NCBI GenBank assembly: GCA_014860355.1
Contig: JACZJV010000079.1
Location: forward strand, 1-40,637
Length of the DNA stretch: 40,637 bases
Direction of reading: 5' to 3'
DNA from: Burkholderiales bacterium
GTDB lineage: Bacteria; Pseudomonadota; Gammaproteobacteria; Burkholderiales; SG8-39
Positions 1 through 40,637 of this stretch are shown here, in pieces (position 1 is the stretch's first letter; every line of letters begins with the position of its first letter). The notes under the pieces were generated by a model. That model searched no databases. It was not told where the DNA came from and saw nothing but the letters and a program-made list of their open reading frames with translations. A program made the translations under genes and the position numbers.

Positions 1-1102
1 GTCCGTAGTCGCTGCGCGTCCATTCCCAGACATCGCCGAAGGGCTGCGCCAGGGTTCCGTCGGCCGGCGCTTCGCGCAGCGCGAGCGGGTGCAGCGCGCC
101 GCTCTCGAGAAAATTTCCCTCGAGCGCCGCGCTGCGTGCGGCCACCTCCCATTCGGCTTCCGTCGGCAGCCGTTCGCCAGCCCAGCGCGCAAAGGCATCG
201 GCCTCGTAAAAGCACACGTGGCAGATAGGTGTATGCGGATCCACGGGGACGTCCCCATGCAGCGTGAACGCGTACCAACCGCTGTCCCGATGCTCCCAGT
301 ACTGGGGCGCCTGCCAGCCATGGGCCGTCACCGCGTCCCACCCGGCTGAAAGCCATAGTTCCGGCCGCCGGTAACCGTCGTCCTGGATGAACTCGATGAA
401 ATCGCCGTGGGTCACCGGGTGTGTAGCGATCTGGAATGCGTCGAGCCAGACGCGGTGGCGCGGCCCCTCGTTGTCGAAGCAGAAACCGGCGCCCGTGTGC
501 CCGATTTCGCGTACGCCCGCTGCAAAACCGATCCAGCGACGCGCGCGCGCATGTACCGGGGTGAGCGGCCATTGTTTCTGGTATGCAGGCTTCAGCGGGT
601 TGCGCGAGAGCAGGTGTTTTACATCGGTCAGGATGAGCTCCTGATGCTGCTGTTCATGGTGCAGTCCGAGTTCGATCAAGACCTCCACCTGCGCAGGAGT
701 CCGCTCTCCGGCGAGCAGTTCGAGCATGGCCGCGTCCACATGACGGCGGTATGCGTACACTTGTTCCAGCCCCGGCCGCGAGAGCATTCCGCGCTCGGGT
801 CGAGGGTGCCGCTTGCCTACCGCGTGATAGTAGGAATTGAACAGCACGCGATAGGACGGCTCCAGCGGCCGGTAGCCGGGCAGATGCGGCACGAGCACGA
901 AGGTCTCGAAAAACCACGTCGTATGCGCCAGATGCCATTTTACCGGGCTGGCATCCGGCATCGACTGGATCGCGCAATCCTCGGCCGATAGCGGCGCGGC
1001 GAGGGCGTTCGACACCTGGCGGACGGAAACAAATCGTTCAGCACGGTTTGCAGGCAACCCGGGGCTGCGCGGCAACTTGTTCGAACCCCGATTCAATTCC
1101 AT
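1..1102 (-). CDS. egtB: EgtB-type ergothioneine biosynthesis sulfoxide synthase (3' end beyond window)
   Basis: EgtB is a non-heme iron enzyme that joins hercynine to a thiol donor with O2 in ergothioneine synthesis. The reading frame opens at the ATG whose first base is 1102 and runs off the left edge, giving 367 codons; the family is usually about 400-450 residues, so a short C-terminal piece is missing. An N-terminal DinB-like domain carries WHLAHTTWFFE and the iron-ligand pattern HHEQQHQE. The C-terminal half is an FGE-sulfatase fold with GWYAFTLHGD, RLPTEAEWEVAAR and FGDVWEWTRSDYG. A partner egtD would lie outside the window. The ergothioneine role is inferred from family resemblance; the fold and iron motif are seen directly. 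Confidence 0.9.
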   Translation of the reverse strand, partial: MELNRGSNKLPRSPGLPANRAERFVSVRQVSNALAAPLSAEDCAIQSMPDASPVKWHLAHTTWFFETFVLVPHLPGYRPLEPSYRVLFNSYYHAVGKRHPRPERGMLSRPGLEQVYAYRRHVDAAMLELLAGERTPAQVEVLIELGLHHEQQHQELILTDVKHLLSRNPLKPAYQKQWPLTPVHARARRWIGFAAGVREIGHTGAGFCFDNEGPRHRVWLDAFQIATHPVTHGDFIEFIQDDGYRRPELWLSAGWDAVTAHGWQAPQYWEHRDSGWYAFTLHGDVPVDPHTPICHVCFYEADAFARWAGERLPTEAEWEVAARSAALEGNFLESGALHPLALREAPADGTLAQPFGDVWEWTRSDYG

Positions 1103-1156
1103 GGTCACCTCCGCGCGCTCGCCTAACGCAGCACAATGTCAAACCGCAATACCGCA

Positions 1157-1180
1157 AATGGCGCCAGCCATGGCGCCATT
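1157..1180. terminator. inverted repeat between ugpQ and egtB
   Basis: Perfect 9-bp arms (AATGGCGCC / GGCGCCATT) surround a 6-nt loop. On the plus strand TTCTT follows; on the minus strand TTT follows. It lies between the end of ugpQ and the start of egtB, so a terminator for the leftward ugp transcript is the simplest reading. An operator for egtB is the alternative. Confidence 0.45.
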
Positions 1181-1234
1181 TTCTTCCCGACCCTGCGATC
1201 GTGCAACCGGTTGAATGCGTACTGCTCCGCGTGA

Positions 1235-1264
1235 CCGGCCTTGCCCGCGAGCGCGCAAGGCCGG
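1235..1264. terminator. GC-rich perfect hairpin after ugpQ
   Basis: Perfect 10-bp arms (CCGGCCTTGC / GCAAGGCCGG) with a 10-nt loop lie about 40 bp beyond the ugpQ stop. No U-tract follows in either direction. It is probably a terminator or 3'-end-stabilising stem for the leftward ugp transcript. Confidence 0.5.
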
Positions 1265-1305
1265 AGCGAAACAATCGCTTGCGCGCATTCGGCTGCGCTG
1301 CGCGG

Positions 1306-2046
1306 CTAGCTGAAATCGGGTGTAATCAGGTCCAGCCTGTCGGTGATGATTGCGTCGGCGCCCCAGTCGAACAGCACGCGCACGATCTGCGGATCATTGA
1401 CCGTGTAACACAGCAGCCAGTAGCCGGCATCGCGCACCGCGCGCGCCTGATGCGGCAGCAGCATGCGATAGTCGCAGTGCAGCGAAACGCAGCCGAGGGT
1501 CTGCATCCACTGCTCCCAGTCGTGCGGAATGCTCTTGGTCAGCGCGCCGCGCGGCAATTCCGGCGCGGCCTCCTTCGCTGCGGCGAGCGCGGCCGGCTGG
1601 AACGAGCACAGCAGCGGCGGCACCGCCGCGCCGCGCCAGAGTTCGCGCGCGGCCAGGGCGGCCGCCCTGCCGGTTTCGGCTTCGAAGCCTTTGGCCGGTT
1701 TGATCTCGACATCGGCCCAGAGCCCGAGTTCCACGCACAGTGCGCCCGCATGCGCGAAGCTGGGCACCCGCTCCCCCGCATAATCACGCGAAAACCAGCC
1801 TCCGGCGTCAAGCCCGAGCATGTCGCTGTAGGCGGTCTCCGCGATGGCGCCCCTGCCGTCGGTGGTGCGTTCCAGCCTTTGGTCGTGCATCAGGATGGCG
1901 GTGGCGTCGCCGGCCAGCATGACGTCGAATTCGACAGCGGCAAAACCGAGCTCCTTTGCCTTGCGCAGTCCCGCAAGCGTGTTCTCCGGTGCGAGCGTGC
2001 CGCCGCCGCGGTGGGCGATGATGCGCGGATAGGGCCAGGGTTTCAT
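1306..2046 (-). CDS. ugpQ: glycerophosphodiester phosphodiesterase, UgpQ type
   Basis: Cytosolic GDPD-family enzyme that hydrolyses glycerophosphodiesters to sn-glycerol-3-phosphate and an alcohol; 246 residues, normal for UgpQ. Catalytic signatures are near the N-terminus: AHRGGG, APENT, EFDVM and the histidine of MHDQRLERTTDG, then DVEIKPAKG; the C-terminal NDPQIVRVLFDWGADAIITD is typical. I chose the ATG at 2046 because family members begin just before the WPYPRIIAHRGGG stretch. An in-frame ATG at 2148 would add 34 unrelated residues. It lies 122 bp downstream of ugpB in the same direction, but the ugpA, ugpE and ugpC genes normally between or beside them are absent. Confidence 0.93.
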   Translation of the reverse strand: MKPWPYPRIIAHRGGGTLAPENTLAGLRKAKELGFAAVEFDVMLAGDATAILMHDQRLERTTDGRGAIAETAYSDMLGLDAGGWFSRDYAGERVPSFAHAGALCVELGLWADVEIKPAKGFEAETGRAAALAARELWRGAAVPPLLCSFQPAALAAAKEAAPELPRGALTKSIPHDWEQWMQTLGCVSLHCDYRMLLPHQARAVRDAGYWLLCYTVNDPQIVRVLFDWGADAIITDRLDLITPDFS

Positions 2047-2168
2047 TTTCACGCTTGCTTCTTGACTATGAATGGCGGGACAGCCTGCGTGCCAGCTGCG
2101 ACCGGCGCTCGTCACGAGCATGGGCTTTGCCGGCTTCTCCGTCTCCATCTTTTCTTGTCACCGGGCGC

Positions 2169-3536
2169 TCAGCGCCAGAATTTGACATTGACGCGTTCGA
2201 ACTTGCGCAACTCCACGTTGCCGCGTTCGACCGCGTCGTCCAGCGCTTGCTTCGGCCCTTTCTTGTGCGCCCACACCGCTTCCAGCTCCTCGTCGATGAT
2301 GTCGCGGATTTGCGTGAAATTTCCCAGGCGTATGCCTCTGGACTCATTGACCGGCTGGCGCAGCAGCTGTTGTATGGCGATGTCGGTGCCGGGGTTGGCT
2401 TCATAGTAGCCCTGCGTCCTGCTCAGCTCGTAGGCTGCCTTGGTGGTCGGCAGATAGCCGGTTTGCTGCTGCCACTCGGCCTGGATAGCCGGCGAGGAAA
2501 GAAAGCTGAGGAATTTCGCCACGCCCTTGTACTCGGCGGGCTTCTTGCCGGCCACCACCCACAGGCTGGAGCCGTCGACGATCGTGTTTTGCGGTGCGTC
2601 CTTCACATCCTCGTAGTACGGCAGTTGTGCCACGCCGAATTCGAACTTCGCGTTGCGCTTGATGTCGGCATAGGCGGAGGAAGAACTGGTGAGCAGGGCG
2701 CAATTGCCATTGTAGAATTTCGCGTCAGCCTCGTTCTTGCGGCCGGCGTAATCGAACAGCCTGGACTTGACCCAGGACGAGAGCTTGGCGATGTGACGCA
2801 GCATGATCTGGCTGTTGAACGCGAGCTTTGCGTCCAGCCCGAGGTAGCCGTTCGACCTGGTCGCAAATTCCTGGTGGTGCCAGGCGCTCATGTTCTCCAG
2901 TTGCACCCAGGATTGCGCGCTGGTGGTAAAGCCGCAGGCCATGCCCGCGTCAGTGACTTTGATCGTGACTGCCTCCATCTCGTCCCAGGTCTTGGGCGGG
3001 TTGGAAGGATCGAGCCCCGCCTTCCTGAACGCTGCTTTATTGAAATACAACACCGGGGTGGAGTTGTTGAACGGCATCGACAGCATGCGTCCCCGGATAT
3101 CGTTGTTAAAGCTGCTGACGGCCGGAAGGTAGTCCTTGGCGTCGAGTGTCTCGCCGGCTTGCGCCATCAACTCGTAGACCGGCTTGATTCCCTTGCGCAA
3201 GGTCAACATGATAACGGTGTCGGTCTCGGCCACCTGCACCAGATGCGGCGCCTTGCCGGAGCGGATTGCCTCGACCGCCGCCGCCATGGATACGTCGTAC
3301 GGGCCTTTGAATACCGGCACCAATTTGTAGGCCGATTGCGCAGCGTTGAACTTGTCGGCGATGCCTTTGACTCTTTCGCCCGTCGCGCCGTCCATCGAGT
3401 GCCACAACTGAATTTCGGTGGCAGCCCGGACGCTGCCCGCGGCCAATGCGCAGGCCGCGGCGAGCACCAGGCAAAGCTTCCCGGCGCTCATGCGGCGGCG
3501 CGCGCAAAGGGAGGAGTGTGCAATGCCCGAAAACAT
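2169..3536 (-). CDS. ugpB: sn-glycerol-3-phosphate ABC transporter substrate-binding protein UgpB
   Basis: Periplasmic binding protein for glycerol-3-phosphate or glycerophosphodiesters, 455 residues (E. coli UgpB is about 440). A signal peptide with an Arg-rich start and a CLVLAAACALAAG core precedes mature ATEIQLWHSMDG, a hallmark of UgpB. Other conserved blocks are VFKGPYDVSMAAAVEAIRSG, MPFNNSTPVLYFNK, TWDEMEA, GCALLTSSSSAYADI and FLSFLSSPAIQAEWQQQTGYLP. A second ATG at 3491 would also keep the signal peptide; neither start has a strong Shine-Dalgarno. The gene is divergent from birA and followed by ugpQ with no permease or ATPase gene, so it must rely on components elsewhere or be an orphan. 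Confidence 0.93.
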   Translation of the reverse strand: MFSGIAHSSLCARRRMSAGKLCLVLAAACALAAGSVRAATEIQLWHSMDGATGERVKGIADKFNAAQSAYKLVPVFKGPYDVSMAAAVEAIRSGKAPHLVQVAETDTVIMLTLRKGIKPVYELMAQAGETLDAKDYLPAVSSFNNDIRGRMLSMPFNNSTPVLYFNKAAFRKAGLDPSNPPKTWDEMEAVTIKVTDAGMACGFTTSAQSWVQLENMSAWHHQEFATRSNGYLGLDAKLAFNSQIMLRHIAKLSSWVKSRLFDYAGRKNEADAKFYNGNCALLTSSSSAYADIKRNAKFEFGVAQLPYYEDVKDAPQNTIVDGSSLWVVAGKKPAEYKGVAKFLSFLSSPAIQAEWQQQTGYLPTTKAAYELSRTQGYYEANPGTDIAIQQLLRQPVNESRGIRLGNFTQIRDIIDEELEAVWAHKKGPKQALDDAVERGNVELRKFERVNVKFWR

Positions 3537-3688
3537 ATGTCGCCCTAGCCCGTAATCGTGTTGTGGCGATGTTACAGCAAACCCGGCCTTGCCATGGAAT
3601 TCCCATCCTCGCCGGCTAGCCGCGCCGCGCGCCGGTGACAGCCTGTGCTAGCATCGGCGCAAGCACCGCATCTGCACTGCACCACAAT

Positions 3689-4696
3689 ATGCCGCCTAGC
3701 CGCTACGATCTGCTGCGCCTGCTCTCGGACGCGCGCCTGCATTCGGGCGCCGCTCTGGCGCGCGACCTGGGGCTTGCGCCGGCGGCTTTGCAGCGGGCAC
3801 TGGGCGAACTACAGCAGCTCGGGCTGGTTCTCGAGCGCGTGCGCGGCCACGGCTATCGCCTGGCCGAGCGCTACGATTGCCTGGATGCCGCCGAGCTGCG
3901 CGCGCTGCTCGGCGCGCGGGCGCGCAATTTCCAGGTGGAACTGCTGGACGAGTGCGCATCCACCAATACGCTGCTGCTCGAACGTGCGCGCAGCGGCGCG
4001 CCCTCGGGCAGCGTGCTCGCCTGCGAACTGCAAAGCGCCGGCCGCGGCCGGCGCGGCAAGGACTGGCATTCCGTCTTGGGCGGCAGCCTCACCTTTTCGC
4101 TGTTGTGGCGTTTCGCCCAGGGTGCCGCGGGCCTCTCCGGCCTGTCGCTCGCGGCGGGGGTGGCAGCGGCGCGCGCGCTTGCTTCGGCCGGCGTTGCGGG
4201 CGTGCAATTGAAGTGGCCCAACGACCTGCTGCACGCAGGGGGCAAGCTCGGCGGGATACTGATCGAGGTGCACGGGGATGCAGCCGGCCCGAGCGCAGCG
4301 GTGATCGGCATCGGGCTCAACCTGCGCCTGCGCGCCGGCGCGCGCGCCGCCATTGCGCAACCGGTAACCGACCTCGCCGCGATTGCGGGAGAGGTGGCGC
4401 AGCGCAATCGGCTGCTCGCTGCGACCCTGATCGAACTCGAGCGGGTGCTCGCGGGTTTTGCGCAGCACGGGTTCGCGCCGCTGCGCGAGGAGTGGATGGC
4501 CCGCCATGTGCACCAGGGCAGGCCGGTGACGCTTTCCTCGGCCGGGGGCAGGACGGTGGCGGGCGTGGCCGCGGGTGTGGCCGAGGACGGCGCCTTGCTG
4601 CTGCAGACGGCGCGCGGGCTGGAACGCTGCGTCAACGGCGAACTGTCGCTGCGCGCGGGCGCGCCGGGTTCGGAGAGCGCGGAGGCAAGGGCGTGA
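3689..4696 (+). CDS. birA: biotin--[acetyl-CoA-carboxylase] ligase (BirA)
   Basis: Activates biotin with ATP and attaches it to the carboxyl-carrier lysine of acetyl-CoA carboxylase; 335 residues. An N-terminal winged-helix DNA-binding domain (about residues 3-65) suggests it could also act as the biotin repressor. The catalytic core has ELQSAGRGRRGKDWHS with the GRGRRG loop, LKWPNDLL, GKLGGILIE and VIGIGLNL. The C-terminal beta-barrel includes VHQGRPVTL. ATG 3689 is preferred over the upstream in-frame ATG at 3635 because the helix-turn-helix begins at once. The last codons overlap the next start by 4 bp (GTGA), implying coupled translation. Confidence 0.94.
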   Translation: MPPSRYDLLRLLSDARLHSGAALARDLGLAPAALQRALGELQQLGLVLERVRGHGYRLAERYDCLDAAELRALLGARARNFQVELLDECASTNTLLLERARSGAPSGSVLACELQSAGRGRRGKDWHSVLGGSLTFSLLWRFAQGAAGLSGLSLAAGVAAARALASAGVAGVQLKWPNDLLHAGGKLGGILIEVHGDAAGPSAAVIGIGLNLRLRAGARAAIAQPVTDLAAIAGEVAQRNRLLAATLIELERVLAGFAQHGFAPLREEWMARHVHQGRPVTLSSAGGRTVAGVAAGVAEDGALLLQTARGLERCVNGELSLRAGAPGSESAEARA

Positions 4697-6198
4697 GCAA
4701 GTGCTTCGTCATCGCGCTGATCAAGCACGAGACCAATACCTTTTCGCCGATTGCAACGCCGCTGTCCGCATTCGGCCACGGCAACGGGCCCAGTTACGGC
4801 GAGGCCGCCAGGGCCGAGTTCGCCGGCAGCAACACCCCTTTCGCAGCGTTCCTGGACATCGCCCGGCGCGAGGGCGCCGTGGCCGTCACCCCGGTTGCGG
4901 CCGAGTCCTGGCCCTCGAACATGGCGACGCGCGCAAGCTTCGAAGCGCTGTTGCAGCCGCTGGAGGATGCGGTGCGCGCGGGCTGCGACGCGTGCTTTCT
5001 CGATCTGCACGGCGCCATGGTGGTCGAGGGCTGCGACGACGCCGAAGGCGAAATTCTCAAACGTTTGCGCCGCATCCGTGCCGACTTGCCGATCGCCGTG
5101 ACCTTCGACTACCACACCAACCTGTCGCCGGATATCGTCGCCAACGCGAGTGTTATCACCGGCTACAAGACCTACCCGCACATCGACATGTACGAGGCGG
5201 GGCTGCTCGCCGGCGACATCCTGGCAAGATCGCTGCGCGGGGAGCTGCGCCCGGTGATGGCCTGGGGCTGGTTGCCGCTGGTTTCCTCGGTCATGCGCCA
5301 TGCGCCCGAGGACGGGCCTTCGGGCGAAATCATTGCTTATGCGCGCGCCATGGAAAAATCGGGCCGCGTGCTGGCGGCGACGCTGCTGCCAGGCTTCGCG
5401 CATGCCGACACGCCTTACACCGGCGTTTCCTCCGTGGTCGTGGCCGACGAGGGCGCAGATGCCGCGGCCCGGGGCGCGGCGCAGCAGGTGTGCGAGCGCA
5501 TGCTCGCGATCGCCTGGGAGCGGCGCGCCGAATACGTGTTCCATCCCGAACCGCTGGCGCAATCGCTGGCGCGGGCGCGCGCGCTGGGCGCGGGTGCGCA
5601 CGCAGGCCCGGTCCTGCTGATCGATCACTGCGACAACTGCGGCTCTGGCGGCAGCCAGGACGTGATGCTGGTGGTGGAGGAGATTCTGCGGCAGAAGCTC
5701 GACGATGTCGCCATCGCGCCCATACGCGACCCCCGGGCGGTGGCGCAGATGATCGAGGCCGGCATCGGCAGCAACATCAGGCTCGAACTCGGCGGCAAGA
5801 CCGACATGCCCGCGATCGGTCTTGCCGGACGGCCGCTAGAGCTCGCCGGGCGCGTGCGCAACATCACCGACGGCGAGATCGTGTTCACCGGGCCGATGTA
5901 TACCGGGCTCAGGAGCCACCTCGGGCGCACTGCGGTGCTCGACACCGGCCGCGCGCAGATCGTCGTCACCGAGCGCCACCACGAGCCTTTCGACCTGGTG
6001 ATTTTCCGCCATTGCGGCATCGAGCCGACGCAGAAAAAATTCATCATGCTGAAGTCGCGCATCCACTACCGCGCCGGTTTCAAACCGATAGCCGCGCATA
6101 TCGTCGAATGCGCCGGGGCCGGGGTCACCAATGCCGACCTGTCGGTCTATGGCTACCGCAAACTCAGGCGACCGATCTATCCGCTCGATGCCATCTAG
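4693..6198 (+). CDS. M81-family (MlrC-like) metallopeptidase
   Basis: 501 residues, the usual size for the family founded by MlrC, which degrades linearised microcystin; most members have unknown substrates. Probable metal and active-site motifs are IKHETNTFSP (near residue 10), FLDLHGAMV, TFDYHTNLS and GYKTYPHIDMYE. The C-terminal MlrC domain contains LIDHCDNCGSGGSQD and ends VYGYRKLRRPIYPLD, both typical. The GTG start at 4693 overlaps the birA stop (GTGA). No signal peptide is visible, so it is cytosolic. Its position between birA and coaX, which are normally adjacent or nearly so in related bacteria, suggests an insertion into a conserved operon. Confidence 0.9.
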   Translation: MSKCFVIALIKHETNTFSPIATPLSAFGHGNGPSYGEAARAEFAGSNTPFAAFLDIARREGAVAVTPVAAESWPSNMATRASFEALLQPLEDAVRAGCDACFLDLHGAMVVEGCDDAEGEILKRLRRIRADLPIAVTFDYHTNLSPDIVANASVITGYKTYPHIDMYEAGLLAGDILARSLRGELRPVMAWGWLPLVSSVMRHAPEDGPSGEIIAYARAMEKSGRVLAATLLPGFAHADTPYTGVSSVVVADEGADAAARGAAQQVCERMLAIAWERRAEYVFHPEPLAQSLARARALGAGAHAGPVLLIDHCDNCGSGGSQDVMLVVEEILRQKLDDVAIAPIRDPRAVAQMIEAGIGSNIRLELGGKTDMPAIGLAGRPLELAGRVRNITDGEIVFTGPMYTGLRSHLGRTAVLDTGRAQIVVTERHHEPFDLVIFRHCGIEPTQKKFIMLKSRIHYRAGFKPIAAHIVECAGAGVTNADLSVYGYRKLRRPIYPLDAI

Positions 6199-6218
6199 GC
6201 CCTGGGTCCGAATCACCG

Positions 6219-6224
6219 TAGAAT
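6219..6224 (+). promoter_or_regulatory. candidate -10 box for coaX
   Basis: TAGAAT lies 30 nt before the coaX ATG in the 56-bp gap after the mlrC-like gene. No convincing -35 box is seen. It may give coaX its own promoter. Confidence 0.3.
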
Positions 6225-6254
6225 TGGCGTATCTTTTCACGCGCAGCCAAAAAA

Positions 6255-7061
6255 ATGAACCTGCCCTACAACCTGCTGGTCGACATCGGCAACACCTTCG
6301 TCAAGTGGGGGCGGTACCAGGCCGGTTCGAACGCGGCCGCGCATGCAAGTTGCCTCGATTCCGGCCATGCGCTGCTCGAGGAAATCCCGGCGCTGGCGGG
6401 ACAACTGCGCAAGCACCCCTCGCCGGCGCGCATCGTGATATCGAACGTCGCCGGCACGCGCGTGCGCGCGACCATGCTGCGCCTGCTCGAGATCTGGCCC
6501 GATGCGCCTGCGCCCTGCTGGGTGATCCCGCAGGAGGAGCAATGCGGCGTGACCAACGGCTACCGCAACCCGGCCCAGCTGGGCAGCGACCGCTGGGCCG
6601 CGCTGATCGGAGCGCGCGCGCTGGAGGGGGCGCGTCCGGTGCTGGTCGTATGCTGCGGCACCGCCACCACCGTCGACCTGCTCACGGCGCAGGGCCGCTT
6701 CGCCGGCGGCTGCATCATGCCGGGGGTCGGCACCATGTTGCGTTCCCTGCACGAAAAGACCGCGGCGCTGCCCGACGCCGACGGCGTGTATACGGAATAT
6801 CCGGTGCAGACCGTCGACGCCATCGTCAGCGGCTGCCAGCACGCGCAGGCCGGGGCGGTGGAGCGCATCTACGATCTGTACCGGCGCGACCATCCGGATC
6901 TGTTGTGTCTGGTCTCGGGCGGGGCGGCCAAGGCGCTGACGCCGCACCTTGCCATCGTGTTCCGCTACCATGACAACCTGGTGCTCGAGGGCTTGCATTG
7001 CATCAGCCGGGCGCCCGCGGGCGCGCAATGCGAAGGGCTCACCGTTACGCAAAAGGCGTGA
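6255..7061 (+). CDS. coaX: type III pantothenate kinase
   Basis: First enzyme of coenzyme A synthesis: phosphorylates pantothenate with ATP and is feedback-insensitive. 268 residues with ASKHA-fold motifs: LLVDIGNTFVKWG near the N-terminus (catalytic Asp, phosphate loop), GSDRWAALIGA, VVCCGTATTVDLLT and GGCIMPGVGTMLRSL, and a C-terminal VSGGAAKAL. The ATG at 6255 follows an A-rich stretch without a clear Shine-Dalgarno. It is three bases from the SPOR-domain gene, a common arrangement in Betaproteobacteria. Confidence 0.95.
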   Translation: MNLPYNLLVDIGNTFVKWGRYQAGSNAAAHASCLDSGHALLEEIPALAGQLRKHPSPARIVISNVAGTRVRATMLRLLEIWPDAPAPCWVIPQEEQCGVTNGYRNPAQLGSDRWAALIGARALEGARPVLVVCCGTATTVDLLTAQGRFAGGCIMPGVGTMLRSLHEKTAALPDADGVYTEYPVQTVDAIVSGCQHAQAGAVERIYDLYRRDHPDLLCLVSGGAAKALTPHLAIVFRYHDNLVLEGLHCISRAPAGAQCEGLTVTQKA

Positions 7062-7064
7062 TCG

Positions 7065-7730
7065 ATGCGCATGCTGTTTTTCATTCTGATGCTGGCCAAT
7101 GCGACTTTTTTCGCCTATGCCTGGTTCGGGCCCGGGGCGCGCGCCGGTGGCGATGCGCAGATCATCGGCCAGCAGCTCAATCCGGAAAAAATCCGCCTGC
7201 TCCGCCCCGAACAGCTAAGCGGGCTCGCGCGCAAACCCGAGCCGGCGAAGCCGGCCGCCGTATGCCTGGAATGGGGCGCTTTCAGCGACACCGATCTGGC
7301 GCGCGCGGAGCAGGCGCTGGAACCGCTGGCGCTCGGCGCGAAGTTGTCCCAGCGCAGGCAGGACGACGTCGCCGGTTTCTGGGTCTATATCGCGCCGCTC
7401 GCCAGCCGCCAGGCGGCCGCGCAGAAGGCGGGTGAGTTGAAGCGCCTGGGCGTGGATGACTATTTCGTCGTGCCCGACGACCCGAAGTGGCGCAATGCAA
7501 TCTCCCTGGGTATATTCAAGACCGAGGAGGCGGCGAACACCCGCCTGGGCGCGTTGCGCGCGCAGGGCGTGAAGAGCGCCGCCATCGGTGCGCGCGAAAC
7601 GCCGGCCGGCAGGACTTATTTCCAGGTACGCGACGCGAGTTCCGTGGTGGCGGCAAAGCTGAACCAATTGAAGCTGGCCTACGCGGGCACCGAGGTGCGC
7701 GATTGTGCGCCCGCCGAGAAAAAGGGATAA
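7065..7730 (+). CDS. SPOR-domain inner-membrane protein
   Basis: 221 residues: a single N-terminal membrane anchor (MLFFILMLANATFFAYAWFG), a linker, and a C-terminal region with SPOR-like folds. VCLEWGAFSD and GFWVYIAPLASRQAAAQKAGEL are followed by a second stretch, NAISLGIFKTEEAANTRLGAL. SPOR domains bind denuded septal peptidoglycan, so a periplasmic role near division sites is likely. The last residues include a lone Cys (VRDCAP). It is co-transcribed with coaX (3-nt gap) and followed after 8 nt by the PaiB-like gene. The exact role is unknown. Confidence 0.85.
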   Translation: MRMLFFILMLANATFFAYAWFGPGARAGGDAQIIGQQLNPEKIRLLRPEQLSGLARKPEPAKPAAVCLEWGAFSDTDLARAEQALEPLALGAKLSQRRQDDVAGFWVYIAPLASRQAAAQKAGELKRLGVDDYFVVPDDPKWRNAISLGIFKTEEAANTRLGALRAQGVKSAAIGARETPAGRTYFQVRDASSVVAAKLNQLKLAYAGTEVRDCAPAEKKG

Positions 7731-7738
7731 ATGAAGGG

Positions 7739-8353
7739 ATGTACGCGCCCAAGCACAATCAGCTCGAAGACCGCGCCGCGCTGCTTGCGTACATGCGCGC
7801 CTATTCTTTCGCTGCGCTCGCGAGCTCAGGGCCGGCCGGACTGACGGCCACGCATCTGCCGTTCGTCATCGAAGACGCGCACGGCCGGATCAGGCTGCTC
7901 GCGCACATGGCGAGGGCCAATCCGCAGTGGCGCGATTTCGCCGCCGGGACCGACGCCCTGGTGATATTCATGCAGCCGCACGCCTATGTCTCGCCGCGGC
8001 TCTACGACAGCCGGCAGAACGTGCCTACCTGGAATTACGTCGCGGTGCACGCCTACGGCCCGCCGGTGCTGATCGAGGAGCGAGAGGCCAAGATCGAGTT
8101 GCAGCGTAAGCTCATCCGCCAGCACGATGCGGCTTACCTCGAACAGATGGCCGAACTGCCCGAGCGCTACCTGGACGCCAAGCTCGCCGCCATCGTTTCT
8201 TTTTCGATCGAGGTCAGCCGCATCGACGCGCGCTACAAGCTGTCGCAGGACAAGAATGCGGCCGAGCGCGAGCGCATCGCGGGCGATCTCGAGGCCGGCG
8301 GCGACAGCCTCGCCACCGACACTGCGCGGCTGATGCGCGAGTACAAAGCCTAG
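7739..8353 (+). CDS. FMN-binding split-barrel protein, PaiB family
   Basis: 204 residues. PaiB-family proteins have an FMN-binding split-barrel; the Bacillus member was described as a negative regulator of sporulation and protease genes. Typical blocks are MYAPKHNQLED at the start, ATHLPFVIED, GRIRLLAHMARANPQW, VIFMQPHAYVSPRLY and VPTWNYVAVHAYG. The frame is open upstream inside the SPOR gene, but this ATG is correct by family alignment and has GAAGGG immediately before it. It is probably the last gene of the rightward birA-coaX run, converging on rfaE2. Its biochemical substrate cannot be told from sequence. Confidence 0.9.
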   Translation: MYAPKHNQLEDRAALLAYMRAYSFAALASSGPAGLTATHLPFVIEDAHGRIRLLAHMARANPQWRDFAAGTDALVIFMQPHAYVSPRLYDSRQNVPTWNYVAVHAYGPPVLIEEREAKIELQRKLIRQHDAAYLEQMAELPERYLDAKLAAIVSFSIEVSRIDARYKLSQDKNAAERERIAGDLEAGGDSLATDTARLMREYKA

Positions 8354-8363
8354 CCGCGGGTAC

Positions 8364-8858
8364 TCATAGCGGCTTGCCCGCGCGTATCCTGTCCAGGGTC
8401 GCGGTCGTCGAGCGTTCGAACTGAAACGCGATGGCATGCACTGCACCGCCCCAGGCGATCACCTCGCGCGCGCCGACGATGGCTTCAGGTTTCCAGTCGC
8501 CGCCTTTCACCAGCACGTCCGGGCGGCAGGCGAGGATCAGCGCGAGCGGGGTGTCGTCGTCGAACCAGGTGACCAGGTCTACCGCCTGCAAGGCGGCGAG
8601 CACCGCCGCGCGGTCCTCGAGCCGGTTGATCGGGCGGTCCGCGCCCTTGCCCAGGCGCCGGGCCGAGGCGTCGCTGTTGACGGCGAGCACGAGGCTCGCG
8701 CCCAGGGCGCGCGCCTGCGCGAGGTAGGTGACGTGGCCGCGATGCAGTATGTCGAATACGCCGTTGGTGAATACCAGCGGGCGCCTGAGGGCGGCGATGC
8801 GGCGCTCGAACTGCGCGGGCTCGCACAGCTTCGCCTCGAAGTCGGGTGCCTTATGCAT
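8364..8858 (-). CDS. rfaE2: D-glycero-beta-D-manno-heptose 1-phosphate adenylyltransferase
   Basis: Single-domain adenylyltransferase corresponding to the C-terminal half of HldE. It transfers AMP to heptose-1-phosphate to make ADP-heptose for the LPS inner core. 164 residues with the nucleotidyltransferase motif TNGVFDILHRGHVTYL (HxGH), AVNSDASARRLGKG, RPINRLEDRAAVLAAL and VKGGDWKP. The kinase half (rfaE1/hldA) is not in the window. waaF, which uses the product, lies about 8 kb to the right, and gmhA/diaA, which may supply the pathway start, lies just upstream. Confidence 0.95.
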   Translation of the reverse strand: MHKAPDFEAKLCEPAQFERRIAALRRPLVFTNGVFDILHRGHVTYLAQARALGASLVLAVNSDASARRLGKGADRPINRLEDRAAVLAALQAVDLVTWFDDDTPLALILACRPDVLVKGGDWKPEAIVGAREVIAWGGAVHAIAFQFERSTTATLDRIRAGKPL

Positions 8859-8866
8859 TCAGGCGA

Positions 8867-8890
8867 CCCCGGGCCTGCGATGCGCCGGGG
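8867..8890. terminator. weak hairpin between dolP and rfaE2
   Basis: CCCCGG / CCGGGG arms (6 bp, 12-nt loop) lie in the 62-bp gap after dolP. No U-tract follows. It is weak, but could separate dolP from rfaE2 transcription. Confidence 0.25.
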
Positions 8891-8920
8891 GCGCCCGCGT
8901 TCAGGACCACGCGCGGGCCG

Positions 8921-10165
<1,245 letters not shown>

Positions 10166-10286
10166 ACATTACTCGACATGCGGCCCGGTCCCCAGGGCGG
10201 GTGCGGCGTCCGGCTTGCGTGCCGGCCGGGCGGGTTCGTGCACGCGCAGGCTGACACGCAGCCGCGCGGGCGGGAGCGCAAATCGC

Positions 10287-10640
10287 CTACTCGCCAAAGG
10301 CGTTCCTGATCCATTCGATGCGCTCGGCAGCCAACTCGTCCAGCAATACGACATCGAAGCGGCAAGGGCGTTCCGGCTTGCCCGCAAGATAGTGACGCGC
10401 CGCCATCAGTATGCGTAGCCGCTTGGCGGCGGTAATGCTTTCCGCAGCCCCGCCGTAGCCGGGGGCGCGCCGCAGCCTGACTTCGACGAACACCAGGACC
10501 GGCCCGTCGGCCAGTATCAGGTCGATTTCGCCGAGGCGGCAGCTGTAGTTGCGCTCCATCAGGCGCAAGCCGCGGACCTGCAGATAGTCGGCAGCCAGCG
10601 CCTCGGCGCGCTTGCCGTCCGCACTCGGCGTTCGGCTCAT
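10287..10640 (-). CDS. YraN / UPF0102 family endonuclease-fold protein
   Basis: 117 residues from the ATG at 10640, matching the family length. An in-frame start at 10703 would add 21 basic residues overlapping the rsmI start region. The restriction-endonuclease-like core is visible: GKRAEALAADYL, LRLMERNYSCRLGEIDLILADG and LVFVEVRLRR, where GEIDLI and FVEV carry the predicted metal-binding acidic residues. The biochemical role is unestablished. It is divergent from rsmI, a pairing conserved widely in proteobacteria, and upstream of gmhA/diaA in the same direction, but 160 bp and a palindrome separate the two. Confidence 0.9.
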   Translation of the reverse strand: MSRTPSADGKRAEALAADYLQVRGLRLMERNYSCRLGEIDLILADGPVLVFVEVRLRRAPGYGGAAESITAAKRLRILMAARHYLAGKPERPCRFDVVLLDELAAERIEWIRNAFGE

Positions 10641-10714
10641 GTGCGGGCAACCGTATCGAGGTCTGCGCCGAGCGCGCTTGCTTGATCGGCCGCCGCAACG
10701 CACAATCCCATGCC

Positions 10715-11635
10715 ATGAAGCAGCACGGCGACAAAGGACAGGTCACGCAAGCGCAGCAGCGTGGGCATGGGGCGCAAACCTCCGAAGATGCCGGAAAATT
10801 ATATGTCGTCGCCACGCCGATTGGAAATCTCGGCGATATCAGCGCGCGCGCGCTTGCGGTGCTGGCGCAGGCGGACCTGGTCGCCGCCGAAGACACGCGT
10901 ACCACCGGACATCTGCTCGCGCACCACGGCATAGCGGCCAAGCTGATTGCCTTGCACGAGCACAACGAAATGCAGCGTGCGTCGGATCTGGTGGCCCGGA
11001 TCAAGGCGGGCAAGACCATCGCGCTGGTGAGCGATGCCGGCACGCCCGGAATCTCCGACCCGGGAGCACTGCTGGTGGCGCGGGCCAGGGAAGCGGGGGT
11101 CACGGTATGCCCGATACCCGGCGCCAACGCCGCGGTTGCGGCCATGTCGGCTGCCGGGCTTGCCGCAGCGCACTTCCTGTTCTACGGCTTCCTGCCGGCC
11201 AGGTCCGCGGCGCGGCGCACTGCGCTGGAGGCGCTGCGCGAATTTCCTTACGCGCTGGTGTTCTATGAGGCGCCGCACCGCGTGACGGAGTGCGTCGACG
11301 CGCTCGCCGCGATCCTCGGCGGCGAGCGCGAAATCGTGATCGCGCGCGAGCTGACCAAGCTGTTCGAGGCCATCCACAGCTGCCGGCTGGATCAGGCCGG
11401 CGCCTGGCTCGCAGCCGACGCCAACCGGCAGCGCGGGGAGTTCGTGCTGATCGTCTCCGGCGCGCAAGCCGCGACTGGCGCCGGCCTGCCGGAGGAGGCC
11501 GCGCGGGTGCTGCGCCTGCTGCTGGCGGAGCTGCCGCTGAAGCAGGCGGTGGCGCTTTGCGCCGCGATCACCGGCGCGCGCAAGAACGAACTCTATGCGC
11601 GCGCACTCGAACTGCGCGACCTCAGGGCGTGTTGA
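10715..11635 (+). CDS. rsmI: 16S rRNA (cytidine1402-2'-O)-methyltransferase
   Basis: SAM-dependent tetrapyrrole-methylase-fold enzyme that 2'-O-methylates C1402 in the decoding centre of 16S rRNA. About 306 residues from the ATG at 10715; an upstream in-frame start at 10682 is possible. Signature blocks are LYVVATPIGNLGDIS, AAEDTRTTGHLL, VSDAGTPGISDPG, IPGANAAVAAMSAAGL, FLFYGFLP, LVFYEAPHRV and ARELTKLFE. The C-terminal ARKNELYARAL tail is typical. It is divergent from yraN, with the two starts about 75 bp apart, so both promoters must overlap. Confidence 0.95.
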   Translation: MKQHGDKGQVTQAQQRGHGAQTSEDAGKLYVVATPIGNLGDISARALAVLAQADLVAAEDTRTTGHLLAHHGIAAKLIALHEHNEMQRASDLVARIKAGKTIALVSDAGTPGISDPGALLVARAREAGVTVCPIPGANAAVAAMSAAGLAAAHFLFYGFLPARSAARRTALEALREFPYALVFYEAPHRVTECVDALAAILGGEREIVIARELTKLFEAIHSCRLDQAGAWLAADANRQRGEFVLIVSGAQAATGAGLPEEAARVLRLLLAELPLKQAVALCAAITGARKNELYARALELRDLRAC

Positions 11636-11678
11636 CTCTCCCAAACGTCCCGCGCAGGTTCCTGGGCCGCCCGCCGTG

Positions 11679-12857
11679 ATGGATTTCCTGCTGTCGATTC
11701 AGTCCCTGTCGCTGGCACTTCTACTGCTAGGGGTCGGGTTGGCGTTTTCCGGCGTCCGCCTGTCGGGCTGGATACTGGGCTGGATACTCCTCACCGGCGC
11801 GCTGCTGCTGCAGGGATTTCGCAGCATGCTGAGCTATTTCATCGAGCACGGCGGCGCGGATCCGGCCACCTATGCCCTCGTCAACGACTGGATGGGTCTC
11901 GGCTTCTCGCTGCTGATCGTCGGCGCCATGCACATGATGCGCGAAGTTTTTGCGCGGCACAGACTGGCGGAAGCGAGGCTGCGCGTCATCGGCGCCGCCG
12001 CCCAGGACGCCATCATCATGATGGACAACCGCGGCAGGATCGCCTTCTGGAACGAAGCGGCGCAGAGGATTTTTGGCTACGGCGAGCAGGAAGCCCGCGG
12101 CAGGATGCTGCACGAACTGATCGTCCCGGAAGCGTACCGCGGCGATTTCGAAAGCAGGCTGCGCACGGCCGGCAGCGCGGCCCAGGGAAATGCCGTCGGC
12201 GCGACGCTGGAGCTGGCGGGACTGCGCAAGGACGGGACGGAAATCGTCACCGAACACTCGATTTCCGGCGTGAGCATAAACCGCAAATGGCACACCATCT
12301 GCATCGTCAGGGACATCACCGAGCGCAAGAAGCTCGAGGAGCGCATACGGCACCTGGCGAACTACGACAGCCTCACCGGCCTGCCCAACCGGATGCTGTT
12401 CTTCGACCGCCTGAGCCAGGCGATCAACCTGGCGCAGCGCAATCGCCATGAACTTGCGCTGCTGTACCTCGATCTCGATCGGTTCAAGCTGGTGAACGAT
12501 ACGCGCGGGCACGACGCCGGAGACGCGGTTCTGAAAGACGCTGCCGAACGGGTCCTGTTGCAGGTGCGCGAATCCGATACGGTCGCCCGCATCGGGGGCG
12601 ACGAATTCGCCGTCATCCTGCCCAAGATCTCGAACCCGCAGGATGCAGCAATCGTCGCCGGTAAAATCGTCGACGCGCTGCGCGCGATTTTCACCGCCTA
12701 CGACGCGGAACACGGAAAAATCGACATCGGGGCAAGCGTCGGCATCGCCGTCTTTCCCAGGGACGGCGAGGACATGGAAGCCCTGTTGAAGGCGGCGGAT
12801 TCGGCCATGTACAAGGCCAAGCAATCGGGCAGCGGTTTCAGCTTCTGCGCGGACTGA
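11679..12857 (+). CDS. membrane PAS-GGDEF diguanylate cyclase
   Basis: 392 residues. About three membrane segments occupy residues 1-85, a PAS sensor domain about residues 105-225 (AAQDAIIMMDNRGRIAFWNEAA ... CIVRDITERKKLEERI), and a GGDEF domain residues 230-390. The active-site loop is intact (ARIGGDEFAVIL) and the c-di-GMP inhibitory I-site RxxD is present as RESD five residues before it, so it should make c-di-GMP with product inhibition. No EAL domain follows. The in-frame region upstream of ATG 11679 overlaps rsmI and is not used. It converges on the dsbA-like gene with only 24 bp between stops. Confidence 0.93.
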   Translation: MDFLLSIQSLSLALLLLGVGLAFSGVRLSGWILGWILLTGALLLQGFRSMLSYFIEHGGADPATYALVNDWMGLGFSLLIVGAMHMMREVFARHRLAEARLRVIGAAAQDAIIMMDNRGRIAFWNEAAQRIFGYGEQEARGRMLHELIVPEAYRGDFESRLRTAGSAAQGNAVGATLELAGLRKDGTEIVTEHSISGVSINRKWHTICIVRDITERKKLEERIRHLANYDSLTGLPNRMLFFDRLSQAINLAQRNRHELALLYLDLDRFKLVNDTRGHDAGDAVLKDAAERVLLQVRESDTVARIGGDEFAVILPKISNPQDAAIVAGKIVDALRAIFTAYDAEHGKIDIGASVGIAVFPRDGEDMEALLKAADSAMYKAKQSGSGFSFCAD

Positions 12858-12885
12858 GCGCCGCGCCCCGGTCGCGGCCGCTCAG
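12854..12885. terminator. bidirectional hairpin containing both convergent stop codons
   Basis: CTGAGCG-CCGCG pairs with CGCGG-C-CGCTCAG around a 7-nt loop: 12 bp with one bulged base. The TGA of the GGDEF gene lies in the left arm and the TGA of the dsbA-like gene in the right arm, so one hairpin closes both genes. No U-tract is present. Confidence 0.6.
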
Positions 12886-13532
12886 TACGCTGCGGCCAGC
12901 TCTTCCTCGACCAGGCTCTTCAGCTGGTCGTAGCCGAAGCTGGGCAGCGGTTTGCCGTTGACGAAGAACTCCGGCGTCGCCTTCACGTTCAGTGTCTTCG
13001 CGTCGGCAAGGCCTTGCTGGACGATTTTTTCGACCTCGGGCAGATTCATGTCATGCCTGAGTTTTCGGATGTCCAGGCCGACGCCGCCGATGTAGTTCCA
13101 GACGAGTTCGGGTTGCGGCCGGTGCTGCGGCGCCCAGGCGTCCTGCGCGGCAAACACGGCTTCCAGCGTTTCGCGGAACTTTCCCTGCCTATGCGCGGCC
13201 TCGAGTATCTTCACCACATAGTCCGAGCCTTGGTGAAACGCGGCGTAGCGGACGTACAGGCGGATCTTGTCGGGATGCGCCTCCATCAGTTTCTTCACCA
13301 GGGGGTAGAACTCCTTGCAGGTTCCGCAGGCGGGGTCGAGAAATTCGACCAGGTCGACCTTCGCCGCGGGGTTGCCGAAGGCAGGGACGTTTTCGCGTAT
13401 GAAGGTCGACTTGTCGCGCCGGTAGGCCTGCAGCGATTCGTCAGATTTCTGGCTGCGGTATAGCATCGCCCCGGCGACAAAGGCGACCAGCAGGAAAATT
13501 GCGGAAAAGATGACCAGGTGTTTCTGTTTCAC
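12882..13532 (-). CDS. membrane-anchored DsbA-family thioredoxin-fold protein
   Basis: 216 residues: a short cytosolic start, one membrane segment (LVIFSAIFLLVAFVAGAML) and a periplasmic thioredoxin-fold domain. The active site is DPACGTCKEFYP (CGTC, not the CPHC of classical DsbA) with the cis-Pro loop KATPEFFVNG. The GTG at 13532 is the start: AGGAGG stands 8 nt upstream, and GTGA overlaps the dsbB-like stop. An ORF extension to 13625 lies inside the partner gene. It should work as a dithiol oxidoreductase re-oxidised by its DsbB/BdbC-like neighbour. The protein substrates are unknown. Confidence 0.92.
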   Translation of the reverse strand: MKQKHLVIFSAIFLLVAFVAGAMLYRSQKSDESLQAYRRDKSTFIRENVPAFGNPAAKVDLVEFLDPACGTCKEFYPLVKKLMEAHPDKIRLYVRYAAFHQGSDYVVKILEAAHRQGKFRETLEAVFAAQDAWAPQHRPQPELVWNYIGGVGLDIRKLRHDMNLPEVEKIVQQGLADAKTLNVKATPEFFVNGKPLPSFGYDQLKSLVEEELAAAY

Positions 13533-13966
13533 TTTGAGCTCCTCCTGTAGGTCAGGATCAGCAGCGCCGAAATGACCAAGAAAGACAATCCCGACAGCAG
13601 CGGAATCGTCACAAATCCGAACCATTCGATTTGCACCTCGGTACAGGGCACGCCCTGGATGCAGGGTTTGATGCTTTCGGGAATAAATCCGGCGACCAGA
13701 AGCAGATGGAATCCCGCGATCAGCGCGCCGGTCAGCGACAGCGGCAGCGCGTAGCGTACGATGTTCCGGTCAAGCGGAAACAGCCCCGCCGGCAGGATGA
13801 GCACCAGCGGGTACATGGCGATGCGCTGGTACCAGCACAGCACGCAGGGTTGAAATCCCATCACCTCGCTGAAAAACAGACTGCCGAGCGTCGAGATGCT
13901 GGCGATCAGCCAGCAGGCGAAAACGAGTACCCAATTCGGGTCCTGCGCGTGCCCGGATGAATTCAT
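13529..13966 (-). CDS. DsbB/BdbC-family disulfide bond formation protein
   Basis: Four-helix inner-membrane quinone-linked oxidoreductase of 145 residues, the length of BdbC-type proteins. The first periplasmic-side pair is CVLCWYQR; the second is CIQGVPC in the loop before the fourth helix. It passes electrons from the DsbA-like partner to quinone. Translation is coupled to that partner by a 4-bp GTGA overlap. A perfect TATAAT on the minus strand lies about 30 nt before the ATG. The start MNSSGH is the only ATG before the first helix. Confidence 0.92.
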   Translation of the reverse strand: MNSSGHAQDPNWVLVFACWLIASISTLGSLFFSEVMGFQPCVLCWYQRIAMYPLVLILPAGLFPLDRNIVRYALPLSLTGALIAGFHLLLVAGFIPESIKPCIQGVPCTEVQIEWFGFVTIPLLSGLSFLVISALLILTYRRSSK

Positions 13967-13995
13967 CGACTATCGCCTGCGCCGCAAAAGAGCGG

Positions 13996-14001
13996 ATTAT
14001 A
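13996..14001 (-). promoter_or_regulatory. -10 box for the dsbB-dsbA operon
   Basis: TATAAT on the minus strand, 30 nt before the dsbB-like ATG in the 95-bp divergent gap with pyrC. The -35 region is not consensus. Confidence 0.45.
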
Positions 14002-14045
14002 GCGGATCGAGGCGCCGCAGCGCGGAGTCCGAGCCCGGCGGCGGG

Positions 14046-14051
14046 TATAAT
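14046..14051 (+). promoter_or_regulatory. -10 box for pyrC
   Basis: A perfect TATAAT ends only 10 nt before the pyrC ATG at 14062. Initiation 6-8 nt downstream would leave a leader of only a few bases, hence a leaderless or nearly leaderless mRNA. No Shine-Dalgarno is visible. Confidence 0.45.
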
Positions 14052-14061
14052 CGCGCCTGCC

Positions 14062-15126
14062 ATGCAGACACCCGTACCCCAGTTTCTCACATTCACCCGT
14101 CCCGACGACTGGCACCTGCATTTGCGCGACGGGGCTGCGCTCGCCGCGGTGCTGCCGCACTCGGCCCGCCAGTTCGCGCGCGCGATCATCATGCCCAATT
14201 TGCGGCCGCCGGTGACCACGGTGGCCTCGGCCAGGGCCTACCGTGAGCGCATCGTCGCCGCGCTGCCCGCAGGCGCGCGCTTCGAGCCGCTGATGACCCT
14301 GTATCTGACCGACAACACCACGCCGGAGGAGATCGCGCTGGCGCGCGCGAGCGCATTGGTGCACGCGGTCAAGTATTACCCGGCCGGCGCAACCACGAAT
14401 TCGGATTCCGGGGTGACGCGCCTCGCGCATTGCTTCCGCGCGCTGGAGGCGATGGAAAAGGCCGACCTGCCGCTGCTGCTGCACGGCGAGGTCACCGACC
14501 CGGAGGTGGACGCGTTCGACCGCGAGCGGGTATTCATCGACAGGGTGCTGCCGCAGATCACGCAGCGCTTTGCCGGCCTGCGGCTGGTGCTCGAGCACGT
14601 TACCACGCGCGAAGCGGTGCAGTACGTGGCCGCGGCGCCGGCCAAGGTCGCCGCCACCATCACCGCGCACCACCTGCTGTTGAACCGCAACGCGATGTTC
14701 GCGGGCGGCATCCGCCCGCACCACTACTGCCTGCCGCTGCTCAAGCGCGAGGCCCACCGCCGGGCACTGGTGCAGGCAGCCACCGGCGGCAGCCCCAAGT
14801 TTTTCCTCGGGACCGACAGCGCACCGCACGCGCGCCGCAACAAGGAGGCGACATGCGGCCATGCGGGCATCTATAGCGCGCATGCGGCCATCGAACTGTA
14901 CGCCGAGGCCTTCGAGGCTGCCGGTGCGCTGGACAAACTCGAGGCGTTCGCCAGCTTCCACGGCGCGGATTTTTACCGCCTGCCGCGCAACTCCGAAAAA
15001 ATCAGCCTGCAGCGCGGGAACTGGCAGGTGCAATCCTCGTTTGCGCTGGACGAAGACGAGCTGGTGCCGCTGCGCGCCGGCGAGCCCCTGTCCTGGCGCC
15101 TGTACCAAGTAGCCCTTGCCGAATGA
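14062..15126 (+). CDS. pyrC: dihydroorotase, type II (homodimeric)
   Basis: Zinc enzyme of pyrimidine synthesis that cyclises N-carbamoyl-L-aspartate to dihydroorotate. 354 residues, the normal PyrC length. Metal ligands are seen in DDWHLHLRDG (HxH), VKYYPAGATTNSDSG (carboxylated Lys), LPLLLHGEV and LEHVTTREA; the catalytic Asp is in FLGTDSAPHARRNKE. ATG 14062 fits the family start. The in-frame extension to 13957 lies in the divergent promoter region. A near-leaderless promoter precedes it and a perfect hairpin follows. Confidence 0.96.
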   Translation: MQTPVPQFLTFTRPDDWHLHLRDGAALAAVLPHSARQFARAIIMPNLRPPVTTVASARAYRERIVAALPAGARFEPLMTLYLTDNTTPEEIALARASALVHAVKYYPAGATTNSDSGVTRLAHCFRALEAMEKADLPLLLHGEVTDPEVDAFDRERVFIDRVLPQITQRFAGLRLVLEHVTTREAVQYVAAAPAKVAATITAHHLLLNRNAMFAGGIRPHHYCLPLLKREAHRRALVQAATGGSPKFFLGTDSAPHARRNKEATCGHAGIYSAHAAIELYAEAFEAAGALDKLEAFASFHGADFYRLPRNSEKISLQRGNWQVQSSFALDEDELVPLRAGEPLSWRLYQVALAE

Positions 15127-15152
15127 GTTTGGCAATGGACCGATTCAGGGGG

Positions 15153-15178
15153 GCATGAGGGGACTTATCCCCTCATGC
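15153..15178. terminator. perfect hairpin after pyrC
   Basis: Arms of 11 bp (GCATGAGGGGA / TCCCCTCATGC) with a CTTA loop lie 27 bp after the pyrC stop. No U-tract follows. One possible ATG of the next gene (15155) lies in the left arm. Confidence 0.5.
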
Positions 15179-15199
15179 GCCATATTCGGAACGATTACC

Positions 15200-16081
15200 G
15201 TGGCCACTTCCGCACCGCCTGTCTGGAACCGCTGGGATCTGCTCGCTGCGCCGGCCTTCGCCACGCTCGCGCCGCTGATCGAGCAGCTGCCCGAGGATCA
15301 TTTCCCCACGCTCGCCCAGCTGAACCGGATGTGCGACGAGCGCGAGGTGGTCAGCGGCGGCGGCGTGCCGGTGGAGTTCGTGCCGCAGGAGGGCAAGTCC
15401 GAAGAGCCTTACGAAACCCGGGTCCATACCCGCGGCAAGGTGCTCACCCGTACAGACAACTGGCACGACCTGTTCAATGCCCTGGTCTGGATCAGCTTTC
15501 CGAAGAGCAAGGCCGCGCTCAACCGCCATCACTACAAAGAAATGCTGGCGCACCAGAGCGCGGGAAAGCGGGGCACGCCCCGGGACGTGTTGACCCTGTT
15601 CGACGAAGGCGGGGTGATCGTAACCAGCACCGAGCCCGAGCTCGGCACTCTGCTGCGCGAATTCAAGTGGAAGGAGCTTTTCTGGCAGCGCCGGGAGGAG
15701 GTCGTCGCAAGCATGCGCTTTTACGTGTTCGGCCATTCGATCTACGAGAAGGCGCTGCAGCCTTACAGGGGCATCACCGCCAAGACGGTCATTTTCGACG
15801 TGCCCGCGCGTGAACTCGAACGCGCGCTGCCGCAGCAGCTCGCCACGCTCGATGCACGCCTGGCCAAATATTTCGCTGAGCCGCAGGCGCTGGCCTCGAC
15901 CGAAGCCTATGCGCCGCTGCCGGTGCTGGGCATACCCGGCTGGGACGCGGACAACGCGGACGAACGCTATTACGACGATACCCAGCATTTCCGTCCCGGG
16001 CGCAGGCCAGCAGAGGAACGAGAGGAGCCGAAGTCGGGCAGAGGCGGGAACGAGCCCCAGCGCAAGGGCCGGAAAAAGTAG
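15200..16081 (+). CDS. DUF3025 family protein
   Basis: About 293 residues from the GTG at 15200, which I prefer because ATG 15155 sits inside the hairpin after pyrC; confidence in the start is moderate. DUF3025 features are WNRWDLLAAPAFATLAPLIEQL, TRGKVLTRTDNWHDLFNALVWISFPKSKAALN, VLTLFDEGGVIV and FYVFGHSIYEKALQPYRG. No signal peptide or membrane helix is seen, so it is cytosolic. The C-terminal tail (after YYDDTQHFRPGRR) is basic and low-complexity. The function is unknown. It is followed closely by rnpB. Confidence 0.85.
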   Translation: MATSAPPVWNRWDLLAAPAFATLAPLIEQLPEDHFPTLAQLNRMCDEREVVSGGGVPVEFVPQEGKSEEPYETRVHTRGKVLTRTDNWHDLFNALVWISFPKSKAALNRHHYKEMLAHQSAGKRGTPRDVLTLFDEGGVIVTSTEPELGTLLREFKWKELFWQRREEVVASMRFYVFGHSIYEKALQPYRGITAKTVIFDVPARELERALPQQLATLDARLAKYFAEPQALASTEAYAPLPVLGIPGWDADNADERYYDDTQHFRPGRRPAEEREEPKSGRGGNEPQRKGRKK

Positions 16082-16123
16082 GCCGCTACACGACCGGGCC
16101 GGCGGCGGCGCGGCGGCAGGTGC

Positions 16124-16129
16124 TAGAAT
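16124..16129 (+). promoter_or_regulatory. -10 box for rnpB
   Basis: TAGAAT ends 8 nt before the predicted 5' end of the RNase P RNA, the right spacing for a -10 element. It lies just after the DUF3025 stop. Confidence 0.5.
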
Positions 16130-16137
16130 CGGGCGGT

Positions 16138-16540
16138 GAAGCTGGCCAGACGGTCGCTGCGCACCTTCGGGTGCGGAGAGGAAAGTCCGGGCTCCGCAGA
16201 GCAGGGTGACGGCTAACGGCCGTACGTACTAGTCGATGGCTTGCCTTCGGCGAAGACGAGGAACAGGGCCACAGAGACGAGTCGCCGCGTGTCGGCGGCC
16301 AACGAGCGGCGCAAGCCGTGAGTTCGTCGCAAACGATCGCGGCGGGTGAAACGCGGCAACCTCCACCCGGAGCAACACCAAATAGGCGGACGCTGCGCGC
16401 GCAGGCATGGCGCGCTATGAGTGGCTCGCTCAAGTCCGCGGGTAGGTGGCTGGAGCCCTGGGGTAACCCAGGGCCTAGAGGAATGACCGTCATAGGGAGC
16501 AATCCCCGTAACAGAACCCGGCTTACCGGCCGGCTTCACT
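16138..16540 (+). ncRNA. rnpB: RNase P RNA, bacterial type A
   Basis: Catalytic RNA that trims the 5' leader of precursor tRNAs, about 403 nt. The 5' end GAAGCTGGCCAGACGGTCGC pairs with the 3' end GGCCGGCTTCAC (P1). Universally conserved segments are present: GAGGAAAGTCCGGGCTCC (CR-I), ACAGGGCCACAGAGACGAG (CR-II), GGTGAAACGCGGCAACCTCC (CR-III) and the 3' block AGAGGAATGACCGTC...ACAGAACCCGGCTTA. End points are set by P1 pairing and may shift by a few bases. ORFs drawn through it are spurious. Confidence 0.97.
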
Positions 16541-16667
16541 TTCTTGCGCGCACGCGAGCGGCGCCCGCGCAGCCCGCGTCCTTAGGGTCTGTTGACATTC
16601 TGCACATGAGCGCGACGGGGGTAATTCTGGATGCAGCGCAAGGCGCGGGGAGCGCTTGCGGGGGCGT

Positions 16668-17711
16668 TCAATCGCCGGCGTGAGCCGGCCCGCAGAGCGC
16701 GTCGATTTCGGCCAGCACCCGGGCCGGCGCGAGCTCGTTCATGCACCTGAAGTGTCCCAGCGGGCAGTCCCGCGCGAAACAGGGGCTGCACTCGATGTCG
16801 ATCTTGACGATGCGCGCCGATCCGGGCTGCGACGCGAGCGACAGCGGCGGGGTATGCGCCGGGCTGGAGGACCCGTACAGCGCGATGAGCGGCTTGCCCA
16901 GCGCGGCGGCGACATGCATCAGGCCGGAGTCGTTGCTTACCACCAGCCTGGCGCAGGCGATGAGGTCGACCGCGCTGGCGAGATCGGTCTTGCCGCACAG
17001 GTTCGCGCACACCCCGGCGGACTGCGCGCGGATTTCCTCGGCCAGATCCGCGTCCTTGCCTGAGCCGATCAGCCAGACGGCGTAGCCGCGCTTTCCCAGT
17101 TCGCGCGCGAGTGCGGCGAAATGCTGCGCCGGCCAGCGCTTGGCCGGACCGTATTCGGCTCCGGGGCAGAACGCCGCAATCGGATGCGAGCGGTCCAGGC
17201 TGAGCCGCGCGGTGGTGCGCGCGGTATTGACCGGATCCACCTGCAGCCGCACCGTGGGCAGCGGAAGCGGCAGTTCCGCACCCGGTTTTTCCGCCAGCTG
17301 GGCGTAGCGCTCGGCCATCAGCGGCAGTTTCCTCCGGTCGAGCTTGTGCACCAGGTTCAACAGGCCGTAGCGCGATTCGCCGGCGTAGCCTGCGCGCAGC
17401 GGAATGCTGGCGAAAAAGGGGATCAGTGCCGATTTGAAACTGTTGGGAAGGACGATGGCCTGGTCGTAGTTCCGCTGCGCCAGTTCGCGTGCCAGCTTCC
17501 AGCGCGCGCGCAGCTTGAGCTCGCCGTGCGCAAAAGGAGAGGCGATGACTTCTTCGATCTCGGGCATGCGCTCGATGAGCGGGCCGCACCAGGCCGGCGC
17601 GAGCGCATCCAGGCTGACGCGGCCGAGCTTGTCGTGCAGGCGCCGCAACAAGGGCTGGGCCAGCAGCGCGTCGCCGATCCAGGACGGGGCGACTACGAGT
17701 ATGCGCGGCAT
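16668..17711 (-). CDS. waaF: lipopolysaccharide heptosyltransferase II
   Basis: GT9-family transferase that adds the second heptose to the LPS inner core from ADP-heptose at the cytosolic face of the inner membrane. 347 residues. Signature blocks are ILVVAPSWIGDALLAQPLL at the start, VLPNSFKSALIPFFASIPLRAGY, FCPGAEYGPAKRWP, NLCGKTDLASAVDLIA, VSNDSGLMHVAAALGKPLIALYGSSSP and DCPLGHFRCMNEL. It ends 128 bp from the 3' end of rnpB, converging on it. It shares direction with the upstream zinc-finger gene and ilvE and uses the precursor made by rfaE2. Confidence 0.95.
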   Translation of the reverse strand: MPRILVVAPSWIGDALLAQPLLRRLHDKLGRVSLDALAPAWCGPLIERMPEIEEVIASPFAHGELKLRARWKLARELAQRNYDQAIVLPNSFKSALIPFFASIPLRAGYAGESRYGLLNLVHKLDRRKLPLMAERYAQLAEKPGAELPLPLPTVRLQVDPVNTARTTARLSLDRSHPIAAFCPGAEYGPAKRWPAQHFAALARELGKRGYAVWLIGSGKDADLAEEIRAQSAGVCANLCGKTDLASAVDLIACARLVVSNDSGLMHVAAALGKPLIALYGSSSPAHTPPLSLASQPGSARIVKIDIECSPCFARDCPLGHFRCMNELAPARVLAEIDALCGPAHAGD

Positions 17712-17781
17712 GCGATGGGATCAGCTGACAGGAGCGCGCGCATAGTGTTTCCCGCTCCCCGCTCCCCCATCCCGGGGCGGC

Positions 17782-17976
17782 TCAGTGCCCTTTGGGCGGG
17801 GCGCCCTTGTAGACGTAGTGCGCGCCGCAGTATGGGCAGAGCAGTTCGCCCGACCTGGCTACGTCCAGGAACACGCGCGGATGCATGTTCCACACGGGAG
17901 TCGAGGGCGTGGGGCAGTGCAGCGGCAGATCCCGCTCGGTAACCTCTATGGTGCGTTGCCGTGTGCTTGCGGACAT
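17782..17976 (-). CDS. small zinc-finger (zf-CHCC type) protein
   Basis: 64 residues. It has a beta-rich domain with LHCPTPSTPVWNMHPRVFLDV and a C-terminal ELLCPYCGAHYVYKG, giving the C...H...CxxC metal pattern of NDUFS6-like zf-CHCC proteins. The ATG shares one base with the ilvE stop (TGATG), so translation is coupled. ilvE-zinc finger-waaF order recurs in Betaproteobacteria. The molecular role is unknown. Confidence 0.88.
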   Translation of the reverse strand: MSASTRQRTIEVTERDLPLHCPTPSTPVWNMHPRVFLDVARSGELLCPYCGAHYVYKGAPPKGH

Positions 17977-18971
17977 CAGCGGCTCCCTTTTTTCGAGGAC
18001 TTGGGCGCTGCAGGCGCGCGCTTGCCTGCGGCCGCTTTAGGCTTGCCCGCAGCAACGGGCGCGAGCCAGCCGGCGTGGCGCGGGTCCCTGCCATTGACGA
18101 CTTCGAAGAATGCCTTTTGCAGCTTGCGCGTGACCGGGCCGCGGCGGCCTGCGCCGATCTTGCGTCCGTCGACTTCGCGTATGGGTGTGACTTCGGCCGC
18201 GGTGCCGGTGAAAAAGGCTTCATCGGCGATGTACAGGTCGTCGCGGGTGACGCGCCGCGGTGTGACCGCGTAGCCCAGTTCCGCCGCGAGCGTGATCACG
18301 CTGTCGCGCGTGATGCCCATCAGCGCCGAGGTCAGCTCCGGCTCGTAGATGCAGCCGTTCTTGACGATGAACAGGTTCTCGCCCGCGCCTTCGGCGACGA
18401 AGCCGTCGACATCGAGCAGCAGCCCTTCGTCGTAGCCATGGTCCAGCGCTTCCTGGTTGGCCAGGATGGAGTTGGCGTAGGTGCCGGAATATTTCGCGCG
18501 GCACATGGAAACGTTGACGTGGTGGCGCGCGAAAGACGAGGTCTTGACGCGTATGCCCTTCTCCAGACCCTCGGCGCCGAGATAGGCGCCCCAGGGCCAG
18601 GCGGCGATGGCGACGTGCACCGTTGCGCCCCTGGGAGACACGCCCATTTTTTCCGAGCCGTAGAACGCGATCGGGCGCAGGTAGCATTCGTGCAGCTTGT
18701 TCGCGCGCACCACTTCCTTGTGCGCTTCGACGATGGTCGCCTTGCTGTAGGGGATTTTCATCATGTAGATGTGCGCCGAGCTGTACAGGCGGTCAATGTG
18801 CTCCTGCAGGCGGAACACCGCAGTGCCGTCAACGGTGTCGTAGGCGCGTATGCCCTCGAACACCGCCAGCCCGTAGTGCAGCGAGTGGGTGAGCACGTGG
18901 GTGGTAGCCGAACGCCAGGGCACCAGCTTGCCGTCGTACCAGATATAACCGTTGCGGTCGGCCATCGACAT
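17976..18971 (-). CDS. ilvE: branched-chain amino acid aminotransferase
   Basis: PLP-dependent class IV aminotransferase for the last step of Ile, Leu and Val synthesis; 331 residues. Motifs are [12 protein letters not shown] at the start, [35 protein letters not shown] and [42 protein letters not shown]. The start is ATG 18971 with AAGGAG 9 nt upstream; the longer call from 18989 uses a TTG inside that ribosome site. The last roughly 30 residues are Lys/Ala/Pro-rich ([16 protein letters not shown]) and go beyond the usual end of the family, probably a disordered tail. Confidence 0.95.
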
Positions 18972-19007
18972 TTTTACCAACTCCTTCAAAGCAGGGCGGA
19001 AAATGTT

Positions 19008-19013
19008 ATTTTA
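19008..19013 (-). promoter_or_regulatory. candidate -10 box for ilvE operon
   Basis: TAAAAT on the minus strand, 37 nt before the ilvE ATG, in an AT-rich stretch that stands out from the GC-rich background. No clear -35. Confidence 0.3.
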
Positions 19014-19063
19014 TCGGAAAGCTGCTGATTTGAGCAGCGCATCGCGGCGGGGAACGGGAACTG

Positions 19064-19837
19064 GTGCTGCACAAATGCCCAAAGTGCGGTTATGCGCGCA
19101 AATCCGGTGATCCGCAGACGCGGCCGGCCTGTCCCGCCTGCGGACTGATTTTTGCCAAGTACCGGCAGGCGCAGCAGCTCAAATCATCGAGCGGCGCGAT
19201 TGCCGATGCCGCACAGGATCGACCGGTGCTGTCCGCACGCTTGCTGTATGTGCCGGACCGGGTCGCGAGCTTCGGCTACTACGGCCGCTGTGCCGCCTAT
19301 GCGTTCCTGTTCGTCTGGGGCTGGCGCCTGTATGCGATGGACCTCGGCGGCGCCGATATCATGAACTCGTTCATGCACCTGATCGTGCTGCCCATCCACG
19401 AAGCCGGGCACCTGCTGTTCATTCCGTTCGGACGCTTCATGAGCATACTGGGCGGCAGCTTGCTGCAAGTGCTGTTGCCGCTGGTGCTGATGGCTTCGTT
19501 CGTGTTCGGCTTCGGCGGCAGCCGGCGCGACAACTTCGCCGCTTCGGTCATGCTGTGGTGGGCTGCAGTTTCGATCATCGACCTCGCGCCCTACATCTGG
19601 GACGCCTTCGATCCGAAACTGATGCTGCTCGGCGGCAAGACCGGCGCCGAGTCCGATGGCCATGACTGGCAGAACATCCTTGGCGACCTGGGAATGATCA
19701 AGAGGGCGCATCTGGTCGCCGGCATCGCGCACGCGCTGGGCCTTGCCCTGATGCTCGGCGCCAACGCCTGGGGCGCCGCACTGCTCTACCTGCAGTTCCA
19801 CCGCCGCGACAGCAATGCCCCAGAGGAGGACGGCTAG
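19064..19837 (+). CDS. membrane protein with N-terminal zinc ribbon and HEAGH motif (M50-like)
   Basis: 257 residues, start GTG 19064. A four-Cys zinc ribbon lies at residues 4-27 (CPKCGY ... CPACGL). A linker is followed by several membrane segments. HEAGH sits inside the second hydrophobic segment (LPIHEAGHLLFIPFG), matching the HExxH zinc site of intramembrane M50-like proteases. A later GHDWQNILGDLGM could supply further ligands. I do not recognise a named family. It could be an intramembrane protease or a membrane protein that kept only the fold. It is divergent from ilvE and followed by another membrane protein in the same direction. Confidence 0.72.
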   Translation: MLHKCPKCGYARKSGDPQTRPACPACGLIFAKYRQAQQLKSSSGAIADAAQDRPVLSARLLYVPDRVASFGYYGRCAAYAFLFVWGWRLYAMDLGGADIMNSFMHLIVLPIHEAGHLLFIPFGRFMSILGGSLLQVLLPLVLMASFVFGFGGSRRDNFAASVMLWWAAVSIIDLAPYIWDAFDPKLMLLGGKTGAESDGHDWQNILGDLGMIKRAHLVAGIAHALGLALMLGANAWGAALLYLQFHRRDSNAPEEDG

Positions 19838-19910
19838 GCACGGCTGTTCGCCCTGTTGGCGCCAAAGGCGATCCGGGGTACCCTGTGCCCGTCCCAAATC
19901 AGGCGATCCC

Positions 19911-20591
19911 ATGTTCATCGGCCACTTCGGTGTCGGATTCGGCGCGAAACCACTGGCGCCCAAGGTCTCTCTCGGAACGCTGTTCCTGGGCGCGCAATTC
20001 ATCGATCTGTTGTGGCCCAGCTTCTTGTTGCTCGGGATCGAGCGCGTGCGCATCGTCCCCGGCGCGACGGCGGTAACCCCCTTGAGTTTCGACCACTACC
20101 CCTATTCGCATAGCCTCGTTGCCGTATGCGGCTGGGCGATGCTGATGGGACTGGGCCATTTCGCGCTGCGGCGCGACCGGATCGGCGCGATGGTTCTCGC
20201 ATTGCTGGTCCTGAGCCATTGGGGCCTGGACGCCCTGGTACACCGGCCGGACCTGCCTTTGTATCCCGGCAGCGCCGCGTTGATAGGCCTGGACGCGTGG
20301 TCGTCGCCACCGCTGACACTGGCGATCGAGCTACCGCTGTTTACGTTGGGCGTCTGGCTCTATGCGCGCGCGACTGCTCCTGCGGACGCCGCCGGGCGCT
20401 GGGGCCTGATCGCCCTGGTCGTGTTCCTGCTATTCATTTATGCGGGTAACCTGCTGGGGCCGCCGCCGCCGAGCGCCGAGGCCATTGCATGGGTTGGGCA
20501 AGCGCAGTGGCTGCTGGTGCTTTGGGGATACTGGGTCGACAAACATCGCCTGGCCTCAGTCGGTGCCCGGCGCCGGGCTACGCAAGTCTAA
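19911..20591 (+). CDS. multi-pass membrane protein, DUF457-like
   Basis: About 226 residues with roughly six hydrophobic segments, starting at ATG 19911 (MFIGHFGVGFGAK). Histidine/aspartate clusters FDHYPYSHS and LSHWGLDALVHRPDLPLYP resemble the membrane-bound metal-dependent hydrolase group (DUF457/YdjM-like), whose activity is largely uncharacterised. The upstream in-frame extension to 19815 overlaps the previous gene and lacks family features. It is 73 bp after the zinc-ribbon gene and may be co-transcribed. Confidence 0.72.
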   Translation: MFIGHFGVGFGAKPLAPKVSLGTLFLGAQFIDLLWPSFLLLGIERVRIVPGATAVTPLSFDHYPYSHSLVAVCGWAMLMGLGHFALRRDRIGAMVLALLVLSHWGLDALVHRPDLPLYPGSAALIGLDAWSSPPLTLAIELPLFTLGVWLYARATAPADAAGRWGLIALVVFLLFIYAGNLLGPPPPSAEAIAWVGQAQWLLVLWGYWVDKHRLASVGARRRATQV

Positions 20592-20611
20592 GTCAGGGCA
20601 GCGTCGCGCCG

Positions 20612-20648
20612 CCCGGCCCGCGTCCCACAGGCAAGGACGCGGGCCGGG
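20612..20648. terminator. strong bidirectional hairpin between convergent genes
   Basis: Perfect 14-bp arms (CCCGGCCCGCGTCC / GGACGCGGGCCGGG) with a 9-nt loop lie between the converging membrane-protein and YbhB-like genes. No U-tract follows on either side. It is the strongest stem seen in the window. Confidence 0.65.
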
Positions 20649-20657
20649 TAGTCCGCC

Positions 20658-21278
20658 TTAGCGGCCGTAGGTGGCGGTGAATGTCGCTTTGCCCAGCACG
20701 TGCGCGCCGAGACCGGCTCTGCCCAGCGCGAAGCCGAACAGTCCTGCAGTGCCGGTCTTGGGTATTCCCGCCGCCGTATCCACATTCGGTACGTCCAGGG
20801 CATACAGCGTGAAGATATAGCGATGCGCGGCATCCCCTACCGGCGGACACGGACCGCCATAGTTGCCGTTGCCTCCCGTGGCGCCGGTGTCGAAGAAATC
20901 GGTATTGCCGCCGTAGGCCCCCGCCGGCAGCGTTCCCGGGTTGTTGCCGGCACCCTGGGCCAATCCGGTTTCAGTCGCGGGAATGTCATACACGCCCCAG
21001 TGCCAGAACCCGCTGCCCGTGGGGGCGTCAGGGTCATAGACCTGAAGCGAAAATGACTGGGTGCCCGTTGGTGGATTGACCCATTGCAGCGCGGGCGAAA
21101 CATTTCCGCCTGCGCAGCCAAATCCGTTGAGGACGAACTGGTTGGCAAAGGTGCCGCTTGCGAGATCCGTGCTCGACAAGGTGAAGACTAGTGCTTGCGC
21201 GTTGCTCGACCCGCAGCCCGAAAGGGATGCTGCCGAAACGGCGAGTGCTGCTGACAAGGCGAGGATTCTGTATTTCAT
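20658..21278 (-). CDS. YbhB/YbcL-family (PEBP) lipoprotein
   Basis: 206 residues. The signal peptide ends in a lipobox (AASLSGC), so it is a lipoprotein. The PEBP/Raf-kinase-inhibitor-like fold is recognised by FTLSSTDLASG, NVSPALQWVNPPTGTQSFSLQVYDPDAPTGSGFWHWGVYDIPA, the GGPCPPVGDAAHRYIFTLYALD block and the GRAGLGAHVLGKATFTATYGR end. It has the DPDAP and HW...YDIP ligand-pocket motifs. The biological role of bacterial members is unclear; small-anion or phospholipid-headgroup binding is a family expectation. It is monocistronic by context. Confidence 0.92.
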   Translation of the reverse strand: MKYRILALSAALAVSAASLSGCGSSNAQALVFTLSSTDLASGTFANQFVLNGFGCAGGNVSPALQWVNPPTGTQSFSLQVYDPDAPTGSGFWHWGVYDIPATETGLAQGAGNNPGTLPAGAYGGNTDFFDTGATGGNGNYGGPCPPVGDAAHRYIFTLYALDVPNVDTAAGIPKTGTAGLFGFALGRAGLGAHVLGKATFTATYGR

Positions 21279-21738
21279 GGTGCGCTCCCTCCTTCAGTGA
21301 GATTTCGTAGAGCTTCGATGCGGCAAGTGCCGACATTGCGGAATGCGCCAGCTATTGCGCCCGGTGCTTACCCGGATGGGCACGCTAGCAGTTAGCCCGC
21401 CGGGATGTCAATTTTCGCCATGGCGCAGTCCTGATGGCGCAACCCGGGGAGCAGCGACTTTGAACGAGCTTTGTTTGCGCGATGCGAGTTGAACATGCTG
21501 CGCGCCTGGATAGTCCACGGAGACCCAATTTCGAGCGTACTTCGCGAACGAGATGCAGCTCAGGATTCAGGCGGCCAGCACCGATTGTGCGCAGCGGTCA
21601 ATTTTGCTCGCGTAATAACAGCGACGGCGCCTTGACCTCAATTCGATACCGGCCACCAGTGCGAAAAGTCCGTCGAATGGCTAGCTTGCACCTGCCCCTA
21701 GGTCACGACCTGGATTCAAGGGGTCGTTCGAATTGCCC
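21279..21738. other. 460-bp region without a convincing gene
   Basis: Less GC-rich than the flanks. A 95-residue ORF at 21482-21769 on the plus strand has no family features. The only structured element I see is a MerR-like dyad at 21686-21716: TTGCAC, a 19-bp spacer holding ACCT-N6-AGGT, then TGGATT. It reads rightward but no intact gene follows on that strand, so it may be the leftover of a metal-resistance unit. Confidence 0.4.
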
Positions 21739-22083
21739 TCAAGCCGCGAGTTGGTACATGTGTAGATAGAGCTTCCCGCCGGACCACAGCGTCGAGACGC
21801 CGGCTGCGATGACGACGAGCGCTGCGCCTTTCAGAAACCAACCGCGCAGCCGCGGCCCAAGCTTGCCGAATAGGAAGGAAGCGAAGAGCATCGAAGGCAG
21901 CGTGCCGGCGCCGAAGGCGAGCATCACACCCATACCCGCAGCCGGGCTCGGTGCCGTGGTCGCCAGTACCGCCATCGCCATGGTCATCGTACAGGGCATC
22001 AGGCCGTTGATCGCTCCGGCAATCGTCGTTCCCACCGCTCGCAGGACTGGCGTATTCTTCAGTAACGGAGCTGGCATTGCCAT
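21739..22083 (-). pseudogene. 5'-truncated TauE/SafE (UreH-like) transporter remnant
   Basis: 114 codons matching the C-terminal half of UreH-like/SafE membrane transporters: LRAVGTTIAGAINGLMPC, then MGVMLAFGAGTLPSML, then LRGWFLKGAALVVIAAGVSTLW. Intact members are about 230-260 residues with an N-terminal MCGG-containing segment, which is absent here. Immediately upstream of codon 1 the sequence turns into short GGGG/CCCC-rich repeats, so the 5' half seems to have been lost by a rearrangement. An ATG is by chance present at 22083, so a short protein could still be made. Such transporters often accompany cytochrome oxidase or copper genes. Confidence 0.7.
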
Positions 22084-22088
22084 ACCGT

Positions 22089-22200
22089 CATTTCCCGATG
22101 TTGCCGGGGGTGAATTCCGGATTCGCGGCGTACCGTGCGGCCGGGGGATTTGCCCCACTACTCCCCCCAATGTTGCGGGTTTCAATCCATTCCCGGTACG
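22089..22200. repeat. short degenerate CCCC(A/G)ATG-type repeats at truncation junction
   Basis: Contains TTCCCGATGTTGCCGGGGG, GGGGGATTTGCCCC, CCCCCAATGTTGCGGG and ATTCCCGG. The motif CCC(C)(A/G)ATGNTG followed by G-run and AATTCC also occurs at 30309-30375 (minus strand). It begins directly at the broken end of the transporter remnant. Confidence 0.45.
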
Positions 22201-22342
22201 ACGAGGGAAAGATACATTTGAACCCACCAACCCTGCCGACGCTGTCGTCTGACCGCCCTGCACGCAAGCCGCAGGCGCGATCCTGTGGCATTTGCAGGTG
22301 CCATTTCGGCGTACAACTCTGGTTTTTTGAAGGGAGAAAGAC

Positions 22343-22957
22343 GTGTTGCGAACTGCTATGTTTTCCACTTTGGCATTTCTATGGATACCGGCTGCACCCA
22401 CGGCTTGGGCGGATTCCAGCGGCGCAGATATGAGAGGTGCCCATATGCACGGGTCCGCTGAGATGAAGAATGCCGATGGTACGCGCGACATGCAGATGCC
22501 AGAGCCGCATCATTCGACCCATTCCCATCCTGTGCAGGCTGCTGCGGGCGACATGAAAGGCATGAACATGCACATGCCGGAGGGCCCGGCCCTACTCAAG
22601 GCGAAGAATCAGGCCGCGACGGCCAACCACGCATTTCTTGTCAAAGTTCTCTCGCTGCCTGATCCTATCCCGTTCGAAAAGCACTTCGGTGCGCGCTTCG
22701 CGGTCTTCGACGGCGCGCATACGGACCGTCGGGTACCAGACGCCGCTGTGAGCGTAACCGCGGGAATGCGCCATGGAATGCAGAGCGGCTTTGCACATGG
22801 CATGCAATATTCCCCCAAGATCGAGACGAAGGAAGGTATCGTCTCGATCACAGGTCTATCGTTCCACATGATGGGAACATGGACGCTGAAGTTTGATATA
22901 CAGCAAGGCGGCAAGACGGAAACAGCCTACCTCGATCTGCCCTGCTGCGCGGAATAA
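22343..22957 (+). CDS. secreted His/Met-rich FixH/YtkA-like protein
   Basis: 204 residues from GTG 22343, with GGGAG 6 nt upstream. A signal peptide (about residues 1-23, ending TAWA) is followed by a His/Met-rich stretch at residues 30-80 (MRGAHMHGSAEM, PEPHHSTHSHP, MKGMNMHMPEGP), suggesting copper or silver binding. Residues 85-200 form a YtkA/FixH-like beta domain (NHAFLVKVLSLPDPIPFEKHFGARFAVFD ... GLSFHMMGTWTLKFDIQ). The mature protein has a single Trp (GTWTLKF) and a CC pair near its end (DLPCCAE). Only 4 nt separate its stop from the GTG of the di-heme enzyme, so they form a pair. The metal role is inferred. Confidence 0.8.
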   Translation: MLRTAMFSTLAFLWIPAAPTAWADSSGADMRGAHMHGSAEMKNADGTRDMQMPEPHHSTHSHPVQAAAGDMKGMNMHMPEGPALLKAKNQAATANHAFLVKVLSLPDPIPFEKHFGARFAVFDGAHTDRRVPDAAVSVTAGMRHGMQSGFAHGMQYSPKIETKEGIVSITGLSFHMMGTWTLKFDIQQGGKTETAYLDLPCCAE

Positions 22958-22961
22958 TGGC

Positions 22962-24278
22962 GTGGCTGCGCAACGCGCCATTGCCGCAGGCGTTTCTGTA
23001 TTGATGGCGTTTGCGGCCGCCATGGGAGTGCAGGCTGCGCCGCCACACGATCTCGATGACAACGGCCTTTATGCTCCAGGGGAACTGAGCGCGATCTACC
23101 GCCACTCCCCGCTCAAGCCCCTGCCCACCGTGACTGCCGGTCGCGTGACAGAGGACACGCGCGCCGCAAGGCTTGGGCAGTACTTGTTCTTCGAGCGGCG
23201 TTTCTCCGCCAATGGTGCCGTCTCCTGCGCGACCTGCCATGTTCCGGAAAAGGCTTTCGCTGATGCACGAAGGGTCGGCACCGGTCTTGCAGCGGGAGAG
23301 CGCAATACGCCGGGCCTGCTCAATGTCGCATTCGAGCGCTGGTATTTTTGGGACGGTCGCGCCGATTCGCTGTGGGCACAGGCGCTGGGGCCGATCGAGA
23401 ATGCCAAAGAATTCGGCGGTGATCGGCTCAATACGCTGCACCTTGTTGCCGAAGATGCGCCGTTGCGGCGCGCCTACGAGCTGGTGTTCGGACCACCACC
23501 ACCGCTCGGAGACGCCGAACGCTTTCCGCGCCATGCCTCTCCCGATTCCGCGCCTGGGTCCCCCGCTGCGCGTGCGTGGTCGGCGATGAGCCTCGCCGAC
23601 CGGGACGCAGCGAACCGGATGTACGCGAACCTGGGCAAAGCGATCGAAGCCTACGAACGCAAGCTGGTAGATGGCGATTCTGCGTTTGACCGCTATGTGG
23701 CGGCATTGAAAAGCGGCGACCGCGCCGGCCAGCGCGCGTATCCGGCGGCAGCCAAGCGCGGCCTCAAACTCTTTGTAGGCGCTGCGCAGTGCGAACTTTG
23801 TCACTCCGGGCCAAGCTTCAGCGATGGCGAATTCCACAACATTGGGCTGCCGCTACTCGCTGGCGAATCTGCTGACAACGGTCGCGCCGCCGGCATCGAC
23901 ATAGTGCGGGCGAGCGACTTCAACGGCATAGGACCCTACAGCGACCATCCTGAGGGCCGAGCGAAGGATCAACTCAGCTATCTGCCGCCGCCTGAGTCGC
24001 AGCTGGGCAGCTTCAAGACGCCCAATTTGCGCAACGTGGCATTGACTGCCCCATATATGCACGATGGAAGATTCGATACGCTGTCTGCGGTGCTCGATTT
24101 CTATGCGAAAGGCAGGGAGGCGAGCCGGGGACAGATGCTGCTGGGCGAACGGGAAGCGACGCTGGACCTCGTTCCACGCCTCTCTAGCGACCAGGCGGAC
24201 GATTTGACCGCGTTTCTCAACACGCTTACCGGGCGCGCACTACCCGCGGAATTGACGACGGCGCCGGGCGAGCCCTAG
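22962..24278 (+). CDS. di-heme cytochrome c peroxidase / MauG-like enzyme
   Basis: 438 residues, longer than classical CcpA (about 330) and nearer the long MauG/MbnH-type members. A signal peptide ends at about residue 25. Residues 30-41 (DLDDNGLYAPGE) match a 12-residue EF-hand calcium loop. Two heme sites are at residues 89-93 (CATCH) and 277-281 (CELCH), with YLFFERRFSANG before the first and TPNLRNVALTAPYMHDGRF after the second, all family hallmarks. The start is GTG 22962, beginning the signal peptide; an in-frame TTG at 22893 lies inside the previous gene. Paired with a His/Met-rich secreted protein, it may peroxidise or oxidatively modify that partner (inference). Confidence 0.92.
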   Translation: MAAQRAIAAGVSVLMAFAAAMGVQAAPPHDLDDNGLYAPGELSAIYRHSPLKPLPTVTAGRVTEDTRAARLGQYLFFERRFSANGAVSCATCHVPEKAFADARRVGTGLAAGERNTPGLLNVAFERWYFWDGRADSLWAQALGPIENAKEFGGDRLNTLHLVAEDAPLRRAYELVFGPPPPLGDAERFPRHASPDSAPGSPAARAWSAMSLADRDAANRMYANLGKAIEAYERKLVDGDSAFDRYVAALKSGDRAGQRAYPAAAKRGLKLFVGAAQCELCHSGPSFSDGEFHNIGLPLLAGESADNGRAAGIDIVRASDFNGIGPYSDHPEGRAKDQLSYLPPPESQLGSFKTPNLRNVALTAPYMHDGRFDTLSAVLDFYAKGREASRGQMLLGEREATLDLVPRLSSDQADDLTAFLNTLTGRALPAELTTAPGEP

Positions 24279-24422
24279 CGCGTCGTGGCACTGGGCCTGG
24301 GGTTCCCATCTAGGATAGGCTCTGTACGTTTTGCCGATCAGCATGGCAAGACCTTGATATGAAACGCCGTACGGGCGACGGCATCGCAGCCTGTATGCAG
24401 CGCAATCGGGGGCTTGCGTACT

Positions 24423-24451
24423 CGCCAGCGCAAACGCCCGGTGCGCTGGCG
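24423..24451. terminator. hairpin between convergent di-heme peroxidase and oxc
   Basis: Perfect 10-bp arms (CGCCAGCGCA / TGCGCTGGCG) with a 9-nt loop lie in the 207-bp convergent gap. No U-tract. Probably a bidirectional terminator. Confidence 0.55.
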
Positions 24452-24485
24452 CCCGGGCCGCAGACGGCGCTCCCGCCAGTCGCGC

Positions 24486-26228
24486 CTATTTCTTGAGCGC
24501 GCCCTTTTTCGGGTTCAGGTTGATCAGGCGGCCGCTCTCGGCGCCCGCGGCTTCGTCGATGACGGCGTTGATCAGCGCGGGCTTGCCCGCAGCGATCGCT
24601 TCGGTCAGCGCCTTGGTCATTTGCGCCGGCGTGGTGACGTGGTAGCCGGTGCCGCCGAACGCTTCCATCATCTTGTCGTAGCGCGCTCCCTTGACGAAAG
24701 CGGTGACCGCGACATCGTTCTTCAGCCTGGGGTTCAGGTTGGGGTCGCAGCCCTTGTAGACGCCGTTGTTGTTGAATATCACGGTGACGACGGGCAACTG
24801 GTAGCGGCAGATGGTCTCGACTTCCATGCCGCTGAAACCGAAAGCGCTGTCGCCCTCGATGGCGACGACGGGCAGGCCGCTCACGACCGCTGCGCCTATG
24901 GAATAACCCATGCCTATGCCCATGATGCCCCAGGTGCCGGAGTCGAAGCGCTTGCGCGGCTGGTACATGTCGACGATGCTGCGGGTGAAATCGAGGGCGT
25001 TGGCGCCTTCGTTGACCACATTGATGTCCGGACGCGTCTTCAGCACATCGCGGATCGCGCGCAGCGCGCTGTGATAGTTCATCGGCGACGGGTCCTGCGC
25101 CAGCGTTGCCGCCATTTTGGTCAGATTCTTGTCCTTGCGCTCGGCAATGGCGCGGGTCCACTCGATGCCGGGCTTGCCGAAGTTCGCATCGATTCCGGCG
25201 AGCAGGGCCGACACGCAGGAGCCGATGTCGCCGATCACGGGGGCGGCGATCGCCACATTGCTGTCGATTTCGGTAGGCGCGATGTCTATCTGGACGAATT
25301 GCTTCGGCCCACCCCAGGTCTTGCCCTTGCCGTGCGAGAGCAGCCAGTTCAGGCGCGCGCCGATCAGCACCACCACGTCGGCCTCGGCCAGAACGTAGGA
25401 GCGCGCGGCCGAAGCCGACTGGGCGTGGTTGTCGGGCAGCAGCCCCTTGGCCATGGACATGGGCAGATAGGGAATGCCGGTCTTCTCGACGAAGGCGCGA
25501 ATGGCGGCGTCCGCCTGGGCGTAGGCGGCACCCTTGCCGAGCAGGATCAGCGGACGCTTGGCGCCTTGGATCAGGTCGAGCGCGCGCTGGACCGCTTCGG
25601 GCGCCGGGATCTGGCGCGGTACCGGATCGACTACGCGCACCAGCGATTTCCTGCCTCGCTCCGCGTCCATGGTCTGGCTCAGCAGCTGCGCCGGCAGGTC
25701 CAGATAAACGCCGCCGGGACGCCCGGACACGGCTGCGCGTATCGCGCGCGCAATGCCGATGCCGATATCTTCGGCCTTGTTGATGCGGTAGGCCGCCTTG
25801 GCATAGGGCTTTGCCGCGTTCAACTGGTCCATTTCTTCGTAATCGCCCTGCTGCAGGTCGACGATCTCGCGTTCGCTGGAGCCGCTGATCAGGATCATCG
25901 GAAAGCAGTTGGTGGTGGCGTTGGCCAATGCCGTCAATCCGTTCAAGAAGCCCGGCGCCGACACGGTCAGGCAAATTCCCGGCTTCTGTGTCATGTAGCC
26001 GGCGATGGCGGCCGCATTTCCGGCGTGCTGTTCATGGCGAAAGCCGATGAAGCGCATGCCTTCAGCCTGGGCAAGGCGGGCGAGATCGGTGATGGGTATG
26101 CCGACCAGGCCGAAAATGGTGTCTATGTCGTTGTGTTTCAGCGCATCGATTACCAGATGAAACCCGTCGGTCATGTTCACGGCATCTTCCGCGGCAGTCG
26201 CAGGGGCTTGCTCTAGAGTTGCGGACAT
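24486..26228 (-). CDS. oxc: oxalyl-CoA decarboxylase
   Basis: ThDP-dependent enzyme converting oxalyl-CoA to formyl-CoA and CO2 in oxalate catabolism; 580 residues. The catalytic Glu lies in [11 protein letters not shown], and the ThDP site is GDSAFGFSG ... [29 protein letters not shown] and [16 protein letters not shown] are oxalyl-CoA-decarboxylase hallmarks that separate it from acetolactate synthases. The start is ATG 26228 with AGGAG 6 nt upstream; the in-frame extension to 26333 is rejected. No formyl-CoA transferase (frc) or oxalate transporter is adjacent, so the CoA-cycling partner must be elsewhere. Confidence 0.94.
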
Positions 26229-26793
26229 GGTGTCTCCTGTGTATTCGGTCATCGAGGAAGGTCTTGGGCGAAACCGGTACAGATCCCGCTCCGGCAGCCG
26301 GTCGCCACGCAGCCGGTAGATCCAGTGCGCCATCGTAGCGATGCGGGAAGGCGATCATCATTGACCACGGTCAATTTTGCCGCATCGAGTCTGCCACAGC
26401 CGGCTTCAACGCGGTCTCCCCGCGGTAGGGATCGCGGTGACTGCCTTCCCGAATTTGGCGCGGATCTGAACCCGACCCCTGTAGATCAAATGGCGCCGCG
26501 GCCGGCTCTGGTCGAGGGTTTCTCCCCATCGAATTAAGGGGCGGTCAGCGTAGTTCCTTATACAGGCTATGTCGTACTGACCTTATGCATGCCTGTAATT
26601 ACAGTCCATGTCTACGAAATGGCCGGGAAATGCCGGCGTGCAGGATGTTGCGCAGCGCGGGTGCACCGGCAGGCTCCAGGGAAGATCGTGACTTCGAATT
26701 TTTGCATAAATGGTTGAGGTGCTCTTGGAATACCCAATAGATGGCGGCTTTACGCATTCCCGACAGGGCGGATTCTGGCGCGGCAAGGGGATC
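26229..26793. other. 565-bp divergent intergenic region between oxc and the secretin gene
   Basis: No convincing gene on either strand. At 26361-26374 there is TTGACC-AC-GGTCAA, a 6-bp-arm dyad that could be an operator or a -35 element for oxc. The right half is less GC-rich and must hold the secretin promoter, but I see no consensus -35/-10 pair. Short ORFs here are antisense shadows. Confidence 0.4.
26361..26374. promoter_or_regulatory. dyad TTGACC-N2-GGTCAA, possible operator upstream of oxc
   Basis: Perfect 6-bp inverted arms 133 bp before the oxc ATG. The arm also reads as a -35 hexamer on either strand. A regulator is not identifiable. Confidence 0.25.
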
Positions 26794-29115
26794 ATGCTGA
26801 AGGTTCTGCTCCTGGCCGCGACGGTGGCCCTGCTGGCCGGCTGCGCTGCGCAACAGTTGCGCCAGGACGGACAGGCGCTGATCGAAGCGGGGAACTACGA
26901 GCAGGGACTGGCCAAGCTGGAGCAGGCGGTCAAGGCGGACGGGGGCGACGTCAGCCTCAGGATGAGCTTGTATAGCAACCGCGAGCGCGTGGTCGAGCAG
27001 CTCCTGGCAGCCGCGGAACAGGCGCGGGCGGCCGGTGACGTGCGCGGGGCCGAGGCCTATTACCAGAGGGCGCTGGTAATCGCGCCCCGCGATTTCCGCA
27101 TCATGGATGGACTGCGCCTCCTCGAGAAACGCGATGTGCATGCCGAAGTCGCCAAGCAGGCTCAAGCGGCGCTGACGGGCGGTGACCTGGATCAGGCCGA
27201 GGGTCTGGCTCAAAAGATCCTTGCCGTCGACCCCAGGCATGCCGGCGCCCTGGACGTGCTCGCCAAGGTGGAACGCGCGCGCGCGCGGCAAACCATGATA
27301 CAGCCCGAGCTCAAATCCCGCATCACCAAGCCGGTGAACCTGGAATTTCGCGACGCCAATATCAAAATGGTGTTCGACGCACTGTCGCGAACCAGCGGAA
27401 TCAACTTCATGCTCGACAAGGAGATCAAGAGCGATACCAAGATTACGATCTATGTGCGCAATATGGCGGTGGAGGACGCCATCGACCTGGCGCTGGTGCA
27501 GAGCCAGTTGCGCAAGAAAGTGCTGTCGGAAAACAGCGTGCTGATCTACCCGAACACGCCGGCCAAGCTGCGCGAATACCAGGATCTGCTCATCCGGACC
27601 TTTTACCTGGTAAACAGCGACGCCAAGCGCACCGCCGCGGCCTTGAAGGACATTCTGAAACTAAAAGATATGCACGTGGACGACCGGCTGAACATGATAT
27701 TCGTGCGCGACACCCCCGACACCATCCGCCTCGCGGAAAAAATGATCCGCAACCAGGACCTGGCCGAGCCCGAGGTGATCCTCGAAATGGAGGTGATGGA
27801 GATCAATCGCACCCGCGCAATCGAGCTGGGGGTCAGCTGGCCGGATACCTTCACCTGGCTGGTGCCCGACCCGACGAATATCACCCTGGACCAGCTGCCG
27901 TTCGGGCAGCCGAAGAGCCGCGACCGCATCGGCGTAAACGCCACCATGGCCCTGAAAATGAAGCAGGACAACAGCATCGCCAACCTGCTGTCCAATCCGC
28001 GCATCCGGGTGAAGAACCGGGACAAGGCCAAAGTACTGGTGGGCGACCGGGTGCCCATCATCACGGCGACGGTCACGCCGGGATCGACCAATCCGGTGAC
28101 CACCGAAAGCATCAGCTATCTGGATGTAGGCCTGAAGCTGGAAACCGAGCCCACCGTGCTGCTCGACGGCGACGTCAGCATCAAGGTGGCGCTCGAAGTC
28201 AGTACCCTGGGCGAACGGGTGGAAACCAAGAGCGGTTCGGTCGCCTATCGGGTCGGCACGCGCACCGTTTCGACCTCGCTGCGCTTGCAGGATGGCGAAA
28301 CCCAGGTCCTCATGGGCTTGATCCGCGACGAGGAGCGCAATAGCGCCAGCGGGGTGCCGGGACTGGTGGACCTTCCGGTACTGGGACGCCTGTTCTCCGT
28401 TCCGCACGACCAGACGGAAAAGACCGAAATCGTGCTGTCGATCACGCCACGCATCGTACGCAATGTGCGGCGGCCGGAAGCGCATGATATGGAGATCTGG
28501 TCGGGCACCGAGGCCAGCATGCAGTCCAGAAAACCCGTACTGCACAGCGCGACGGCGTCCAAAGTCTCCTTGGTACAGCCGCTCGCGCAAATCCCGCACA
28601 TTCCGGTGCGGGACCCGGGCGCGGACCAGGCAGCCACGATCTATCGGAACCCGCAGGAAACGACCCCGGCGAAAAAGCCCGTTCCCGGCCAGCCCCTGCA
28701 ACTGAGCTGGAGCGCGCCCGAGGGTGCGCGCGTGGGTGAGCAGTTCGTCGTGGGCATAGAGGCGGACGCGCCATCTGCGCTGATGAGCGCGGCCATGTCG
28801 CTCAGGTTCAATCCCGAAGCGCTGGAGGTGGTGAAAGTCGAACAGGGTGAACTGTTGCAGCAGGCGGGGGCGAAAACGGAATTCAATCATACCGTGGACC
28901 CCGGGAGGGGGCGCATAGCGCTGAGCCTGGCGCGTCCGGCACCCGATGCAATTCAGGGCAAGGGTCGCATGTTCAAGCTGACGTTCAAGGTGCTGGCCGA
29001 GACCCCAAGAACCCAGGTGCAGGTGACCAGCGTGTCTCCCGTGGGGCCCGACGATGCCCCTGTCGCCTTCGGCCTGAGCGGCCCGCTGTCGCTGTCGCTG
29101 TTGCCTAAGCCATGA
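26794..29115 (+). CDS. lipoprotein secretin (GspD/PilQ superfamily) with TPR-like N-terminus and cohesin-like C-terminus
   Basis: 773 residues from ATG 26794 (AAGGGG just upstream). Lipobox LLAGC (Cys about residue 17) gives an outer-membrane lipoprotein. Residues 25-170 are helical TPR-like repeats. About 185-260 is a secretin N0/STN domain (VNLEFRDANIKMVFDALSRTSG) and 265-340 an N1 domain (FYLVNSDAKRTAAALKDILKL). The pore domain, about 345-575, has VILEMEVMEINRTRAIELGV, NLLSNPRIRVKNRDKAKVLVG, SYLDVGLKLETEPTV and GVPGLVDLPVLGRLFS...EIVLSITPRIV. About 650-770 is cohesin-like (VGEQFVVGIEADAPSALMSAAMSLRFNPEALEV). No other type II secretion gene is in the window. Its stop overlaps the next start (ATGA), tying it to the cytochrome gene. 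Confidence 0.9.
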   Translation: MLKVLLLAATVALLAGCAAQQLRQDGQALIEAGNYEQGLAKLEQAVKADGGDVSLRMSLYSNRERVVEQLLAAAEQARAAGDVRGAEAYYQRALVIAPRDFRIMDGLRLLEKRDVHAEVAKQAQAALTGGDLDQAEGLAQKILAVDPRHAGALDVLAKVERARARQTMIQPELKSRITKPVNLEFRDANIKMVFDALSRTSGINFMLDKEIKSDTKITIYVRNMAVEDAIDLALVQSQLRKKVLSENSVLIYPNTPAKLREYQDLLIRTFYLVNSDAKRTAAALKDILKLKDMHVDDRLNMIFVRDTPDTIRLAEKMIRNQDLAEPEVILEMEVMEINRTRAIELGVSWPDTFTWLVPDPTNITLDQLPFGQPKSRDRIGVNATMALKMKQDNSIANLLSNPRIRVKNRDKAKVLVGDRVPIITATVTPGSTNPVTTESISYLDVGLKLETEPTVLLDGDVSIKVALEVSTLGERVETKSGSVAYRVGTRTVSTSLRLQDGETQVLMGLIRDEERNSASGVPGLVDLPVLGRLFSVPHDQTEKTEIVLSITPRIVRNVRRPEAHDMEIWSGTEASMQSRKPVLHSATASKVSLVQPLAQIPHIPVRDPGADQAATIYRNPQETTPAKKPVPGQPLQLSWSAPEGARVGEQFVVGIEADAPSALMSAAMSLRFNPEALEVVKVEQGELLQQAGAKTEFNHTVDPGRGRIALSLARPAPDAIQGKGRMFKLTFKVLAETPRTQVQVTSVSPVGPDDAPVAFGLSGPLSLSLLPKP

Positions 29116-30059
29116 ACGTACACGAGCGCGTGGCGGGCGCAATGCCGCGCCTGCGGAGGCTTGCTGCCTGCTGTCTGGCAGGTGCGTTGTCCAGCGCGAT
29201 TCTGGGCGCTTACGCTGCCACCGCCTTCGACGCCATAGCGCCGATTTTCGCCCAGCGCTGCGTGATGTGCCATAACGGCGATGCGGCGCCGCTGGGTCTG
29301 CGTCTGGACTCGCTGGAGAACGTACTCAAGGGCAGTCAAAAGGGCGCGGTGGTCAAGTCGGGCGATCCCGATGCGAGCGAACTGGTGCGGCGCATCCGCG
29401 GGCAGTCGCAGCCGCGCATGCCGCTGACCGGCCCACCCTTTCTCGGCGCGGACGAAATCGCGCTGATCGAGAACTGGGTAGCCGGAGGTCTGGTGGCCGG
29501 AACTGGCGCCGCTAAGCCGTCGCAGCCGGACCGGCCCAAGGCGGGCGAGGCTGTCACCTACCTGCACGTGGCGCCGATATTGCTGCAACGCTGCGCCAAA
29601 TGCCATGCGGCGAACGGTCTCAAGGGCGCGCCGCCGGAGGGCTACCGGCTCGACACCTGGGAGGAGACGATCGCGCGCGCCGACCGCCTGCGCGTGGTGC
29701 CGGGGAACCCGGCTGCGAGCGAACTCGTGCGGCGCATACGCGGACAGGCCTTGCCGCGCATGCCCTTCGACGGACCTCCGTATCTCGCCGAGGAGGACAT
29801 CCTGCTGATCGAGCAATGGATACGTCAGGGTGCCCGCGATGCGCAAGGCAAGCCCGCGCCTGCGCCTGCAGGCGCCTCCCTGCGGCTGCACGGCACACTT
29901 AACAATATAAACAACACCTGGGAACTGGACGGACTGCCCTTAAGCGTGGACGCGGCCACGCGCATCGATAAACGGCCCGGGCCCGGCGACTATGTGGAAG
30001 TGCGGGCCACGGTGCAGCGCGATGGCGCGGTGCGTGCGAACCGCATCCGGCGGCGCTGA
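29112..30059 (+). CDS. two-heme c-type cytochrome with C-terminal DUF5666-like domain
   Basis: 315 residues: a signal peptide (ending near ILGAYAATA) and two related heme modules, CVMCHNGDAAPLGLRLDS and CAKCHAANGLKGAPPEGYRLD. Each is followed by a near-identical SELVRRIRGQ...PRMP...GPP block and an acidic segment ending in IENW or IEQWI. The modules are of the Planctomycete cytochrome C type and look like an internal duplication. The last 60 residues (LRLHGTLNNINNTWELDGLPLSV ... VRANRIRRR) resemble DUF5666. The ATGA overlap with the secretin gene implies co-translation. Placed before the giant multicopper oxidase, it could take electrons from metal oxidation; the known mof cluster also includes a c-type cytochrome (MofC). 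Confidence 0.88.
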   Translation: MNVHERVAGAMPRLRRLAACCLAGALSSAILGAYAATAFDAIAPIFAQRCVMCHNGDAAPLGLRLDSLENVLKGSQKGAVVKSGDPDASELVRRIRGQSQPRMPLTGPPFLGADEIALIENWVAGGLVAGTGAAKPSQPDRPKAGEAVTYLHVAPILLQRCAKCHAANGLKGAPPEGYRLDTWEETIARADRLRVVPGNPAASELVRRIRGQALPRMPFDGPPYLAEEDILLIEQWIRQGARDAQGKPAPAPAGASLRLHGTLNNINNTWELDGLPLSVDAATRIDKRPGPGDYVEVRATVQRDGAVRANRIRRR

Positions 30060-30073
30060 TGACGACCATGGAT

Positions 30074-30211
30074 AGAGGGGTCAGCCCCCTCTACAAGATT
30101 GAGTCTGACCGGAGAGAGGGGTCAGACCCCTATACAAGAATGAGTCTGACCGCACGAGCCTATACTATTAGAAGGGGTCTGACCCCTAGAATTGAAACGG
30201 GTCTGACCCGT
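30074..30211. repeat. tandem and inverted GGGGTC-N-GACCCC repeats
   Basis: Units 30074-30110 and 30115-30151 match at 34 of 37 positions (period 41) and end in GAGTCTGACC. Palindromes are AGAGGGG-N5-CCCCTCT (30074-30092), AGGGGTC-A-GACCCCT (30117-30131), the same with central T (30173-30187) and ACGGGTC-T-GACCCGT (30197-30211). Arm changes are compensated, so the palindrome itself appears conserved. Confidence 0.8.
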
Positions 30212-30308
30212 CAAAATCCGCGGAATGCCCGGCTGGGGCAGAAGACCCGATTTTTGGGGATTACACCCATCGTCTTTCCGTCGCAGCGCGTAGCGCTCTG
30301 CGGTTTTG

Positions 30309-30375
30309 GGGGAATTCACCAGGAATTTACCCACCATCGGGGAATTTGCTCCCCAGCATTGGGGAATATTCACCA
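30309..30375. repeat. GGGGAAT-type repeat set
   Basis: Three closely spaced copies: GGGGGAATTCACC, CGGGGAATTTGCTCCCC and TTGGGGAATATTCACC. GGGGAATTTGCTCCCC is self-complementary at its ends. On the minus strand the CCCC(A/G)ATGNTGGG core resembles the junction repeats at 22089-22200. Confidence 0.55.
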
Positions 30376-30438
30376 CCAAAGCCGGGTTCAGGTGTGGCAA
30401 ATGACACAGTCGGTGGGTCAAAAAACCCCAATGCCGGC

Positions 30439-30453
30439 AGGTGCTTGGCACCT
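30439..30453. repeat. AGGTGC-TTG-GCACCT hairpin
   Basis: Perfect 6-bp arms with a 3-nt loop, 148 bp before the oxidase ATG. It may be part of the same mobile repeat array or a leader hairpin. Confidence 0.4.
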
Positions 30454-30600
30454 AAATACCCATGTGGAAGCGAATTTGGCATGGTCCCTGCACCTAGGCG
30501 GTGACTGCGTTCCGCGCCCGGTTTCGGTGGCGGCGCGGCTACTTGGGTTTTCGCAGGCACTACGAACAGCATTTCGAACACTAGATTGCGGGGAGTAAAA

Positions 30601-33600
30601 ATGGATCTCAAAAACGGTAAGCGCGGCAACAAACCATTGCCAGGCACGGCGCATCTGCAACAGGCGCTGGCGCTGGTGGGTCTAGCGGCGGCGCTGGTCG
30701 CTGCACCTGCGCATGCGTCCATCACCTGCGAGCGGCAGATCAGCGCCGACGTCGTGGTGATCGACAAGCCTTTGATGTTCAACCGGCTGGGTGCCACCAA
30801 TGTGAACGGCATGATGTACGCGCTCAAGCGCGACGTCATCAATACCTCCAGCCTGCTGCCGCTGAGCGCCGGCGGCGCCGCGATCCCGGGGAAACTCGAC
30901 CTGCGTCCGGACAAGCGCCACCGCCCGCTGGTTTTGCGCGTGCGCCGCGGCGATTGCCTCACCGTCAACCTGCAGAACCTGCTCACCCCGCTGGCCAATC
31001 CGCTTACCGAGCAGGCTGGCAACCCGCTGGTGGAAGGACCGCTCGAAGGGACACAGGTCATCAGCCTGACCGAACCTTCGGGGCAGTTGCACACCGTCGC
31101 CGTCGACGAGCAGACCAAGGGTCGTTTCGTCGGCTTCCATGCTTCGGGCATGCAGCTCGTCAACAGCATGGCCGACGACGGCAGCAAGACCGGAAACAAT
31201 CCGGGCAGCTGGGCGCCCGTGGGCGGCAGCCACAGCTACACCATCTATGCCGAGCATGAAGGCGTGTTCAACGTCACCAGCGGCGGCGCGGTGGTCGGCT
31301 CCGACGGATTGCAGGGCGCCAGCTCCAACGGCCTGTTCGGCCAGCTGATCGTCGAACCCAAAGGCGCGAAAATCTACCGCGGCCAGGTGTTCGAAGAGGA
31401 CATGCGTCTTGCCGCCGACGCCAACTTCAACGGCGTGCTCGATGCGGCCGAACTCACCTCCACCGGGCAGCCGCGCGTCAACTACGAAGCGACCTATCCA
31501 AATGTCGCGCCGTGGACCACCGAGGGCAAAGCCGGCACGCCCATCCTCAACATGATGCGCTGCACCTCCAGCGCCGCCTGTGAGATCGTGCACTCGGAGA
31601 TCAACGCAGTGATCGCCGGCCCCAATGCCGACGGCAGCTTCCCGCCCAGCACCTACCCGCTCGAATCGGTGGGCAAGCGCAATCCCTCGGTGCCCAACCG
31701 CCTCGAGGCTTTCCGCGATTTCGCCTCGGTCTACCACGACGAGACCGCCGCCGGCCAGGCCTTCCCCGGCTACTTCGTCAAGGACCCGGTGTTCCGCTAT
31801 GTGCTCGCGGGGGTGAAAGACGCGTTCATGATCAACTACGGCTCGGGCGGCATCGGTGCCGAAATCATCGCCAACCGCCTAGGCGTCGGTCCCACCAGCG
31901 ACTGCGGCGACTGCGCCTATGAAGAGTTCTTCCTGACCTCCCACGCCCTGAACGACCCGGCGCTGACCGTGGACATCCCGGCGAACCTGGGACTGGAGAG
32001 CCTGCTCCCGGGCCAGGTGCCGCCCGCCGGCACCCTGGGACCGAAAGCGAACTACGTCATCGGCGCGGAAGACGCAGCCAACGTACATCACAGCTATATC
32101 GGCGATTTCGTCAAGTTCCGCAACAGCCACATCGGCAAGGAACAGCACGTGTTCCACCTGCACAACCACCAGTGGCTGTACAACCCGAACGACGACAACT
32201 CCAACTATCTGGACGCCCAGGGCGTAGGGCCGGGCGCGGGCTACACCTACGAAATCAACTTCGGCGGCTCCGGCAACCGCAACAAGTCGGCCGGGGACGC
32301 GATTTTCCATTGCCACTTCTATCCGCACTTCGCCCAGGGCATGTGGGCACACTGGCGCAACCACGACGTGTTCGAGGCCGGCACCCGGCTGCTGGCTTCG
32401 GGCGCGGCCTACCACGCGAGCGCATGGGCGCTGGGCAACACCACGCCGGCGCCCGGATCGCGCGCCTACCCCGACGGCGAGATCGTCGCCGGCACGCCGA
32501 TCCCCGCCACGGTGCCCCTGCCCGGCAAAGCCCTGGCGGTAATGCCCGGCTCCGTGCAGGTGGTGCAGAGCCCCTACAACTCCCCCCTGAACGGCAAGCC
32601 GCTGGGCTCGCTCGCCAAGGTCAACAATCGCAAAAAGAACCCGGGCTACCCGTTCTGGATCGCGGGCATGGAGGACTCCATCGGCCATCGTCCGCCGACG
32701 CCGCCGCTGGACATGCTGACCAAGGCCAAGGCGCAGGCGCTCAAGGACTCGGGCGATCCGCTGTGGTCGCAGCTGCAGCCGGAGCAGGCCGCAGGCTTCG
32801 ACGGCGGACTGCCGCGCCATACCCTCAAGGGTTACTCCGCGGGCACGGTGACCCACACGACAATCTCGCGCCTGGACTTCTCCAAGGATATCGAGGCGGC
32901 GGAGCCGGTGTACTACCCCGAGGAAGGCACCGATCTCGAGCAACTGGCGATGAAGTTCCACTCGAAACGCAATCACAAGACCACGAAAATCGACCTCGCC
33001 GGCAACGCCGAGCCGGCAATGTTCATTACCAACGGCAGCGGTGGTCCGGTGGTGGGCGCGCCTTTCCACAACCCCTGCATCGACGACAAGGGTAACGTCC
33101 TCAAATCCGGGGTGGTGGGCAAATTCTTTTCCGGCGAATCACTGGACGGGATGAAGACGCGTGGCTCGAGCATATTCAACTCCGACACGCCGCGCATCTA
33201 CAAGGGCACCAACCTGCAGTTCGACGCAGTGCTCAGCAAGACCGGCTACCACTTCCCGCAGGAGCGCATCGTCGCGCTGTGGCAGGACGTCGCGCCGGTG
33301 ATCAGCAAGCAGAAAGCGCCCGAACCCCTGGTGATGCGCATGAACACCTTCGACTGCACCATCTATCACCACAGCAACCTGGTGCCGGAGTACTACGAGA
33401 TCGACGACTTCCAGGTGCGCACGCCCACCGATATCATCGGCCAGCACATCCACCTGCCGAAGTGGGACCTCACCACCACTGACGGCTCGGCCAACGGCTG
33501 GAACTACGAGGACGGCACCATGTCGCCCGGAGCGATCCGCAGCCGCATCAACGCCATCCGCAACTTCAATGCCTGCACCGCGAACGATGCGCGCAACGGC

Positions 33601-36549
33601 ACGGGCGCCTGCCCGGTCGCGGCCGAACATCCGTACTGGAGCAAGGTGGCCAGTCAACTGGGCGGGCGCTTCCCCGAAGAGTTCCTGGGTGCGCGCACGA
33701 CCATGCAGCGCTGGTTCGCCGACCCGGTGGTCAACACCGAGGGCGTGGACCGCGGCCTGGGCATCATCTTCACCCACGACCATTACGGTCCCTCGACCCA
33801 CCAGCAGGTCGGCCTGTACTCGACCGTACTGGCCGAGCCGGCCGGTTCGCGCTGGGTGATGAACGAGACCGGCCAGCAACTGGGCTACGATCCGGTGACC
33901 GGCGCACCCGCCCGCACCGACACCCTGGCCGACGGCACGGTGTTCAGCGACGGCGGTCCGACCAGCTGGCAGGCGGCTATCCTTACGCCGGACGCGGCGC
34001 CGGGCGGCAGCACGGTGAAAAGCGAAGCGCTCCAGCCCTATCGCGAGTTCTACATGGAGTACAGTGACTTCCAGCACGCCTACGAGGCCGGCGTGTATGT
34101 AGGCACCGGCCAGGACGGGATCCGACTGGAGGGCGCAGGCGCGGGCCTGCCGCCGGTGGCGCACAACGCGGGCAACCCGCTGTTCGACGGCAGCACGACC
34201 AATGCCTTCCGCTTCGCCATCAACCCGCCGGCACGCCTGGAGCCCAGCCAGGTGTTACCGGACTTGGTGCTGGAAGTGGCGAACACGCAGAACGATCCCT
34301 TGAACAACTTCTGCCCGTCGCGCCCCTGCCCGCAGGCGATCAGCGTGTCCGATCCGGGCGTGCTGGTGGCGAATTACCGCATGGAGCCGGTCGCCCTGCG
34401 CGTCTACGATCCGAACAAACTCGGTCCGGACGGCAAGCCGGGCATGCAGGCCGACGGCTTGCCGGGGGATCTCGCCTACGCACTGCAGTCGCGCACCGAC
34501 CGCGTGATACCGGAACTCAACGTCATGCCCGACGGCAATACGGTGATCCACGGCACCAAGTTCCCGCCGCATATCAACGCGGCCGGCTATGGTCCCGGCG
34601 ATCCGTACACGCCGATGATGCGCACCTATGCGGGCGACACCGTACGCGTGAAAATGCAGGCCGGCGGCCATGAGGAAGAGCACAACGCCAGTATCCACGG
34701 CCTCAAGTGGCTGCAGGGCGGCTCCGGATTCGGCAAGGCGCCCAACTCCGGCTGGCGCAATTCCCAGGCCGGGGGCATCTCCGAGCAGTTCACGCTGTCG
34801 ACTCCGGTGCTGCCGGCGGACCAGAACCGCGGCCCGCTGGCGGACTACGTCTACAGCATGGATTCGGACATGAGCGGCTGGTGGAGCGGGACCTGGGGGA
34901 TACTGCGCTCCTACGAAGACTTGCGCGCCGACCTGTTCCAGCTTCCCGGCGCCAGCGCCGGACCGGTGAAAATCAGGAACAAGCTCGATTTCAACGGCGT
35001 CTGCCCGGTCGGCGCGCCGGTGCGCTCGTATTCGATCACGGCCATCCTTGCCAACGACCTGCTGGAACCGGTGCTAGGCGTCACTGTCGCCCCCACGGGC
35101 CCGGTAGGCACCATGCATGTGGGCGCCCAGGTCGATCCGCAGGGCGGCACGCTGGTGTACAACCCGCGCAACACCTCGGTGGCGGGCAACTTCGTCATCG
35201 ACGAAACCGGCCAGTCGGTCAGCCTGGTGCATCAGGGTCCGCTGCACGATCCCACCGCGATCGTGTACGTGAATACCGACGACATCACTACCAAGAAGGT
35301 CGGCCAGGGCAAGGGCAAGCTCAAGCCCGGGGCCGCGCTCGAGCCGGTGGTGATACGCGCCGCGGCCGGCGACTGTCTGCAGATCACACTGAAGAACGCA
35401 CTGCCTGAGGTAGTCCCCGACCTGGCCACCTACACCACGCTCCTGGGCGTGGCCAAGCGCGACCGCTTGAGCCCCGAGGGTTCGACCACGTTCAACATGA
35501 ACCTGATCCGCCCGTCGAGCTATGTGGGCCTGCACCCGCAGCTCGTCGCGCTCGACGTCACGCGGGACGACGGCCGCATCGTGGGCGCCAACCCGGAGCG
35601 CCGCCAGCTCGCGGCTCCGGGCAAGAAGACGGTCTATGAATGGTACATGGGCGACCTTGGTGGCACGCCGAAAAATGGCAAGGTGGACCTCGTCGCCACA
35701 CCGGTCGAGTTCGGCGGCGCCAACCTGTTCCCGGTCGATGTGATCAAGCAGGGCGCCAAATCGCTGGTCGGCGCGCTGGTGGTCCACCCGCAAGGCTCGA
35801 CCTGGGTGGAGGACACGCAGGTGCTCGATCACCAGAACGGTGTGGGCACGCGTGCGACCCATGCGCAGGCGACGGTCACTGCAGGGACCGAAACCTTCCG
35901 CGACTTTTCGCTGGTGCTGACCAAGGGCAATACCCACTACTACCGCGATGGATCGCCGGTCGAGCACATCAACGGCGAAGGCGTGGGCACGCCCGAGGAC
36001 AGCCAGGAAGCCACCGGCATGGCGCTCAACTACGGCATCGAACCGCTGTGGTTCCGCATGGGCATCCTGCCGCAGGCGCCCTTCGGCAATGCCGGCTGCC
36101 AGGGCGGTTGCTACGGTGCCATGGCCAGTGTGGACTCGGCCTTCAGCAACGAGCTCAGCGGCGGGCAGGACCCGGCAACCCCGGTGTTCCAGGCCAACCG
36201 CAACCAGCAGACGCGGATACACATCACCAATCCTAGCGGCACCAGCCGTGGTTCCACCTTCACCCTGCACGGGCACTCGTGGCAGCGCGATCCCTATGTC
36301 TGCCCGACCGAGGCGCGCAACGGCCTGACCGGTGCCTGCGAGATGAATACGGTGGGCTCGCGCGCCCTCGGGGTGAATCCGCAAGGCTTCGAAACCGGCG
36401 GCCAGGAAAGCTGGACTCCGTACAGCCATTTCGACATCCTGCTGCCCAGCGCGGGCGGCGGAAACGGCGTGACCGGGGATTATCTGATGCGCGACCAGGC
36501 TTCGTTCGGCGCTGCCAGCGGCGTCTGGGGCATCATGCGCGTCAAGTAG
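30601..36549 (+). CDS. mofA: giant secreted multicopper oxidase, MofA/MnxG-type (putative manganese oxidase)
   Basis: 1,982 residues, several times the size of a laccase. A signal peptide covers about residues 1-40 (ending AAPAHA). HxH copper motifs visible are HLHNHQW (519-525), HCHFYPHFAQGMW (570-582), QHIHLPKW (948-955), FTHDHYGP (1057-1064) and TLHGHSW (1888-1894), plus HNASIHGLKW (1361-1370). The HCHxYPHFxxGMW block is the mark of MofA/MnxG-like proteins. An EF-hand-type loop lies at 273-284 (DANFNGVLDAAE). Two distant blocks around GDCL (117-120 and 1590-1593) show internal duplication. ATG 30601 has GGGGAG 5 nt upstream; a longer TTG call from 30586 is rejected. It sits among cytochrome, propeller and SCO genes. 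Multicopper oxidase is certain; Mn(II) as substrate is inferred. Confidence 0.93.
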   Translation: MDLKNGKRGNKPLPGTAHLQQALALVGLAAALVAAPAHASITCERQISADVVVIDKPLMFNRLGATNVNGMMYALKRDVINTSSLLPLSAGGAAIPGKLDLRPDKRHRPLVLRVRRGDCLTVNLQNLLTPLANPLTEQAGNPLVEGPLEGTQVISLTEPSGQLHTVAVDEQTKGRFVGFHASGMQLVNSMADDGSKTGNNPGSWAPVGGSHSYTIYAEHEGVFNVTSGGAVVGSDGLQGASSNGLFGQLIVEPKGAKIYRGQVFEEDMRLAADANFNGVLDAAELTSTGQPRVNYEATYPNVAPWTTEGKAGTPILNMMRCTSSAACEIVHSEINAVIAGPNADGSFPPSTYPLESVGKRNPSVPNRLEAFRDFASVYHDETAAGQAFPGYFVKDPVFRYVLAGVKDAFMINYGSGGIGAEIIANRLGVGPTSDCGDCAYEEFFLTSHALNDPALTVDIPANLGLESLLPGQVPPAGTLGPKANYVIGAEDAANVHHSYIGDFVKFRNSHIGKEQHVFHLHNHQWLYNPNDDNSNYLDAQGVGPGAGYTYEINFGGSGNRNKSAGDAIFHCHFYPHFAQGMWAHWRNHDVFEAGTRLLASGAAYHASAWALGNTTPAPGSRAYPDGEIVAGTPIPATVPLPGKALAVMPGSVQVVQSPYNSPLNGKPLGSLAKVNNRKKNPGYPFWIAGMEDSIGHRPPTPPLDMLTKAKAQALKDSGDPLWSQLQPEQAAGFDGGLPRHTLKGYSAGTVTHTTISRLDFSKDIEAAEPVYYPEEGTDLEQLAMKFHSKRNHKTTKIDLAGNAEPAMFITNGSGGPVVGAPFHNPCIDDKGNVLKSGVVGKFFSGESLDGMKTRGSSIFNSDTPRIYKGTNLQFDAVLSKTGYHFPQERIVALWQDVAPVISKQKAPEPLVMRMNTFDCTIYHHSNLVPEYYEIDDFQVRTPTDIIGQHIHLPKWDLTTTDGSANGWNYEDGTMSPGAIRSRINAIRNFNACTANDARNGTGACPVAAEHPYWSKVASQLGGRFPEEFLGARTTMQRWFADPVVNTEGVDRGLGIIFTHDHYGPSTHQQVGLYSTVLAEPAGSRWVMNETGQQLGYDPVTGAPARTDTLADGTVFSDGGPTSWQAAILTPDAAPGGSTVKSEALQPYREFYMEYSDFQHAYEAGVYVGTGQDGIRLEGAGAGLPPVAHNAGNPLFDGSTTNAFRFAINPPARLEPSQVLPDLVLEVANTQNDPLNNFCPSRPCPQAISVSDPGVLVANYRMEPVALRVYDPNKLGPDGKPGMQADGLPGDLAYALQSRTDRVIPELNVMPDGNTVIHGTKFPPHINAAGYGPGDPYTPMMRTYAGDTVRVKMQAGGHEEEHNASIHGLKWLQGGSGFGKAPNSGWRNSQAGGISEQFTLSTPVLPADQNRGPLADYVYSMDSDMSGWWSGTWGILRSYEDLRADLFQLPGASAGPVKIRNKLDFNGVCPVGAPVRSYSITAILANDLLEPVLGVTVAPTGPVGTMHVGAQVDPQGGTLVYNPRNTSVAGNFVIDETGQSVSLVHQGPLHDPTAIVYVNTDDITTKKVGQGKGKLKPGAALEPVVIRAAAGDCLQITLKNALPEVVPDLATYTTLLGVAKRDRLSPEGSTTFNMNLIRPSSYVGLHPQLVALDVTRDDGRIVGANPERRQLAAPGKKTVYEWYMGDLGGTPKNGKVDLVATPVEFGGANLFPVDVIKQGAKSLVGALVVHPQGSTWVEDTQVLDHQNGVGTRATHAQATVTAGTETFRDFSLVLTKGNTHYYRDGSPVEHINGEGVGTPEDSQEATGMALNYGIEPLWFRMGILPQAPFGNAGCQGGCYGAMASVDSAFSNELSGGQDPATPVFQANRNQQTRIHITNPSGTSRGSTFTLHGHSWQRDPYVCPTEARNGLTGACEMNTVGSRALGVNPQGFETGGQESWTPYSHFDILLPSAGGGNGVTGDYLMRDQASFGAASGVWGIMRVK

Positions 36550-36564
36550 GCAGCAAGGCAGGAC

Positions 36565-36588
36565 TTGCGGCGGCGCAAGCTGCCGCAA
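36565..36588. repeat. small hairpin after the oxidase stop
   Basis: TTGCGGC / GCCGCAA arms with a 10-nt loop. An alternative CTTGCG / CGCAAG pairing overlaps it. It lies just before the stronger terminator hairpin. Confidence 0.35.
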
Positions 36589-36591
36589 TGG

Positions 36592-36621
36592 TGCGAACGG
36601 GTGGGTGACCACCCGTTCGCA
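36592..36621. terminator. strong hairpin between the oxidase and propeller genes
   Basis: Perfect 13-bp arms (TGCGAACGGGTGG / CCACCCGTTCGCA) with a GTGA tetraloop, extendable by GU pairs into TTGT. It lies 43 bp after the oxidase stop and 130 bp before the next ATG, so the oxidase may be transcribed separately or with partial read-through. Confidence 0.6.
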
Positions 36622-36751
36622 TTGTCACAACTACCGGACCGTGGTGCGGGCGAACGAGGGCAGGACTGAGCCGCGATCCGGGGCGCATTTCAGCTGTGCG
36701 CGGCAGCAGGCCAGCGTGCCGCGTTGCGATTAACTAGGCGGGGACAATGAA

Positions 36752-38713
36752 ATGAAAATGAAGGCAAAGACGGGTTCTTTCTGCTTGGGTGCAGCGCTGG
36801 CCTTGTGTCTGGGCACCGCAGTCGCGGCAGGGCAGGGCGCGCCGGGGAAGGCGGGCGATGAGCAACGGCTTGCACGCCACGGCGTGGTGGTCGATTTCTC
36901 GGCCAAGCCGGTGGATTCGGCGCAGCACGAACTCATGGAGGGCAGCTTTGCCGAATTGCGCTTCAAGATCGTCGACGAGGCCAGCGGCCAGCCGCTCAAG
37001 GGCATCGCGCCCGGCGCGTGGATGGACATGGCGCAGGTGATCCAGAACCGCGAGGGCGGCGAGCAGAAAAGCTGCAAGGACAAGGTCGCACTCTATTTGC
37101 GCGGCGCGGTGGGCATACGTCCGATGCTCGACCTGAACAGCTATTTCGTGGTGCTGATGAACCGGGACGCGAGCATTTCGGTGGTGGATCCGCTCATCAC
37201 CATGGCGGGGACGACCAGCACTTACGCCACCACTCCGATGAAGCGACCCGGAGCGGACTGGGTCAATCACCAGAACACGCGGCGCCTGTTCGTGACCATG
37301 CCCAGGGCGAACGAGGTGGCGGTGATCGAGACCGACAATTTCAAGCTGGAGCGCTACGTGCCGGCGGGCAAGGAGCCGACGCGCATCGTGCTGCAGCCCG
37401 ACCAGCATTATCTCTGGGTGGGAAACAACGCCGCTGATGCCAAGTCCAGCGGCGTGACGGTGATCGACGCGACGAACCTCAAGCCGGCGGGCTTTGTCGC
37501 CACCGGCGCCGGCCATCACGAGATCGCGTTTTCGCCCGACAGCCGGCTGGCCTTCGTCAGCAACCGTGACAGCGGCACGGTATCGGTCATAGACGTGGCG
37601 AGCCGCAGCAAGCTGAAGGACATCAAGAGTGGTGCCGCGCCGCTCGCGCTGGGCTACTCGGCGCTGTCGCGCATGCTCTACGTGTCCGACGGCAAGGACG
37701 GCACTGTCGCCGTGATCGACGGCGCCAAGCTCGAAGTGGTGAAGCGCCTGAGCGCGAAGCCCGGACTGGGGCCGCTCAAAATCACGCCGGACGGACGCTA
37801 CGCGCTTACCGTGAACACCGCCGAGAACCTGGTGTACGTGCTCGACACCGCGAGCAACGAACTGGTGCAACAGATTGCGATCAACGCCCAGCCCTATCAG
37901 ATCGCGTACAGCGAGACCTATGCCTATGTGCGCTCGCTCGGCTCCGAACAGGTCAGCATGATCAACCTTTCCACCCTGGGCAAGGGCAAGTCCGCGTCGG
38001 TGCAGAAGATCGCCACCGGCACCTCTGCACCCAAGCTCGCGGGCGATCTGCCGATCGCCGACTCCATGGCCTCGGCCGTGGAGGAGGGTACCGTATTCGT
38101 GGTCGACCCGGTCGACGGCACCACCTACTATTACCGCGAGGGCATGAACGCGCCTTCGAGCAATTACCGCGTGTACGGTTCGAGCGCGCGCGCGGTGACG
38201 GTGGTGGACAGGAGCATCAAGGAAGTCGAGCCCGGTGTCTATGCCGGACGCGTGCGCATACCCGTGGCGGGCAAGTACGACGTGGCCTTCATGCTCGAAA
38301 GTCCGCAGATCCTGCATTGCTTCACCGCGGAGGCGAAAGCCGATCCGCTCCATGCCAAGGACCAGGACCAGGCCGTGCTCGAATTCGAACACTGGCCGCA
38401 TACTGCGAAGGCCGGCGAGGCGTTGAAGCTGCGCTTCAGGCTGCGCGATCCGGCGACGGGCAAGCCGAAGGCCGGCGTCAAGGACGCGCAGGCGATGTAT
38501 TACCTTGCGCCCGGCTCGCAGCGCACCCAGGTCGCGGCCCGGGAAATCGGCGGCGGCGTGTACGAGATCGAGGTCAAGCTGGCGCAGCCCGGCGCCTATT
38601 ACGTCTATGTGGCCGTGCCCTCGATGAAGCTCGGTTTCGACAAACTGCCGTTTTTCTCGGTACGGGCGGTGGCGCCTGGCGAGAAGCAGAGCGCGGTCGC
38701 CAGGGCCGGTTGA
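36752..38713 (+). CDS. periplasmic YVTN/YncE-type beta-propeller with C-terminal Ig/FixH-like domains
   Basis: 653 residues: signal peptide (about 1-26), an N-terminal beta domain (45-120, with EQKSCKDKVALYLRG), then a seven-bladed-type propeller about 130-420. The propeller has repeated blades such as SYFVVLMNRDASISVVDP, RLFVTMPRANEVAVIETD, LAFVSNRDSGTVSVIDVASR, LYVSDGKDGTVAVIDGAKL and ALTVNTAENLVYVLDTASN. It resembles YncE and the d1-heme domain fold, but I see no CxxCH. Two beta-sandwich segments follow (about 440-530 and 535-640: YAGRVRIPVAGKYDVAFML and AGEALKLRFRLRDPATGKPKAGVKD), like FixH/YtkA modules. Start ATG 36752 with GGGG upstream. A partner or scaffold role for the oxidase is inferred from position. 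Confidence 0.85.
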   Translation: MKMKAKTGSFCLGAALALCLGTAVAAGQGAPGKAGDEQRLARHGVVVDFSAKPVDSAQHELMEGSFAELRFKIVDEASGQPLKGIAPGAWMDMAQVIQNREGGEQKSCKDKVALYLRGAVGIRPMLDLNSYFVVLMNRDASISVVDPLITMAGTTSTYATTPMKRPGADWVNHQNTRRLFVTMPRANEVAVIETDNFKLERYVPAGKEPTRIVLQPDQHYLWVGNNAADAKSSGVTVIDATNLKPAGFVATGAGHHEIAFSPDSRLAFVSNRDSGTVSVIDVASRSKLKDIKSGAAPLALGYSALSRMLYVSDGKDGTVAVIDGAKLEVVKRLSAKPGLGPLKITPDGRYALTVNTAENLVYVLDTASNELVQQIAINAQPYQIAYSETYAYVRSLGSEQVSMINLSTLGKGKSASVQKIATGTSAPKLAGDLPIADSMASAVEEGTVFVVDPVDGTTYYYREGMNAPSSNYRVYGSSARAVTVVDRSIKEVEPGVYAGRVRIPVAGKYDVAFMLESPQILHCFTAEAKADPLHAKDQDQAVLEFEHWPHTAKAGEALKLRFRLRDPATGKPKAGVKDAQAMYYLAPGSQRTQVAAREIGGGVYEIEVKLAQPGAYYVYVAVPSMKLGFDKLPFFSVRAVAPGEKQSAVARAG

Positions 38714-39187
38714 GTCCGGCCGCAGGATTCGATCGCGAAAACAGCCCGAGGCCGGCGCGCAAACGACGCGGATAAGCACCGTCGCGCGTCCGACAGCATC
38801 CGGTGATGCCTCAGGCAGCACCGGTTGCAGTTCGAGCCGTAAGGCGCAATTGCGCTTAAACCCGCAGTCCGCCCTTGCGCAAGCTGCAGCCCTCTACAGC
38901 GTACCCTGCAGTGCGGATGGAGTCCTTGCCGCTGCGGGGAATGCGGGCTAGGCCCCAGTGCAATGCGGGCCCGCGCCCACTACGCTAGGCCTACTTATTT
39001 TGAAGCGATGATTCGTTCGCAACCGAAGGCCTTGTTCAAGTCTGTCTGCACAATTTCCGCGACCGGGCATGCCATTGCGCTCAGCCCGAACCTGCGCCGC
39101 CGCATTGGTGCAGACACCGTCATTAGAACCTATCGCCGCATGCTGGCCGCTTCCAGCCTTCGGCGAATTTCCTGAGAGCCCATCACC
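38714..39187. other. 474-bp gap between propeller and first SCO gene
   Basis: No convincing gene; a 70-residue ORF at 38963-39175 lacks family features. At 38844-38855 there is the perfect 12-bp palindrome GCGCAATTGCGC, flanked by TAAG and TTA. The right half is less GC-rich and may hold the promoter of the two SCO genes. Confidence 0.4.
38844..38855. promoter_or_regulatory. 12-bp palindrome GCGCAATTGCGC
   Basis: Perfect dyad with TAAG on the left and TTA on the right, 333 bp before the first SCO gene. It may be a regulator site; the regulator is not identifiable. Confidence 0.25.
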
Positions 39188-39886
39188 ATGCCATTGCCGA
39201 CTATGTATGCCGACCCGATTCATCCGCTGACTGCGGCGAAGGCGCGCCATGCGAAAAGGGCTTTGGCCGCGTTCGCGGGGCTGGCGCTGGCCCTGGCCAT
39301 GCCCGCTGTCAGCGCGCACCAGAATCATGCCCACCCGGCCCAGCACGCGGAAGCTGCCCAGGCCGCCGGCAAAATGCAAATCAAGGTTCCCGACACCGTG
39401 CTCACCGACCAGAACGGAAAGTCGCTGCGCTTGCGGACGGAGGCGATGGCCGACCGGCTGGTGGTGATCAATTTCGTCTATACGAGCTGCTCTACCGTAT
39501 GCCCGGTGCAGTCCGCGCTGTTTGCCGACCTGCAGCAGCGGCTGGGCGAGCGCGCGGGCAGCGAGGTTGCGCTGATTTCGGTGACGGTCGATCCGCTGCG
39601 CGACACGCCCGCGCGGCTGAAAGAGTTCGCAGCAGGCTACGGCGCCGGTCCGGGGTGGAGCCTGTACACCGGCAGCAGCCAGGCGGTGGACGAAGTGCTG
39701 AAGGCGTTCGACGCGTATACGGCGAACTTTACCGAACATCCGCCGGCGGTGCTGGTCGGCGATCCGCGCAGCGGCGCATGGGTGCGCTTTTTCGGTTTTC
39801 CGAGCACCGAGCAGATCCTCGGCAGGATGAAGGAACTCCAGGCCGCACGCCAGGGCCTGCCTCCTGCCCAGGCAAAAGCCGGCTAG
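39188..39886 (+). CDS. SCO-family copper-delivery / thiol protein (copy 1)
   Basis: 232 residues. The N-terminus has a hydrophobic signal or anchor (LAAFAGLALALAMPAVSA) and a His-rich start of the mature part (HQNHAHPAQHAE). The thioredoxin-like SCO domain has the copper motif as YTSCSTVCPVQ (CxxxCP), SVTVDPLRDTPARLKEFA, and the distal His ligand in FTEHPPAVLVGD. SCO proteins load copper into CuA-type sites or act as thiol reductases in the periplasm. Start at ATG 39188 or 39203 is uncertain. It is followed after 34 bp by a second SCO gene. Copper supply to the multicopper oxidase is the contextual inference. Confidence 0.9.
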   Translation: MPLPTMYADPIHPLTAAKARHAKRALAAFAGLALALAMPAVSAHQNHAHPAQHAEAAQAAGKMQIKVPDTVLTDQNGKSLRLRTEAMADRLVVINFVYTSCSTVCPVQSALFADLQQRLGERAGSEVALISVTVDPLRDTPARLKEFAAGYGAGPGWSLYTGSSQAVDEVLKAFDAYTANFTEHPPAVLVGDPRSGAWVRFFGFPSTEQILGRMKELQAARQGLPPAQAKAG

Positions 39887-39920
39887 CGCGTTCGAACAAC
39901 CACTGAATCGGAGAGACATA

Positions 39921-40580
39921 ATGCGGCAGCTTTTTCTGGCGGTATGTACGGCATTCGCGCTGCTCGCGCCGTCCGCTTTCGCGCACAAGGACGCGCACCC
40001 GGGCGCAAGCCCGCAGGCGCAGGCGGCCAAGCCTAAAGCGGTTGCAGCCGGGACGCGCGATCCCAGGGCCTATTTCACCGACACCCAGCTCGTGAACCAG
40101 GATGGCAGGAAGGTCCGCTTCTATACCGACATGCTGAAAGACCGGGTGGTGGTGGTGAACGTGATGTACGCCAACTGCAAGGAAGCCTGTCCCCTGATTA
40201 CGCGCCAGCTGACCGAGGTGAAGGACGAATTGGGCGAGCTGTTCGGCAAGACGGTGTTCTTTGTCTCCATTACCAGCGACCCGGTGCGCGATACCCCGCC
40301 CGCGCTCAAGCGCTTTGCGCAGGAGCAGCACGCCGACGCGGCCGGCTGGAGCTTTCTCACCGGAAGCAAGGAAAACGTCGACGGCATACTGCAGCGCCTG
40401 GGCGCGCTGTCGGAGAACGTCGAGGAACACGCCACCGTGCTCTACATACTCGACGTAGACAACAAGCGCATGAGGCGGATGCTGCCCAATCTGCCGCCCA
40501 AGGCGATAGCCGAGGCCGCGCGCATTATCGCCACCGCCGACAAGCGCGTCGCCTCGGCCGCGGCGCCGGTGCGCGATTGA
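39921..40580 (+). CDS. SCO-family copper-delivery / thiol protein (copy 2)
   Basis: 219 residues with a signal peptide (ending SAFA) and mature start HKDAHPGAS. The SCO domain has NVMYANCKEACPLITRQL (CxxxCP), FFVSITSDPVRDTPPALKRFA and the distal His in VEEHATVLYILD. The ATG at 39921 has GGAGAG 6 nt upstream. It diverges clearly from copy 1 around the Cys motif (CKEAC versus CSTVC), so this is not a recent duplication. The two probably handle different steps (metal transfer versus disulfide reduction) or different client sites. Confidence 0.92.
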   Translation: MRQLFLAVCTAFALLAPSAFAHKDAHPGASPQAQAAKPKAVAAGTRDPRAYFTDTQLVNQDGRKVRFYTDMLKDRVVVVNVMYANCKEACPLITRQLTEVKDELGELFGKTVFFVSITSDPVRDTPPALKRFAQEQHADAAGWSFLTGSKENVDGILQRLGALSENVEEHATVLYILDVDNKRMRRMLPNLPPKAIAEAARIIATADKRVASAAAPVRD

Positions 40581-40591
40581 CGGCGCAGACC

Positions 40592-40621
40592 CGGGCGCGC
40601 ATGCAGGCCTGCCCGCGTTTT
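40592..40621 (+). terminator. terminator after second SCO gene
   Basis: CGGGC / GCCCG arms with an inner GCAGGCCTGC dyad are followed by CG and TTTT. It starts 12 bp after the SCO stop and is the only terminator in the window with a clear U-tract. Confidence 0.5.
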
Positions 40622-40637
40622 GCGGCGCCCGCGGAAG

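Follow-up and report, generated by a model that had tools for sequence, protein, structure and literature searches.

A relative of the Pseudomonas putida mnxG operon with an outer-membrane secretin gene of its own

Among the open questions of bacterial manganese oxidation is the route by which a very large copper enzyme, already folded, passes the outer membrane. The locus described here comes from a Burkholderiales bacterium and occupies positions 26,794 to 40,580 of a 40,637-nucleotide stretch of contig JACZJV010000079.1 (the window). It is related to the P. putida mnxG operon, and its outer-membrane secretin is the part that adds something beyond the known operon. We read it as, probably, a metal-oxidase locus of the MnxG type that encodes a pore for export, from which a putative Mn(II) oxidase would leave the cell through a dedicated secretin.

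Layout of the locus

The one-strand arrangement of six genes proposed in an initial annotation, with its positions, was borne out by a check of the open reading frames (ORFs): all six are open and read from the + strand. The features are as follows.

26794..29115, + strand: outer-membrane secretin; lipoprotein leader, TPR, STN and secretin domains on the N-terminal side, cohesin domain at the C-terminus
29112..30059, + strand: diheme cytochrome c with two PSCyt1-type CxxCH sites and a DUF5666 tail
30477..30492, + strand: possible, weak sigma-54 -24/-12 site, TGGCATGGTCCCTGCA, 108 bases 5' of the oxidase ATG
30601..36549, + strand: MnxG-type giant multicopper oxidase, 1,982 amino acids
36752..38713, + strand: YVTN beta-propeller protein with a YtkA-like end domain
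39188..39886, + strand: first SCO1/SenC protein (Pfam PF02630, 2.1e-21)
39921..40580, + strand: second SCO1/SenC protein (Pfam PF02630, 5.9e-19)

The ATG of the secretin at 26794 sits within the longest ORF, which starts at 26710, and opens a lipoprotein-type leader ending in LAGC; signal peptides were judged by eye throughout. Pfam identified the secretin domain clearly (Secretin, 1.5e-37), together with a C-terminal Cohesin (6.7e-12), Secretin_N (3.3e-9), TPR, and an STN domain slightly below the cut-off. The match to the GspD model TIGR02517 reached 143.9 bits, under the curated equivalog cut-off of 351. As initially annotated, the secretin gene overlaps that of the cytochrome, the stop of one and the ATG of the other sharing the four bases ATGA. 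The cytochrome has the heme-binding sites CVMCH and CAKCH (PSCyt1, 1.3e-19; DUF5666, 6.6e-8), and a search of the PDB at E 0.01 returned no solved relative of it.

A 541-base gap separates the cytochrome ORF from that of the oxidase. The gap holds an ORF (30059-30598) with no Pfam match, and a similar frame is open in the related genome G008. Because of this gap and the possible sigma-54-like site within it, the oxidase may form a transcription unit separate from the secretin and cytochrome genes. No sigma-70-like promoter was found between 26300 and 40637, with 2.1 expected from shuffled sequences. The window site agrees with the sigma-54 consensus at 10 of 12 bases, 6 of 73 in-gene controls score as high, and matches to the pattern in the window alone are not above chance (46, against 85 in shuffles). 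Across mnxG loci, at least 11 of the 12 bases were present in 54 of 73 and in none of 73 controls, a comparison from which 15 of 88 rows had been dropped for strand, a missing anchor or short upstream DNA. Scores among relatives of the window were 9 of 12 in G008, 8 in Ramlibacter and in Ideonella, 7 in a Burkholderiales metagenome-assembled genome (MAG) and 4 in bin90. For Pseudomonas and Aromatoleum, these counts support a putative sigma-54 site ahead of mnxG; for the window they do not clearly do so.

The window ends with its contig, 57 bases 3' of the second SCO gene. Judging from G008, the operon would continue onto contig C108 of the same genome, which encodes two further proteins, a cytochrome c/ABC-binding protein and a SurA-like isomerase. 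The contig pairs C125-C108 and C15-C123 probably adjoin.

Matches to TIGR02276 (beta_rpt_yvtn, 1.9e-27) and to PF02630 upheld the initial calls of a propeller with YVTN repeats and a pair of SCO proteins. The propeller also matches PF13115 (YtkA, 2.5e-6); its AlphaFold model has a mean pLDDT of 82, and the best PDB match is the YVTN propeller 1l0q. Foldseek additionally returned nitrous oxide reductases over most of the length at about 10% identity, and the L-NosZ model matched weakly (81.5 bits against 700). The Cu_Z site of such enzymes comprises seven histidines. Since only three histidines of the propeller are invariant in 20 sequences (H255, H256 and H522), too few for Cu_Z, we rejected a nitrous oxide reductase-like copper protein.

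The oxidase and its likely substrate

The giant multicopper oxidase recognized in the initial annotation proved to be a full-length match to the NCBIfam MnxG model NF041487 (E = 0, 2,462.6 bits, positions 1-1893 of 1894). That annotation had left its type as MofA/MnxG; sequence and gene order place it with MnxG, and gene content sets it apart from mof. A MofA-type assignment was rejected on gene content, judged against the published description of mofABC, and on the MnxG model match. In the oxidase tree, the window protein is sister to that of Ramlibacter monticola (support 100). It is also homologous to the chain named MnxG in PDB 9bxa (5.7e-68), which we take to be a Bacillus protein. The two share the order of copper motifs, whereas the similarity is distant and broken into segments. 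The HCH motif reads HCHLYPAFGIGM in 9bxa and HCHFYPHFAQGM in the window oxidase.

By eye, the oxidase has a Sec-type leader, and its copper motifs run in the order C-D-A-B. The putative copper ligands (H516/519/521, H570-C571-H572-H576-M581, H949/951 and H1059/1061) are 12 residues invariant in 88 of 88 ORFs; these ORFs were chosen by two of the four copper motifs, which biases the invariance of those two.

The substrate is likely to be Mn(II). The oxidase could instead be a ferroxidase or general surface oxidase acting on Fe(II), phenolics or Cu(I), in a locus that otherwise works alike. The window-Ramlibacter branch does fall under the equivalog cut-off of 3,100 bits (2,462 and 2,453 bits, against 3,922 in P. 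putida 17522), and the available passages of PMC11412304 leave undecided whether the related MofA oxidizes Fe or Mn. We nevertheless consider this alternative unlikely, given an operon order equal to that of mnxG in P. putida GB-1, an MnxR-like regulator in the genome, and unchanged putative copper residues and gene order.

The secretin as a candidate exporter

The initial annotation had associated a secretin with the oxidase, and in Pseudomonas this association held strongly. Among 199 Pseudomonas genomes, a matching secretin was detected in 59 of 59 with mnxG and in 1 of 140 without it (Fisher 2.8e-50, in a test that ignores shared ancestry and with a profile built from mnx-linked secretins). 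Where both genes lay on the same contig, 53 of 54 pairs were spaced 10.4-12.3 kb apart. More broadly, 27 of 36 distinct genomes had a secretin gene close to mnxG and on the same contig; Anaeromyxobacter oryzae, G213, G303, G049 and a marine MAG showed no linked secretin. GspE, GspF, GspG and pseudopilins accompany the secretin beside mnxG in many relatives, and the type II secretion-like machine is complete in 21 of 33 mnxG islands surveyed. These neighborhoods suggest that a giant oxidase of the MnxG type is often accompanied by a type II secretion machine dedicated to it.

The six genes of the window were not equally conserved, as a neighborhood survey proposed with the initial annotation revealed. 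Of 80 loci, 75 have a propeller gene 3' of the oxidase gene and 69 have two SCO genes beside it, whereas the diheme cytochrome accompanies mnxG in 1. Among the loci examined, its homologs occur near mnxG only in the genus of the window (G008), in G415 (locus L183) and in Ideonella (L051). The arrangement of secretin, cytochrome and oxidase is kept in G008. In the secretin tree, the window and G008 proteins are sister to the secretin of the Ramlibacter mnx island (support 100), an island that thus holds the closest kin outside the genus of both the window oxidase and the window secretin. The mnx-linked secretins do not form one clade (4 changes), and the second secretin of G008 is closer to the mnx-linked set (97) than other standalone secretins are. 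The window secretin type is not confined to mnxG carriers, an idea that we discarded because 138 of the 399 genomes surveyed in the order have it and most of these lack mnxG.

No GspE/F/G, M/N/O-like proteins or pseudopilins lie beside the window secretin; they are encoded on C15 and C123 of the same genome. An MnxR-like regulator (60%) and a kinase (43%) are located on C123 alongside the pseudopilins. In this genus, a second secretin accompanies the platform genes, and the platform locus also has another multicopper oxidase. The system looks split, with one secretin beside mnxG and the platform, second secretin and MnxS/MnxR-like pair elsewhere. Because the platform locus has its own secretin and its own oxidase, it may serve that oxidase instead. 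In the GspE tree, the C15 protein falls outside the main mnx clade (Ramlibacter, Aromatoleum and Pseudomonas; 99) and groups (87) with mnx-linked bin90, G428, G415 and Caldimonas and three standalone proteins, a placement that neither proves nor rules out an mnx origin.

Under the favored reading, the oxidase would reach the periplasm by its Sec-type leader, fold with help from the SurA-like isomerase of the next contig, receive copper from the two SCO proteins, and exit by a type II secretion-like machine, with the secretin as the pore. The platform (GspE/F/G, PilM/N/O-like proteins and pseudopilins) would be supplied by the second locus, which adjoins the MnxS/MnxR-like pair. At the cell surface, the enzyme would oxidize Mn(II) to Mn(III/IV) and deliver the electrons to O2 by way of its own copper sites.

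Secretin and cytochrome might instead be chance neighbors, the secretin belonging to another trafficking system and the oxidase leaving by the cell's resident type II system, which has a separate secretin. The abundance of this secretin type in the order without mnxG fits such a view, as do the second secretin with platform genes and the distance between the cytochrome and oxidase genes. It is harder to reconcile with the recurrent linkage to mnxG, the arrangement kept in G008 and the shared Ramlibacter kinship of secretin and oxidase, and we regard it as somewhat unlikely. The initial annotation had offered the secretin and propeller as an export or an electron-conduit component. Export by the secretin is the part that we retain, in its type II secretion-like form. 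A conduit of secretin, cytochromes and propeller, moving electrons inward from extracellular metal, would suit the overlap of the diheme cytochrome and secretin genes and the cytochrome c/ABC-binding gene present in 33 of 33 islands surveyed. Secretins, however, are established as pores for the export of proteins, and a multicopper oxidase itself reduces O2. With Gsp proteins and pseudopilins going along with the secretin, and the diheme cytochrome seldom near mnxG, we find a conduit highly improbable.

A further, tentative idea builds on secretin export. The mnxG loci might be portable cassettes of oxidase plus exporter, the window being a stripped form whose cargo-specific secretin docks on a resident type II platform shared with a second, CotA-type multicopper oxidase that has its own secretin, so that a swap of secretins selects the cargo. 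The split form would offer a natural test of cargo choice by secretins.

Comparison with known systems

The oxidase-propeller-SCO-SCO core is not new; four of the six window genes are published as part of the GB-1 operon, listed as mnxG, YVTN propeller, SCO, SCO, ABC-binding/cytochrome c and SurA in Table 4 of PMC11409713. The window and C108 match this six-gene order, with adjacency deduced from G008, and share the oxidase family and an MnxS/R-like pair. They differ in an oxidase about 53% identical to Pseudomonas homologs and under the MnxG cut-off, in the secretin and diheme cytochrome directly 5' of it, and in platform genes located elsewhere.

By description, Leptothrix mofABC and Geobacter OmpB resemble the locus: in each, the multicopper oxidase is very large, is extracellular or sits in the outer membrane, and has a gene for an isomerase, a cytochrome and/or an SCO protein in its vicinity. 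OmpB is reportedly exported by an atypical type II system. Compared by gene content, mofABC combines MofA with a Mip-type isomerase (MofB) and a separate cytochrome (MofC), and the passages available name no propeller; the window genome instead has a SurA/parvulin-like isomerase and, on C108, a cytochrome fused to an ABC-binding domain.

In P. putida 17522, mnxG is flanked by a pseudopilin/GspF pair on one side and, on the other, by pseudopilins next to csgEFG homologs; the window, C108, C15 and C123 stretches contained no csgEFG match. The 17522 layout fits the Gsp-related Xcm pathway of GB-1, said to have been described by de Vrind in 2003 as xcmT1/xcmS and xcmT2/T3/X/csmEFG, whereas the window has the secretin alone beside mnxG. 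On general secretory genes in the oxidation of Mn by GB-1, PMC3056050 refers to de Vrind 2003. Our search of the open-licence literature found no paper that connects a type II secretion cluster with mnxG. In Pseudomonas, the close association of mnxG with one secretin names a candidate exporter that can be tested by single deletions, and it would unite the older genetics of the GB-1 Gsp-related pathway with an oxidase gene seemingly located between those very genes.

The locus in the window and its probable continuation

The six genes described in the initial annotation are all present in the window as open reading frames with Pfam and NCBIfam matches. The locus is real, and for the most part it corresponds to an operon already known, here in a new host.

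Genes of the locus, with their Pfam and NCBIfam assignments
Plus strand, secretin: TPR/STN/secretin/cohesin protein
Plus strand, diheme cytochrome c: PSCyt1 type with a DUF5666 tail
Plus strand, oxidase: MnxG family, full-length match
Plus strand, propeller: YVTN/YtkA
Plus strand, two SCO proteins: SCO1/SenC

The window is contig C125 of a 5.09-Mb genome assembled in 202 contigs, and it stops 57 bases past the second SCO gene. The next gene in order (L047:2-1153) in G008, a related genome of the same genus with the same locus, has a 93% identical counterpart that opens another contig, C108, and C125 and C108 thus appear to adjoin. According to weak NCBIfam matches, this first gene of C108 encodes a cytochrome c domain and then an ABC-type substrate-binding domain; it is followed by a SurA/parvulin-like isomerase gene and an opposite-strand gene that is GlnE-like by eye. 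The mnxG operon of P. putida GB-1, as listed in Table 4 of PMC11409713, has a six-gene order identical to that read from the oxidase through C125 and on to C108, so that four of the six window genes make up an operon already known, now in another host. A figure legend of PMC8218464 names genes of the same kinds.

Between the cytochrome and oxidase genes lies an ORF of 179 aa (30059-30598, plus strand) with no Pfam match; G008 has a similar open frame. The opposite-strand gene next to the locus on its upstream side is presumably oxalyl-CoA decarboxylase-like, a name given from its sequence by eye. Upstream, beyond this gene, positions 22343-24278 (plus strand) hold two genes, a small one of unnamed family and one that, by eye, we take to encode a MauG-like diheme peroxidase. 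The rest of the upstream window we take, by eye, to be mostly housekeeping genes seemingly unrelated to the locus.

A -24/-12 motif upstream of mnxG scored 11 or 12 of 12 in 54 of 73 loci, compared with 0 of 73 controls taken from within the gene; most of the loci come from related Pseudomonas, and start sites are approximate. The window site (30477-30492) scored 10 of 12. Because 6 of the 73 controls score as high and the nearest relatives of the window score only 4-9, a sigma-54-type site here is only possible. According to PMC11409713, the MnxR protein of GB-1 is predicted to depend on sigma-54. Since the window site is no better than the best controls, our confidence in an MnxG-type metal-oxidase locus with its own export pore is slightly lowered, and we consider that reading probable.

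Family and distribution of the oxidase

The NCBIfam MnxG model matched the window oxidase over positions 1-1893 of 1894 with 2,462.6 bits. As this falls under the equivalog cut-off of 3,100 bits, the protein is classed by sequence as MnxG-type and not as an MnxG equivalog. The same model gave 3,922 bits for a P. putida strain (above the cut-off) and 2,453 bits for Ramlibacter (below it), and in a tree of 33 sequences the window oxidase is sister to that of Ramlibacter monticola (100% SH-aLRT). All 88 long ORFs share twelve invariant putative copper ligands; for the two copper motifs by which these ORFs were picked, one of them also used in the collection scan, the conservation is partly by construction. 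The HCH motif (window 32308-32343, residues 570-581) has the canonical second histidine, reading HCHFYPH...M where MnxG of 9bxa, aligned with it, reads HCHLYPA...M.

The locus is patchy. Among 399 genomes of the order, 8 had strong oxidase matches (E under 1e-50) and 12 had any match, including the window's own genome; of 13 further genomes from the genus, several of them incomplete, only G008 carries the oxidase. Giant oxidases also occur in tandem, with three in succession in Pseudomonas schmalbachii (L121) and two in a gamma-proteobacterial MAG (L054).

Linkage of the secretin and other neighbours

Scanning the genome collection with a pattern found 430 stretches encoding an oxidase relative, and we surveyed the neighbourhoods of the best 80. 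Of the six genes whose co-occurrence the initial annotation proposed to survey, the propeller (downstream of the oxidase in 75 of the 80) and the two SCO genes (69 of 80) were conserved beside the oxidase; within flanks of up to 10 kb, the secretin (2 of 80) and the diheme cytochrome (1 of 80) were seldom found. Eight of the 11 loci without two SCO genes end with the available sequence, and L121 has SCO further on (L208); at L057 and L124 two SCO genes were not found in the stretches examined. Clustering of ORFs from 22 loci showed that GspE-, GspF-, GspG- and PilM/N/O-like genes recur, as do regulators and a lytic transglycosylase.

A profile built from three secretins of the window's type was run on 37 handles; these represent 36 different genomes that carry an mnxG-type gene, as L040 and L053 are apparently one genome. 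The best secretin was nearby on the oxidase's contig in 27 of 36. It was on a different contig in three genomes (G428, G429, G436) and also in G456, there next to genes for SCO, a cytochrome, an isomerase and a propeller; in G213 and G049 it was more than 0.7 Mb from mnxG, and in G303 on a different contig. Anaeromyxobacter oryzae and a marine MAG had weak matches only; in the MAG, GspE, F and G adjoin mnxG. We surveyed 33 mnx islands, adding DNA where needed and leaving out G213, G303 and G049. A secretin was present in 31, and 21 had GspF, G, E, M, N, O, secretin and at least two pseudopilins, one of them (L050/L184) only with two contigs pooled. Homologs of csgE, F and G occurred in 21 of 22 Pseudomonas islands, immediately following the pseudopilins (L180:6136-7847 and 20 other regions); the three together were found in 0 of 11 non-Pseudomonas islands surveyed, some of these stretches being too short.

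In 199 evenly drawn Pseudomonas genomes, mnxG was present in 59, always above the cut-off. Scores for an eleven-row secretin profile were two-peaked: 60 genomes reached at least 1,024 bits, 11 scored 445-495 bits, and the others had no match at E 1e-60. Presence was defined as the upper peak, a line set after the scores were seen. The profile's Pseudomonas rows are themselves mnx-linked secretins, one (G449) from within the sample. An upper-peak secretin occurred in 59 of 59 mnxG genomes versus 1 of 140 without mnxG (G618; Fisher p 2.8e-50, uncorrected for ancestry). The two genes share a contig in 54 genomes, 10.4-12.3 kb apart in 53 and 181 kb apart in G558, and lie on separate contigs in five. 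Within the order, 7 of 8 strong mnxG carriers have this secretin type (the exception is G201), as do 138 of all 399 genomes at E 1e-60. In the order, then, this machine is widespread and its mnx-linked members are only a subset, which counts against a general mnxG-secretin rule. In all likelihood the window secretin belongs with the operon of the locus, which points to a private exporter.

An apparently split secretion system and its likeness to P. putida

After G008, the nearest kin of the window secretin is that of the Ramlibacter mnx island (100% in the tree), in step with the oxidase. Taken together, the mnx-linked secretins do not form one clade (4 changes on the tree). No platform genes were found in the window. 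On contig C15 of the window's genome, G-F-E-M-N-O run up to the contig end. C123 carries pseudopilins and, further along, an MnxS-like kinase (43%), an MnxR-like sigma-54 regulator (60%; the next-best match in the genome is 50%) and additional two-component genes. It also holds the first part of a multicopper oxidase of the CotA/bilirubin-oxidase type (L233:3-1241, minus strand), cut by the contig end, whose leader looks Tat-like by eye. In G008 one contig has a second secretin between the O-like and pseudopilin genes, and in the window's genome a C-terminal piece of such a secretin lies at the end of C123. C15 and C123 would thus adjoin, and the system would be split across two loci with two secretins. 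Because the C15 GspE is not in the main mnx clade but joins, with support of 87, a mixture of mnx-linked and standalone GspE, platform sharing is something we infer rather than a finding. R. monticola has a second machine of this type (G427 contig C1, L213, L236) comprising E, M, N, O, secretin, pseudopilins, F and G; an SCO gene and a separate MnxS/MnxR-like pair go with it.

General secretory pathway genes are tied to Mn oxidation in GB-1 by de Vrind 2003, as cited in PMC3056050. In the open-licence literature, we found no paper joining the oxidase with a full secretion cluster. The genes concerned in the 2003 study are reportedly xcmT1/xcmS and xcmT2/T3/X with csmEFG. In P. putida strain 17522, Pfam confirmed T2SSF, T2SSG, T2SSE, PilN, T2SSM_b, SLT, an N-methylated pseudopilin and CsgG; at E 0.01 Pfam gave no match for the PilM-like and PilP-like genes. 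The layout flanking mnxG on both sides in this strain fits xcmT1/xcmS and xcmT2/T3/X with csmEFG as reported.
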